Notes under the pieces: model-generated
Databases searched by the model: none
Told to the model about the DNA's origin: nothing
Seen by the model: only the letters and a program-made list of their open reading frames with translations
Part shown: positions 1 to 45,141 of the stretch, piece by piece
How positions within the stretch are numbered: position 1 is the first letter of the stretch
Layout of the letters: every line of letters starts with the position of its first letter
Translations under genes and position numbers: made by a program
Source of the DNA: Bacillota bacterium
GTDB taxonomy: Bacteria > Bacillota_C > Negativicutes > JAEYSJ01
Direction: 5' to 3'
Assembly (NCBI GenBank): GCA_023434855.1
Contig: JAEYSJ010000370.1
Span: forward strand, 1 to 45,141
DNA length: 45,141 nt

Positions 1-234
1 GCCGTAGTGCGGGAGCTATTGCCGCGGATATGCGTTGACGGCAATATCAGGCCATTGGCATTTATTGAAGAAGATACTGAAACCGTTAGTCGCTTAGCAC
101 AGCAATTAGTACAAACATTTTCAGACCGGGGAGGGTTTATTCTTTCCTCGGGCTGTGAGATTCCTCCACAGGCAAGGCCGGACAACGTGAAGGCGTTGAT
201 TGCGGCAGCAACGAAGGGGGAAAAAGGTGTTTAA
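1..234 (+). CDS. C-terminal end of a uroporphyrinogen decarboxylase-like corrinoid methyltransferase (partial)
   Basis: The reading frame is open from the window edge, so only about the last 77 residues are present. The tail pattern SSGCEIPPQARPDNVKAL is typical of the URO-D/MtaA/CmuA fold family, whose members transfer methyl groups to or from corrinoid proteins; the Cys in this motif is commonly a zinc ligand. The stop overlaps the start of the next gene by 8 bp, and that gene encodes a corrinoid activator, which supports a corrinoid methyltransferase rather than heme-pathway HemE. The methyl donor cannot be told from this fragment. Confidence 0.65.
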   Translation, partial: AVVRELLPRICVDGNIRPLAFIEEDTETVSRLAQQLVQTFSDRGGFILSSGCEIPPQARPDNVKALIAAATKGEKGV

Positions 235-1807
235 TATTGATGTAATTGATGCCGGCACTGTAAGAAGAATCTCTTACCGGACTGGAGACAGCCTGTTAGA
301 GACTTTGCACAGCGCCGGTATAAATATAAGGACCGGCTGCCAAAAAACCGGAGCTTGCACACTTTGCCGGATTTTCGTCAGAGAGGGTAATGCTGGTCCA
401 ATAACAACTGCAGAGAAGTCTGAGTTAGGTCATTGGCTTTCTCAAGGAATGCGGCTAGCTTGCCAGGTTGTTCCGAATGGGGATTTGGTTGTCGAACTCA
501 TTTCTCAGGGGAATGCCACAACATTGGCGACTGATTTTGTACAATCCGGATACCAAACTGAAGGGCTTATCAGGACTGATGTTCCCAGTACCGGCTGCGG
601 CGTAGCCGTTGATATCGGAACTACGAATGTCACTATATCTATTTTTCAATGGAAAAATGGTGAGCGGCTTGCCGGGCAAACTTTTAGCAATCCGCAGCGG
701 GAATACGGGTCTGATGTTATTACACGGGTACTGAAAGCTGCTGAGGATCTAAGCTTTGCCAAAGAGTTGCATAACAGGCTATTCAATAAAATTAAAGAAG
801 CTTTGCAGGAGCTTACCAGAGTTGCTAACGTTGGGCTTGAGGAAATTACCGGCATAGGCATAGTCGGTAATACTGCTATGCTCGCTTTATTTCACAGTTC
901 CTCTTATCAGCAATTACTTGATCCCCAATACTGGGAGAAAACTTTGATTCTTCCGGATACTGATGAAAAAGGGATTATTGATTTCTTCCAGATTTCCCGG
1001 CAGGCCAGTGTTAAGGTTATTGATCCCTTAGCCGGTTTTGTCGGATCAGATTTGTTAGCAGGCATCACGGCCATCCGGCTGACGGATAAAGAGCCTGGCA
1101 CTTTGTTTTTGGACTTTGGCACTAATACTGAAATAGCCTTGTGGGACGGGGAAAGGGTGTGGGTGACTGCCGCAGCAGGCGGACCGGCCTTTGAGGGCTG
1201 CGGCATGAGCTTTGGTTCTCCGGCAGTGCCGGGGGCGATTTTTAAGGTCAGCCGGCCGGAAAAACCGGAAAACTCGTTCAGGACTTTAACAATTGACGGT
1301 AAAGACGCTATTGGCATTTGTGGTTCCGGTTATGTCGACATAATCAGTAAGTTGCTTGACATGAACGTGCTGGATGCCATTGGCCGTTTAGCAGGAGCGC
1401 CAGAAAAAGAAATAGTTGTTATGGAAACACCGTTAATCAAAGTCACTAAATGGGATATTGATATGTTCCAGCGGGCCAAAGCGGCTGTAGCAGCCGGTAT
1501 TGAGGTTCTGCTGCACCGGGCGGGAATGTTGTCAGCAGATATTAAACATATTTATGTTGCCGGCAATTTTGGACGGTTCTTGGATGTTGCCAATGCTCAG
1601 CGTATTGGGTTGCTGCCGAGCATTAATGCGGATTATGTTTATTTATGCGGCAATACCGCTTTGCGCGGCTGCGAGGATATTATGTTAAATGGCACAGCCC
1701 GGGATATGCTTTCAACAATAAGAAAAAAAGCCAGTTATATTAATCTCGCGTATGATTCGGAATTTGAGTCTATTTTTATAGACCGCTTATATCTTAGGCC
1801 TTTTTAG
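227..1807 (+). CDS. Corrinoid protein reductive activator (RACo-like, 2Fe-2S plus ASKHA ATPase, DUF4445)
   Basis: The protein has 526 residues from a GTG start at 227, chosen because AAGGGGG lies just upstream; longer in-frame starts lack a ribosome site. Residues 1-90 form a plant-type [2Fe-2S] ferredoxin domain with C38, C44, C47 and C79. From about residue 125 comes an ASKHA ATPase core with phosphate-binding motifs (GVAVDIGTTNVT, LFLDFGTNTEIAL) and a late glycine motif (HIYVAGNFG). Family knowledge: such proteins use ATP and a low-potential electron to return oxidised Co(II) corrinoids to active Co(I). It overlaps the upstream methyltransferase, so both are probably translationally coupled. 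It is shorter than the roughly 630-residue activators of the acetyl-CoA pathway, which fits an O-demethylase or methylamine-type system. Confidence 0.85.
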   Translation: MFNIDVIDAGTVRRISYRTGDSLLETLHSAGINIRTGCQKTGACTLCRIFVREGNAGPITTAEKSELGHWLSQGMRLACQVVPNGDLVVELISQGNATTLATDFVQSGYQTEGLIRTDVPSTGCGVAVDIGTTNVTISIFQWKNGERLAGQTFSNPQREYGSDVITRVLKAAEDLSFAKELHNRLFNKIKEALQELTRVANVGLEEITGIGIVGNTAMLALFHSSSYQQLLDPQYWEKTLILPDTDEKGIIDFFQISRQASVKVIDPLAGFVGSDLLAGITAIRLTDKEPGTLFLDFGTNTEIALWDGERVWVTAAAGGPAFEGCGMSFGSPAVPGAIFKVSRPEKPENSFRTLTIDGKDAIGICGSGYVDIISKLLDMNVLDAIGRLAGAPEKEIVVMETPLIKVTKWDIDMFQRAKAAVAAGIEVLLHRAGMLSADIKHIYVAGNFGRFLDVANAQRIGLLPSINADYVYLCGNTALRGCEDIMLNGTARDMLSTIRKKASYINLAYDSEFESIFIDRLYLRPF

Positions 1808-1852
1808 CAGGACTGAGCAATTTGATCTTAAGCAGTGCTGATGGTTTTCACC

Positions 1853-1910
1853 GGAAGGATCATGACATGAACGTTGGGTTCATGTCATGATCCTTCCTTT
1901 GTTTATTTTG
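1853..1910 (+). terminator. Strong intrinsic terminator after the corrinoid operon
   Basis: Perfect 20-bp arms (1853-1872 and 1878-1897) with a 5-nt loop, followed by a T-rich tract. It insulates the upstream operon from the sigma-54 unit that follows. Confidence 0.9.
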
Positions 1911-2052
1911 TTGTTTTGTCTACCGTGAATAAGTGTACTGAGAGGTGCAAATATACTTTATATGTATACCTTTTCGACACTTTAAAACAGATTGTAAAAT
2001 TGCTTCTTATTTTTAATCCTTTGAGTTTGGCATATTTTACTCTCACACAATG

Positions 2053-2070
2053 TTTGGCACGATTTATGCA
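2053..2070 (+). promoter_or_regulatory. Sigma-54 (-24/-12) promoter of the small-protein operon
   Basis: TTTGGCACGATTTATGCA matches the consensus TGGCAC-N5-TTGC: GG at 2056-2057, exactly ten bases, then GC at 2068-2069. Transcription would begin near 2081, 67 bases ahead of the first supported start codon (2148). The promoter implies an AAA+ enhancer-binding activator, none of which is encoded in the window. Confidence 0.8.
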
Positions 2071-2147
2071 TTGTTAAAATAATAAGAATGATGGCAAATT
2101 GGACAACCAAGGATAGTACAAAAATTTTTAGAAGAGGAGTGTTTCCA

Positions 2148-2360
2148 ATGATCGCATGGCTTGCTTTGCTGCTTAACGCGGCGCTCTTTGTTGCATCTGT
2201 ATTTGGTTTAATTGATTATGGGATTTATCATCATCTTGCTCCTTATTTTTCACTGGGCATAGCAACAAGTATTTTCTCAAGTTTTAGTCTTCTTATGGTG
2301 TTTCAAATTAAAGTGAGACCACGCTATCAGCTTGATAGAAAATCTAATGATGTTTATTAA
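2148..2360 (+). CDS. Small membrane protein, two TM segments (70 aa)
   Basis: Start ATG 2148 follows GAAGAGGAGTG; an earlier in-frame ATG at 2088 has no ribosome site and lies at the predicted transcript start. Two hydrophobic spans (about residues 2-20 and 30-52) are joined by a short YGIYHHL loop and followed by a basic, polar tail. It is first in a four-gene unit behind a sigma-54 promoter. I do not recognise the family. The small size and position suggest an envelope-associated accessory protein, but that is inference. Confidence 0.7.
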   Translation: MIAWLALLLNAALFVASVFGLIDYGIYHHLAPYFSLGIATSIFSSFSLLMVFQIKVRPRYQLDRKSNDVY

Positions 2361-2419
2361 TATTAGAATTGCATATTAATAATATTACCAAATTCATTAA
2401 AAAGAGGGTGAATATAGTG

Positions 2420-2833
2420 ATGGCAATTAGAGAGCTTTTTCAATGGATAGACAGTATGCCTAATGAATTATTTTTTATCATCTGTATAGTAATGGGAATG
2501 TTTGTTATGACGGTATTGGGGATAATTTCTTCTATTCGTATGATATCCAGATACAATGATATAGAGAGTGCGGCAATTGTGGCGGAACGTGCTGTATTCA
2601 CCATTTCTGATCGTGAATTCGGTGTTGACGGCGGGGGAAAATGTACGATGGGCAGCAGTGCCAAAGGGAAAGTTCTGCTGAAGACAGCAAAAGTGCACGC
2701 TGAATTTGGGAGCGGAATAAAAAAGTTCAATTCAACCCTGGTCTCCGAGACTGAAAATGCGTTAATCGATTTCGTCAGTAATGATTGGGAACTAAAAAAT
2801 AAAGGTGGTGACACTGGATGGCCAAATTATTAA
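2420..2833 (+). CDS. Membrane-anchored protein of unknown function (137 aa)
   Basis: Start ATG 2420 (GTG 2417 is an alternative) follows AAAGAGGGTG. After a short amphipathic N-terminus there is one hydrophobic span (about residues 15-38), then a soluble region containing a short glycine-rich stretch (GVDGGGK) and a KVHAEFGSG segment that looks beta-rich. No family is recognised. Its end overlaps the next gene by 16 bp, showing translational coupling within the sigma-54 operon. Confidence 0.7.
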   Translation: MAIRELFQWIDSMPNELFFIICIVMGMFVMTVLGIISSIRMISRYNDIESAAIVAERAVFTISDREFGVDGGGKCTMGSSAKGKVLLKTAKVHAEFGSGIKKFNSTLVSETENALIDFVSNDWELKNKGGDTGWPNY

Positions 2834-3222
2834 TGCTTAGTGGTTTGATTATTGTTATCTCCAGTCTGCTTTTCATTCTTTTCCGGAAGTCAACAGAGGA
2901 AGATCCGCAGCAAGCGTATGTACTAAAAGGTTTGGTCCTATCGGTTTTTGCGGTTGGTGCGTTCAGTGTGGGTAACTGGCTGATCGGGATGCTATTCGCC
3001 AATACTTTGGATAGTAATTTTGAAACACTTGCCGGCTGGATTTTTGCTGTACCGCTGATTTTGTTATTTATCGGTTTAAGCGAGAAACGGAAGCCGGTGC
3101 AGGTACCGCTTAAAGTTAGAAATATTGAGACAGCAGGCAAAGCAAATGAATCAAAAGTGAGAATGATAAGTTCGGAAAGGTATGGCCAGTATCCGCGTTC
3201 CCGCGGACGATACCTGGGATAA
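2818..3222 (+). CDS. Small membrane protein, three predicted TM segments (134 aa)
   Basis: ATG 2818 is preceded by AAAGGTGGTG inside the end of the upstream gene. Hydrophobic spans lie near residues 4-22, 38-60 and 70-87; the C-terminal 45 residues are hydrophilic and strongly basic (RYGQYPRSRGRYLG), probably cytoplasmic. No family is recognised. It is the third gene of the sigma-54 operon. Confidence 0.7.
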   Translation: MAKLLMLSGLIIVISSLLFILFRKSTEEDPQQAYVLKGLVLSVFAVGAFSVGNWLIGMLFANTLDSNFETLAGWIFAVPLILLFIGLSEKRKPVQVPLKVRNIETAGKANESKVRMISSERYGQYPRSRGRYLG

Positions 3223-3237
3223 AAGGAGGCCTCGCTA

Positions 3238-3702
3238 ATGGAAAAGCGTGATTTTTGTGCAAAAAAAAATATAGGCTGCTTAAGGCAAAATAATGCTGGA
3301 TCAGAGTCGCGAGGAAAATCGGAGCATTTTGCGTGTACGGACAATTTTGCGAATATAAGGGAACAGTTTAAAAACAAGTATGGCCAACTTATAGCAGCCG
3401 GTGAAAACGCGTGGGAAGATACAAAAGAAGGAACCGGAGAAACCTGGAATAAGCTTAAGTCATCTTTTGCGCGGTCAATTGCCCTGTTCGAAAAATGCAA
3501 TAACATCGTAACAGCAAATGTTGTTACTACCCAACTGCCAATGAGTAGCGGTACGCTATATCCGAATGCTATGGGGATACAGGAAATAAGATATGATGCA
3601 AAACAGCCGGTAGTTGTAGAAACTCAGCTGAGCATCGACAAGTACTGGGATTGTTCAAAAATAGGACAATGCTACAAAGGGTTTAGGGCTACCTCCGGGT
3701 AG
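3238..3702 (+). CDS. Soluble protein of unknown function, last gene of the sigma-54 operon (154 aa)
   Basis: ATG 3238 follows a strong AAAAGGAGG. The protein is hydrophilic, lacks signal or membrane segments and has several Cys (C7, C14, C33 and two near the C-terminus). A central helical part (about residues 38-85) is followed by a beta-like, Gln/Val-rich region. The stop codon lies inside the downstream terminator hairpin. No family is recognised; it may be a cytoplasmic partner of the three membrane proteins, by context only. Confidence 0.65.
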   Translation: MEKRDFCAKKNIGCLRQNNAGSESRGKSEHFACTDNFANIREQFKNKYGQLIAAGENAWEDTKEGTGETWNKLKSSFARSIALFEKCNNIVTANVVTTQLPMSSGTLYPNAMGIQEIRYDAKQPVVVETQLSIDKYWDCSKIGQCYKGFRATSG

Positions 3703-3715
3703 CCCTTCATTTTTA
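3686..3715 (+). terminator. Terminator of the sigma-54 small-protein operon
   Basis: GGGCTACC/GGTAGCCC arms (3686-3693, 3698-3705) with a 4-nt loop and a T-rich tail. The right arm contains the stop codon of the upstream gene; the tail reaches the stop of the convergent 3D gene. Confidence 0.75.
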
Positions 3716-4204
3716 TCGTACAATTTGCGCTTTCTTCATTTGTCTGCCAAAACGTATCGCCTGCTCGTGACTTGGCATGTAGACATCAATTCGATTTCCG
3801 GTAATTGCGCCGCCCCTATCGGTCACGGTGAATTCTCCCATACCCTCTATGCGGACTTTGGTCCCAAAAGGTATACTGTCATCCATGGCGATATGCCCTA
3901 TTTGAACATGTACGCCGCTTGCAGTAATACCGTCATCTTTGCCGCAACTATTTATGTCGTCAGTGTAGGCAGTGATTTCTGCCATAATTTCATGGTATTG
4001 GGATATGACTTGTTGATCCGGTGCTTTTATACCGGCTTTGGAAATTTCCGTATGCTGGTAGAGATCGTGCAGCGATGGAATTGTTGGGGGATGTGCATTC
4101 TGAACATTGATCTTTGGCACTTCCGCATGGCCGGTATGAGCACTGCCAAGATTTGCGAGAAGAAGGAGTAAAAGTGTCACAGCAATCTCTTCTGGTATTC
4201 GCAT
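3713..4204 (-). CDS. Secreted 3D-domain protein (lytic transglycosylase-like)
   Basis: The protein has 163 residues from ATG 4204, placed after AAGGAGG. An N-terminal signal peptide (about residues 1-28, LLLLLLANLGSAHTGHA) leads to a Pro-rich linker, then a C-terminal 3D domain (about 75-163). Diagnostic motifs are ITAYT near the domain start, IPFGTKVRI, TVTDRGGAITGNRIDVYM and a final HEQAIRFGRQ; the three Asp that name the domain are present. Related proteins (YocH, YuiC, the MltA barrel core) cleave or bind peptidoglycan. It converges on the small-protein operon and may be read from a sigma-54-like site at 4363-4379. Confidence 0.85.
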   Translation of the reverse strand: MRIPEEIAVTLLLLLLANLGSAHTGHAEVPKINVQNAHPPTIPSLHDLYQHTEISKAGIKAPDQQVISQYHEIMAEITAYTDDINSCGKDDGITASGVHVQIGHIAMDDSIPFGTKVRIEGMGEFTVTDRGGAITGNRIDVYMPSHEQAIRFGRQMKKAQIVR

Positions 4205-4600
4205 CAATCTACCTCCTTGCTAATTGTGAAGTAATAGCAATCTGCAACTTGTCTGCGGTTTCGCTGAAATATAACTAAGATTCTCAGGGGCTGAAAACTG
4301 CGTTTTTTTTTAGGGTTCCTTTCATGAATTGACTGAGAAATTATCAGTCAATTTAATAATTATGCAATTTTTATGCCGATATCACAAATTAAGTAGTAAT
4401 TTTCTTAATATATTTTCTTAAGAACGATGGTAACAGGCAGGGTAAGATTAGGTGCTCGTCAGTTGGCTCGATTGTTGTTTTTGCAAACACTATCGGAATA
4501 GTAACACTATTATTCACAGTTCTGTACCTTATGGTTATACTGAAAGGAATTGTTATATGACACTGTTGCTGCTTTATCCTTGAGTTTATGAGTTTTACAG
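4205..4600. other. Intergenic control region between the 3D gene and the micro-gene unit
   Basis: No supported gene. It holds an inverted repeat of 10-bp arms (4327-4336, 4344-4353; AATTGACTGA), a short dyad AATAGT-AAC-ACTATT at 4496-4510, and AT-rich sequence. Either dyad could be an activator site for the flanking sigma-54 promoters. No shared enhancer motif was found among the promoters by eye. Confidence 0.5.
4363..4379 (-). promoter_or_regulatory. Candidate minus-strand sigma-54 promoter for the 3D gene
   Basis: Read on the minus strand, TCGGCATAAAAATTGCA has GG, exactly ten bases, then GC and a perfect TTGCA -12 box; the base before GG is C rather than T. It would start transcription about 148 bases ahead of the 3D gene, directly over the 4327-4353 inverted repeat. 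Confidence 0.4.
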
Positions 4601-4618
4601 GTTGGCATGCATTTTGCA
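4601..4618 (+). promoter_or_regulatory. Sigma-54 promoter of the micro-gene unit
   Basis: GTTGGCATGCATTTTGCA fits the -24/-12 consensus: GG 4604-4605, ten bases, GC 4616-4617. The predicted start near 4630 gives an 85-base leader to the first micro-gene. Confidence 0.8.
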
Positions 4619-4714
4619 ATATGTAAAGAGTATATATGATATTATCTTTAATACTGTGGCAAAAGGCTATTGAGGAACATTTAAGATGAAAACAATATTG
4701 TGGAGGCGAGAGGA

Positions 4715-4825
4715 ATGAGGGAACGTACTTTACGGCGGTTAGAGGAAAATGATCAGTGGGAAAGTTCATTTAGGGACTCGTATGAGCCAAAGAAAAAAAG
4801 AAAGAACCGGAAAAAATTTAACTAA
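4715..4825 (+). CDS. Basic micro-protein of 36 aa
   Basis: ATG 4715 follows GGAGGCGAGAGGA and the frame runs to TAA 4823-4825. The N-terminal half (MRERTLRRLEENDQWESSF) is helical and charged; the last 12 residues are almost all Lys/Arg (KKKRKNRKKFN), suggesting nucleic-acid or membrane-surface binding. It is too small to assign to a family. It is supported by the strong ribosome site and its place directly behind a sigma-54 promoter. Confidence 0.55.
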   Translation: MRERTLRRLEENDQWESSFRDSYEPKKKRKNRKKFN

Positions 4826-4897
4826 AGGTACCAGCGTGCTTGAATAACCAAGAGTAAACTGCGATGACTGAAGAAAATAGAAGGTGGTGATACAGTC

Positions 4898-4990
4898 ATG
4901 GAGTTTTTGATGCCGATAGGACTAGTGTTTGTTGTATTCAGTCTGCTGGTTTTTGCTTTGATTACAGCAACAGATGTCAGCAATTACTAA
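4898..4990 (+). CDS. Single-TM micro-protein of 30 aa
   Basis: ATG 4898 follows AAGGTGGTG; stop TAA 4988-4990. Residues 4-23 form one continuous hydrophobic helix (LMPIGLVFVVFSLLVFALI) with a short polar tail ending in SNY. This is a typical bitopic small membrane protein. It lies between two other small genes in the same transcription unit. Function unknown. Confidence 0.55.
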   Translation: MEFLMPIGLVFVVFSLLVFALITATDVSNY

Positions 4991-5033
4991 GAGAGTATCT
5001 ATTAGCGAATGATTGTGAAAGGGGGAGGCTTAA

Positions 5034-5216
5034 GTGGTAGAAAGAGAACAAGTTGTGAAGATAGTAAAATGCTATCTTCCGCAAGTAAAAGATGATGTCG
5101 CCAATAGAATATCGGAAGACATAGTGCGGAACGTTGAGCTGATTACCCATGCAATGATCAGAAGGGCTGCTGCCCGGCAGAGCCAACAATTATACTGGGC
5201 CAGCTTAAAAAACTAG
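5034..5216 (+). CDS. Small soluble protein of unknown function (60 aa)
   Basis: GTG 5034 is preceded by GGGGGAGG. The product is hydrophilic and predicted all-helical (VVKIVKCYLPQVKDDVANRI, then a second basic helix ending AARQSQQLYWASLKN). It has one Cys and no membrane segment. It is the last gene of the sigma-54 micro-gene unit, ahead of a strong terminator. No family recognised. Confidence 0.6.
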   Translation: MVEREQVVKIVKCYLPQVKDDVANRISEDIVRNVELITHAMIRRAAARQSQQLYWASLKN

Positions 5217-5313
5217 CAGGCAATATCCATTCTGCTAATAATCACCCATTTTCTTCCGTGTTGTTATTCTGGGAACAAGCCTCGCAGCGGAACGGACCAA
5301 AAGAGAGAGTAAA

Positions 5314-5349
5314 CGTGATTTTGCAAGCGGCAAGATCATGTTTTTTTTT
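5314..5349 (+). terminator. Terminator separating the micro-gene unit from glmS
   Basis: An 11-bp stem (5314-5324 with 5330-5340, two G-U pairs) and 5-nt loop are followed by nine T. It shows that glmS needs its own promoter. Confidence 0.85.
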
Positions 5350-5473
5350 ATAGTTTCTGAATACTTTGGATAACTGTGCTGATTATGCACAATCCGGGAT
5401 TTAATGGTTTACAGAAAAGGACAGCTATCGCTAATTCTGTGGCTATTTATGTAAGATTTACGGGAGTTTACCC

Positions 5474-5491
5474 TTTGGCATATATTTTGCA
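5474..5491 (+). promoter_or_regulatory. Sigma-54 promoter of glmS
   Basis: TTTGGCATATATTTTGCA has GG 5477-5478, ten bases, GC 5489-5490. The start near 5502 leaves a leader of about 70 bases, too short for a glmS ribozyme. An imperfect palindrome with TGTGC-N7-GCACA lies about 90 bp upstream (5377-5393) and could be an activator site. Confidence 0.75.
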
Positions 5492-5572
5492 TAATATAAT
5501 CTTCGTATATATAGCAACATTGCAGTTTATAAATCTCGAAAATAAATACGAATTTGAGAGGAGCATGATTTT

Positions 5573-7402
5573 ATGTGCGGAATAGTGGGATATGTTGGTC
5601 CTAAAGAGGCTGGCCAGTTTTTGATTGAGGGGCTGAAAAAGTTGGAATACCGTGGTTATGATTCGGCCGGTATTGCTGTTTCTGACGGTTATGCGATTAA
5701 TATTGAAAAAAGTGTCGGCAGACTAAGTGCATTAGAGAAAAAGGTAGAGATGCAAATGCCTGTTGGCAATATTGGCATCGGCCATACGCGCTGGGCTACT
5801 CATGGCCGTCCCTCAGATGCAAACTCTCATCCGCACACCGACTGTGCCGGTAAATTTGCCGTCGTCCATAACGGTATTATTGAGAATTACATGTATTTAA
5901 AGGAACTGCTTATCAGTAGGGGACATTGTTTTCACTCTGAGACAGACACCGAGGTGCTGGCCCATCTAATGGAAGAAAATTATGAGGGGGATTTCCTGGG
6001 GGCGGTAAAGAAGGTGTTAGCTTTAATTGAAGGCTCCTATGCCATGGTATTTCTGTCCGAATACCATCCTGATACAATCATTTGCTCCAAACAGGACAAC
6101 CCTTTGGTTATCGGATTAGGGGAAAATGAGAATTTCATCGCCTCTGACATCCCGGCGATCATTAATCGCACCCGGGAAATGTATATCTTAGATGATGGTG
6201 AAATGGCTGTCGTTAAAAATGATTCAATCCTGGTGCTGGATCGTCATGGCATGCCTATTGACAAAAAAGTGTTTGAGGTTAACTGGGATGCCGAAGCGGC
6301 AGAAAAGGGCGGTTATGAGCACTTTATGCTTAAGGAAATATATGAGCAGGCAAAGGCTATCCGCAAGACTACAACTGGTAGACTCGCCAAGGATGATGGC
6401 GGAGTTGTCTTTGACGAATTGAATTGGACCAAAGAATTTGTGGCAGACATTAAACGGGTTGTCATTGTTGCCTGCGGCACTTCCTACCATGCCGGAATGG
6501 TTGGTAAATACTATATTGAACAATTGGCCCGTATACCGGTGGAGGTTGATGTCGCTTCCGAATTCCGGTATAGGTCACCGCTTATCGATGGAAACACGCT
6601 GGTTATTGTTATCAGCCAGTCGGGAGAAACGGCTGATACCCTTGCGGCACTGAAAGCTGCTAAGAAGCTTGGTGCTCGGACGTTGGCAATTACCAATGTT
6701 GTCGGTTCGTCAATTGCCAGAGAAGCCGATCAGGTTGTGTATACCTGGGCCGGTCCGGAGATTGCTGTAGCCTCTACTAAGGCATATACTACCCAGCTTG
6801 TCGGGATGTTCTTACTTGCCTTGTATTTGGGGAAACTGCGTAATGAGTCATCACCGGAGCGGATTGCGGAACTTGTGCGGGGCATGCGATTGCTGCCTGT
6901 TCAGGTACACGAAATTCTTGAGAATGTGGATGAGATTAAGAGTTTGGCTGAGCGGTGCGGCTGCTGCGAGGATGTCTTCTTCATTGGCCGGTCCCTGGAC
7001 TATGCGGTAGCATTGGAAGGTTCACTAAAACTTAAGGAGATCTCATATATTCATGCCGAAGCTTATGCTGCTGGCGAACTCAAGCATGGAACCCTGGCCC
7101 TGATTGTTGAAGGTGTGCCGGTCATCGCCCTGGCAACCCAGCCGGATGTATACCAAAAAACCCTGAGCAATATTAAGGAAGTTAAGGCTCGTGGCGCAGA
7201 TGTCATTGGGGTCGCAATGCAGGGCGACCAAGAAATCCAGAAATACGTTGATCACGTCATTTTTATCCCGCCTGCCGATCAATACCTGGCGCCGCTTTTG
7301 GCAGTAATCCCCCTGCAGCTGTTGGCATACTATGCCGCCGTCAGCCGTGGCGCTGATGTGGACAAGCCGCGTAACCTGGCCAAGAGCGTTACGGTGGAGT
7401 AG
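5573..7402 (+). CDS. glmS: Glutamine-fructose-6-phosphate aminotransferase (isomerizing)
   Basis: The 609-residue product makes glucosamine-6-phosphate from fructose-6-phosphate and glutamine, the entry step to UDP-GlcNAc for peptidoglycan and lipopolysaccharide. It begins MCGIVGYVG, giving the N-terminal Cys nucleophile of the class II glutaminase domain (residues 1-220, with HTRWATHG and HNGIIENY). Two SIS sugar-isomerase domains follow (about 285-420, with CGTSYHAG and SQSGETADT; and 455-600), ending in the conserved KPRNLAKSVTVE. Length and motifs are standard. It starts after GAGAGGAGC. It is monocistronic between terminators and preceded by a sigma-54 promoter, which is unusual for this gene in Firmicutes. 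Confidence 0.97.
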   Translation: MCGIVGYVGPKEAGQFLIEGLKKLEYRGYDSAGIAVSDGYAINIEKSVGRLSALEKKVEMQMPVGNIGIGHTRWATHGRPSDANSHPHTDCAGKFAVVHNGIIENYMYLKELLISRGHCFHSETDTEVLAHLMEENYEGDFLGAVKKVLALIEGSYAMVFLSEYHPDTIICSKQDNPLVIGLGENENFIASDIPAIINRTREMYILDDGEMAVVKNDSILVLDRHGMPIDKKVFEVNWDAEAAEKGGYEHFMLKEIYEQAKAIRKTTTGRLAKDDGGVVFDELNWTKEFVADIKRVVIVACGTSYHAGMVGKYYIEQLARIPVEVDVASEFRYRSPLIDGNTLVIVISQSGETADTLAALKAAKKLGARTLAITNVVGSSIAREADQVVYTWAGPEIAVASTKAYTTQLVGMFLLALYLGKLRNESSPERIAELVRGMRLLPVQVHEILENVDEIKSLAERCGCCEDVFFIGRSLDYAVALEGSLKLKEISYIHAEAYAAGELKHGTLALIVEGVPVIALATQPDVYQKTLSNIKEVKARGADVIGVAMQGDQEIQKYVDHVIFIPPADQYLAPLLAVIPLQLLAYYAAVSRGADVDKPRNLAKSVTVE

Positions 7403-7477
7403 CTTGGTTTGGGAGTATTTTTGTAGTTGTTTCATTAAAATAAAGTCGCGGAATGCAAAATAAACACACGGAAAGAG

Positions 7478-7510
7478 CACCACTCCAAATTAAATTTGGA
7501 GTGGTGTTTT
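7478..7510 (+). terminator. glmS terminator
   Basis: Perfect 13-bp arms (7478-7490, 7494-7506) with a 3-nt loop and a short T run. The arm sequence CACCACTCC recurs in the terminator at 38811. Confidence 0.85.
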
Positions 7511-7566
7511 CTACTTAACCTAAAAAGTCGTTTACTGGTTATTTGGAAAATGAAGTCACTTATCAA

Positions 7567-7633
7567 TTACTAAAGAACTTGCTTGGAGATCATGTACAAG
7601 TTCTTTAGTAATGTACAAGTTTTTAGTAATTGA
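7567..7633. repeat. Triple repeat (two inverted, one degenerate) upstream of marR
   Basis: A perfect 15-bp inverted repeat (TTACTAAAGAACTTG at 7567-7581; complement at 7597-7611) is followed at 7617-7633 by a third copy lacking one base. Only 27 bp separate it from the MarR-type operator. It may be a second regulator site or a hairpin. No T-tract follows, so a terminator is unlikely. Confidence 0.7.
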
Positions 7634-7660
7634 CAAACAGTTAATTTACGAATACAATGT

Positions 7661-7676
7661 AGTTGTCAAGACAATT
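7661..7676. promoter_or_regulatory. Probable MarR operator in front of marR-1
   Basis: AGTTGTC-AA-GACAATT is a near-perfect dyad 17 bp before the marR start. The same core appears downstream of this gene and after the sister marR, which supports autoregulation. Confidence 0.65.
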
Positions 7677-7692
7677 ATATTAGGTGGTATAA

Positions 7693-8118
7693 ATGAATTT
7701 TAAATTAGATGATTCATTAGGGTTTATTCTAAATAAAGTTAATACAAAACTAAAAAATGAATTCTTTCAAAAATTAAAAGAAAATGATCTAACGCCAGAG
7801 CAATGGGCTATATTATGCCGATTATGGGAACAAGAAGGTATTACCCCCAAAGAGCTGTCGGATTTGACCTGTAAAGATAAACCGAATACGAATCGCATGT
7901 TGGAGAAGCTAATAATAAAGGGGTTAGTTGTTCGAAATCCTCATCCAGTGGATAAGAGAGCGTTTCAAATATTTTTGACTGACAACGGATGGGCATTGCG
8001 GGAACAATTAGTTCCCAAGGCTAACCAACTTTTGGACAAAGCAACTATGGGAATAGAAGAATATAAAGTTATAGAATTGAAGAAAATGTTAAATCAAATA
8101 TATGATAATATAAAGTAA
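7693..8118 (+). CDS. MarR-family transcriptional regulator (copy 1)
   Basis: The 141-residue protein has the MarR layout: an N-terminal dimerisation helix, a winged helix-turn-helix at about residues 35-100 (LTPEQWAILCRLWEQEGITP, then LSDLTCKDKPNTNRMLEKL and the wing DKRAFQIFLT), and a C-terminal dimer helix. It follows AGGTGG. Its closest relative here is the MarR at 28077: both begin FKLDDSLGFILNKVN and share the wing sequence. A TTGTC-GACAA palindrome lies before and after the gene, so it probably represses itself and the tautomerase/DUF169 genes downstream. The ligand is not evident; the CK pair in the recognition helix offers one Cys. Confidence 0.88.
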   Translation: MNFKLDDSLGFILNKVNTKLKNEFFQKLKENDLTPEQWAILCRLWEQEGITPKELSDLTCKDKPNTNRMLEKLIIKGLVVRNPHPVDKRAFQIFLTDNGWALREQLVPKANQLLDKATMGIEEYKVIELKKMLNQIYDNIK

Positions 8119-8128
8119 TTATTTTTTT

Positions 8129-8160
8129 GTAATTATAGTTGTCTTGACAACTATAATTAC
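8129..8160. promoter_or_regulatory. Perfect 32-bp palindrome downstream of marR-1 (probable operator)
   Basis: Arms 8129-8143 and 8146-8160 are perfect 15-mers around TT, with the core AGTTGTC-TT-GACAACT. The same core precedes marR-1 and follows marR-2. No T-tract follows, so it reads as an operator for the downstream tautomerase/DUF169 genes. Confidence 0.65.
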
Positions 8161-8334
8161 AACTATTGTGATGATTGTTATCTGTGCAATTTATTACGGT
8201 ATTTTATTCTGATTTAAGACTGTAGTTAAATTATAAGGGGGAATGCTTATTTAAGTAACCTACAGCAAGATGGATGATTGACTGGTGTGGGTGCTAATCA
8301 AGTTGCAAATAATTATGGAAGAAGGTGAGAAATG

Positions 8335-8523
8335 ATGCCAGTAATTACCCTTGACGGCCCTAAAATTTCTAAAGAACAAAAGGCCAAACTTGTAAAAGAA
8401 TTTGTTACAAAGGCAAGTGAAATACTTAATATTCCTCAACAGAATTTTGTAACTTTAATTAAAGAGAATGATTTTGATAACATAGGTACCGGAACGAAAC
8501 TACTATCAGACAGAGTCGAGTAA
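8335..8523 (+). CDS. 4-oxalocrotonate tautomerase family protein (copy 1)
   Basis: The 62-residue product starts at the second ATG of ATGATGCCA so that Met is followed by Pro, the catalytic N-terminal proline of the family after Met removal. The sequence MPVITLDGPKISKEQKAKLV and the later VTLIKENDFDNIGTG match the small 4-OT fold of two beta-alpha-beta units. Members tautomerise or hydrolyse unsaturated keto acids and related electrophiles. Compared with the two other copies in the window, it lacks the WGVGG motif (NIGTG instead). It lies behind a MarR operator. The substrate is unknown. Confidence 0.85.
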   Translation: MPVITLDGPKISKEQKAKLVKEFVTKASEILNIPQQNFVTLIKENDFDNIGTGTKLLSDRVE

Positions 8524-8633
8524 GCCATACAGCAAAGTGCTAATATGACCAACCTGTACACCAATATCCAATGCAAAACCAAGTGATATTCGTGGAAACA
8601 CGTTAAATTACAAATCGGATTGGAGTGGAAAAT

Positions 8634-9377
8634 ATGGAAAGCTATTTAATCAAAGAATTGAACTTGCGTTATGAACCGGTAGCTGTTTTATTTAGCAATG
8701 AGAAGCCTGAAGGAGCACTTCAGAGTAAGGAAGGTCATTGGAGTTGCATAATTCCGTTATTTATTGCGGCGGCAAAAGGTAAAACGGCAGTTTTTGAACG
8801 TAAAACAACAGTCTGTCCTGGCGGAAAGGTAGGCTTAGGGTTTGGTCAGTATCCTAATCCGCTACCACAGTTTCCAGGTGGAATTGAGCATTTTCTATCA
8901 ACTGGTAAAGGTGAAATTGAAGGAGAGGGTTATATAAAAGACCCGGAGTTAGGTAAAGATTTTGTTGAATGCCTGCCAATAACTGATATTCCTTATCAGT
9001 ACGTAATTTTTAGACCGATGTCACAAATTGATACTACCAAAGAAAAGCCTGAGCTAATTGTATTTTATGTCAATAACGACCAGTTATCAGCACTTACAGT
9101 ACTTGCTAATTATTACAGATCGGGAAATGAAAACGTTATGATACCTCAAAGTTCAGGATGTCAGTCTATTTTTCTCCTTCCTTACGCTGAAGCTCAAAAG
9201 GAAAATCCAAGAGCAGTAGTAGGTTTGACCGATATTACAGTACGGCCCATGGTTGATCCTGACATGCTGTCGTTTTCTGTGCCATATGCAATGTTTTTAG
9301 AAATGGAAAAAAACGTTGCAGGAAGTTTCATGGAAAAGCATTTGTGGCATAAGCTAGTGGCTAGAATGAAAAAATAG
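8634..9377 (+). CDS. DUF169 family protein
   Basis: The product has 247 residues from ATG 8634, well placed after GGAG (a GTG at 8625 is possible). Features of DUF169 (COG2043) are the N-terminal LRYEPVAVLF, the glycine-rich CPGGKVGLGFGQ around residue 65, the central ELIVFYVNNDQLSAL, and SSGCQSIFLLPY with a conserved Cys. The fold's biochemistry is not established; members occur beside redox and methyl-transfer genes. It shares the region behind the MarR palindrome with the tautomerase and ends at a terminator. Confidence 0.85.
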   Translation: MESYLIKELNLRYEPVAVLFSNEKPEGALQSKEGHWSCIIPLFIAAAKGKTAVFERKTTVCPGGKVGLGFGQYPNPLPQFPGGIEHFLSTGKGEIEGEGYIKDPELGKDFVECLPITDIPYQYVIFRPMSQIDTTKEKPELIVFYVNNDQLSALTVLANYYRSGNENVMIPQSSGCQSIFLLPYAEAQKENPRAVVGLTDITVRPMVDPDMLSFSVPYAMFLEMEKNVAGSFMEKHLWHKLVARMKK

Positions 9378-9479
9378 TACAACCTTTGAGACGTAATTTC
9401 ATAAGGCTTAGTTAAAATACGAGTAGATCTGAATGGAGTAAAAGCGGTTATCTGTTTAAGGTTGCGGTGTAATACAAAC

Positions 9480-9508
9480 AACGCCATTCCAAATTGGAAT
9501 GGCGTTTT
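9480..9508 (+). terminator. Terminator after the DUF169 gene
   Basis: AACGCCATTCC arms (9480-9490, 9496-9506) around AAATT, followed by a short T run. It has the same style as the glmS terminator. Confidence 0.75.
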
Positions 9509-9552
9509 ACAGCTAGGATGCCGGATTAACAATATTAAGTGAGGGTTTGATT

Positions 9553-10419
9553 ATGATTCTCATAACTGGAGCCAACGGGCAAACTGGTCGAGCAATAATT
9601 TGGGCTTTATTATCTAAAGGAGAGGAAGTTCGGGCTTATGTTCATAAAGCTGAATATATCCAGGAACTTAAATCCTTGGGGGTAAAGGAAGTGGTTACGG
9701 GAGACATGATGGATCAAGAGGCAACGAATGAAGCATTTAAAGGAATTCGAGCCGCATATCACATTTGTTCTGCCGTGAATCCTGATGAAGTTCAGATAGG
9801 ACAAATAGCAATAAACGCCGCTCGTTCCGCCCAAATAGAACATTTTGTGTACCATTCGGTGCTTCATTCCGTACTTCGGGACTTACCACATCATCAGAAA
9901 AAACTTATGGTAGAGGAAATAGTGGTAAATTCAGGTATACCATACACCATTATTCAGCCTGCAGCATTCATGCAGAATATACTTCAAGGTTGGAAGTTGC
10001 TTAGCGATGAAGGTGTATTTGAGCAGAGATTTTTTACGTCAGAAAAAACACGCATTTGTATGGTTGACTTAGAAGATTTGGCAGAAGCTGTTTCTATAAT
10101 TCTCACTAAGCCAGGTCATGCGGGTGCCACTTATGAAATATGTGGCCCTGAAAATTTATCTTTGGCTGATATGTTAGCCGCATTTAAACAGAATTTCGGA
10201 CGTGAAGTCCAAGCTCAAACAACTCCAGTTGAACTGTGGGCGGCACAAATGAAAAAGCATGGTTTAGGAGACTACCAAATTAATACACTATTAACGATGT
10301 TTCATCATTATAATGAACATGGATTTGCTGGTAATCCAAATGTTCTGACATGGATACTAGGCCGAAGACCAAATGATTTTATATCCTTTATTCATAGGAC
10401 AATGCAAAGCAAAAGATAA
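9553..10419 (+). CDS. NmrA-like NAD(P)-binding oxidoreductase or redox sensor
   Basis: The 288-residue protein starts at ATG 9553 after GAGGG. The N-terminus has the Rossmann motif ITGANGQTGRAI. Later features of the atypical short-chain dehydrogenase/NmrA group are VYHSVLHS near residue 100 and TIIQPAAFMQNIL near 135; the usual YxxxK pair is not evident. The C-terminal part (YEICGPENLSLADMLAAF) is typical of the family. Members are NAD(P)H-quinone reductases or redox-sensing binders. It stands alone between terminators. Confidence 0.85.
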   Translation: MILITGANGQTGRAIIWALLSKGEEVRAYVHKAEYIQELKSLGVKEVVTGDMMDQEATNEAFKGIRAAYHICSAVNPDEVQIGQIAINAARSAQIEHFVYHSVLHSVLRDLPHHQKKLMVEEIVVNSGIPYTIIQPAAFMQNILQGWKLLSDEGVFEQRFFTSEKTRICMVDLEDLAEAVSIILTKPGHAGATYEICGPENLSLADMLAAFKQNFGREVQAQTTPVELWAAQMKKHGLGDYQINTLLTMFHHYNEHGFAGNPNVLTWILGRRPNDFISFIHRTMQSKR

Positions 10420-10476
10420 GTGCGGTAAAATAAAGCGAAAGGTTCGGAGGTAGTCGGACGGACAGACATACTTTGG

Positions 10477-10505
10477 AAACAGGCTCAAACTGAGTCTGTT
10501 TTTTC
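10477..10505 (+). terminator. Terminator after the NmrA-like gene
   Basis: AAACAGGCTC pairs with GAGTCTGTTT (one G-U) around AAACT, ending in a run of T. The same AACAGGCTC arm is reused at 22293. Confidence 0.8.
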
Positions 10506-10550
10506 GGTTGTGGTGATTTAGTTAGGTCTTGGACTGGCAGAGGCGTAGAT

Positions 10551-10940
10551 CTATTTACAATTTTCCATGCTGTTCCTTTTTTGATTATTAAGTTTAAGTT
10601 GTTCTTCGCCCCATAGATACATTTGATGCAAGGCAGGAAATAATGTTTTTCCTCTTTCTGTTACAGAATATTCAACTTTGGGAGGTATGGTTTCATATTG
10701 TTTTCGCGTAACAAGGTTATGAGACTCCAATTCTTGTAAAGACTTTGTAAGCATCATATTAGTTATGCCGCTGATTGCTCGTTTCAATTCATTATATCTA
10801 ACGGGCTGATTTTTAATTAAATAGTAGAGGATGGGTATTTTCCATTTTTGCCCCAAAATATCAAGGGCGTAGATAATAGGACACTGTATTTCATATATGT
10901 TCTCCTGTGGAAAGGGTTTGTCAGGAAGATGCTTATTCAT
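10551..10940 (-). CDS. HxlR-family transcriptional regulator (copy 1)
   Basis: The 129-residue winged-helix protein starts after GGAGG. HxlR hallmarks are CPIIYALDILGQKWKIPILY, RYNELKRAISGITNMMLTKS, LVTRKQYETIPPKVEYSVTE and GKTLFPAL. C20 sits at the position of the redox Cys of YodB and related members, which sense quinones, diamide or aldehydes by thiol chemistry. It is divergent from the yqhD-like gene with about 140 bp between, so it most likely controls that gene and itself. Confidence 0.9.
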   Translation of the reverse strand: MNKHLPDKPFPQENIYEIQCPIIYALDILGQKWKIPILYYLIKNQPVRYNELKRAISGITNMMLTKSLQELESHNLVTRKQYETIPPKVEYSVTERGKTLFPALHQMYLWGEEQLKLNNQKRNSMENCK

Positions 10941-11081
10941 AATTACAACTCCTCCATTTTATGGTATATTTTGTATGCTCGCACAGAAAAAACTGCGTAC
11001 TTGTTCATTTTTTTGCTCTGATGATATATTGATTATAGCAAGAAAAACTGTAAATGGAAATATGCAGAAAGGGGTTCTAAG

Positions 11082-12248
11082 ATGCTTAACTTTGATTTTT
11101 ATAATCCAACACGCATTATTTTTGGTAAGGATAGGCTGGAAACCATTGATGCGTTTGTTCCGGCCGAAGCCGCAGTTTTAATAACCTACGGTGGTGGCAG
11201 CGCTAAAAGAAGCGGTCTTATCGACAAGGTTAAAGCTGTACTGAGGGACAGGAAAGTTTATGAATTCGGCGGCATAGAGTCCAATCCACGCTACGAAACA
11301 TTGCTAAAAGCCGTAGAAGTTGTACGCACAGAGAGTATCGATTTCATACTTGCGGTTGGCGGGGGTTCCGTTATTGACGGGACAAAATTCATATCCCTGG
11401 CAGCATCCTACGCGGGGGAAGCCAGTGACCTGTTCAAATTCGGCTTTATGCTTGTACCCTTAGATGTAGTAGGAAAAGCCGTTCCATTTGGTACCGTGCT
11501 TACTATACCTGCTACCGGTTCAGAAGTGAATTTTGCCGCTGTAATCAGCTATGGGCATGGAAAATATCTTGTTAACAGTGAGCTCATTTTCCCTAAATTT
11601 TCAATACTGGATCCGGTCATTACCTTTACCCTGCCCAAGATTCAGGTGGCCAATGGCGTAGTTGATGCCTTTGTACATACAATTGAGCAGTATCTTACCT
11701 TCCCTGCAGACGCCAGGGTGCAGGACCGGATGGCGGAAGGCATTTTGCAGACCTTGATTGAAATCGGCGCCGCCACTGTTGCTGAACCTGAAAATTACGA
11801 TGTACGGGCCAATCATGTTTGGGCTGCCACTACGGCAATGATGGGAGTAATCGGCGCAGGGGTACCCCAGGATTGGACGAGTCATATGATCGGTCACGAG
11901 CTAACCGCGCTCTTTGGCATTGATCATGGACAGACGCTGGCCATCGTCCTGCCGTCACTCCTAACGGAGCGGCGCCAACAAAAACGCGCTAAACTTCTGC
12001 AGTATGCCGAACGGGTATGGCATATCGAAAGCGGCAGCGAAGATGAAAAAATTGACTTGGCCATCGCAAAAACCAGAGACTTCTTTGAAAGCCTTGGCGT
12101 AAAGACCCGCCTATCAGAGTATGGCGTCGGCGCTGATAAAATACCGGTTGTTGTTGAGCAACTCAAGGCTCATGGGCTGACAGCCCTTTCGGAGACCGGG
12201 GATTTGACCTTGGATATAAGCCGGAAGATTCTTGAAGGGGCTATGTAA
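11082..12248 (+). CDS. yqhD: NADPH-dependent aldehyde reductase, YqhD/BDH-type iron-containing alcohol dehydrogenase
   Basis: The 388-residue product closely follows E. coli YqhD in length and motifs: LITYGGGSAKRSG, EFGGIESNPRYETL, ILAVGGGSVIDGTKFI, TIPATGSE, the metal-site VVDAFVHTIEQY, GVPQDWTSHMIGHELTA and DHGQTLAIVLP. Metal ligands Asp and three His are present. GGGS motifs bind the dinucleotide. The family reduces a broad range of short-chain and lipid-derived aldehydes, including methylglyoxal, with NADPH. It is divergent from an HxlR regulator and precedes a DJ-1/PfpI gene, a combination pointing to aldehyde stress. Confidence 0.92.
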   Translation: MLNFDFYNPTRIIFGKDRLETIDAFVPAEAAVLITYGGGSAKRSGLIDKVKAVLRDRKVYEFGGIESNPRYETLLKAVEVVRTESIDFILAVGGGSVIDGTKFISLAASYAGEASDLFKFGFMLVPLDVVGKAVPFGTVLTIPATGSEVNFAAVISYGHGKYLVNSELIFPKFSILDPVITFTLPKIQVANGVVDAFVHTIEQYLTFPADARVQDRMAEGILQTLIEIGAATVAEPENYDVRANHVWAATTAMMGVIGAGVPQDWTSHMIGHELTALFGIDHGQTLAIVLPSLLTERRQQKRAKLLQYAERVWHIESGSEDEKIDLAIAKTRDFFESLGVKTRLSEYGVGADKIPVVVEQLKAHGLTALSETGDLTLDISRKILEGAM

Positions 12249-12302
12249 TACGCTAAGGGTTGCTGTTCACCGCTATGGATAGGCTTTATGCCTTCCCAGC
12301 AT
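12248..12302 (+). pseudogene. Scar of an alpha/beta-hydrolase paralogue
   Basis: Immediately after the yqhD stop, about 55 bp match part of the hydrolase gene at 14209-14264 (ACGCTAAGGG, then ATGGATAGGCT, TTATGC, CAGC in the same order with a few changes and small deletions). In the intact gene this region encodes SMDRLYAYSAF. No open frame remains. It is read as debris of a deleted duplicate. Confidence 0.6.
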
Positions 12303-12344
12303 TCAAGCGAAATAAGAAACATGAAAAATGAGGAGAGATGAAAA

Positions 12345-13037
12345 ATGGAAATCAAGAAAGAAAACCTAAACGTATTATTTGTAGTGACAAGTTGTAACGT
12401 AAAAGGTAATACTGGTATTCCGACAGGCTTTAATCTAAGTGAAGTTACACATCCATTGGAAAAACTAGAAGCAAATGGCATTGCTGTTGATATTGCTTCA
12501 ATAAATGGCGGAGCAGCTCCATTAGACGGTTTAGAGGATTTCAATGATCCAATCAATGCAAAGTATTGGGCAGATGCAGAGTTTCGTTCCAAAATAGCAA
12601 ATACGCTAAAATTAGATGCTGTAAATGCAGAAAAATATGACGCCATTTTCTTTGCGGGTGGTCATGGCGCCATGTGGGATTTTCCTGAAAGCCCTGCAGT
12701 ATTAAAAATAGTACCACAGTTTTACGAAGCAGGAAAAATTGTCTCGGCAGTATGCCATGGGCCGGCAGCTTTGGTAAATGTAAAACTAAGTAATGGCTCA
12801 TATTTGGTTTCAGGTAAAAATGTGGCAGCCTTTACTAATGCTGAGGAGGAAGCTGTCCAGTCCACAAACATTGTACCGTTCCTCCTGGCCACCACCCTGA
12901 ATGAGCGTGGCGCCATCCATCATCCGGCTGCTGACTGGAGCGCCAAAGTGGTGGTGGACGGACGGCTAGTGACCGGACAGAATCCAGCGTCAGGCGGCGG
13001 CGTGGGAGAGGCTTTGGTTAAGTTATTAAAAGGCTAA
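12345..13037 (+). CDS. DJ-1/PfpI family protein (Hsp31/glyoxalase III-like)
   Basis: The 230-residue protein starts after GAGGAGAG. Motifs are an N-terminal NVLFVVTSC, YDAIFFAGGHGAMWDF and the nucleophile elbow SAVCHGPAALVN with catalytic Cys at about 137 followed by His; a C-terminal TGQNPASGGGVGEALV completes the fold. The length and the GGHGAMWDF loop match the Hsp31-like class, whose members convert methylglyoxal to lactate or deglycate proteins. Its place beside the aldehyde reductase fits carbonyl detoxification. Confidence 0.9.
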   Translation: MEIKKENLNVLFVVTSCNVKGNTGIPTGFNLSEVTHPLEKLEANGIAVDIASINGGAAPLDGLEDFNDPINAKYWADAEFRSKIANTLKLDAVNAEKYDAIFFAGGHGAMWDFPESPAVLKIVPQFYEAGKIVSAVCHGPAALVNVKLSNGSYLVSGKNVAAFTNAEEEAVQSTNIVPFLLATTLNERGAIHHPAADWSAKVVVDGRLVTGQNPASGGGVGEALVKLLKG

Positions 13038-13143
13038 CCCCGCTTGCTAAGTATGCAATCTATCATGGGCTCTTATTTTTTAAGCCCTTATGTGCTTAGA
13101 ATTGTAAGATAAACAGAAAATGATAGGGAAAGGAGGAATAACA

Positions 13144-13344
13144 ATGCCGTTTATTCAAATTGACGCGGTCCAACCGACCTTGGAACAGAAAGAACAGCTT
13201 ATTGCTGGATTCACAAAAGTAGCTAGTGAAACCCTGGGTATTGATGCTGCCCATTTCTATGTATTAGTCAAAGAAAATAGCACGGATAACTGGGGTGTAG
13301 GCGGTCAAACGCTTACTAAACTTTTCGCGAAGAATGCCAAGTAA
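13144..13344 (+). CDS. 4-oxalocrotonate tautomerase family protein (copy 2)
   Basis: The 66-residue product starts at ATG 13144, after AAAGGAGG, giving Met-Pro and thus the catalytic N-terminal Pro. Sequence landmarks are PFIQIDAV, EQLIAGFTKVASETLGI, AHFYVLVKENSTDNWGVGG. It is very close to copy 3 at 14534, and the two flank the hydrolase gene. They look like products of a local duplication with similar DNA as well as protein sequence. Substrate unknown. Confidence 0.88.
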   Translation: MPFIQIDAVQPTLEQKEQLIAGFTKVASETLGIDAAHFYVLVKENSTDNWGVGGQTLTKLFAKNAK

Positions 13345-13374
13345 GTGACTTTTTCCAAGAGGCTTTGTTGAGGA

Positions 13375-13427
13375 GACCGGTGCATCGTGTTGGCGTTAAC
13401 ATGGACGCTGGCACGATGCAACCGGTC
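13375..13427. repeat. Long imperfect stem-loop between tautomerase and hydrolase genes
   Basis: The arms GACCGGTGCATCGTG (13375-13389) and the complement at 13412-13427 (one bulged base) enclose a second nested stem, GCGT/ACGC. No T-tract follows. The surrounding 220 bp has no supported gene, although the hydrolase frame is open through it. Confidence 0.6.
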
Positions 13428-13565
13428 GCTCACTGTGGACGGTCCGAACTTCAGACCCGGGATTGTGGGGGATTTGATGATCGGACCGTAACTTTCGAAA
13501 ATAACAGAGTTCATCCAAAACGTCCATATGGTTGTAACTTTATAGAACGTAAAGGAGAAACGATT

Positions 13566-14480
13566 ATGATAAAGGCAGTTTCATTCCAAAACAAAGATTT
13601 AAAATTAGCGGGGCACCTTCACTTGCCGGAAAACTTCAGAGAAGACCAAAAATATCCAGCGCTTGTGGGTATTCATCCCGCTGGCGGGGTTAAAGAGCAA
13701 GTTATCGGTCTCTATGCTAAAAGATTAGCTGCACACGGATTCATTTCGCTGGTCTATGATTCTTCCTACCAAGGAGAGAGTGAAGGCGAACCACGTCTCC
13801 TCGAAGACCCAACGACCAGAGTGGAAGATGCGCGCTGTGCCGCAGATTATATGACTACACTTCCATTTGTTGACTCGGCAAGGATGGGTGTATTTGGTGT
13901 TTGTGCCGGGGGTGGTTACGCAATCAGTGTTGCACAGACAGAGCGCCGGTTTAAAGCAGTTGCTGTCGTCAGCGCGGCTCCTATGGGCGAGGGATATAGG
14001 AGCTTTTTGGGCAAGGAGATTCCGCCATCTGAACATATCAAGACCTTGGAAATGGTCGCCCGGCAACGTACCGTAGAGGCAAACGGGGGAAGCCTACTGT
14101 ACGCTCCGTTTGTCCCGGAAAAGTTTGAAGATATCGATGATAACACCCCTGATCTATTGCGAGAAGGGTATGAGTATTATAGGACGCAAAGGGGCCAACA
14201 CCCTAACGCTAAGGGGCGTTTTCTATTCACCAGCATGGATAGGCTCTATGCATACTCAGCCTTCGATCACATTTCTGACTTCTTAACCCAGCCATTGCTG
14301 CTTATTGCCGGCAGTAATGCTGATACAAAGATTTTTAGCGAGCAGGCCTACTCACTTTCTAAAGGACCGAAAGAGTTGTTTGTTGTAGACGGGGCAACGC
14401 ATATTGCTATGTACGATGTTCCCGAATACGTGAATCAGGCTGTACCCAAGTTAGCCGGTTTTTTTGGCGAGCATCTTTAA
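13566..14480 (+). CDS. Alpha/beta hydrolase, dienelactone-hydrolase-like (Cys nucleophile)
   Basis: The 304-residue protein starts at ATG 13566 after AAAGGAG; the longer open frame upstream has no ribosome site and crosses a hairpin. The fold shows an oxyanion region (LVGIHPAGG), the nucleophile elbow GVCAGGGYA with Cys instead of Ser, an acid-loop candidate LLLIAGSNADTKIF and a C-terminal GATHIAMYD supplying the His. A Cys nucleophile is characteristic of dienelactone hydrolases and the YcjY-type group. The substrate is unknown. It sits between two tautomerases, which may act on related enol or keto electrophiles. Confidence 0.85.
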   Translation: MIKAVSFQNKDLKLAGHLHLPENFREDQKYPALVGIHPAGGVKEQVIGLYAKRLAAHGFISLVYDSSYQGESEGEPRLLEDPTTRVEDARCAADYMTTLPFVDSARMGVFGVCAGGGYAISVAQTERRFKAVAVVSAAPMGEGYRSFLGKEIPPSEHIKTLEMVARQRTVEANGGSLLYAPFVPEKFEDIDDNTPDLLREGYEYYRTQRGQHPNAKGRFLFTSMDRLYAYSAFDHISDFLTQPLLLIAGSNADTKIFSEQAYSLSKGPKELFVVDGATHIAMYDVPEYVNQAVPKLAGFFGEHL

Positions 14481-14533
14481 CATGAGGGAAGATTAGAAAC
14501 CATTCGGTACACAAATGGAAGGGAGGGGTTATG

Positions 14534-14737
14534 ATGCCCTTTATTCAAATTGAAACGGGTAAAGCGGATAACGAGCAGAAGGAAAAGCTTATTGCGGGAT
14601 TTACAAAAGTGGCCAGTGAGACGCTGGGCATTGATGCCGCGTATTTTTACGTATTGGTAAGAGAAAATGATGTGGATAACTGGGGTGTAGGCGGCGAACC
14701 AGTCATGAAATTTATGCAAAAAAATGCTAAAGGCTAA
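14534..14737 (+). CDS. 4-oxalocrotonate tautomerase family protein (copy 3)
   Basis: The 67-residue product starts at the second ATG of ATGATGCCC to give N-terminal Pro after Met removal; GGGAGGGG precedes. It shares KLIAGFTKVASETLGIDAA and DNWGVGG with copy 2. It follows the hydrolase by about 50 bp and precedes the flavodoxin-like gene by 43 bp, so the run from 13144 to 15329 is probably one operon. Confidence 0.88.
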   Translation: MPFIQIETGKADNEQKEKLIAGFTKVASETLGIDAAYFYVLVRENDVDNWGVGGEPVMKFMQKNAKG

Positions 14738-14780
14738 TTTTATAAATCTTAATTGATTGAAGTTTTAGGGAGGACTCTAT

Positions 14781-15329
14781 ATGTCAAAAAATATACTGGT
14801 ATTAACAGGAAGCCCCAGGAAAGGCGGCAACAGCGATCGGTTGGCGGATGCATTTATTACCGGCGCTCAGCAGGCTGGACACACAGTTATAAAATATGCA
14901 ACTGCAGATAAACAATTTAAGGGGTGCAGGGCTTGTCAGACTTGTTTTAGCAGGGGCACCGCCTGCTCTTTTGCGGATGATTTTAATGAACTTGCTCCGC
15001 TTGTGGAGCAAGCCGATATGCTTGTGCTGGCAACGCCGATATACTGGTTTACGTTTCCGGCACAGCTTAAAGCTGCCCTTGATAAATTCTTTTCGTTTTT
15101 AATTGGGCAAAAGACACTGAATATAAAAGACAGTGCGCTTCTAGCTTGCGCAGGGAATCCAAGAGAAGACAGCTTTGATGGTCTTGTTTCGTCCTATAAG
15201 CTAAGTGCCGGCCATATGGGCTGGAAGGATAACGGTATCATCCTTGTGCCGGGTCTTATGGCCAAAGATGATATCTTAAAAACTGATGGGCTTAAGAGAG
15301 CCGAAGAATTAGGGAAAAGCATACTATGA
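14781..15329 (+). CDS. Flavodoxin-like NAD(P)H-dependent FMN reductase (copy A)
   Basis: The 182-residue protein starts after AGGGAGG. LVLTGSPRKGGNSDRLAD is the FMN phosphate loop of the flavodoxin-like reductase family; FKGCRACQTCF near residue 47 is the Cys-rich segment typical of the iron-sulfur flavoprotein/NADPH-FMN reductase group, and ATPIYWFTFPAQLKAALD contacts the flavin ring. It is likely to reduce quinones, nitro compounds or similar electrophiles. It ends the tautomerase-hydrolase operon at a terminator. Confidence 0.88.
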   Translation: MSKNILVLTGSPRKGGNSDRLADAFITGAQQAGHTVIKYATADKQFKGCRACQTCFSRGTACSFADDFNELAPLVEQADMLVLATPIYWFTFPAQLKAALDKFFSFLIGQKTLNIKDSALLACAGNPREDSFDGLVSSYKLSAGHMGWKDNGIILVPGLMAKDDILKTDGLKRAEELGKSIL

Positions 15330-15336
15330 AAAATTC

Positions 15337-15377
15337 AAACCGAGAAATCCTAGAGTGTCAAGGACTTCTCGGTTTTT
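15337..15377 (+). terminator. Terminator of the tautomerase-hydrolase-flavodoxin operon
   Basis: AAACCGAGAA-type arms (15337-15351, 15361-15375, one mismatch) with a 9-nt loop and five T. Confidence 0.85.
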
Positions 15378-15378
15378 A

Positions 15379-16509
15379 CTAAACTTGCTTTAGCCTGGGA
15401 AAGAGGGCCAAGGCATTATCATGGAAGATGGCGCGCTGCAGTTCAGCGGTTAATAGCCCGGTGGTCAAGAGCTGCTGTTTTTGATTGACGCAGAGGGCTT
15501 CAAAGGCGTATGGCCAATCGCTTCCAAACAGTAGATGATCTGGATCAGTCATCTGAAGCAGTGCTTGAAGTTGGAGCGGTACTGGAAATCCTGCCAAATC
15601 ATAATATATCTGGTGTAAAGACTCCCGCACATCGGGAAGGACTCCGGTTTTCGGCTTCAGAATTTTTTTTAAGCCGTCGAGCCGGTCAGTCAAAGATGGC
15701 AGAAAAGCTCCTGCATGCGGAATTACCAGTTTGATGTCCGGGTAGCGCTGGAGGGTGCCGTTTAAAATTAGATTGGTAACGGTTCTGGTTGTATCTATTA
15801 GATACTCAACCACCGGGATAGGGCATCCATCAAGTACATTTGAAGGAACACTGCTTGGCTTCACGGGATGCAGGACCACCACAGCTTTGCGGCGGCTAAG
15901 TTCGGCGAAAATAGGGTCCAGCCGTGTATCACCCAGATAGACGCCTAAACTGTTTGTCGGCAGTTTAATTCCGTCGGCGTGTAAAATATCAAAAGCGTAT
16001 TCCAGTTCTTCTAGCGAATTATCGACATCAGGCAATGGCAATGAAGCTAATAGGCCAAAGCGATTGGGGGAGTGGCTAACAAGCATAGCCCCCTCCTCGT
16101 TAACCTTTCGCGCAAGTCGGGCAGCGGCCGGGCTATCGCCAAAATGGAAATGAGGCGCGGCAATGGATAGCATGGCAGTCGCGATATTGAGCCGATCCAT
16201 CATCGCCAGATGTTCATCAAAGCTCCATTCTGGTATAGGCAGACCGTCGGCCTCAGCATGAGCCTGCCCATGTTCCGATAACACTTGTCTATATGCTGCT
16301 GGCACATAATGGGCATGAATGTCAAAACAAGGCATATTGCCGGAGGGGGAACTTTCTTCCGGCAAGAAGTTCTTTTCTGCAGCTAATGCCTTTGACATAA
16401 AGAACGATGACAGTCCCAGCATTCCGGAGACAGCAATGCCGCTTTTTATAAATGAGCGCCGGCTGATATCTTCCCGGTTAGCCTTGAGCGTTAAAGCATG
16501 GTTGTTCAC
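15379..16509 (-). CDS. Tat-exported amidohydrolase (ACMSD-like, amidohydrolase 2)
   Basis: The 376-residue product starts at GTG 16509, spaced correctly from AGGAGG. A twin-arginine signal (SRRSFIKSG, then a hydrophobic stretch ending SKALAA) predicts export in folded form. The mature part is a TIM-barrel metal hydrolase: FDIHAHYVP supplies the HxH pair, VVLHPVKPS and LVIPHAGAFLPSL further His ligands, and LLFGSDWPYAF the final Asp. The family (PF04909) includes decarboxylases and hydrolases of aromatic-derived acids. It is divergent from a response regulator whose probable binding repeats overlap its promoter. Confidence 0.9.
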   Translation of the reverse strand: MNNHALTLKANREDISRRSFIKSGIAVSGMLGLSSFFMSKALAAEKNFLPEESSPSGNMPCFDIHAHYVPAAYRQVLSEHGQAHAEADGLPIPEWSFDEHLAMMDRLNIATAMLSIAAPHFHFGDSPAAARLARKVNEEGAMLVSHSPNRFGLLASLPLPDVDNSLEELEYAFDILHADGIKLPTNSLGVYLGDTRLDPIFAELSRRKAVVVLHPVKPSSVPSNVLDGCPIPVVEYLIDTTRTVTNLILNGTLQRYPDIKLVIPHAGAFLPSLTDRLDGLKKILKPKTGVLPDVRESLHQIYYDLAGFPVPLQLQALLQMTDPDHLLFGSDWPYAFEALCVNQKQQLLTTGLLTAELQRAIFHDNALALFPRLKQV

Positions 16510-16566
16510 TAGCAATTCCTCCTATTGTCTTACTTAATTTACTGCGTTTGTAGGATATTTATTTAG

Positions 16567-16600
16567 ATTATATATTCAGAACCTTAAAACTACCTTAAAA
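16567..16600 (-). promoter_or_regulatory. Tandem 11-bp-spaced repeats overlapping the amidohydrolase promoter
   Basis: ACCTTAAAA occurs at 16581-16589 and 16592-16600, an 11-bp period as for OmpR/PhoB-type regulators. On the minus strand the repeats stand where a -35 box would be, and TATAAT (16572-16567) follows after 8 bp. The adjacent response regulator is the obvious candidate binder. Confidence 0.6.
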
Positions 16601-16640
16601 GTAAAGACATATTGGCGGTAAAATCCAAGGAGGAAGTTAG

Positions 16641-17312
16641 ATGCGAATCTTACTTATTGAAAATAAGGCGGGCTTGATAGAAGCCCTATCATTTCATTTG
16701 AAAAAAGCGCAATATCTGGTGGATATTGCTTTTGATGGTCAGTCGGGTCTGGAAATGGCTGAGTCGAAGGTATTTGATCTGATTATTCTTGATTGTGAAC
16801 TTTCCGGCATGGCAGGAGTAGCGGTATTAAGAGAACTTCGTTCCCATAAAATAACGACCCCGGTAATTTTCCTCACCGCCCAAGAGAGCGTAAACAGCCG
16901 GATCGAAGGCTTGGATGCCGGAGCAGACGACTGTCTGGGGAAACCTTTTGCGAATGAAGAATTGCTGGCCAGGATTCGAGCCATATTACGGCGTCCAAAA
17001 CCGCTTTTAGGTGAAAAGCTGATGGCCGGCTCGCTATTCCTCGACCCGCAGCGCTGCGAAATATATTGTGAAGACGTTACAATTAAGCTAACGTTTAAGG
17101 AAGCTCAACTGTTGGAATTATTAATGAGAAACCGTAACGTCGTCTTGACCAAGGAACGAATTTTTGAAAGAATTTGGGGTTTTGCCTCAGAGGTCGAATT
17201 GAGTATTGTCGAAACCTACATTTGTTATCTGCGCCGCAAGATAGCTAGCTTGAACAGCCGGGTAAGTATTGGCACAGTTCGGGGCATAGGCTATTGCCTG
17301 GAGAGCGGTTAA
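16641..17312 (+). CDS. OmpR/PhoB-family response regulator (orphan)
   Basis: The 223-residue protein starts after AAGGAGGAAG. Residues 1-115 form the receiver with phospho-acceptor D51 (LIILDCELSGM), the Thr in FLTAQ and the Lys in LGKPF. Residues 125-220 form a winged-helix DNA-binding domain (LTFKEAQLLELLMRNRN, LSIVETYICYLRRKI, GTVRGIGYCL). The acidic Mg pocket, normally Glu-Asp or Asp-Asp near residue 7-8, is Glu-Asn here (LLIENKAG), so metal binding and phosphorylation may be altered. No histidine kinase is adjacent. Divergent repeats suggest that it controls the amidohydrolase gene and itself. Confidence 0.92.
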   Translation: MRILLIENKAGLIEALSFHLKKAQYLVDIAFDGQSGLEMAESKVFDLIILDCELSGMAGVAVLRELRSHKITTPVIFLTAQESVNSRIEGLDAGADDCLGKPFANEELLARIRAILRRPKPLLGEKLMAGSLFLDPQRCEIYCEDVTIKLTFKEAQLLELLMRNRNVVLTKERIFERIWGFASEVELSIVETYICYLRRKIASLNSRVSIGTVRGIGYCLESG

Positions 17313-17417
17313 CATGGCTTGAATAATCTAAGCCCAATCTACTAAGTTTCGAGGCGTATTGTGAGACGGCCAATTGCTTTAGTGAGACTAATTTACTTAA
17401 TAGAAGAAAGGTGAGAA

Positions 17418-18545
17418 ATGAGCCCGAAATTTGATTATGAAAGTTCTGGGAAAAAGTATGAAGTGACACCAATTGAGCTTTTTTTTGACTTGATCTATGC
17501 TTTTGCGGTGTCTCAATTAACTCAGTATCTGTTATCGGATCTGTCGTGGCAAGGTATGTTTAGGACGCTAGTAATGCTCATTGCTATCTATATGGTGTGG
17601 GCCTACACAAGTTGGGCCGCTACAATGATTAGAGCGGATCAATCAGCGACCCGCTGGATGATTCTGCTGGTCATGTTTGTTGGTTTTTTTATGAATACCT
17701 CGGTGGTATGGGCTTTTTCGGATTCCGGATGGTTATTTGTCGCTGCTTTTTTGGTAATTCAATTGGGGCGTACGTGCTGGACAATCGTACACTCCCCTGA
17801 CGACCTGTTTCGTGACCATTTTTGGCGAGTATTTGTTTGGCAAGCAATAACGGCTCCCATTTGGATAGCTGGAGCCTGTGTAACCAGCGATTTCCGCATT
17901 ATGTTATGGTTAGTCGCTGCGGGTATCGACTTATTAGGAACTTGGCTTGCACACCCAATTCCGGGACGCCGGCTTTTTTCCGAGGACGTTGATTTTGACG
18001 CCGACCACTTGTTGGAACGGTGCAGAATGTTTCGGCTAATTGCTATCGGTGAAATGGTCTTTACTTTAGGGGCTGCAATTACAGGAGCTCAGCTGAACTA
18101 CATGACGGTAGTTCTGGGGATTGTAACAATGGCTGAGATTGTTTCGCTTTGGGCACTAACATTTGGACGTTTTTATGGTCTGGTCATTGAACACCTGGAA
18201 AAAACGAGAGATCCTATTCGTACTAGTCGTTATGCTATAAATGCCCTTGCGGTAATACTTTTTGGTCTGGTAGCGGTTTCAGCGGCAAATCAGCAAATAA
18301 TTTTGCATCCCTATGAGGCGCCATCCCCAGTACTTAGTTTTCTCTTAGGAGGAGGCCCAATTCTATTTTTGGTTGCTCAGGGTTGGTATTTGACAGCAGT
18401 GCCGAATGTCAGACCACGTCTTTATGTTATTTGTGGTATTTTATTGCTATTTGCAAGTAGCGTATCGTGCTTATTCCCAGCATGGATCACACTTATTATT
18501 ATCGGACTGATTTTTACAGTACTTGCAATACTTGATTCTCGGTAA
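17418..18545 (+). CDS. LtrA family membrane protein (low temperature requirement A)
   Basis: The 375-residue protein starts after AAAGGTGAG. It carries the N-terminal LtrA signature VTPIELFFDLIYAFAVSQL and about ten hydrophobic spans through to the C-terminus. A second conserved region, ERCRMFRLIAIGEMVFTLG, lies near residue 205. The family's molecular role is unresolved; it was named from a Listeria cold-growth mutant. Two GTGAGAC direct repeats with a 21-bp period (17361-17388) precede the gene and may be a regulator site. It is probably co-transcribed with the response regulator upstream. Confidence 0.88.
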   Translation: MSPKFDYESSGKKYEVTPIELFFDLIYAFAVSQLTQYLLSDLSWQGMFRTLVMLIAIYMVWAYTSWAATMIRADQSATRWMILLVMFVGFFMNTSVVWAFSDSGWLFVAAFLVIQLGRTCWTIVHSPDDLFRDHFWRVFVWQAITAPIWIAGACVTSDFRIMLWLVAAGIDLLGTWLAHPIPGRRLFSEDVDFDADHLLERCRMFRLIAIGEMVFTLGAAITGAQLNYMTVVLGIVTMAEIVSLWALTFGRFYGLVIEHLEKTRDPIRTSRYAINALAVILFGLVAVSAANQQIILHPYEAPSPVLSFLLGGGPILFLVAQGWYLTAVPNVRPRLYVICGILLLFASSVSCLFPAWITLIIIGLIFTVLAILDSR

Positions 18546-18576
18546 AAACTGATGGTTGTTTAATAAATAAGGCGCC

Positions 18577-18600
18577 AATTGAAGTTAACTCTAAGTATAT
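18577..18600 (+). promoter_or_regulatory. Partial MerR-type dyad in front of merR
   Basis: TTGAAGTTAACTCTAAGTAT resembles the operators at 24654, 24739 and 43195 (GTTAAC core with A/G and T/C flanks), but without a good -35 box. It is consistent with autoregulation. Confidence 0.45.
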
Positions 18601-18616
18601 CGGGAGGTGAAATTGT

Positions 18617-19015
18617 ATGATGATCAAAGAAGTAAGTGGAAAATTTGATATTCCACAGGATACACTCCGCTATTATGAACGCATCGGACTGATTCCTCAT
18701 GTGAACCGTAATAAAAGCGGAAGCAGGGATTATACGGAAGCGGACTGTAACTGGGTCGAATTTATCAAATGCATGCGGGGCGCAGGTCTGCCGATCGAAG
18801 TTTTAATCGAGTATGTCGGGCTGTTTCAACAAGGCGATGAAACCATTGATTCAAGAAAAGAACTATTAATCGAGCAGCGTAAGCAACTCATAATAAGAAT
18901 GGAAGATATGAAGAATACGTTAGAACGTCTGGATTATAAAATTGCAAGCTATGAAAAAACAATAGTTGAAGCGGAAAAAAAGCTGAGAAGACCCGAAAAT
19001 TACTGTGGCGTATAA
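18617..19015 (+). CDS. MerR-family regulator, AdhR/NmlR-like
   Basis: The 132-residue protein starts after GGGAGGTG. The N-terminal winged helix (TLRYYERIGLIPHVNRNKSG, RDYTEADCNWVEFIKCMRGAG) is followed by a long dimerisation coiled coil (about residues 80-122). C52 in FIKCM matches the single conserved Cys through which AdhR and NmlR sense aldehydes or thiol electrophiles. MerR proteins activate promoters with an over-long 19-bp spacer; three such promoters with similar dyads occur in the window at 24642, 24735 and 43191. It precedes the MBL-fold gene by about 85 bp. Confidence 0.9.
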   Translation: MMIKEVSGKFDIPQDTLRYYERIGLIPHVNRNKSGSRDYTEADCNWVEFIKCMRGAGLPIEVLIEYVGLFQQGDETIDSRKELLIEQRKQLIIRMEDMKNTLERLDYKIASYEKTIVEAEKKLRRPENYCGV

Positions 19016-19100
19016 AGTAATATACGAAAAAATAGCAAGTTACACAGTGTATTTTAAATTGTACCTTGTAACTTGTACTAATAAGATATCGGAGAATTGC

Positions 19101-20222
19101 ATGAAAAGATGGGGAAGAAAAATGTTATTGGCCTTATTAATAAGCTTTGTCATATTGGCTGTCGGTATAGGTCTTTATATACAGCAGCCTAAGTTCGGAA
19201 CATTGCCTAAAGGCGTCCGTCTTGAAAGAATCCAAAATTCACCTAATTACGTGGACGGGCAATTTAAGAATCTGGTTCCCACACCCCAATTTAGCGAAGG
19301 AAACGACCTTGTTTCTGTTTGGTGGTATTTTCTCTTTGCAAAAACAGAAAGGTTGGTTCCGACAGCTCCCATACCTACAGTTAAAACGGATTTGAAGACT
19401 TTTGATAAAGGTAGGGATGTAGTCGTTTGGCTTGGACATTCTTCGTACTTTTTGCAGCTTGGAGGCAAAAGGATTTTGATTGATCCGGTGTTTAGTGATT
19501 ATGCGGCGCCTGTTTCTTTCACAAACAAGGCTTTTGCCGGAGCCAATCCATATACAGCGGAAGATATGCCGGAAATCGATTATTTGCTCATTTCCCACGA
19601 TCATTGGGATCACCTGGATTATCCCACTGTTATTGCCCTGAAACCCAAGGTCAATAATGTGATCTGCGGTTTGGGCGTAGGAGCGTATTTCGAAGACTGG
19701 GGTTTTGATACGAACCTTATCCATGAGGTCGACTGGTTTGAGAAATTGAAGTTTGAGGATGGCCTTACCGTCCATGTATTGCCGGCACGCCATTTTTCCG
19801 GCCGCATGTTCACCGGGAACAAAACTTTATGGGTTGGATTCGCCCTAGTGACGCGTGAACGTAGGGTGTTCTACAGTGGCGATGGCGGCTATGGGCCGCA
19901 TTTCAGGCAGATCGGCGAAATGATGAATGGGTTTGATCTTGTAATAATGGAAAACGGTCAGTATGACAAAAACTGGCCGTATATCCACATGGTGCCGGAA
20001 GAAGTGGCGCTGGCTGCTGAAGAACTGAAGGCAAAGGCGTTGTTGCCAGGGCATGCGGGTAAATTCGCGATTGCCAATCATCCGTGGGATGAACCATTCA
20101 AACGGATAACCCAAGCTAGCCTGAACAAGGAGTACAGGCTTTTGACCCCGATAATCGGCGAGCCGGTGGAACTTGATAATCAGCAGCAGTTCTTTTCCCG
20201 CTGGTGGGAAAATGTCAGATAG
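19101..20222 (+). CDS. Membrane-anchored MBL-fold metallohydrolase (NAPE-PLD/RomA-like)
   Basis: The product has 373 residues from ATG 19101 after CGGAGA; a longer frame back to 19005 has no ribosome site and overlaps merR. An N-terminal TM helix (about residues 10-30) anchors it, with the catalytic part outside. The metal-binding motif SHDHWDHLDY, upstream VVWLGHSSYFLQLGG, later LPARHFSGR, FYSGDGGYG and LLPGHAGKF supply the zinc ligands of the metallo-beta-lactamase fold. Relatives include the N-acyl-ethanolamine phospholipase D group. The substrate cannot be deduced. It is probably co-transcribed with merR. Confidence 0.88.
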   Translation: MKRWGRKMLLALLISFVILAVGIGLYIQQPKFGTLPKGVRLERIQNSPNYVDGQFKNLVPTPQFSEGNDLVSVWWYFLFAKTERLVPTAPIPTVKTDLKTFDKGRDVVVWLGHSSYFLQLGGKRILIDPVFSDYAAPVSFTNKAFAGANPYTAEDMPEIDYLLISHDHWDHLDYPTVIALKPKVNNVICGLGVGAYFEDWGFDTNLIHEVDWFEKLKFEDGLTVHVLPARHFSGRMFTGNKTLWVGFALVTRERRVFYSGDGGYGPHFRQIGEMMNGFDLVIMENGQYDKNWPYIHMVPEEVALAAEELKAKALLPGHAGKFAIANHPWDEPFKRITQASLNKEYRLLTPIIGEPVELDNQQQFFSRWWENVR

Positions 20223-20248
20223 CAGAGAATAGGAAATTAGGCTCGGAA

Positions 20249-20316
20249 GACCTAGGCGGGACTCCTTGCGTTCGACAATATCGTGGCGCTGGTCGGCAGG
20301 CATCTGATAAATCAGA
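20249..20316 (-). pseudogene. Scar of a DUF362 gene (3' end)
   Basis: On the minus strand this segment still translates to IYQMPADQRHDIVERKESR, matching the C-terminal IYQMPAVQRRDIVERIESR of the intact DUF362 gene at 22341. The remaining gene is missing. A short perfect hairpin (TTCCGC/GCGGAA, 20321-20337) borders it. Confidence 0.75.
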
Positions 20317-20379
20317 AGGTTTCCGCAATAGGCGGAATTGATGGAGTATGATTTTTAGTAGTTAGGTGGGGATTTGCAA

Positions 20380-21114
20380 ATGAAACAGATAAATATTAAG
20401 AAATGCGTAGTGACAGTTTTGGGAGGGCTTTTGATGACTGGATCATTCGTGCATGCACAATCAATACAAACACCTGATGGTAAAATGCCATTGGTTCATT
20501 GGGCAGTAGTAGAGTCTACTGAGGGAAAAATGCCGGAAATATTGTCTATGGGGGCTAAAGATGTAGCGCCAACAACGGCTAAGGAAAAAGGTACATATGC
20601 GCTTTACGGTGGAGTTGATAAGGAAAATCCTAATTTGCTTCGCATTCTTGAAATCTATGAAGATGAAAATGCCTATGAGATTCATCGTTCCAGCGCCGGA
20701 TTTAAGCAGTATCAGGCAGAACGGGCCGATATTGTTTCTAATATCATGATTTTCGAGGCAGTGCCGATTGTCCTTGAGCAGAAGGCTGCTGGGACAGGGG
20801 GTGCCGTCTACATGAATTTGATTACAGTTAAGAGTGATAAACTAGAGTCATATAAAGCGTTGATAACAAAAGAAATGCAACGGGCAGTGAAGGAAGATGA
20901 AGGTGTTTTAGGGCTTTTTGCTACTGCCGAAAAGGAACATCCTGAGAGAATCCATACGATGGGAATTTATACAAATCCGGCAGCGTATGAACGCTATATT
21001 TCTTCCGAAAATTATAGAAATTTCCGTGAGGCCGTGGAACCTATGACGAATACGCATCTTTCTGTAGAAAACCTGCCGACGAAAATAGTATTGAGCAGTA
21101 AAGGCCTGAATTAA
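20380..21114 (+). CDS. Secreted protein with two ABM (antibiotic biosynthesis monooxygenase-like) domains
   Basis: The product has 244 residues from ATG 20380 after AGGTGGGGA. A signal peptide ends near HAQS (residue 27). Two dimeric alpha-beta barrel repeats follow: one with YALYGGVDKENPNLLRILEI and a second with NLITVKSDKLESYKALI and GVLGLFATAEKEHPERI. The family includes quinone-forming monooxygenases and heme-degrading enzymes, but many members have no known activity. It precedes the aldo/keto reductase by 34 bp, so the two are likely an operon. Confidence 0.82.
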   Translation: MKQINIKKCVVTVLGGLLMTGSFVHAQSIQTPDGKMPLVHWAVVESTEGKMPEILSMGAKDVAPTTAKEKGTYALYGGVDKENPNLLRILEIYEDENAYEIHRSSAGFKQYQAERADIVSNIMIFEAVPIVLEQKAAGTGGAVYMNLITVKSDKLESYKALITKEMQRAVKEDEGVLGLFATAEKEHPERIHTMGIYTNPAAYERYISSENYRNFREAVEPMTNTHLSVENLPTKIVLSSKGLN

Positions 21115-21148
21115 TTTGTGTGCAGCCATGGTGTAAGGGGGATAAAAG

Positions 21149-22186
21149 ATGGATTATCTAAAGTTGGGCAATTCGGATTTACAGGTATCTTGTATCTGCC
21201 TTGGGTGTATGGGATTTGGTGATGCACAACGTGGACAGCATAGCTGGACCTTGGATGAAGAACATTCAAGAGAAGTCATCAAGCATGCGTTGGAACTTGG
21301 GGTGAACTTCTTTGATACGGCTATTGGCTATCAGAGTGGGACCAGTGAGCAGTATGTAGGCCGCGCGCTCAGGGATTTTTCAGCGCGTGACAAGGTGATA
21401 GTGGCGACAAAGTTCCTGCCGCGCAGCCAGAAGGAGATTGCTGATAGAGTAACTGGTCAGCAGCACATTGCGCAGATGATTGATAAGAGCCTGCAGAACC
21501 TTGGTATGGATTATGTGGATCTCTACATATATCACATGTGGGATTACAATACACCGCTGGAAGATTTGCTGGAAGGTCTTAATAATGCTGTAAAAGCAGG
21601 AAAAGTTCGTTATATTGGTATAGCCAACTGCTTTGCCTGGCAGTTGGCTGAGGCTAATGCTCTGGCAGAGCGTAAGGGCTGGGTGAAATTTGTTTCCGTG
21701 CAGAATCATTATAATATGATTTTCCGCGAGGAAGAGCGGGAAATGGCATCATATTGCCAGGTGAAAAATATTGCAATGACCCCGTACAGTTCGTTGGCTA
21801 GCGGTCGGTTGTCCCGTCGTCCTAGTGAAACCTCGAAACGCTTGCGGGAGGATAGTTATGCAAAATTCAAATACGATGCGGCAGTTGATCAGGATGAAAC
21901 AGTGATTTGCCGAGTTATGGAACTGGCCGATCGTCACGGTGTTTCCATGACAGAAATATCTATTGCATGGCTTTTAACTAAGGTTACTTCTCCAATTGTT
22001 GGTGCGACTAAGGTTCATCATGTAGATACGACTGTTAAAGCGGTTGGTTTAAGGCTTGCGAAAGAGGAGATTTTTTACTTGGAAGAGTCGTATATTCCGC
22101 ATACATTAGTAGGTGTAATGGCACAGAACAAGCCGGAAACCAGTAATGAGAAGAAAGTTTGGTCTATTGGAGATCAAACAATTTGA
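21149..22186 (+). CDS. Aldo/keto reductase
   Basis: The 345-residue protein starts after AAGGGGGAT. Family motifs in order: the N-terminal LGNSDLQVSCICLGCMGFG, FFDTAIGYQSGTSEQYVGRAL with catalytic Asp and Tyr, ATKF with the Lys, DYVDLYIYHMWD with the His, and VGATKVHHVD near the NADPH site. It likely reduces small carbonyl compounds. Parts of a deleted sister gene survive at 26247-26390. The gene ends at a bidirectional terminator. Confidence 0.93.
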   Translation: MDYLKLGNSDLQVSCICLGCMGFGDAQRGQHSWTLDEEHSREVIKHALELGVNFFDTAIGYQSGTSEQYVGRALRDFSARDKVIVATKFLPRSQKEIADRVTGQQHIAQMIDKSLQNLGMDYVDLYIYHMWDYNTPLEDLLEGLNNAVKAGKVRYIGIANCFAWQLAEANALAERKGWVKFVSVQNHYNMIFREEEREMASYCQVKNIAMTPYSSLASGRLSRRPSETSKRLREDSYAKFKYDAAVDQDETVICRVMELADRHGVSMTEISIAWLLTKVTSPIVGATKVHHVDTTVKAVGLRLAKEEIFYLEESYIPHTLVGVMAQNKPETSNEKKVWSIGDQTI

Positions 22187-22292
22187 TCATACTGAAAATA
22201 TTATAGAAACTTGCTATATTGAGAGCAATTAGGTAATTTCCGAGAAGTCTTATTTCCTAGAAGAGAGTATGTAATATAGCTAAGGATGAAAA

Positions 22293-22324
22293 GAACAGGC
22301 TCAACTCTCAACTTGAGCCTGTTC
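22293..22324. terminator. Bidirectional terminator between aldo/keto reductase and DUF362 genes
   Basis: Perfect 12-bp arms GAACAGGCTCAA / TTGAGCCTGTTC with an 8-nt loop and T-rich flanks on both strands. It serves the two convergent units. Confidence 0.85.
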
Positions 22325-22340
22325 CTTCTTATTGCACTCT

Positions 22341-23438
22341 TTAAACTTCGATTAGATTATATTCCCGGCTGCCCATACCCAATGTGTTCATATATTCAAG
22401 CTGATGCAGGCCGCTACGAGATTCAATGCGTTCGACGATATCACGGCGTTGAACGGCAGGCATCTGATAAATCATGTCTACACCAGCCTGGTCAGCCGCC
22501 AGAATATCTATCGAGCCAAGAATACCAATGTCATTACATGTTGGTTTAGCAGCATGAGCATCGCAGTCACAGTCCACAGAGATATTTTTCAAAACGTTAA
22601 TATAAGCAATATGACCTTTGAAGTGCTCAGTTGTGGCCTTGCCGGATTCCACCATTCGTTCATGGAATCCGTTGCCTCCCAGCCAGCCTTCCCCATGAAT
22701 CATTCTTTTACCGACTTTACCGGAAGCCATGCCGATGCCGATGTTCTTTAAAGAACCGCCGAAACCGCCCATTGCATGGCCTTTAAAATGCGTATAAACC
22801 AGCAAGGAATCGTATTTCAACACATGTTTTCCTACCGCGATTTCCCACAGATGAATTCCTCGTTCAAAAGGATATGGACCTGTAAAATTATCTAATTGTT
22901 TATCGAAAAATTCTTTCGCGCCTGTCGGCAGCATAACATCTCCGTCCTCGTCCAGAATGTCGACTGGACAAAAGTCAAAACCATTGATTTTAATCGTTTC
23001 GCGATGTGTATTTGTTTCACGGCGCGGACTTTCATACATTACGTTGCATTCAACGATAGAGCTATTTGGAATTCTGCTTTGCAAGTTTTTAATGTACTCA
23101 ATAGGCAGGAGATTTGGCCCGTGGGGCTCGCCAGTGTGTAATTTGATCCCGACTTTACCGGTAATCCCATTGTTGATCTTTTCATAAATCTTTTGTACGC
23201 CTTCCGGACTTAAATCCCTAGTAAAATATACAACAGGCTTGCTGGGATCATACTGTGAAACGGCATGTGATCCATCCCATGTCACCTGTGTCTGGCTGCT
23301 TTCCTGGGCATGCGCAGGCACCTGAAAAAACGTAGGAATTGCCGCCGCCATTGCCATCGTGCTGCCGGCTGCTTTCAAAAAATCGCGCCTGGAATAATCC
23401 TTGGCCTTGTTCTCTCCATGATTATCCGATGATGCCAT
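22341..23438 (-). CDS. Tat-exported DUF362 protein
   Basis: About 365 residues from ATG 23438, ten bases from AAAGGAG; an ATG at 23447 is one base from it and less likely. A twin-arginine signal (SRRDFLKAAG, hydrophobic stretch ending PAHA) predicts export. The DUF362 core has KVGIKLHTGEPHGPN, LLVYTHFKGHAMGGFGGSLKNIGIG and FHERM. Unlike its upstream neighbour it lacks the ferredoxin insert, keeping only a Cys-rich DCDCDAHAAKPTC patch. The biochemical role of DUF362 is unresolved; members are often linked to iron-sulfur redox proteins. It lies 45-55 bp after the DUF362-ferredoxin gene in the same operon. Confidence 0.87.
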   Translation of the reverse strand: MASSDNHGENKAKDYSRRDFLKAAGSTMAMAAAIPTFFQVPAHAQESSQTQVTWDGSHAVSQYDPSKPVVYFTRDLSPEGVQKIYEKINNGITGKVGIKLHTGEPHGPNLLPIEYIKNLQSRIPNSSIVECNVMYESPRRETNTHRETIKINGFDFCPVDILDEDGDVMLPTGAKEFFDKQLDNFTGPYPFERGIHLWEIAVGKHVLKYDSLLVYTHFKGHAMGGFGGSLKNIGIGMASGKVGKRMIHGEGWLGGNGFHERMVESGKATTEHFKGHIAYINVLKNISVDCDCDAHAAKPTCNDIGILGSIDILAADQAGVDMIYQMPAVQRRDIVERIESRSGLHQLEYMNTLGMGSREYNLIEV

Positions 23439-23492
23439 TTTCTTCATACTCCTTTTGTGTTATATTTCGGTTTGATTGCCTATCAGCAATAG

Positions 23493-24599
23493 CTATAGGA
23501 CGATTAATTCATAATCGCGGTTACCCATACCAATTTTTTCTCCGTATTGAAGCTGGATAGTACCGTCAACATGGGAACGCAAACCATGAAATTTGTCCGC
23601 ACCTGCCTCGCAGTTGCTCGAAAGAAGAGAATCAGAGAAGCCAAGCTGTTTATTTACTAGATCGTAGCTTGCCTGATCAATAGCAATAGGATCGGTGGAC
23701 GCCAAAAATCCAATGTCGGGAACGATCGGTGCGTCGCTCCATGGCACGCAATCACAATCGGGCGTGATATTTAATAGAAAGTTGATGTAACCAATACGTT
23801 TTTCGTGCGCCTTGGCAACCCCATATCCATATTCGATCATTCGTTCGTGAAATGCTGATAGATCTGTTGCCCAGTCCATTCCATTGGCCTTTACAGGACA
23901 AATTGTTAAACACTCGCCGCATCCAATGCATTTATCCGCAGTGACCCCTGCCTTTTTATCACTCATAACAATCGCCTGCTCCGGACAAACTGTACTACAT
24001 TTACTGCAGCCAACGCATTTTTTTTGATCAACTATAATCTTAAGTGCATGTTGCTCTTTTTTCCCAATTGCCGGTGCTCCACCCATAGCAAGGTTTTTTA
24101 TTGCCCCGCCGAAGCCTGCCATTTCATGCCCTTTAAAGTGAGATAATACGATTATGCTGTCCGCATTAACAATGTCTGTAGCCAGTTTCACCTTATCAAA
24201 GTGTTTTTTATCAATCTGCACTTCCGTAACATTTTCACTGCGTAATCCATCGGCTATGATAAGGGGTGCCCCTGTAACCGTATAATCAAAACCATGTTCC
24301 AATGCAGTCAGTAAATGGTCAACCGAATTATGCCGGCTTCCGGAATAAAGGGTATTGGTATCGGTCAGAAAAGGTTTGGCACCCTGTTCCTTTACCTTAT
24401 CTGCTACCTGACGCACAAAAACGGGACTGATGAAGCCATCGCTGCCGCGTTCGCCGAAGGTCAGCTTTATAGCAGTGAGGTCATTCGGTTCAATAAGTCC
24501 ATTGAAACCGGCGCGATCAAATAGGTTTCTTATCTTGCTGATTTTATTACTTTTATCTGTTCTTGCTCGCAAATTTGCAAAATATACTTTGCTTGACAT
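23493..24599 (-). CDS. DUF362 protein with two [4Fe-4S] ferredoxin motifs
   Basis: The 368-residue cytoplasmic protein starts after AAGGGGG. The DUF362 part shows TAIKLTFGERGSDGF, VLSHFKGHEMAGFGGAIKNL and FHERMIEYG. Between about residues 190 and 245 lies a bacterial ferredoxin insert with CVGCSKCSTVCP and CIGCGECLTICP, binding two [4Fe-4S] clusters. A MerR-type promoter (24642-24672) lies 40 bp upstream on this strand, so the operon with the Tat-exported DUF362 gene probably belongs to the local MerR regulon. An electron-transfer role in electrophile stress is inferred. Confidence 0.9.
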   Translation of the reverse strand: MSSKVYFANLRARTDKSNKISKIRNLFDRAGFNGLIEPNDLTAIKLTFGERGSDGFISPVFVRQVADKVKEQGAKPFLTDTNTLYSGSRHNSVDHLLTALEHGFDYTVTGAPLIIADGLRSENVTEVQIDKKHFDKVKLATDIVNADSIIVLSHFKGHEMAGFGGAIKNLAMGGAPAIGKKEQHALKIIVDQKKCVGCSKCSTVCPEQAIVMSDKKAGVTADKCIGCGECLTICPVKANGMDWATDLSAFHERMIEYGYGVAKAHEKRIGYINFLLNITPDCDCVPWSDAPIVPDIGFLASTDPIAIDQASYDLVNKQLGFSDSLLSSNCEAGADKFHGLRSHVDGTIQLQYGEKIGMGNRDYELIVL

Positions 24600-24641
24600 G
24601 CCTTTTTCCCCCTTTAGTACAAGTTAGTATTGTTTACGTTT

Positions 24642-24672
24642 ATGCTACACCCTTGAGTTAACTCACGGTCAA
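24642..24672 (-). promoter_or_regulatory. MerR-type promoter of the DUF362 operon
   Basis: On the minus strand TTGACC is followed by a 19-bp spacer holding the perfect dyad GAGTTAACTC, then TAGCAT. The 19-bp spacing is the hallmark of MerR-activated promoters. Confidence 0.65.
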
Positions 24673-24734
24673 TAGGTTTTATGAAAATTTTGCGCAAAAA
24701 TTTTTGGGGAATGCGTCCACTCCTAAAAAAATAC

Positions 24735-24765
24735 TTGACTTGGACTTAGCTCCAAGTGATAGACT
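24735..24765 (+). promoter_or_regulatory. MerR-type promoter of the carboxymuconolactone decarboxylase gene
   Basis: TTGACT, 19-bp spacer containing CTTGGA-CTTAGC-TCCAAG, then TAGACT. The sequence continues AATTTCAAG, shared with the promoter at 43191. Confidence 0.8.
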
Positions 24766-24839
24766 CAATTTCAAGAAATTTAAAAATGGCCATTGCGGAA
24801 GAAAGCAATAGCCATGATAAAAAAAGGAGGTAGTAATGT

Positions 24840-25574
24840 TTGAACAAAAAAATCATGTTCCTTTTGGTGGGGATTATTTTTTCATTATGTAGCTATACTA
24901 ACATTTCGGAGGCGGAGAATATGAAAAATGAAAACCAAGTCTTAAATGCGAAACAAGAAAACATCGTTACCATTGCGGCATTTACAGCCAAAGGTGACTT
25001 GCCGCAATTAAAAGATGCACTGAATGAAGGGCTGGCGGCCGGGTTGACTGTTAATGAAATCAAGGAAGTGCTCGTACAGATGTATGCCTATACGGGATTC
25101 CCCCGCAGTTTAAACGGAATCAGTACCTTCATGAGCGTCATGGAAGAGCGGAAAGCGAAAGGCATCAAGGACGAAATCGGTAAGGAGCCCAGTTCCCTGC
25201 CTACCGACAAAAACAGAGTCGCGGTTGGAACGGAAATTCAAACAAAACTAGCAGGAGGAAAACCTGTCAGTGGGGCTATTTATACATTTGCCCCAGCTAT
25301 AGATGAATTTTTGAAAGGACACCTGTTCGGTGACATTTTCGGACGCGACAACCTGGATTTCCAGAGCAGGGAGATAGCAACGATTTCGGCTTTGGCCAGT
25401 ATGGAGGGCGTCAATCCCCAAATGCAGGCGCATTTTAACATCGGATTCAATACCGGGCTGACGGAGACTCAAATGAGGAGCCTGATATCCGTTCTCGACG
25501 CCAGAGTTGGCAAGAAAGAAGCCGATAATGCTAATGAAGTATTAGGAAATGCTTTAAATAGCAGGGCGAAATAA
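24840..25574 (+). CDS. Exported carboxymuconolactone decarboxylase-family protein (two CMD domains)
   Basis: The product has 244 residues, starting at TTG 24840 with AAGGAGG nine bases upstream (ATG 24855 is an alternative). A signal peptide (FLLVGIIFSLCSYTNISEAE) predicts export. Two CMD repeats follow: residues 40-105 (IVTIAAFTAKGDLPQLKDAL, EVLVQMYAYTGFPRSLNGI) and 165-240 (REIATISALASM, QAHFNIGFNTGLTETQMRSL). The CxxC of the AhpD peroxidase branch is absent, so a peroxidase role is unlikely; a lactone decarboxylase-like or unknown role is open. It lies directly behind a MerR promoter and ends at a strong terminator. Confidence 0.88.
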   Translation: MNKKIMFLLVGIIFSLCSYTNISEAENMKNENQVLNAKQENIVTIAAFTAKGDLPQLKDALNEGLAAGLTVNEIKEVLVQMYAYTGFPRSLNGISTFMSVMEERKAKGIKDEIGKEPSSLPTDKNRVAVGTEIQTKLAGGKPVSGAIYTFAPAIDEFLKGHLFGDIFGRDNLDFQSREIATISALASMEGVNPQMQAHFNIGFNTGLTETQMRSLISVLDARVGKKEADNANEVLGNALNSRAK

Positions 25575-25583
25575 GGTTTGATG

Positions 25584-25639
25584 AAATAGCATTAGCCTTG
25601 GCTGCACTTTGGTGCTGGCCAAGGCTAATGCTATTTTGG
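25584..25639 (+). terminator. Terminator after the CMD gene
   Basis: Perfect 18-bp arms (25584-25601, 25619-25636), 17-nt loop, short T run. Confidence 0.85.
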
Positions 25640-25803
25640 AACGTGTAGCGGACAATGTTGTGTATAGGCGGAAAACTTTTTTTGAACTGAAGAAAAAGCT
25701 ACACAACCCTTCTAAACGAAAAGACCCTCTATAACAAGGGGATAAGACTCATGCTGCATAGGGTCGCTTTTATGAAATTTGCATCTGTGGATGGATTCGT
25801 AAC

Positions 25804-26245
25804 TTACAGTATTCCGAGCTTGGACAGCCAAGGCTTGATGCCATTGGGGTTGTTGGCTGTAAGTCCTTGCAATACGGTGGAATTCGGGCAGAGGCTGTTG
25901 ATGGCTGGCATGCTTTCGGCAACGTCACTGCCGCCGCTGGTGCAGAAGGGTATTACAGTTTTCCCGGAAAGATCATAGGATTCGAGAAAGGGATGAATCG
26001 CCATCGGCGCTGTATACCACCAAATTGGATAACCCACAAAAATTATATCGTATCGGCCCATATTTTCTATCTTTGTAGAAAGCTGCGGTCTGGCATTTGG
26101 CTCTTTTTCCCGTTTGGCAAGATCGGCGCATTCGTTATAATTCGTTCGGATAAGGAGTCTCAGTTTTGATTTCGATGATGTCGCCACCGACGAACTCGTG
26201 AATCTGACTAGCTACTTTCCGTGTATTTCCCATATGGGAAAAATA
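25804..26245 (-). pseudogene. Flavodoxin pseudogene: 5'-truncated and frameshifted
   Basis: The longer part (25804-26187) encodes the flavodoxin C-terminus with YDIIFVGYPIWWYTAPMAI and GKTVIPFCTSGGSDV. Upstream in another frame are YFSHMGNTRKVASQI and EIKTETPYPNE, the missing FMN loop and helix; one extra T near 26145 separates the two frames. No start codon or ribosome site remains, because the sequence runs into the aldo/keto reductase scar at 26247. The intact gene would have been an Fld-like NAD(P)H-independent flavodoxin. Confidence 0.8.
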
Positions 26246-26246
26246 C

Positions 26247-26390
26247 GCTCTACATCCATCACATATGGGATTACAATACACCGCTGGAAGATTTGTTGGA
26301 AGGTCTTAATAATGCTGTAAAAGTAGGAAAAGTTAGGTGTAATGGCACAGAACAAGCAGGAAACCAGTAATGAGAAGAAAGATTGGTTTA
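26247..26390 (+). pseudogene. Scar of an aldo/keto reductase gene with an internal deletion
   Basis: Bases 26247-26333 match the intact gene at about 21521-21607 (encoding WDYNTPLEDLLEGLNNAVK) and bases 26334-26390 match 22111-22167, the gene's end. The 503 bp between are missing, leaving a frameshift. It abuts the flavodoxin pseudogene head to head. Confidence 0.88.
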
Positions 26391-26494
26391 AAATTTCCTC
26401 CTTTAATATTCATTTATAACATTAACTAATATTTAACTTATGCTTAAGACATCAGGATGAGATATTCCTTTACACATAGCTGTCTCATCCATAG

Positions 26495-26528
26495 AAGCAG
26501 GGTGCCTTATAAAAGGCCCTCTGCTTTT
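26495..26528 (+). terminator. Hairpin with T run in the pseudogene area
   Basis: AAGCAG...GCCTT pairs with AAGGC...CTGCTT (imperfect centre) and is followed by TT. It reads on the plus strand, after the decayed aldo/keto reductase. Confidence 0.5.
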
Positions 26529-26567
26529 ACTGGCGTATAAATGTTTATAAGTCTTAATTTCAAATAA

Positions 26568-27122
26568 TTATTCAAGTAACTTTTTCCCCGTCTGAAATGA
26601 TTTTGTCATAAGATTTGCATTACTGCTAGATGTTTTAGCATCATTAGCACCAGCAGAAATAATTGTATCCACAACATTGAGACCCATGACATTAAGTACA
26701 TTAGCATTTGTTTCAAAAGATGTCTTAAAAGCATCAACATCAGGGTTCCCTTGGGAATATACTATAACTGTTTTTTTAATTCCGAATCTCGGTTTGAAAC
26801 TGGCATCCATTATAGGAAACAGCCTGTCAAATAAGAGTTTGGTCTGAGCAGTTACCTGAAACATATACACAGGTGAACCTATAACAACGGCATCAGCATC
26901 CTTTAAATCTGCATACACCGACTGCATATCGTCTTTTATTGCACAGGCCTCCTCTTTCCTACAATAGAAACAGCTTTGGCACGGCTTTATGTTCATATCA
27001 TTAAGGGTATAAACCTTTGTCTCTGCTCCCGCTTCTTTTGCTCCTCTAACTATTTCCCATATTATGCTTGATGTATTACCATTTTTTCTTGGACTTCCAA
27101 TAAAAGCTATTACTTTCTTCAT
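26568..27122 (-). CDS. Flavodoxin-like NAD(P)H-dependent FMN reductase (copy B)
   Basis: The product has 184 residues from ATG 27122, nine bases from GAGAGG. VIAFIGSPRKNGNTSSI is the FMN loop; IKPCQSCFYCRKEEACAIKD is the Cys-rich segment of the iron-sulfur-flavoprotein-like reductases; IGSPVYMFQVTAQTKLLFDR contacts the flavin. It is divergent from the HxlR gene at 27262 with 140 bp between, so that regulator probably controls it. Confidence 0.88.
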   Translation of the reverse strand: MKKVIAFIGSPRKNGNTSSIIWEIVRGAKEAGAETKVYTLNDMNIKPCQSCFYCRKEEACAIKDDMQSVYADLKDADAVVIGSPVYMFQVTAQTKLLFDRLFPIMDASFKPRFGIKKTVIVYSQGNPDVDAFKTSFETNANVLNVMGLNVVDTIISAGANDAKTSSSNANLMTKSFQTGKKLLE

Positions 27123-27261
27123 TTTTAGCATCCTCTCTTTAATTTGATTTTAGATTTAAAAACTAATATAATACTATAATGATGGATGGATTTGAACAAG
27201 TACGCATAATTTTATTATATACTCTCAAAAATAGTACTATTGAGAAAGGAAGAGAACTTTA

Positions 27262-27606
27262 ATGGCAAAGATGCAACCGCCAGAGGGAGATTGTCCAGTA
27301 ATTGTTGTTCAAAATTTGATTTCAGGCAAATGGAAACTTGTGATTTTATGGAATTTAAGTCAACAAACTAGGAGGTTTAATGAACTTCAAAAGCGGATAC
27401 CTCAAATATCTCAGGGAATACTTACACAGCAGTTAAGGGAACTTGAACGAGATGGACTTGTTCATCGAGAAGTATACAAGGAAGTTCCTCCAAAAGTTGA
27501 ATACTCTTTAACGGATATAGGACAAAGTCTTATGCCTGTAATGGGTGTTATTGCTGAATGGGGTAATAGCTATATAAATCGAAAGCTGAAAATCAATAGA
27601 GTCTAG
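27262..27606 (+). CDS. HxlR-family transcriptional regulator (copy 2)
   Basis: The 114-residue winged-helix protein starts after GAAAGGAAGAG. Family motifs: DCPVIVVQNLISGKWKLVIL, RFNELQKRIPQISQGILTQQ, VHREVYKEVPPKVEYSLTD, GQSLMPVM. C11 occupies the redox-sensing position of YodB/HypR relatives. The layout with a divergent flavodoxin-like reductase repeats the HxlR-yqhD arrangement at 10.5-12.2 kb. Confidence 0.9.
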   Translation: MAKMQPPEGDCPVIVVQNLISGKWKLVILWNLSQQTRRFNELQKRIPQISQGILTQQLRELERDGLVHREVYKEVPPKVEYSLTDIGQSLMPVMGVIAEWGNSYINRKLKINRV

Positions 27607-27615
27607 AAAATAATT

Positions 27616-27869
27616 GTTCGGCGGATTTTTAATGACTATATCAGCGGCAAGGGAAACTTTGTTATTGCTAGAGAGTTAGAGATGAGGGTGTGTTAACTGT
27701 TACCGGCGGCCAGTGGCATTCGAGCACGATTCTAAACATACTTAAAAATGAAAAATATAAAGGCGATGTCAAGCTACAAAAAACCTATAGCAAGGATCAC
27801 CTTTCCAAAAAGAAGTGCATCAACTATGGCGAGGTCGATGGAATGAATATAAAAAAGCGAGCAATTTAA
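27616..27869 (+). pseudogene. Remnant of a large serine recombinase (mobile-element debris)
   Basis: The first part reads VRRIFNDYISGKGNFVIARE, then after a frameshift GVLTVTGGQWHSSTILNIL and NEKYKGDVKLQKTYSKDHLS. These are typical of the recombinase domain following the resolvase core in large serine recombinases. The catalytic N-terminus and zinc-ribbon C-terminus are absent. The roughly 200 bp after it hold no recognisable gene. Confidence 0.85.
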
Positions 27870-28030
27870 TAGGATGATCGACGTATTGCAAGGCTGGAAA
27901 AATTGATATGATTATCCGTTGTAGGCGGCAATGGCAACTTCTTAGGCGGTATGGTCATCTCTAATAAAAAGACAGTATAAAGCTTATAATAAAGAGAGCT
28001 AATGATATTGACAGATAGGAAGATAAAAAA

Positions 28031-28060
28031 TATAATTTAGTTGTGATGATAACTAATTAT
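28031..28060. promoter_or_regulatory. Imperfect dyad in front of marR-2
   Basis: ATAATTTAGTTGTgatgATAACTAATTAT is an imperfect inverted repeat 17 bp ahead of the marR-2 start, at the same relative position as the operator before marR-1. Confidence 0.5.
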
Positions 28061-28076
28061 ATAGCGAGTGTTAATA

Positions 28077-28505
28077 ATGAATAATTTTAAACTGGATGAC
28101 TCACTTGGTTTTATTTTGAATAAAGTAAATGGAAAGCTGAAGAATGAACTTTTTCAGCAATTGAAAGAATATGGGGTAACCCCTGAGCAATGGGCTGTAC
28201 TAAACCGTCTATGGGAAGAGGATGGTATTACCCCGAAAGAATTAGCTGACCTTACTTTTAAAGACAAACCTAATACCAATCGGATTCTGATTAATCTACA
28301 AAAAATGGGGCTAATTGCACGGAAATCCCACCCAACCGATAAGAGAGCATTTCAGATATTTTTAACGGATGCTGGTAAAGATTTGAAAGTGAAACTAATA
28401 CCAAAAGCTGTCTCATTACTCGAAAAGGCAACAAGAAAAATTGAAGAAAAAAAAGTAAAAGAAATGAAAATATTGTTAAATCAAATTTATAATAATTTGG
28501 TTTAA
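28077..28505 (+). CDS. MarR-family transcriptional regulator (copy 2)
   Basis: About 142 residues from ATG 28077 (GTG 28068 possible). It is a close sister of copy 1: NFKLDDSLGFILNKVNGKLK, VTPEQWAVLNRLWEEDGITP, LTFKDKPNTNRILINLQKMG and the wing DKRAFQIFLTD. The Cys of copy 1 (TCKDK) is replaced by Phe, so if copy 1 uses it for sensing this copy cannot. It is followed by a perfect palindrome and a membrane-protein gene, a likely repressor-target pair. Confidence 0.88.
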   Translation: MNNFKLDDSLGFILNKVNGKLKNELFQQLKEYGVTPEQWAVLNRLWEEDGITPKELADLTFKDKPNTNRILINLQKMGLIARKSHPTDKRAFQIFLTDAGKDLKVKLIPKAVSLLEKATRKIEEKKVKEMKILLNQIYNNLV

Positions 28506-28522
28506 TTTATTTTTTATCAATA

Positions 28523-28540
28523 TGGTTGTCATGACAACCA
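28523..28540. promoter_or_regulatory. Perfect MarR-type palindrome between marR-2 and the membrane gene
   Basis: TGGTTGTC-AT-GACAACCA is an 18-bp perfect palindrome just before the ribosome site of the next gene. It shares the GTTGTC/GACAAC core with the 8129-8160 palindrome after marR-1. Confidence 0.7.
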
Positions 28541-28556
28541 AGAAGGGGGATGAAAA

Positions 28557-29069
28557 ATGAGAAAACTAAATGTTAAAGAGACTGCATGGTTTAAAATATT
28601 TCATATACTATTCGTAGGTGCTTGGATTGGTGGGCAAATGTCGCTTATATTAATACAAAATCTAAAATACCAACTAGCTTTGCCTGAGCATCAGTACGGA
28701 ATATTAGCAGCAATTAAAGCAATTGACGATATAGTCATAGTAGGTGGGGCTATTGGTTGTATGTTAACAGGTCTAGTGTACTCGCTTACGACCCCATGGG
28801 GATTTTTTAAGTACCGTTGGATTACTGTCAAATGGATTTCCACTGTTTCTCTAATATTGTTTGGGACCTTTTTTCTCGGTCCATGGCTTAATGAAATGGT
28901 TCGTATTTCCGCCAACGAATATGCGTCGGCACTGGCAAATCCACAGTTTTTATATGATGAGAAAATGAATATGACTTGGGGAACAGTTCAGTTTGGGATA
29001 AACATTTTCTTGGTGATTATTTCTGTATTGAAGCCTTGGAAACGAATTATAACTCAAAGGACATCTTAA
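28557..29069 (+). CDS. Four-TM integral membrane protein (DUF2269-like)
   Basis: The 170-residue protein starts after AAGGGGGATG. Four hydrophobic spans lie near residues 13-32, 60-80, 93-112 and 143-160. The N-terminal helix begins FKIFHILFVGAWIGGQM, with a His that resembles DUF2269 membrane proteins, and conserved GG and W residues. The function is unknown. It sits directly behind the MarR palindrome and is probably the repressor's target. Confidence 0.7.
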   Translation: MRKLNVKETAWFKIFHILFVGAWIGGQMSLILIQNLKYQLALPEHQYGILAAIKAIDDIVIVGGAIGCMLTGLVYSLTTPWGFFKYRWITVKWISTVSLILFGTFFLGPWLNEMVRISANEYASALANPQFLYDEKMNMTWGTVQFGINIFLVIISVLKPWKRIITQRTS

Positions 29070-29227
29070 AGCGGACTTTTGAAAAATCTTTGGCTTTTTC
29101 AGGTGAAGAAATTAAAAAGGATCGGTAAATGGCAAATAAGTGGAACGCGTGATTGGTTTAAGGAAGAGCAAGACTGCTGGCAATTTAGGTGTTTCTATTG
29201 TTTTCTAATTAAAAAGGAGGAACTAAC

Positions 29228-29596
29228 ATGTTGCGTTTTATGGAGATGGATGAAAATACGACCCCTCGGGAGCAATTGAAAGAAGAATTAGGTCCGGTAA
29301 TTCTGATCAATAAGTTTAACGTTAAGCCTGAAGAGGTGGATCTACTTCTTAATGCCTGGGCAACAGATGCCGCCTTTATGAAACAACAACCTGGTTATAT
29401 ATCTACCCAGCTTCATCGAGGAATTGGTAAAAGCTGCGTATTCATTAATTACGCGGTTTGGGAGTCCGTTGAGTCTTTTACGACAGCTTTTAGTAATCCT
29501 GAATTTCAGTCTCGGCTTGCTAATTACCCTTCGAGCACAGTAGCATCACCACATCTATTTCGGAAAGTTGCTGTGCCGGGAATCTGTGTAGACTAG
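29228..29596 (+). CDS. ABM-domain (antibiotic biosynthesis monooxygenase-like) protein
   Basis: The 122-residue cytoplasmic protein starts after AAAAGGAGG. A single alpha-beta barrel domain shows VILINKFNVKPEEVDLLLNAW, the QQPGYISTQLHRGIG core and NYAVWESVESFTTAFSNPEF. Members include quinone monooxygenases and heme-degrading enzymes, but catalytic residues cannot be confirmed. The 160 bp before it has only scraps of open frame and no supported gene. Confidence 0.85.
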   Translation: MLRFMEMDENTTPREQLKEELGPVILINKFNVKPEEVDLLLNAWATDAAFMKQQPGYISTQLHRGIGKSCVFINYAVWESVESFTTAFSNPEFQSRLANYPSSTVASPHLFRKVAVPGICVD

Positions 29597-29710
29597 CAAG
29601 CATTGAAATGGATTTCGGAAGAGCTATCAATGCAGGCAAATAAGAGAGTATTGACATGATTATTGCAGAATTATGGGGAGCGCCAACCCAATGATGTAAA
29701 ATCCATATAA

Positions 29711-29769
29711 GATCTCTGTCATTGGCTTTGGGGAAAAGGTTAATCGAATAGCAAATGAGGTGAACTAAC
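29711..29769 (+). pseudogene. Scar of a flavodoxin-like reductase gene (3' end)
   Basis: CTCTGTCATTGGCTTTGGGG matches 33654-33673 inside copy C, then GGTTAATCGAATAGCAAAT matches that gene's end (33764-33782), with about 88 bp missing between. The matching continues into the ribosome site of the nitroreductase gene. It shows that the nitroreductase once followed a flavodoxin gene. Confidence 0.8.
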
Positions 29770-30297
29770 ATGGAATTTGAACAGGTCTTATATTTACGGC
29801 GAACTACACGCAAATATCAGACAATGCAAATTCAGGAATCAGATTTACAAAAAATATTAGATGCCGCGCAGACAGCGCCTTTGGCTGCGGGGGATGATAA
29901 AACTACACATATTACAGTTGTGCAGGAACCAACTTTAGTCAATCGTATTCGTGAGGTAACTCAACTGACCTCGCGTAAAACAGGTAATTTATTAGATCCA
30001 TTTTATGGAGCGCCTACTATTATCTTTTTATCTGCAACAGATTTATCAGAGGACTGTATTGAATATGCCAACGTGGGTTGTGTAATCGAAAATATGATCT
30101 TGCAGGCGACTGCGTTGAATCTAGGTAGTACCTATATATGGGGATGCTTAGGAAAATTGCGAAATCATACAGAACTAATGCAAAAAATGGAAATTCCTAC
30201 TCGATATACAATTCTATCGGCATTAGCGATTGGATATCCTACCATACCATTGGAAAAACGTGAGAAAAAAGTTAAGATTTCAATAAATAGATTGTAG
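29770..30297 (+). CDS. Nitroreductase family protein
   Basis: The 175-residue protein starts ATG after GAGGTGAAC. FMN-binding motifs are RRTTRKYQ at the N-terminus, LDAAQTAPLA, GAPTIIFLSA and the C-terminal ALAIGYPT; C-terminal GxxxEKREKKVK completes the short type. The family reduces nitro groups, quinones or flavins with NAD(P)H. It stands behind a flavodoxin scar and ahead of the frameshifted phosphotransferase gene. Confidence 0.9.
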   Translation: MEFEQVLYLRRTTRKYQTMQIQESDLQKILDAAQTAPLAAGDDKTTHITVVQEPTLVNRIREVTQLTSRKTGNLLDPFYGAPTIIFLSATDLSEDCIEYANVGCVIENMILQATALNLGSTYIWGCLGKLRNHTELMQKMEIPTRYTILSALAIGYPTIPLEKREKKVKISINRL

Positions 30298-30490
30298 ATT
30301 CGGATATGGAACAGTCTGAGAAGGTTTGACTATAACATAAGCAAAGCCCGTCTCGACAAAGCGATAGGATGCAATTATATTGACAATCGGTGGGAATGAT
30401 TAACAAATTGCGCTCAAAATAAAGGGCGGATATACATCGAACAGTCTAAATTGGAAAGAAACCTAATCTAATGTGAGGTGCGATCGATAG

Positions 30491-33126
30491 ATGAATCCAT
30501 ATATACTTTTTTTTTACCAAATAGACCGTTCAAGCCTACCTTATGTTGGCGGCAAAGGGGCCAATCTAGGTGAAATCACTCAGGCCGGCTTTCCCGTACC
30601 CGGCGGGTTTTGCGTCACAACTCACGCCTATAAGGACTTCATTGCAACGAGTTCAAAGATGGCTATATTCTTTAATGAACTTGCCACAATCAGTCCAGCC
30701 AATATAAATCAACTCAGAGAATTGGGTGACCGTATCCGTATTCACTTGCAGCAATTACCGATACCCGCTTCCGTTAGCGATGCAATTATTCAAGCATGGA
30801 GTAAACAAGGAACGGAGTATTCTTACGCGATCCGTTCCAGTGCGACCGCCGAAGATTTACCGAATGCCTCCTTTGCTGGACAGCAGGATACCTATTTAAA
30901 TATTAAGGGCCGGGAGGAACTGCTGCAACATGTTCGTAAATGCTGGGCATCTTTATTCACGGATCGCGCCATTGCCTACCGGGCCAGAAACGGTTTTGAT
31001 CATCGTGAGGTGCATCTGTCGGTAGTTGTTCAACAAATGGTTATTCCGGATGTTTCCGGGATTATGTTTACCGCTGATCCAGTAGACGGAAATCGTACGG
31101 TTGTTTCTGTTGATGCCAGCTTCGGTTTGGGAGAGGCAATGGTATCCGGGTTGGTATCCGCCGACCTATACAAAGTAAAAGATCATACTATTATTAGTAA
31201 AAAAGTATCAGCCAAGAAAATAGCTATTTATTCTTTGCCTGATGGCGGTACAGTCACCAAAGAGCTGCCGCTGGCACAACAAGAAGAGCAAGCCCTAACG
31301 GATCAACAAATTATCGAACTTGCCGCCTTGGGAAAGCGAATTGAGCAGTACTATGGTAAACCACAGGATATTGAATTTTGTATGACAAATAGTGAATTTT
31401 TTGTCGTTCAGAGCCGCCCTATTACCACGCTATATCCTTTGCCGGACACTCCGCCGCGACCATTACGGGTGCTATTATCATTTGGTCATGTCCAAATGGC
31501 AACCGATGCAATGAAGCCGTTAGGTTTGTCGGTACTGAGGATCCTATCTCCTGCCAGTATATTCAAGGAGGCAGGAGGGAGAATTTTTATTGATATTACG
31601 GACATTCTTCATTACAAAATAGCGCGTATCGTGTTCCCAAAACTATTGATGAATGCCGATGAAGCTATGAGCCGTGCTGTGGAGACAATCGTAAAACGAC
31701 CTGAGTTTCTTGCCGAACACTTGTCAATAAATACAAAGTTCTTCGCTCCCATCCGAAGGGTAGTCGCGTCCATTATAAAGAAAGCCTGGATCAACTTTGT
31801 ACCGGTGATCCAAGACTTGCAATATTTCAGGTAGAAAGCTTCATGCGGGAAAGGATTGATCAGACCAAGCAATCCCTCAACCAGGTACAAGGCGCCGAAT
31901 GTATAAAAGCAATTCATCAACAACTAGATACTCTACTTCTGGATGTCATAAACAGGATTATACCGTATGTTGCCGCAGGGGTTATTGCCGGTACTCTGCT
32001 GAAAAAAATAATTACTCGCAAGTTCAAAGACATCACGGAGATTAACAAGCTAAACAAGTCGCTTCCTGGTAATGTAACCAGCGAAATGGGGCTGGAGCTT
32101 GGCGACTTGGCCGATGTACTGCGCGAATTACCCGAGGTTCAGGCGTATCTAAAAGCTGCAAGGGACCAAACCTTTTATGTAGGACTTGACCACGTTCCCG
32201 GTGGGAAAACTTTCAGGCAAGCTTTTGAAACCTTCATTGGCAAATATGGCATGAGATGCCCTGGAGAAATTGACCTGACGAATCCCCGCTGGTATGAAGC
32301 TCCTAACCAATTAACATCGGCACTCCTCAGCCATATACGAAGTCTAAAATCAGGTGAACACAGACACCGTTTTGCTGAGGGAGAGAAAGAAGCGGAAGCA
32401 GCCGCGCAGCATATTTTGGGCGCAGCCGAAGGTTGCTACCTTAAAAGAAAGATTCTTACACGCTTAATTACCGTATTTCGCAACACAGGGGGACTTCGGG
32501 AACACCACAAATATTTACTTGTCGCCATAATGAGCGAGTGCAAGAAAACGATTATGGCCGAAGCGGATGTGCTTGTACAAAAAGGAGTATTGGCACAGGC
32601 GGAAGATATCTATTATCTGAGTTTAGAAGAAATTACCCAATTATCGAAAAACGATATTGCGGAAAAATTTTCAGAATTGATTGCCAAACGCAAAGAGCAA
32701 TATCAATGGCACCAGAGCTTAAAGCCACCGCGCGTAATGACAAGCGAAGGGGAAATTGTAGTGATTCCTGCGAACAGAGGACCTGTTCCCGAGGGTACAC
32801 TTATTGGCAGTCCTGTTTCAGCAGGAGTCGCCGAGGGGATAGCTCGTGTTATTTTCAGACCGGAGAATGCTGTCTTAAATGAAGGCGAAATTCTTGTCGC
32901 GCCACATACCGACCCCGGATGGACGCCTTTATTTCCATCCGCAATTGCCATAATTACCGAAGTAGGAGGACTAATGACTCATGGGGCAGTCGTAGCCCGT
33001 GAATACGGTATTCCCGCAGTGGTTGGGGTCGATGATGCAACAACACTGATCAAAGATGGACAAAGAATACGGGTGGACGGCGATCAAGGCTATGTAGTAC
33101 TATTGGACGGTGAAAAGGTCGGTTAG
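30491..33126 (+). pseudogene. Rifampin phosphotransferase/PEP-synthase-like gene, frameshifted
   Basis: Two frames (30491-31834 and from about 31830 to 33126) join into one roughly 878-residue protein of standard length if one base is restored near 31827. The N-terminal ATP-grasp part has VGGKGANLGEI, YAIRSSATAEDLPNASFAGQ and ASFGLGEAMVSG; the middle part fits the Rph drug-binding domain; the C-terminal swivel domain has catalytic His in GGLMTHGAVVAREYGIPAVVG. The pattern follows Bacillus Pps/Rph along its length. Such enzymes inactivate rifamycins by ATP-dependent phosphorylation. The break may be a real mutation or a sequencing error. Confidence 0.85.
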
Positions 33127-33222
33127 GATTGCGTGCAAAGATTTGGTTTATCGTTTGCTCGGAAAAATAGTTGAACTATGGATAGTAAAAGGCTATTAAA
33201 TAATTATGTGAGAAGGAGAAAA

Positions 33223-33777
33223 ATGAAAAAAATTGTTGTTCTCAACGGAAGCCCGCACCAACAAGGAAATACAATGAAGTTAGTTAATCACGTAATTAGA
33301 GATTTTGAAAATAGCGATGTCAAGGTGAAAGAGTATCAATTGAATAGGATGAACATTAAAGGATGCCAAGGCTGTTATGCTTGCAAAAAAGATGGAACTT
33401 GTGTTTTGCAAGATGACATGAAAGCAGTTCTAGGTGATATAAAAAATGCCGATGGAGTTATACTTGCAACACCGGTATATATGGGGCAGATGACGGCGCA
33501 ATTGAAGATTGCAGTCGATCGTTTTTACTCTTTCTCTAAAATGGATTTTTCCAGTTTCTTGGAGTCAAATAAAAAAGTGCTGCTGGTCATAACACAGGGG
33601 AGCCCGGTTCTTTCAGCATTTGGCCAATATTTTGATAGTGTTATGAAAGTGCTCTCTGTCATTGGCTTTGGGGATTCTAATCTTCTTATTGAAGGCGGCG
33701 TAGCTGCATCGGGAGAGTTAATAAATCTAAAGGATAAGGCAAATGCTAAGTTAATGATGAAATGGTTAATCGAATAG
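33223..33777 (+). CDS. Flavodoxin-like NAD(P)H-dependent FMN reductase (copy C)
   Basis: The product has 184 residues from ATG 33223 after AAGGAG; an upstream in-frame ATG at 33178 lacks a ribosome site. IVVLNGSPHQQGNTMKLV is the FMN loop; IKGCQGCYACKKDGTCVLQD the Cys-rich segment; LATPVYMGQMTAQLKIAVDR the flavin contact. Its 3' end is the source sequence for the scar at 29711. It follows the phosphotransferase gene by about 95 bp. Confidence 0.88.
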   Translation: MKKIVVLNGSPHQQGNTMKLVNHVIRDFENSDVKVKEYQLNRMNIKGCQGCYACKKDGTCVLQDDMKAVLGDIKNADGVILATPVYMGQMTAQLKIAVDRFYSFSKMDFSSFLESNKKVLLVITQGSPVLSAFGQYFDSVMKVLSVIGFGDSNLLIEGGVAASGELINLKDKANAKLMMKWLIE

Positions 33778-34256
33778 CAAATAAGGGGAACTAACACAGA
33801 ACTTTCTCATGTATCGTACTAACTTGTACCAATTATAGGATTCAGGGGAATACGATTTTATTTTGGAATTACTCTGGAGCGTTAGAAAGTATAGGGAAAT
33901 AGAATCCGCTATATATTTTCGTATTATAGATGTTTCCAGTTTAGAAGTAAGCATTTTGCATACTTCTTTTTTTATATTTTCAAGTAGCGTCAGCCTAGCC
34001 TCGGTAAGGTTCATTTTAATTATCCGGCGATCCTGATTATCAAATTTTCTTTAGACAATTCCGATTTTTTGAGGTAATCAATGGATAAGTCAAAGACTCC
34101 GGGTGAAAACAAATTTGCACCCTGCTCTGGCGTTTTTCCGTTCTCGCAGTTATCGGCGTGCTTGTAAATAAGTTTACACAAAACTGTAACAAAGTTGTAA
34201 ACTACTCATGCTATGGTAATGGAATATAACAAACATACAAATATGGAGGTTTTTTT
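33778..34256. other. Gene-poor stretch before tolC
   Basis: No supported gene. A minus-strand frame of 82 codons (33766-34014) lacks a ribosome site. From 34079, MDKSKTPGENKFAP and then, in another frame, LWRFSVLAVIGVLVNKF look like a decayed N-terminus of a membrane protein. A dyad GTTTAC...GTAAAC (34172-34202) lies in the tolC promoter area and might bind a TetR-type regulator. Confidence 0.4.
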
Positions 34257-35549
34257 ATGAATGTGTATCAGCGTTGTCTATTATTGCTTGGCCCAGTTAT
34301 TTTAGGAATAGCTTTAAGCCATTCCGTGTTTGCAGCTCCTGTTGAACTCACATTGGATGACAGCATTGCATTGGCCTTAAAAAACAACTACGACATTAAA
34401 TACGCGAAAGCATCCAGGGAAAAGTCTTATTGGGCCTGGAAAGAAGCGCAGAAGAATAAAGGGGTATCCGTCACTTATACGCATACAGACGAACGTTATA
34501 ACACGCCGCCTACTTCTTATTCATCTACATATACTTATACGAATGATTTTGACAACCAGCTTGCGCTCACTCTCCCCATTTATTCCGGGGGTAAATTAGA
34601 GAGTCAAATTGAGCAGGCCAAGCTTGACCTTACGGTAGCCGATCTTGATATTGAAGCAACCAAACAGCAACTGAGACAGACAATAATTACCGACTACTTT
34701 ACTGTGTTGGAATACCACAATGAAGTGCAGGTTGATCAGGATACAGTAAAGAACTATGAGGATCATTTAAATTTAGTTAACCAGAAATTTGACCTGGGCA
34801 TGGTGGCTAAGACAGATATTTTATCAAGCCAGGTCAATTTGGCTAAGGCTCAGGATACCTTAATTAAAGCGCAAAACAACTATAATAACGCTGTAGCTGC
34901 GCTGAATAACGCTATTTGTCTGTCGCATGATACTGAGTTAAAGCTGAAGGATGACTTTAAATATGAAAAGTATTCCTCAACGCTGGAGGAATGTCTTCAA
35001 TATGCGGTAACTCACCGGCCGGAAATAGCACAGTATAAAGCGAAAGTCGCCAGCGCTCAAGACGATGTTAAAATCGCCAAGAGCGGTTATTTACCGACAG
35101 TTGATTTAACTGCTGAACAAGATTGGTATGACTCGCATTTGCCTGGCTCCCAAAACAGCAATTGGCTGCTAAAATTGACTACTTCCTGGAACATATTTGA
35201 TTCCGGTCTGACTGGTGCAAAAATTAAACAGGCACAGCATAATGTGGACATGGTTTCTGATAAGGCGGATCAGGAACATGATTCAATTTTGTTGTCTGTG
35301 CGTCAGTACTATTTAAGTATGCACGAAGCGGAAAAGCGGATTGGGACCAACAAAGTATCCGTAGATCAGGCGGAAGAAAATGTCATGATTGAAAAAGCCA
35401 AGTATGAAACCGGAGTAGGCACTAATCTTGATCTTCTTGATGCCATTTTGTCCCTTGATTCTGCCAAAAAAGACTATATCCAGGCTTTGTATGACTATAA
35501 TACCAATAAAGCAGAACTGGAAACAGCAATGGGAGTGTCGGCGAAATAA
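34257..35549 (+). CDS. TolC-family outer-membrane efflux protein
   Basis: The 430-residue protein starts after ATGGAGG. A signal peptide (about residues 1-26, ending VFAAP) is followed by two outer-membrane factor repeats: ELTLDDSIALALKNN opening the first, LPIYSGGKLESQIEQAKLDL, the coiled-coil region DLGMVAKTDILSSQVNLAKAQ, and the second repeat with SWNIFDSGLTGAKIKQAQHN and YETGVGTNLDLLDA. It forms the trimeric exit duct of tripartite efflux or type I secretion. Its presence argues for a diderm envelope. The following adaptor gene is truncated, so its partner pump is missing here. Confidence 0.92.
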   Translation: MNVYQRCLLLLGPVILGIALSHSVFAAPVELTLDDSIALALKNNYDIKYAKASREKSYWAWKEAQKNKGVSVTYTHTDERYNTPPTSYSSTYTYTNDFDNQLALTLPIYSGGKLESQIEQAKLDLTVADLDIEATKQQLRQTIITDYFTVLEYHNEVQVDQDTVKNYEDHLNLVNQKFDLGMVAKTDILSSQVNLAKAQDTLIKAQNNYNNAVAALNNAICLSHDTELKLKDDFKYEKYSSTLEECLQYAVTHRPEIAQYKAKVASAQDDVKIAKSGYLPTVDLTAEQDWYDSHLPGSQNSNWLLKLTTSWNIFDSGLTGAKIKQAQHNVDMVSDKADQEHDSILLSVRQYYLSMHEAEKRIGTNKVSVDQAEENVMIEKAKYETGVGTNLDLLDAILSLDSAKKDYIQALYDYNTNKAELETAMGVSAK

Positions 35550-35571
35550 TCATAAATAGGAGGAGCAGCAA

Positions 35572-35853
35572 ATGATCATCAAACCATCCAAGAAACTATA
35601 TGTCGGACTAATCATATTAATTGGTATGGCTGGATTTGCCGTTATGCGCAGCGGGATTTTCTCAAAATCACAACCTGTCCAGGGTATGCCGCAAGTGGTA
35701 GAAGTGAAGGCAATGCAAGTCATCCAGCGTGATACTTCGATCAACTATGAATATGTCGGGAAAGTTACGTCTAAAGATGAAGTGAAAATTATGTCCAAGA
35801 TTTCAGGCAGTTTGTCCACTAAGCTCTACAGTATAGGCCGGTCCGACATTTGA
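35572..35853 (+). pseudogene. Truncated efflux periplasmic adaptor (RND/HlyD-type)
   Basis: It starts after AGGAGGAGC with an N-terminal membrane anchor (YVGLIILIGMAGFAVM) and the adaptor hallmark YEYVGKVTSKDEVKIMSKISG. After about residue 80 the match stops; the last residues (STKLYSIGRSDI) are read from sequence belonging to the opposite-strand FlxA-like gene. An intact adaptor has about 350-400 residues. A deletion has removed the rest and presumably the pump gene. Confidence 0.82.
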
Positions 35854-36096
35854 AGCTGTCGAAGTGTTCTGCGTACTGCTGGAAGATTCTTGTTCTGTTA
35901 TTTATTGTTCTATTTCAGTTAATTGTTGCTGAAGTTGTTTAATCTCTGTTTCATTCTTTTTTGCGCCTTCTTCTTGCAGTTTTTTAATTTCATTTTCAAT
36001 CTTTTGTTCCTTAGTTTGCAAAGTTGATAGACTACTATTGGAAGTGCTTGTACCTGTTGATTGAGCGGAACTACCGCTTACAGATGAGATGCTCAT
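35830..36096 (-). pseudogene. FlxA-like coiled-coil protein with an in-frame stop
   Basis: It starts at 36096 after AAGGAGGTG. A Ser/Thr-rich N-terminus (MSISSVSGSSAQSTGTST) leads to a coiled coil (TKEQKIENEIKKLQEEGAKK, QLQQQLTEIEQ). A TAA at 35902-35904 stops translation after 64 residues, but the same frame continues ITEQESSSSTQNTSTASNVG to the adaptor junction. One base change (CAA to TAA) would explain the stop. The truncated 64-residue form could still be made. Confidence 0.6.
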
Positions 36097-36372
36097 GATA
36101 TTTCACCTCCTTTTCAATAATTATTTTTGTTATCGAAACATGAAGTTTAAATTCTCTTTAGATTTTTGATGAATTTTGCAAGAACTGTTCATTTTTCTGT
36201 ATATGTTTTACATCTTCTCCCATGATATAAGTATAATTCTGTAACATAAACCGACTTTCCACTTTGTGGGGGAATATGGTATATTGCTCACCGGGCATGG
36301 TGAGAAAACATTAGCTTTTTGAGGCTGTCATTTTTCATAATAACACCGTATCACCGGGAATAACAACAAAAG
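36097..36372. other. AT-rich intergenic stretch
   Basis: No gene supported. It contains a small hairpin CTCACC-GGGCAT-GGTGAG (36287-36304) preceded by TATATT, and nothing recognisable as a riboswitch. Confidence 0.5.
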
Positions 36373-36411
36373 AGGCCTAAACCCTGAGAAAGATAGGGTT
36401 TAGGCCTTTTT
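36373..36411 (+). terminator. Intrinsic terminator
   Basis: Perfect 13-bp arms AGGCCTAAACCCT / AGGGTTTAGGCCT (36373-36385, 36395-36407) with a 9-nt loop and T run. No plus-strand gene is directly upstream, so the gene it served has probably been lost. Confidence 0.85.
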
Positions 36412-36414
36412 GGT

Positions 36415-36640
36415 TTAAACAGACACACGCTGGCAAGAAACCGGTGTGCGATATAAAAACCATTGTTGAATAATCTGGACAAAATTACTTACTACCCAGT
36501 ACAAACCCAGACCTGATGGAAATCGTATCGTCATATATCCGATAAAAAAGGGCATAACCATTAGCATTAATTTAAGGAATACCATTCTTCTTACAATCTT
36601 CTGATTTAAGTATTGACAGAATTTGTGGCAAAAGTGCGGA
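36415..36640 (-). pseudogene. C-terminal remnant of a YidC/Oxa1 insertase
   Basis: On the minus strand the frame ending at TAA 36415-36417 reads LMLMVMPFFIGYMTIRFPSG, then LGLYWVVSNFVQIIQQWFLY. This is the signature last TM hairpin of YidC (FPSGLxLYW, then the SNxxxIxQQ stretch). Upstream the match fades within about 25 residues and there is no start or ribosome site. The normal gene neighbours (rnpA, jag, mnmE) are absent, so this is a stray copy. Confidence 0.8.
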
Positions 36641-36691
36641 CGAATTTGGATTAAACCTGGAATTTTTCAGGAGGATGCAAAGGGGAAGTTA

Positions 36692-36751
36692 TTATTGACA
36701 TATGCCAATAACTAGTATAATATAACAATATAATGGACATATGTCAATAAC
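36692..36751 (+). promoter_or_regulatory. Promoter with paired CATATG palindromes before the DUF134 gene
   Basis: TTATTGACATATGCCAATAA (36692-36711) is a near-perfect palindrome overlapping a TTGACA -35 box; GGACATATGTCAATAAC (36735-36751) repeats the motif 39 bp downstream. TATAAT/TAATAT lies between. Two operators flanking a -10 box suggest autorepression, possibly by the DUF134 protein. Confidence 0.6.
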
Positions 36752-36848
36752 TGACATGGCTGAGATGAACGTGCCTAAAGGAGCATTTAACAGTCAAAAG
36801 CGGCTGAGAGTCCTTATCGCTTTTGTTAGAATATGAGGTGAATTTATT

Positions 36849-37217
36849 ATGCCAAGGCCGAGAAAATGGAGAAAAGTATGCAGTCTGCCAGAAAGCAATG
36901 AATTTGGCCCCCTTGCCCCCCGGATTCACCAAGAGTATCTTCTGATGATGACTATCGATGAATATGAAGCGATACGCTTGATTGACTTACAAGGTTTTAC
37001 CCAGGAAGAATGTGCCGAGCAAATGAGAATTGCTCGTACGACCGTTCAACGGATATACAACGATGCCCGGAAGAAACTGGCGGATTCTTTGGTTAACGGA
37101 AAAGTGCTAAAGATTGTGGGAGGGGATTATCAGCTTTGTGATGGCCTTGAAAAATCTTGCGGGTGTGGTGGATGCTATAGGCATAGATACGGTGAGGGAT
37201 TCAGGAAAGAGGAATGA
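36849..37217 (+). CDS. DUF134 helix-turn-helix protein with a Cys cluster
   Basis: The 122-residue protein starts ATG after GAGGTGAA. The N-terminus is PRPRKWRKV, the DUF134 signature; the central helix-turn-helix ([40 protein letters not shown]) resembles sigma-70 region 4. The C-terminus has [10 protein letters not shown], a probable metal or cluster site. Family members are usually next to NifX/NifB-type or molybdenum-related genes. It precedes fmdE-like and DUF364 genes and may regulate them in response to metal or redox state. Confidence 0.88.
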
Positions 37218-37410
37218 TTGAAGCAAGCTTAAAAAATGAAGCAATTAATGAGAGTCTAGAGTTTGTAAATAATAAGGAAAATACGAAGTGAGTTAACTAT
37301 AAGACATAAATCGTTTGTTATTTGGTCAAACAAAATAATAACAAATATTAAAAAATTATAAAGTGGAAGTCTTGGAATTAAGATAAAAGTAATGATTTAA
37401 GGAGGTTAAT
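37218..37410. promoter_or_regulatory. Leader with an inverted repeat before the FmdE gene
   Basis: A 9-bp inverted repeat TTTGTTATT / AATAACAAA (37314-37322, 37337-37345) lies about 65 bp before the FmdE start. No terminator separates it from the DUF134 gene. Its function is unknown. Confidence 0.4.
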
Positions 37411-37935
37411 ATGGATAAACAATTATGGGACAAATGCGTACAATTTCACGGGCATGAGTGCCCTGGTCTGGCTATTGGCTTCAAAGCTTGTGAAGCTGCC
37501 AAAGAAAAATTGGGTATTAAATTTTCAGCAGATGAAGAAGTAGTGTGCGTTACCGAAAATGACGCCTGTGGCGTGGATGCTATCCAGGTTATCACTGGAT
37601 GCAGTATGGGTAAGGGGAATCTCCTATACAGAAAAACCGGCAAACAAGCGTTTAGCTTTTTTAACAGAACAACCGGTGAAGGTATCAGGCTGGTACTAAA
37701 GCCTTTTGAGGGAGAAATGGACAAGCAAGAGCGTCAGGAACGGATACTGAGTGCACCTGCAACGGAGATATTTGCATGTAAGCGGCCGCACTTTACGGTA
37801 CCGGAAGAAGCGAGAATATTTACCACTGTCATTTGTGAAGAGTGTGGTGAAGGTGCTCCGGAGCACAAAATCAGACTGCATGATGGTAAAAAGGTCTGTC
37901 TGGATTGCTTTGTTGACTATGACCGGGGATGGTAA
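37411..37935 (+). CDS. FmdE-family protein
   Basis: The 174-residue protein starts after AAGGAGG. The N-terminal FmdE domain has QFHGHECPGLAIGFKA with conserved His and Cys, then ENDACGVDAIQVITGCSMGKG and the FFNRTTG loop. The C-terminal 35 residues form a zinc ribbon (CEECGEGAPEH, CLDC). FmdE was named from the molybdenum formylmethanofuran dehydrogenase operon; bacterial homologues occur with Mo/W enzymes and are thought to help metal or cofactor handling. It is followed after 17 bp by the DUF364 gene. Confidence 0.92.
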   Translation: MDKQLWDKCVQFHGHECPGLAIGFKACEAAKEKLGIKFSADEEVVCVTENDACGVDAIQVITGCSMGKGNLLYRKTGKQAFSFFNRTTGEGIRLVLKPFEGEMDKQERQERILSAPATEIFACKRPHFTVPEEARIFTTVICEECGEGAPEHKIRLHDGKKVCLDCFVDYDRGW

Positions 37936-37952
37936 ATCTAAGGAGGAGAAAT

Positions 37953-38720
37953 ATGTTATTAACCGTGCAAAAACGATTGGTTGATTTTCTATTGCCTCAC
38001 GCGGAAGGAATGACAACAAATGATGTGCGCATTGGGCTGGGGTACACTGCTGTGAAAATTCAAAGTGGTCATGGGGGAGTGGCGTGGACTCCAAATTCAT
38101 CAGCTCCTTGTTGTACCCATTTTCAAAAAGCCGGGACTCTTGTCGGGCGTCCGGTGAAAGAGTTGCTTAGTATGCTTGGTGATGAGACTTCCGCCTTGGC
38201 ACGGTCGGTCGGTCTGGCTGCGGCGAATGCTTTGCTTGCTTCTTTGCCAAGACCACCTGTTTTACGTGAAGAAGTTATCTCGACGTTGCAAATTACCGCC
38301 GATGATCGGGTAGCTATGGTCGGATATTTCGGCCCGGTAATAACCCAACTACGTAAAATAGGGTGCCGGCTGGAAATCCTAGAATTGAATGCAAAACATA
38401 CGGATACACTCCCGCCTGAAAAAACCGGTGAAGTTCTGGCCGATTGTACCATAGCCATCATTACCGGGACATCACTAATTAATGGGACTTTCCACGAGGT
38501 GATTTCTTTATTGGGACAGCCTCGTGCCGCTGTCTTACTCGGGCCTTCTTCACCTCTATGCGGTGACATTTTCTATGATACGAAGATCACCCATGTCGCA
38601 GGAACCCGGGTACGTGATACGGACGCTGTATTGCGCGTTGTATCAGAAGGAGGCGGTACTATGATCATGAAGCCGTATTTGGATTTTGAATCGGTGCTGA
38701 CAAGACAAGAAAACGTATGA
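37953..38720 (+). CDS. DUF364/DUF4213 domain protein (putative heavy-metal chelation)
   Basis: The product has 255 residues from ATG 37953 after AAGGAGGAG; a longer frame begins inside the preceding gene. The N-terminal DUF4213 part (TNDVRIGLGYTAVKIQ, GRPVKELL, SVGLAAANAL) is followed by DUF364 (about residues 115-250) with RVAMVGYFGPV, DCTIAIITGTSLINGTFHEV and LLGPSSPLCGDIFYD. DUF364 proteins cluster with transition-metal transport and molybdenum genes. It forms an operon with FmdE. Confidence 0.88.
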   Translation: MLLTVQKRLVDFLLPHAEGMTTNDVRIGLGYTAVKIQSGHGGVAWTPNSSAPCCTHFQKAGTLVGRPVKELLSMLGDETSALARSVGLAAANALLASLPRPPVLREEVISTLQITADDRVAMVGYFGPVITQLRKIGCRLEILELNAKHTDTLPPEKTGEVLADCTIAIITGTSLINGTFHEVISLLGQPRAAVLLGPSSPLCGDIFYDTKITHVAGTRVRDTDAVLRVVSEGGGTMIMKPYLDFESVLTRQENV

Positions 38721-38810
38721 GTAGCAGAAAATAGGAAGCGGTGCTAGCTATTGTCAACAAATTAGCCTTTATGGTAGTACTTCAATACATTTAAATAATG
38801 TCGCAGAAAT

Positions 38811-38846
38811 AACACCACTCCAAACTTGATTTTGGGTGGTGTTTTA
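38811..38846 (+). terminator. Terminator of the FmdE-DUF364 operon
   Basis: AACACCACTCCAAA pairs with TTTGGGTGGTGTT (one bulge) around a short loop, followed by T. The arms closely resemble those of the glmS terminator at 7478. Confidence 0.75.
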
Positions 38847-38949
38847 TCTTATTCCGCAATTCAGCATACCACCTATGAACTTCATCAACCGGAAAGCCAT
38901 GGCGGTATCTTTTTATGGTCAAATGCAACAAGACAATATTTATAAGGGG

Positions 38950-40275
38950 CTAGTGTGGACGAATACTCTGTTCGAAGTGGAATATATTCTCCGGATCATA
39001 CTTGCGTTTAATTCTCATAAGTTCCCGATAATTGGTACCATAATATGCACTTGGCCAGTCTTCAAAACAGATGTCCGGCCAATTAACATAAGTTCCGTCC
39101 ACATATCTTAGCATGGCTTCCCTAAGCTTCTCTACCCAAATGATGTTTGGACATTCCTCATTTGCAGCTTTCCATTGCGTTATATATTGCATAATATAGT
39201 TTGCTTCACGGTGAAAATAGGCCGTTCCATCAGGTGGAACCTCGCTGACTGCCCCTCGCAGGCTCTGGAACTGGATCGAATTATCCTTGTTGGGGGAAAT
39301 CTCCATATAATAAAGCAAGGTATTAATTGCCCTATCAGATAAATTGTGATACACAAAAGCTCCCGTATTTTTGAAACTATGAGGACCCAGGCCTCCGTCA
39401 AACTTTAATACTGCTTCAATATAGGGTATTGTCTGAACATTAATTTGGATAGGCCTGCCGGCAGCGGTTAACGGTTTTAGCAGGTATTGCAGCTGGTCTT
39501 CATGGCCTAAAAATTCACCGGATGAAGAAATACGGCCATCATTTTTGGTGAATATCTCAAGAATTGACGTTAATCGTTCATCAACAAATGGCGCCCAATC
39601 TTGCCATACTTTGATTACTTCTTTGGCATCTGACCAATCCCATGTGATAGTAAAAACAGCAACATTTGCTATGGGATGAACCTTAAAAACAAATGCTGTT
39701 ATGATTCCAAAGTTGCCGCCGCCACCGCCACGGCAAGCCCATAAAAGGTCAGAATTAATGTACTTGTCAGCGTAGACTATTTCCCCTTGCGCGTTGACCA
39801 TTTGGAGCGCCAGCAAGTTGTCACAAAGCAGGCCCATTTTTCTTGTAAGCATGCCAAATCCTCCTCCTAGCGCAAGTCCGGCAATACCAACAGTGGGGCA
39901 CGTTCCTCCCGGGATAGTAACACCCTTACTCCATAGAGCTTTGTAAAGTGGAAGAAGGGTAGCGCCGGCCTGGATGGTTACTATGCTCTTTCTTTCCTCT
40001 GGAAAAATTTTAGCCATTTCGCTTACATCTATGACAATTCCATTATTTAATAGTGAAAAGGCTTCATAGCTATGCCCTCCACCGCGGGCACGTATCGGTG
40101 CATGGTATTCTCTTGCCCATTTTACCGCATTGATTACGTCCTGTACCTTTTGGCAGAAAACGATAACGCGGGGATACTTTGAGAATTTCGTATTATAATC
40201 CATACGGGCATTTTCATAACTTGGATCATCCGGGAAAACAATTCGACCAGTAAGTTCTATATTTGCATTGGCCAC
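38950..40275 (-). CDS. FAD-linked oxidase, berberine-bridge-enzyme-like (bicovalent flavin)
   Basis: The 441-residue protein starts at GTG 40275 after GAGGTGAGG. The FAD-binding PCMH domain has IRARGGGHSYE, where His attaches the flavin 8-alpha carbon, and IPGGTCPTVGIAGLALGGGF, where Cys provides the second, 6-S link. A further motif GGGGGNFGIITAFVF follows. The C-terminal BBE segment has WPSAYYGTNYRELMRIKRKY and ENIFHFEQSI. Relatives oxidise sugars, alcohols or plant alkaloids with O2; in an anaerobe the acceptor is unclear. It has no signal peptide and stands alone. Confidence 0.92.
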   Translation of the reverse strand: MANANIELTGRIVFPDDPSYENARMDYNTKFSKYPRVIVFCQKVQDVINAVKWAREYHAPIRARGGGHSYEAFSLLNNGIVIDVSEMAKIFPEERKSIVTIQAGATLLPLYKALWSKGVTIPGGTCPTVGIAGLALGGGFGMLTRKMGLLCDNLLALQMVNAQGEIVYADKYINSDLLWACRGGGGGNFGIITAFVFKVHPIANVAVFTITWDWSDAKEVIKVWQDWAPFVDERLTSILEIFTKNDGRISSSGEFLGHEDQLQYLLKPLTAAGRPIQINVQTIPYIEAVLKFDGGLGPHSFKNTGAFVYHNLSDRAINTLLYYMEISPNKDNSIQFQSLRGAVSEVPPDGTAYFHREANYIMQYITQWKAANEECPNIIWVEKLREAMLRYVDGTYVNWPDICFEDWPSAYYGTNYRELMRIKRKYDPENIFHFEQSIRPH

Positions 40276-40490
40276 TTCAGTACCTCACCTCACTACAACT
40301 TCTTTTACTATTATATTAATCTTACATCCGGGAAGTAATTGGTAATCACCAGCAACATACGGTAAACTTTCAAACTGTATGCGGACTGTTCAGGAAAAGT
40401 TGATTATACATAATTTTACACAAATGAGAAGGAATGTTAATAAAATAGCGCGAAAAATTATATATATTGTTTTGGTTCAGGGGGAACGTT

Positions 40491-42992
40491 ATGGCTGACA
40501 GATTTGACGACTTTAAGGACAGGCAACAGCTTATTGCCAACAAACAAGAGACGGTGGAAACTGTGGTAACAGGAGCGGGAACACAAGGAGGCATGAAAAC
40601 CATAGCAAGCGAGCAGGAGACGTCATTTTTTACCGTTTCCGCACAGAGCATAAAAGAAGTAATTCATCTAGTGGGAAAGGCACGTGATATTGCCGAACAG
40701 CTAACTAAGAATCAGACTCAGAATGGCAGTGAGATTAGCCCTTCTCAAGTGGAAAAAATACATCTTGCCCCATGGGAATATCATGTCGAGACAAATCTTT
40801 TTGAATTTGACGACGAATTCTATGCCATTTATGGCACGAACGTGGCTCGGGAAGGACGCTTTATGGTGCCGCAGGTATATGCTAGGGAGTTCGTGCACCC
40901 GGATGACGTTTGGATTGTAGAAGCGTCATTAGCCAGAGGATTGTCATGTACCGAACGCTACTTATCTGGTCAACTTGAGCACCGCATTACCCGCCGGGAT
41001 GGCATAGTGCGTACAATTGTTGTTCAATCAACTGTCATTAGAGACGCCGCCGGTAAAATAATAAAGTGGTTCGGGGCGAACCAGGATATTACCGAGCAAA
41101 AGACTATGGAAGAAGCCTTGCGGGCTAGTCGGGAAAAACTTTCTATCGCGGTGGAACTGGCCCGTCTTGGACCATGGGAATTTAATCCTGAGACAAAACT
41201 TTTTGAATTTAATGACGAGTTCTACGCCATCTACGGCACGAGCGTGGCACAGGAGGGCCGCTTTATGACTGTAGATGTGTACGCCAGGGAGTTCATGCAT
41301 CCTGATGATGTGTGGATGTTAGCAGCAGAGCGTGACAAGGCAATTTTGTCCACGGAGCAACACTATCTTAGCCGAGTAGAGCATCGCATCATTCGCCGCG
41401 ATGGTGAGGTACGCTCAATTAGTGTGCGGGGAACTATCATTAAGGATGCCGCAGGCAAGATCTTAAAGTGGTATGGGGCCAATCAGGATATCACCGAGTA
41501 TAAGGCTCTGGAAGAATCCCTCCGGGCTAGCAGGGAAAAACTCTCCTTGGCGGTTGAACTAGCCAGATTGGGGCCATGGGAATTTAATCTTGAGACAAAT
41601 CTTTTTGAATTTGACGACGAGTTCTATGCCATCTATGGCACGAATGCGGCGCGGGAAGGGCGTTTCATGGCTCCGGATGTGTATATTAGGGAATTTGTGC
41701 ATCCTGATGACGCCTGGTTAGTAGAAACGGAGATCCTCAAGGGAAACGCATCTACGGAAAGCTATCATTTCTGTGAAATTGAGCACCGCATAATCCGTAG
41801 GGATGGTGAGGTGCGTACCATTATGGCAAGGGGACACAACATCAGGGATAAGGATGGTAACATGATAAGGTGTTATGGGGTGAATCAGGACATCACTGAA
41901 CTGATCCAAGCTGAACAATCGTTAAGAGAAAGCGAGGAACGACTTCTAGCAACTTTGAATACACTGCCTGATATGTTGTTGCGCATAAATGCTGAGGGGG
42001 TTCTTTTGGATTGCCGCATACCTTGCCAATATTCGTGTTATTTGCTGGGGATAGCAGATAGGTACAACACTATTAGCGATATTTTACCTGTGCCGCTGAC
42101 TCAACTGATAAAAGAAATGGTAAATCTGTCAATGAATACAGGTAAGACCGGGTTAAATGAGTATGTCGGTCAAATAAATGGTATTGAGTGTTTCTTGCAA
42201 ATTCGGACAGCACCTGTTAATAGAAAAGAGGCTCTGGTCATTATTCAGGACCAGACGGAACTATATAAAGCAAAGAAAGAATTCCGGCGTTTAGACAGCT
42301 TGGACTTGATAGGTAAAATGGCCGCTAATATCGGGCATGAAGTCCGGAATCCACTGACCACAGTCCGAGGATACCTCCAATATCTTTCTTGTAAAGAACA
42401 GTTTAAAGTCCATGCGGAGATGTTTGGCCTTATGATTGGCGAATTGGATAGGACGAACGCGATTATTTCAGAATTTCTCTCATTGTCCAAAAATAAGGTG
42501 GTTCGATTAGAACCGAAGAATTTGAATACAATTATCCGGGCCATCTATCCCTTGTTAGACATAGACGCCTTAGCTGATAATAAAAGCATAATCCTTAAAC
42601 TTGACGATACTATTCCACATATTAACTTAGATGAAAGTGAAATCAGACAACTAATTATTAATTTCGTACGTAACGGATTAGAGGCAATGACGGATAAAGG
42701 CGTGCTAATTATTAGAACTTGGCACTATGACCAGTATGTTCTGCTGGTTATCAAGGATAATGGCTCAGGGATTCCGGACAGTGTTATTGAACAAATAGGC
42801 ACCCCCTTTGTTACTACTAAGGAGAATGGCACTGGGCTAGGATTGTCGGTTTGTTACAGCATCGCCGCACGACATCAGGCCAATATTGATTTTACGACTG
42901 ATAAAAATGGGACTGAATTTACAGTTTACTTTAAACTTCCGGAAATAGAAGGAGAGGAAAACCTTAGGCCGCGAACGATGCCATGCTTATGA
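40491..42992 (+). CDS. Soluble multi-PAS sensor histidine kinase
   Basis: The product has 833 residues from ATG 40491 after GGGGGAACG. It lacks membrane segments. Three PAS-PAC repeats (about residues 94-208, 228-342, 362-476) each start PWE[YF]..E and contain FDDEFYAIYGT, HPDDVW and GANQDITE; the codon phase repeats every 402 bp. A fourth, diverged PAS (about 485-600) precedes the HisKA domain with H616 in NIGHEVRNPLTTVRGYLQYL, and the HATPase part has NFVRNGLEAM, DNGSGIP and GTGLGLSVCYSI. It resembles sporulation phosphorelay kinases. No response regulator is adjacent. Confidence 0.93.
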   Translation: MADRFDDFKDRQQLIANKQETVETVVTGAGTQGGMKTIASEQETSFFTVSAQSIKEVIHLVGKARDIAEQLTKNQTQNGSEISPSQVEKIHLAPWEYHVETNLFEFDDEFYAIYGTNVAREGRFMVPQVYAREFVHPDDVWIVEASLARGLSCTERYLSGQLEHRITRRDGIVRTIVVQSTVIRDAAGKIIKWFGANQDITEQKTMEEALRASREKLSIAVELARLGPWEFNPETKLFEFNDEFYAIYGTSVAQEGRFMTVDVYAREFMHPDDVWMLAAERDKAILSTEQHYLSRVEHRIIRRDGEVRSISVRGTIIKDAAGKILKWYGANQDITEYKALEESLRASREKLSLAVELARLGPWEFNLETNLFEFDDEFYAIYGTNAAREGRFMAPDVYIREFVHPDDAWLVETEILKGNASTESYHFCEIEHRIIRRDGEVRTIMARGHNIRDKDGNMIRCYGVNQDITELIQAEQSLRESEERLLATLNTLPDMLLRINAEGVLLDCRIPCQYSCYLLGIADRYNTISDILPVPLTQLIKEMVNLSMNTGKTGLNEYVGQINGIECFLQIRTAPVNRKEALVIIQDQTELYKAKKEFRRLDSLDLIGKMAANIGHEVRNPLTTVRGYLQYLSCKEQFKVHAEMFGLMIGELDRTNAIISEFLSLSKNKVVRLEPKNLNTIIRAIYPLLDIDALADNKSIILKLDDTIPHINLDESEIRQLIINFVRNGLEAMTDKGVLIIRTWHYDQYVLLVIKDNGSGIPDSVIEQIGTPFVTTKENGTGLGLSVCYSIAARHQANIDFTTDKNGTEFTVYFKLPEIEGEENLRPRTMPCL
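40770..41960 (+). repeat. Three tandem PAS repeats, exact 402-bp period
   Basis: The string CCATGGGAAT begins at 40770, 41172 and 41574, and flanking sequence (TTGAATTTGACGAC, ATGGCACGA, ATCCTGATGA) matches between copies at DNA level. The third copy has more changes at its end. Confidence 0.85.
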
Positions 42993-43005
42993 AATAATCA
43001 AAGAT

Positions 43006-43047
43006 AAAAATCCCGGAAGTCATCAAAATTTGACTTCTGGGATTTTT
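43006..43047 (+). terminator. Terminator after the histidine kinase gene
   Basis: Arms of 17 bp (43006-43022, 43031-43047; one G-U pair) with an 8-nt loop and T run. Confidence 0.85.
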
Positions 43048-43190
43048 AATCTTCTCCAGGATACGATCTATGTGTTTATACTACTTCTTATACGGAGAGG
43101 GACTAAAGCTATCAGAAAACGAGCACTTAATAATGGATAAAACGCCAGACGAGAAAAAATAGTGACTTAGGATATACAGCGAATTAATAC

Positions 43191-43221
43191 TTGACTTGGT
43201 GTTAACTCCAGGTGCTAGACT
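43191..43221 (+). promoter_or_regulatory. MerR-type promoter before the truncated flavodoxin
   Basis: TTGACT, a 19-bp spacer with the dyad CTTGGTGTTAACTCCAGG, then TAGACT. The downstream AATTTCAAG equals that of the promoter at 24735. Both look like descendants of one promoter. Confidence 0.8.
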
Positions 43222-43302
43222 GAATTTCAAGGAGGTTGGAACTGGATCGGGCTTATGAAATAGACAAGAACGTATAGGGCTACAAAGAAGGGGGAGTTTC
43301 AA

Positions 43303-43560
43303 ATGGAAAAAATTCTTGTTGCATTTTTTTCACATTCCGGAAACACAGAAGTAGTTGCAAAGAACATTAAAGAAAATCTAGGCGCTGATCTTTTGGCAAT
43401 CAGAACAGTAATTTTAAAATTTACAACACATATGTGTAGAATCCCCGACTTGAACGTTTTTCCAAGACGAACACCGTTCCATTACATTAAAGCGATGTTA
43501 CGACAGGCGAAGTTGGGGTCGATGACTGAGAAGCCACTAAACGCGGCGAACAGGCGATAG
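43303..43560 (+). pseudogene. Truncated flavodoxin gene
   Basis: It follows AAGGGGGAG. The first 35 residues are a normal flavodoxin start (MEKILVAFFSHSGNTEVVAK) with the FMN phosphate loop. From residue 36 the frame runs into unrelated sequence (IRTVILKFTTHMCRIPDLNV) and stops at 85 residues, against about 150-180 for an intact protein; the flavin-ring contacts are gone. The MerR promoter and ribosome site ahead of it are intact. The joined sequence is not recognised. Confidence 0.75.
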
Positions 43561-43612
43561 TGAAAGAAAACTAAAGCAAACGGTGCTGTCCAGCAAAATG
43601 CGTAAAAGCAAC

Positions 43613-43652
43613 AAACCCAAGAGTCTTAAATTTGGACCTCGGGTTTTTTTTA
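43613..43652. terminator. Terminator between the flavodoxin fragment and the BTAD gene
   Basis: AAACCC...GAGTC pairs with GGACCTCGGGTTT (imperfect) around TTAAATTT, followed by a T run on the plus strand. The hairpin also lies just past the end of the convergent BTAD gene. Confidence 0.7.
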
Positions 43653-45141
43653 TTTTGCCAGTTTCAAATATAATTCGTGAAGCGAGGGTGACAGAGTGAG
43701 GCCAAGTTCTCTTTTAAAAAGTAATTTGATTTTTTTGTAGTGCTTTTCCACAGCTAACTGGTCGCGCTGGCCGGCATAAGCCTTCATCAGCAAAGCATGC
43801 GTTTCCTCCATAAAGGAGTCGTATTCTACAACAACAAGCAAATGCGATATTGCCCGCGTATAATCCTGCTTTTCATGGTAGTAACGCGCCAGGCGCATGC
43901 GCGCATCGATATAAGTTTGTTTCAGATTCTCCCGGTAAGGAATTGCCCAGGTATAGTCGATGTCTTCCAGATAATCTCCATTGTAAAGCGCTACCGCTTT
44001 TTCCAACAGATCGGCAGTCTTTTCCGGGAATGCACCGGCGCGCAGCCCCATAGCTAGCAGATCCTGAAATTGTTGGAGAGTAGAGCTGAAGGTGCCTGGC
44101 TCCAGATAATACCGCTTATTGCTATAACCGATCAGATCCTTACGGCCAAGGATGGCCAGACCGCGGCGCAAGTTATATATGGTGGTGTGAAAATGAATTG
44201 TCGCGGTTTCAATGTCCATGTCCGGCCAGAGGTCTTTCAAAATTTTTTCCTTGCTCACCGGCTCCTGCTGATGGACAAAGTAGGCCATCAGATCACGGGC
44301 TTTTTTTGTACGCCAGTTGATCGGATCTTTCATAGCAAGGGTTTGGAATCTACCAAAAGATAATACATGCAGTAGGGGCGGATAGTCTTCAGGCTGGTTT
44401 CCGTCGTCAGCCATACTGTCAAGCCGATGAGCCGTCAGTCTTGCCAGCATACAGACATCCTGGTTCAAATCTCCCGCCAGTCGGCGGATTAGCTTTTCGG
44501 CCCGCAGATCGCCGATCTCCGATAAGGGGGCGATGGTTCTGCAGCGGACTTCCGGATCGGCGTGTACGGCCAGATTGGCCAGCAGCCCCAGAGCCCGCTC
44601 TCCCAGACGAACAAGTATCCTTTGTATGAACATGGTCTCGACGCCGGTTTTCAATCCCAGTTCGAGCACCGGCTGCAGAGCCTCATAACGACCGATATAA
44701 AGCTGCTGGTAGTTGAGACTTGCTGAGAGAATAAGGGCTTTTGCCGCATACTCTTCAGCTGCTTGGATCTTTCCATCGTGATAATACAGCCAGGACTGGA
44801 AGGAGTAAGCGTAACACAGACCTCTTTTATAACCTTCTTGCTCCAGTTCGGTTATCGCCCTCGAAAGAAATTTCTGCCCCTCGCGAACCCCTCCGGTTTG
44901 TGTAATGGTCTGAAAAGCCCAGGTGCTCCACGACACTCTGGGGTGTGATGGTAATTCTGCAACTCCTTGGTCATATTTGGCCCGAGCCTCAAGCCAGCGG
45001 CCTTGCAGCCCCAGGCTTTCGGCCCATAATACCAGGGTGTTGGCCAGGTAGAAGCCTTCGCCGTTGCTTTCCCGGATAAGGCGGACGGCCTTATTGAAAT
45101 ATTTTTCTGAATGATCCCATTGGCCCTGATCGGAGTAGATA
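43650..45141 (-). CDS. BTAD-type transcriptional activator with TPR repeats (partial)
   Basis: The frame is open from the window edge, so the N-terminus is missing; about 496 residues are present. TPR-like helices come first (SEKYFNKAVRLIRESNGEGF, RWLEARAKYDQGVAEL, YSFQSWLYYHDGKIQAAEEY), then a HEAT-like part (LLANLAVHADPEVRCRTIAP), a winged-helix domain (LHVLSFGRFQTL, INWRTKKARDLMAYFVHQQE, SKEKILKDLWPD) and a C-terminal BTAD domain (RENLKQTYIDARMRLARYYH, TRAISHLLVVVEYDSFMEET, YKKIKLLFKRELGLTLSPSL). The order suggests a large activator whose missing N-terminus may carry an ATPase. Targets are not evident. Confidence 0.85.
   Translation of the reverse strand, partial: IYSDQGQWDHSEKYFNKAVRLIRESNGEGFYLANTLVLWAESLGLQGRWLEARAKYDQGVAELPSHPRVSWSTWAFQTITQTGGVREGQKFLSRAITELEQEGYKRGLCYAYSFQSWLYYHDGKIQAAEEYAAKALILSASLNYQQLYIGRYEALQPVLELGLKTGVETMFIQRILVRLGERALGLLANLAVHADPEVRCRTIAPLSEIGDLRAEKLIRRLAGDLNQDVCMLARLTAHRLDSMADDGNQPEDYPPLLHVLSFGRFQTLAMKDPINWRTKKARDLMAYFVHQQEPVSKEKILKDLWPDMDIETATIHFHTTIYNLRRGLAILGRKDLIGYSNKRYYLEPGTFSSTLQQFQDLLAMGLRAGAFPEKTADLLEKAVALYNGDYLEDIDYTWAIPYRENLKQTYIDARMRLARYYHEKQDYTRAISHLLVVVEYDSFMEETHALLMKAYAGQRDQLAVEKHYKKIKLLFKRELGLTLSPSLHELYLKLAK

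What the first reader, a model, noticed from the sequence alone, without database searches (positions are those of the whole stretch)
2053..5573. Three near-perfect sigma-54 promoters control a cell-envelope block of unknown small proteins and glmS
GG-N10-GC elements with TGGCA and TTGC/ATGC context occur at 2053, 4601 and 5474, each 67-85 bases before a gene with a strong ribosome site. They serve a four-gene operon of unknown membrane/soluble proteins, three micro-genes and glmS. Sigma-54 is used sparingly in Firmicutes, mostly for sugar or amino acid use; a cluster of small membrane genes beside an amino-sugar gene would be a new envelope-response arrangement. In E. coli the glmS-regulating sRNA genes glmY/glmZ have sigma-54 promoters, an interesting parallel.
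Basis: partly seen in the sequence, partly recalled or inferred. Interest (0 to 1): 0.75.

Follow-up and report, generated by a model that had tools for sequence, protein, structure and literature searches.

The report
Sigma-54 glmS lacking its ribozyme
In an uncultured Lucifera- or Sporomusa-like bacterium, the gene for the first step of cell-wall sugar synthesis lacks the self-cutting RNA switch seen before it in its close relatives and instead sits, with small stress-like genes, behind sigma-54 type promoters, which suggests a wall-building enzyme switched on by command.

Summary
Two perfect -24/-12 elements (4603, 5476) and one with one mismatch (2055) precede three units, each followed by a hairpin; 0 of 2000 shuffles of 1808-5572 match that density. 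A weaker minus-strand site (4378) precedes a 3D-domain wall-type gene. Same-order relatives use the motif widely: 23-44 perfect sites in 8 genomes, 0-6 for the reversed motif, so sigma-54 is not rare here.

The window has no recognisable glmS ribozyme; 33 of 33 relatives' loci examined have it (class-wide 246 of 380 genomes). None of the 33 has a comparable sigma-54 site; 0 of 380 class genomes match the exact arrangement. The 3' flank is 86% identical in DNA to Lucifera butyrica's glmS flank, yet GlmS is 76% identical, on a long branch; sisterhood with that GlmS is disfavoured (p-AU 0.02).

Best reading: a relocated or displaced alternative GlmS, freed from GlcN6P-triggered mRNA cleavage, in a sigma-54 block with orphan, partly sll1863/SYLF-like genes. 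Activator, signal, rpoN dependence and GlmS copy number are unknown: no genome is held.

The parts
2055..2070 (+). Site A: -24/-12 element, one mismatch, before the four-gene unit
   Evidence: shuffles; leader about 67 nt
2148..2360 (+). ORF1, 70 aa, hydrophobic (probably two membrane spans, judged by eye); orphan
   Evidence: no hit in 28 same-order genomes
2420..2833 (+). ORF2, 137 aa: probable membrane anchor (by eye) plus a stretch like the first half of a Ysc84/SYLF protein
2818..3222 (+). ORF3, 134 aa, hydrophobic, orphan
   Evidence: Bac_rhodopsin match below its cut-off, not believed
3238..3702 (+). ORF4, 154 aa, sll1863-like stress protein
   Evidence: NF052504 E 1.8e-8, 34.4 bits against cut-off 35; relatives in G294 and G306
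3685..3706 (+). terminator-like hairpin ending unit A
3713..4204 (-). 3D-domain protein (PF06725), probably secreted, wall type
   Evidence: PF06725 3.1e-14; partial similarity to Ent/SpsC wall proteins far below their cut-offs
4363..4378 (-). Site D: possible -24/-12 element, one mismatch, before the 3D gene; divergent from site B
   Evidence: weak: seen upstream of 1 of 30 homologue matches
4603..4618 (+). Site B: perfect -24/-12 element
4715..4825 (+). 36-aa basic micro-gene
   Evidence: no family
4898..4990 (+). 30-aa hydrophobic micro-gene
   Evidence: frame checked, ribosome site read by eye; no family at its cut-off
5034..5216 (+). 60-aa micro-gene; seven relatives in same-order genomes, three of them in sigma-54 operons with a kinase and an NtrC-type activator
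5311..5343 (+). terminator-like hairpin ending unit B
5476..5491 (+). Site C: perfect -24/-12 element, the only strong promoter-like signal before glmS
5502..5572 (+). glmS leader, about 71 nt, no ribozyme and no notable fold
   Evidence: (z 0.40)
5573..7402 (+). glmS (609 aa), divergent, not beside glmM
7476..7512 (+). strong terminator-like hairpin after glmS
   Evidence: z -6.5; not in the list

Best explanation
The block is a sigma-54-commanded set of three (perhaps four) short transcription units in an uncultured Lucifera/Sporomusa-like Negativicute. RNA polymerase with sigma-54 would sit at the -24/-12 elements and stay silent until an enhancer-binding activator, encoded outside the window and most plausibly an NtrC-type two-component activator, is switched on, probably by an envelope or general stress. 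It would then make small membrane and sll1863/SYLF-like proteins and a divergent GlmS. This glmS lacks the GlcN6P-sensing self-cleaving ribozyme that precedes glmS in its near relatives, so its mRNA would not be cut when GlcN6P is plentiful: supply of the wall precursor would follow the activator's signal instead of product feedback. Shown: the sites, the hairpins, the absence of a recognisable ribozyme and of glmM, the GlmS divergence, the synteny of the 3' flank. Inferred: promoter activity, activator, signal, membrane functions, and that this is an alternative copy, acquired or duplicated, rather than the cell's only GlmS.
For: Sites far above chance in the segment and motif enriched in same-order relatives; hairpins end the units, no strong sigma-70-like site before glmS. 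No Rfam hit in the window at E<=1 and only sub-threshold, unrelated hits near glmS at E<=10, while the ribozyme precedes glmS in 33 of 33 loci L081-L113 and is found in 24 of 28 same-order genomes (of the other four, G295, G303 and G313 have no full-length glmS hit, and G296 has glmM-type and glmS genes nearly abutting, without ribozyme or sigma-54 site). 0 of 380 class genomes have the exact motif 60-90 nt before ATGTGYGGNATHGT; the window does. GlmS: best listed relative 80% (120 best of 7997 scored candidates), 18 departures at otherwise invariant columns against median 1 and next highest 7, sisterhood with L. butyrica disfavoured (p-AU 0.02), although the flank from 7629 is 86% identical DNA. 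Three relatives have the 60-aa protein in a sigma-54 operon with kinase and activator.
Against: No own genome is held, so rpoN, the activator and a second glmS cannot be checked. Ribozyme absence is not unique in the class: 134 of 380 genomes have no match over the cut-off. No shared upstream activator motif among A, B and C. Of seven 60-aa relatives four are not in sigma-54 operons, and one of these is the most identical. Site D: 1 of 30 homologue matches has a comparable site upstream (L228). GlmS lies at the canonical 3' flank, which also fits displacement of the only copy. The AU group was named after the tree was seen and a long branch is in play. One contig only; a join between 7403 and 7629 is not excluded: tetranucleotide make-up ties the left part to the rest of the window at the usual level, but to L. 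butyrica less than the right part.
Confidence: 0.5

Rival explanations
1. Displacement of the only GlmS: the canonical glmM-ribozyme-glmS was broken up in this lineage and a foreign or fast-evolving glmS now serves the whole cell, with sigma-54 as its main promoter (an unseen weak sigma-70 start may give basal expression).
For: The 3' flank of the window glmS (from 7629) is the 3' flank of L. butyrica glmS at 86% DNA identity, so the gene sits at the ancestral place. Two sigma-70-like hits of 9 of 12 overlap site C. No second full-length glmS in the closest relative G316.
Against: An essential enzyme under a promoter that is silent without an activator is unlikely (general knowledge). 18 departures at invariant columns fit relaxed, duplicate-type evolution better. 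Sigma-70-like hits are at shuffle level (18 found, 15.8 expected in the region).
Confidence: 0.3
2. Assembly join: the left part (1 to about 7.4 kb) belongs to another, unsampled Negativicute and was joined to a Lucifera-like contig after glmS. The sigma-54 glmS would still be real, but in a different host.
For: In the 40 kb of G316 compared, the left part matches only at glmS (71%), the right part at several blocks of 84-94%; in the search of the whole of G316 with 1-20000 the left part again matched only at glmS. The GlmS tree places the window with G291, G315, G310, G311, G314 and not with L. butyrica. Tetranucleotide correlation with the two L. butyrica stretches is 0.811 and 0.850 for the left part, 0.862 and 0.935 for the (longer) right part.
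Against: Correlation of 1-7400 with the rest of the window is 0.869, inside the 0.829-0.901 range of the 16 overlapping 7.4-kb stretches. glmS identity to L. butyrica is fairly even along the gene (0.67-0.79 per 183 nt), so no joint inside it is seen.
Confidence: 0.12
3. The motifs are chance matches or decayed sites, and ordinary sigma-70 promoters run these genes.
For: A sigma-70-like hit overlaps site A (TTGGCA-18-AATAAT, 10 of 12) and one lies before site B (4513, TTCACA-17-TATACT, 10 of 12). No conservation of site C.
Against: Two perfect elements in 3.8 kb, 0 of 2000 shuffles; similar spacing to the start in all three; same-order genomes hold many more perfect motifs than reversed ones.
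Confidence: 0.08

Closest known systems
glmS ribozyme-controlled glmS of Bacillota/Negativicutes (RF00234)
   Same: same enzyme, same clade, same 3' flank as in L. butyrica
   Different: no recognisable ribozyme, no glmM upstream, sigma-54 element followed by a leader of about 71 nt, divergent protein
E. coli sigma-54 / QseEF / GlmY-GlmZ-RapZ control of glmS (PMC6075780, PMC10216114, passages)
   Same: sigma-54 and probably a two-component activator linked to GlcN6P supply and envelope balance
   Different: there sigma-54 drives the sRNA GlmY, which acts through RapZ and GlmZ on glmS mRNA; here the element is on glmS itself and no known sRNA was found in the window
Sigma-54 as controller of the bacterial exterior (PMC3162934, 12 of 20 places seen; D. 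vulgaris regulome PMC4641369, passages)
   Same: sigma-54 promoters on envelope and amino-sugar genes
   Different: the passages seen name nagA and glmY but no direct glmS promoter; the rest of these papers was not read
NodM of rhizobia, a second glucosamine synthase under its own regulator (recalled; papers seen only as a search listing)
   Same: would be an extra GlmS tied to a special programme
   Different: nod-box/NodD control in symbiosis (recalled); second copy not shown here

Membership tests
Sigma-54 (-24/-12) promoter | GG-N10-GC core in TGGCAY-N5-TTGCW | tested here: met
   two perfect, one with one mismatch
Sigma-54 (-24/-12) promoter | density above chance and suitable distance to a start codon | tested here: met
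   (segment chosen after the finding)
Sigma-54 (-24/-12) promoter | upstream activator binding sites shared by the promoters | tested here: inconclusive
   no shared word above shuffles among A, B, C; dyads between the divergent D and B not tested further
Sigma-54 (-24/-12) promoter | rpoN in the genome and rpoN-dependent transcription | not testable with these tools
   no genome held; needs RNA data
glmS ribozyme-controlled glmS (RF00234) | ribozyme in the 5' leader | tested here: not met
   relatives 33 of 33 examined positive
canonical cdaA-cdaR-glmM-glmS locus | glmM directly upstream of glmS | tested here: not met
   window reading against L. butyrica and eight other relatives (gene names recalled)
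GlmS enzyme | full glutaminase and SIS domains above cut-off | tested here: met
   TIGR01135 832 bits against 418; Pfam SIS and GATase
E. coli GlmY/GlmZ system | GlmY/GlmZ-like sRNA genes near or before glmS | tested here: not met
   no Rfam match in the window; sRNAs elsewhere in the genome not testable
sll1863 stress family (NF052504), ORF4 | score at or above cut-off 35 | tested here: inconclusive
   34.4 bits, E 1.8e-8
Ysc84/SYLF (PF04366), ORF2 | Pfam match of the protein itself | tested here: not met
   no match; 37.7% over 74 residues to the G294 protein that matches Ysc84, C-terminal half missing
Dedicated second GlmS (NodM-like) | another GlmS in the same genome | not testable with these tools
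   no genome held

The most novel reading that the evidence does not exclude
A whole lineage-specific control switch: an alternative GlmS that escaped the glmS ribozyme and was rewired to sigma-54, so that envelope precursor supply is raised by an external or envelope stress signal against product feedback, co-commanded with a new set of orphan small envelope-stress proteins and possibly a wall (3D) protein.
Probability: 0.35. Interest if true: 0.72.

Novelty: new variant of a known kind. Interest (0 to 1): 0.55.

Why it matters
glmS control is a textbook case: self-cleaving ribozyme in Bacillota, sRNAs in enterobacteria. A ribozyme-free glmS behind a perfect sigma-54 element, among relatives whose 33 examined loci all carry the ribozyme, would be a third design, putting sigma-54 directly on the gene, and a natural experiment in how a riboswitch is lost and replaced. 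It also gives small orphan proteins a testable regulon.

Tried and rejected
Conservation of site C at glmS: looked for in 80 loci L001-L080 (1200 bases upstream; three had less: L013, L074, L079) and 33 loci L081-L113 (1500 bases; L081, L082, L083 are the genomes of L025, L011, L010): no site with at most one mismatch. Sites with two mismatches within 300 bases of glmS occur in L022, L054 and L069, all outside Negativicutes by their titles; their chance level was not computed. The Negativicutes loci among L001-L080 were not searched with Rfam. The class pattern search allowed no mismatch and only 60-90 nt spacing.

Plasmid origin: no megablast match for 1-20000 in PLSDB. Protein relatives: ORF2 and ORF4 each find only themselves at E<=0.001 among 5.8 billion proteins, by a search that needs shared 5-residue words. 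Sigma-54 loci of L. butyrica: 30 of 44 perfect sites were read; 19 gave a gene with a ribosome site within 450 bases, 11 none; no relative of the orphan genes; by eye mostly amino-acid, sugar and other metabolic genes, plus two SLH-domain proteins. Leader structure: none. Shared activator motif: none (one search was a faulty run that picked the wrong record and was replaced). Pfam Bac_rhodopsin match of ORF3 (21.6 bits against 24.6) rejected as hydrophobicity. A crossover inside glmS between a canonical and an alternative copy was considered; fairly even identity along the gene speaks against it.

Papers: searches, 74 of the CC-licensed PMC library only. 'glmS, sigma-54, ribozyme' gave one paper, whose sigma-54 word concerns another sigma factor. 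'RpoN, Negativicutes' and 'glmS ribozyme, Negativicutes' gave none. Of 48 papers with glmS and sigma54, 15 were listed and two of these opened at passages (PMC6075780; PMC3162934). So 'not in print' is claimed only for these searches. Passages were seen of PMC3162934, PMC10216114, PMC2258182, PMC4641369, PMC6789579, PMC6075780, PMC6315149; no paper was read whole. NodM, cdaA/cdaR names and the general behaviour of sigma-54 are recalled.
Full report
What was checked. The window (45,141 bases, no own genome held) carries at 2055, 4603 and 5476 the sequence TGGCA[CT]-N5-[TA]TGCA with GG-N10-GC. Shuffling the segment 1808-5572 gives on average 0.0175 perfect sites and 0.21 with at most one mismatch; 2 and 4 are seen, and 0 of 2000 shuffles reach either number. 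The segment was picked after the fact; in the whole window the 2 perfect sites are matched by 1 of 200 shuffles and the 5 sites with at most one mismatch by 23 of 200. The best control is real genomes: the perfect motif occurs 31, 28, 23, 25, 42, 32 and 35 times in seven same-order genomes (G309, G311, G308, G310, G314, G291, G315) against 2, 5, 3, 5, 0, 2 and 3 for the motif read backwards, and 44 against 6 in G316. G088 and G086, of another order, show no clear excess (4 v 3, 3 v 0). So the motif is over-represented in this order, and its use is not sparing.

Units. Site A leads to four genes and a hairpin at 3685-3706; site B to three micro-genes and a hairpin at 5311-5343; site C to glmS, followed by a strong hairpin at 7476-7512 (z -6.5). 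Predicted leaders are about 67, 86 and 71 nt. A one-mismatch site on the minus strand at 4378 points at a 3D-domain gene (PF06725); with site B it would form a divergent pair. It is weak: of 30 fetched loci with homologues, only L228 has a site with at most one mismatch upstream of the match.

The proteins. ORF2 and ORF4 find nothing but themselves in a word-based search of 5.8 billion proteins. A joined query of six of the window's small proteins against 28 same-order genomes found distant relatives in 8. ORF4 is near the sll1863 stress family (34.4 bits, cut-off 35, E 1.8e-8), and sll1863 is listed among stress-induced genes of Synechocystis (PMC6789579, one passage). ORF2 is 37.7% identical over 74 residues to a G294 protein that matches Ysc84, but lacks the second half. 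In G294 the relatives of ORF2 and ORF4 are neighbours, which supports a real functional pair; there the only comparable element (one mismatch) lies inside an upstream frame, about 600 bases before. The 60-aa protein has seven relatives; three (G311, G314, G312) stand in an operon with a perfect sigma-54 element, a 106-aa protein, a kinase-type and an activator-type gene, followed by another perfect element (domains confirmed for G312). The other four are not in such operons, and the most identical one (40%, G291) is among them. So the link to that activator is a lead only.

The glmS surprise. In near relatives glmS is preceded by the glmS ribozyme: 20 of 20 loci and 13 of 13 (the 30 best GlmS matches of the class search plus three others). 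Over the class 246 of 380 genomes have it above the cut-off and 134 do not; in the order of the closest relatives 24 of 28 have it. Of the four without it, G295, G303 and G313 show no full-length glmS hit, and G296 has a glmM-type gene running almost straight into glmS with neither ribozyme nor sigma-54 site. The window has no Rfam match at E<=1 anywhere, only sub-threshold hits to unrelated families around glmS at E<=10, and a leader that folds no better than its shuffles (z 0.40). In the nine relatives printed, the reading frame upstream of glmS is of glmM type (judged from the sequence); in the window it is not. The exact pattern sigma-54 element, 60-90 nt, ATGTGYGGNATHGT is in the window and in 0 of 380 class genomes.

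Where this glmS comes from. From 7629 on, the window is 86% identical in DNA to G316:C83:42111-44848, and further blocks of 84-94% follow, one of them (21141-22195) and two short ones out of order; for a few genes farther on other genomes, such as G302, match as well or better (87% against 85% around 39-40 kb). That contig is Lucifera butyrica by its length and the protein name, an acidotolerant spore-former that stains Gram-positive (PMC6315149, passages). In it these genes follow cdaA/cdaR-like genes, glmM, ribozyme and glmS (names recalled; ribozyme). But the window's glmS is only 71% identical in DNA, fairly evenly along the gene, and 76% in protein; the best listed of the scored candidates in the large database is 80%, whereas the eight relatives compared share about 81-88%. 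In the tree it has an end branch of 0.44 against a median of 0.072 and groups with G291, G315, G310, G311 and G314 (99/97, 94/97 and not starred); sisterhood with L. butyrica is disfavoured at p-AU 0.02 (the group was named after the tree was seen, and a long branch is in play). It departs from 18 columns invariant in all other 30 rows; the median row has 1, the next highest 7. So it is not the plain ortholog that the flank predicts: either an alternative copy (acquired or duplicated and relocated) or a displaced only copy. An assembly join is possible: the left part's tetranucleotide make-up correlates with the rest of the window at 0.869, in the range 0.829-0.901 of the 16 overlapping stretches, which gives no hint of one; but its correlation with two L. 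butyrica stretches (0.811, 0.850) is lower than the right part's (0.862, 0.935), the left part being much shorter.

How it may work. Sigma-54 polymerase makes no transcript without an activator (recalled). With the ribozyme gone, high GlcN6P would not trigger cleavage of this mRNA (mechanism of the ribozyme: PMC10216114, passages). An activator-driven pulse of GlmS together with small membrane and sll1863/SYLF-like proteins would suit envelope repair or remodelling. That is inference; no signal or activator is known, and A, B and C share no upstream motif that I could find.

Place among known things. A link of sigma-54 to envelope and amino sugars is published (PMC3162934, PMC4641369, passages), and in E. 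coli sigma-54 acts on glmS through the sRNA GlmY and QseF (PMC6075780, passages). I found no report of a direct sigma-54 promoter on glmS in the searches listed, which cover only openly licensed papers and of which I saw listings and passages. I therefore rate it a new variant of a known kind: the elements are known, the combination appears not to be, and it rests on one contig.

Noticed in passing
L160 5883 and 9947, L171 7639 and 11602 (and L164): In three relatives a sigma-54 operon encodes 106-aa and 60-aa proteins, a kinase-type and an NtrC-type activator gene (domains confirmed for L171), followed by a second sigma-54 unit with a glutamate-dehydrogenase-like gene (by eye); TGCAA-type repeats, read by eye, lie upstream of the first element.
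   Followed up: partly
L179 (G291:C120): G291 has a second, 74%-identical glmS on a small contig, also with a ribozyme, so glmS duplication may occur in this order (or the bin is mixed).
   Followed up: partly
L186 1791-2162, L204 71-1294: Two SLH-domain proteins of L. butyrica start 274 and 206 bases after perfect sigma-54 elements, a possible envelope link of sigma-54 in the nearest relative.
   Followed up: partly
window 7629-10419: MarR, tautomerase-like, DUF169-like and NmrA genes form a cassette (names partly recalled) that is beside glmS in L. butyrica but away from glmS in G302, G297 and G304.
   Followed up: partly
window 30491-33126: PPDK_N and PEP-utiliser mobile domains lie in two adjacent genes 8 bases apart; most of the stretch is conserved at 65-76% DNA in several relatives.
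   Followed up: no
L180 10076-13297 (G296): A small same-order genome has glmM-type and glmS genes nearly abutting, without a ribozyme and without a sigma-54 site: a separate loss of the ribozyme or a misplaced bin.
   Followed up: partly
window 22344-24599: Two adjacent DUF362 genes, one with a TAT signal (just above its cut-off) and one with 4Fe-4S domains.
   Followed up: no
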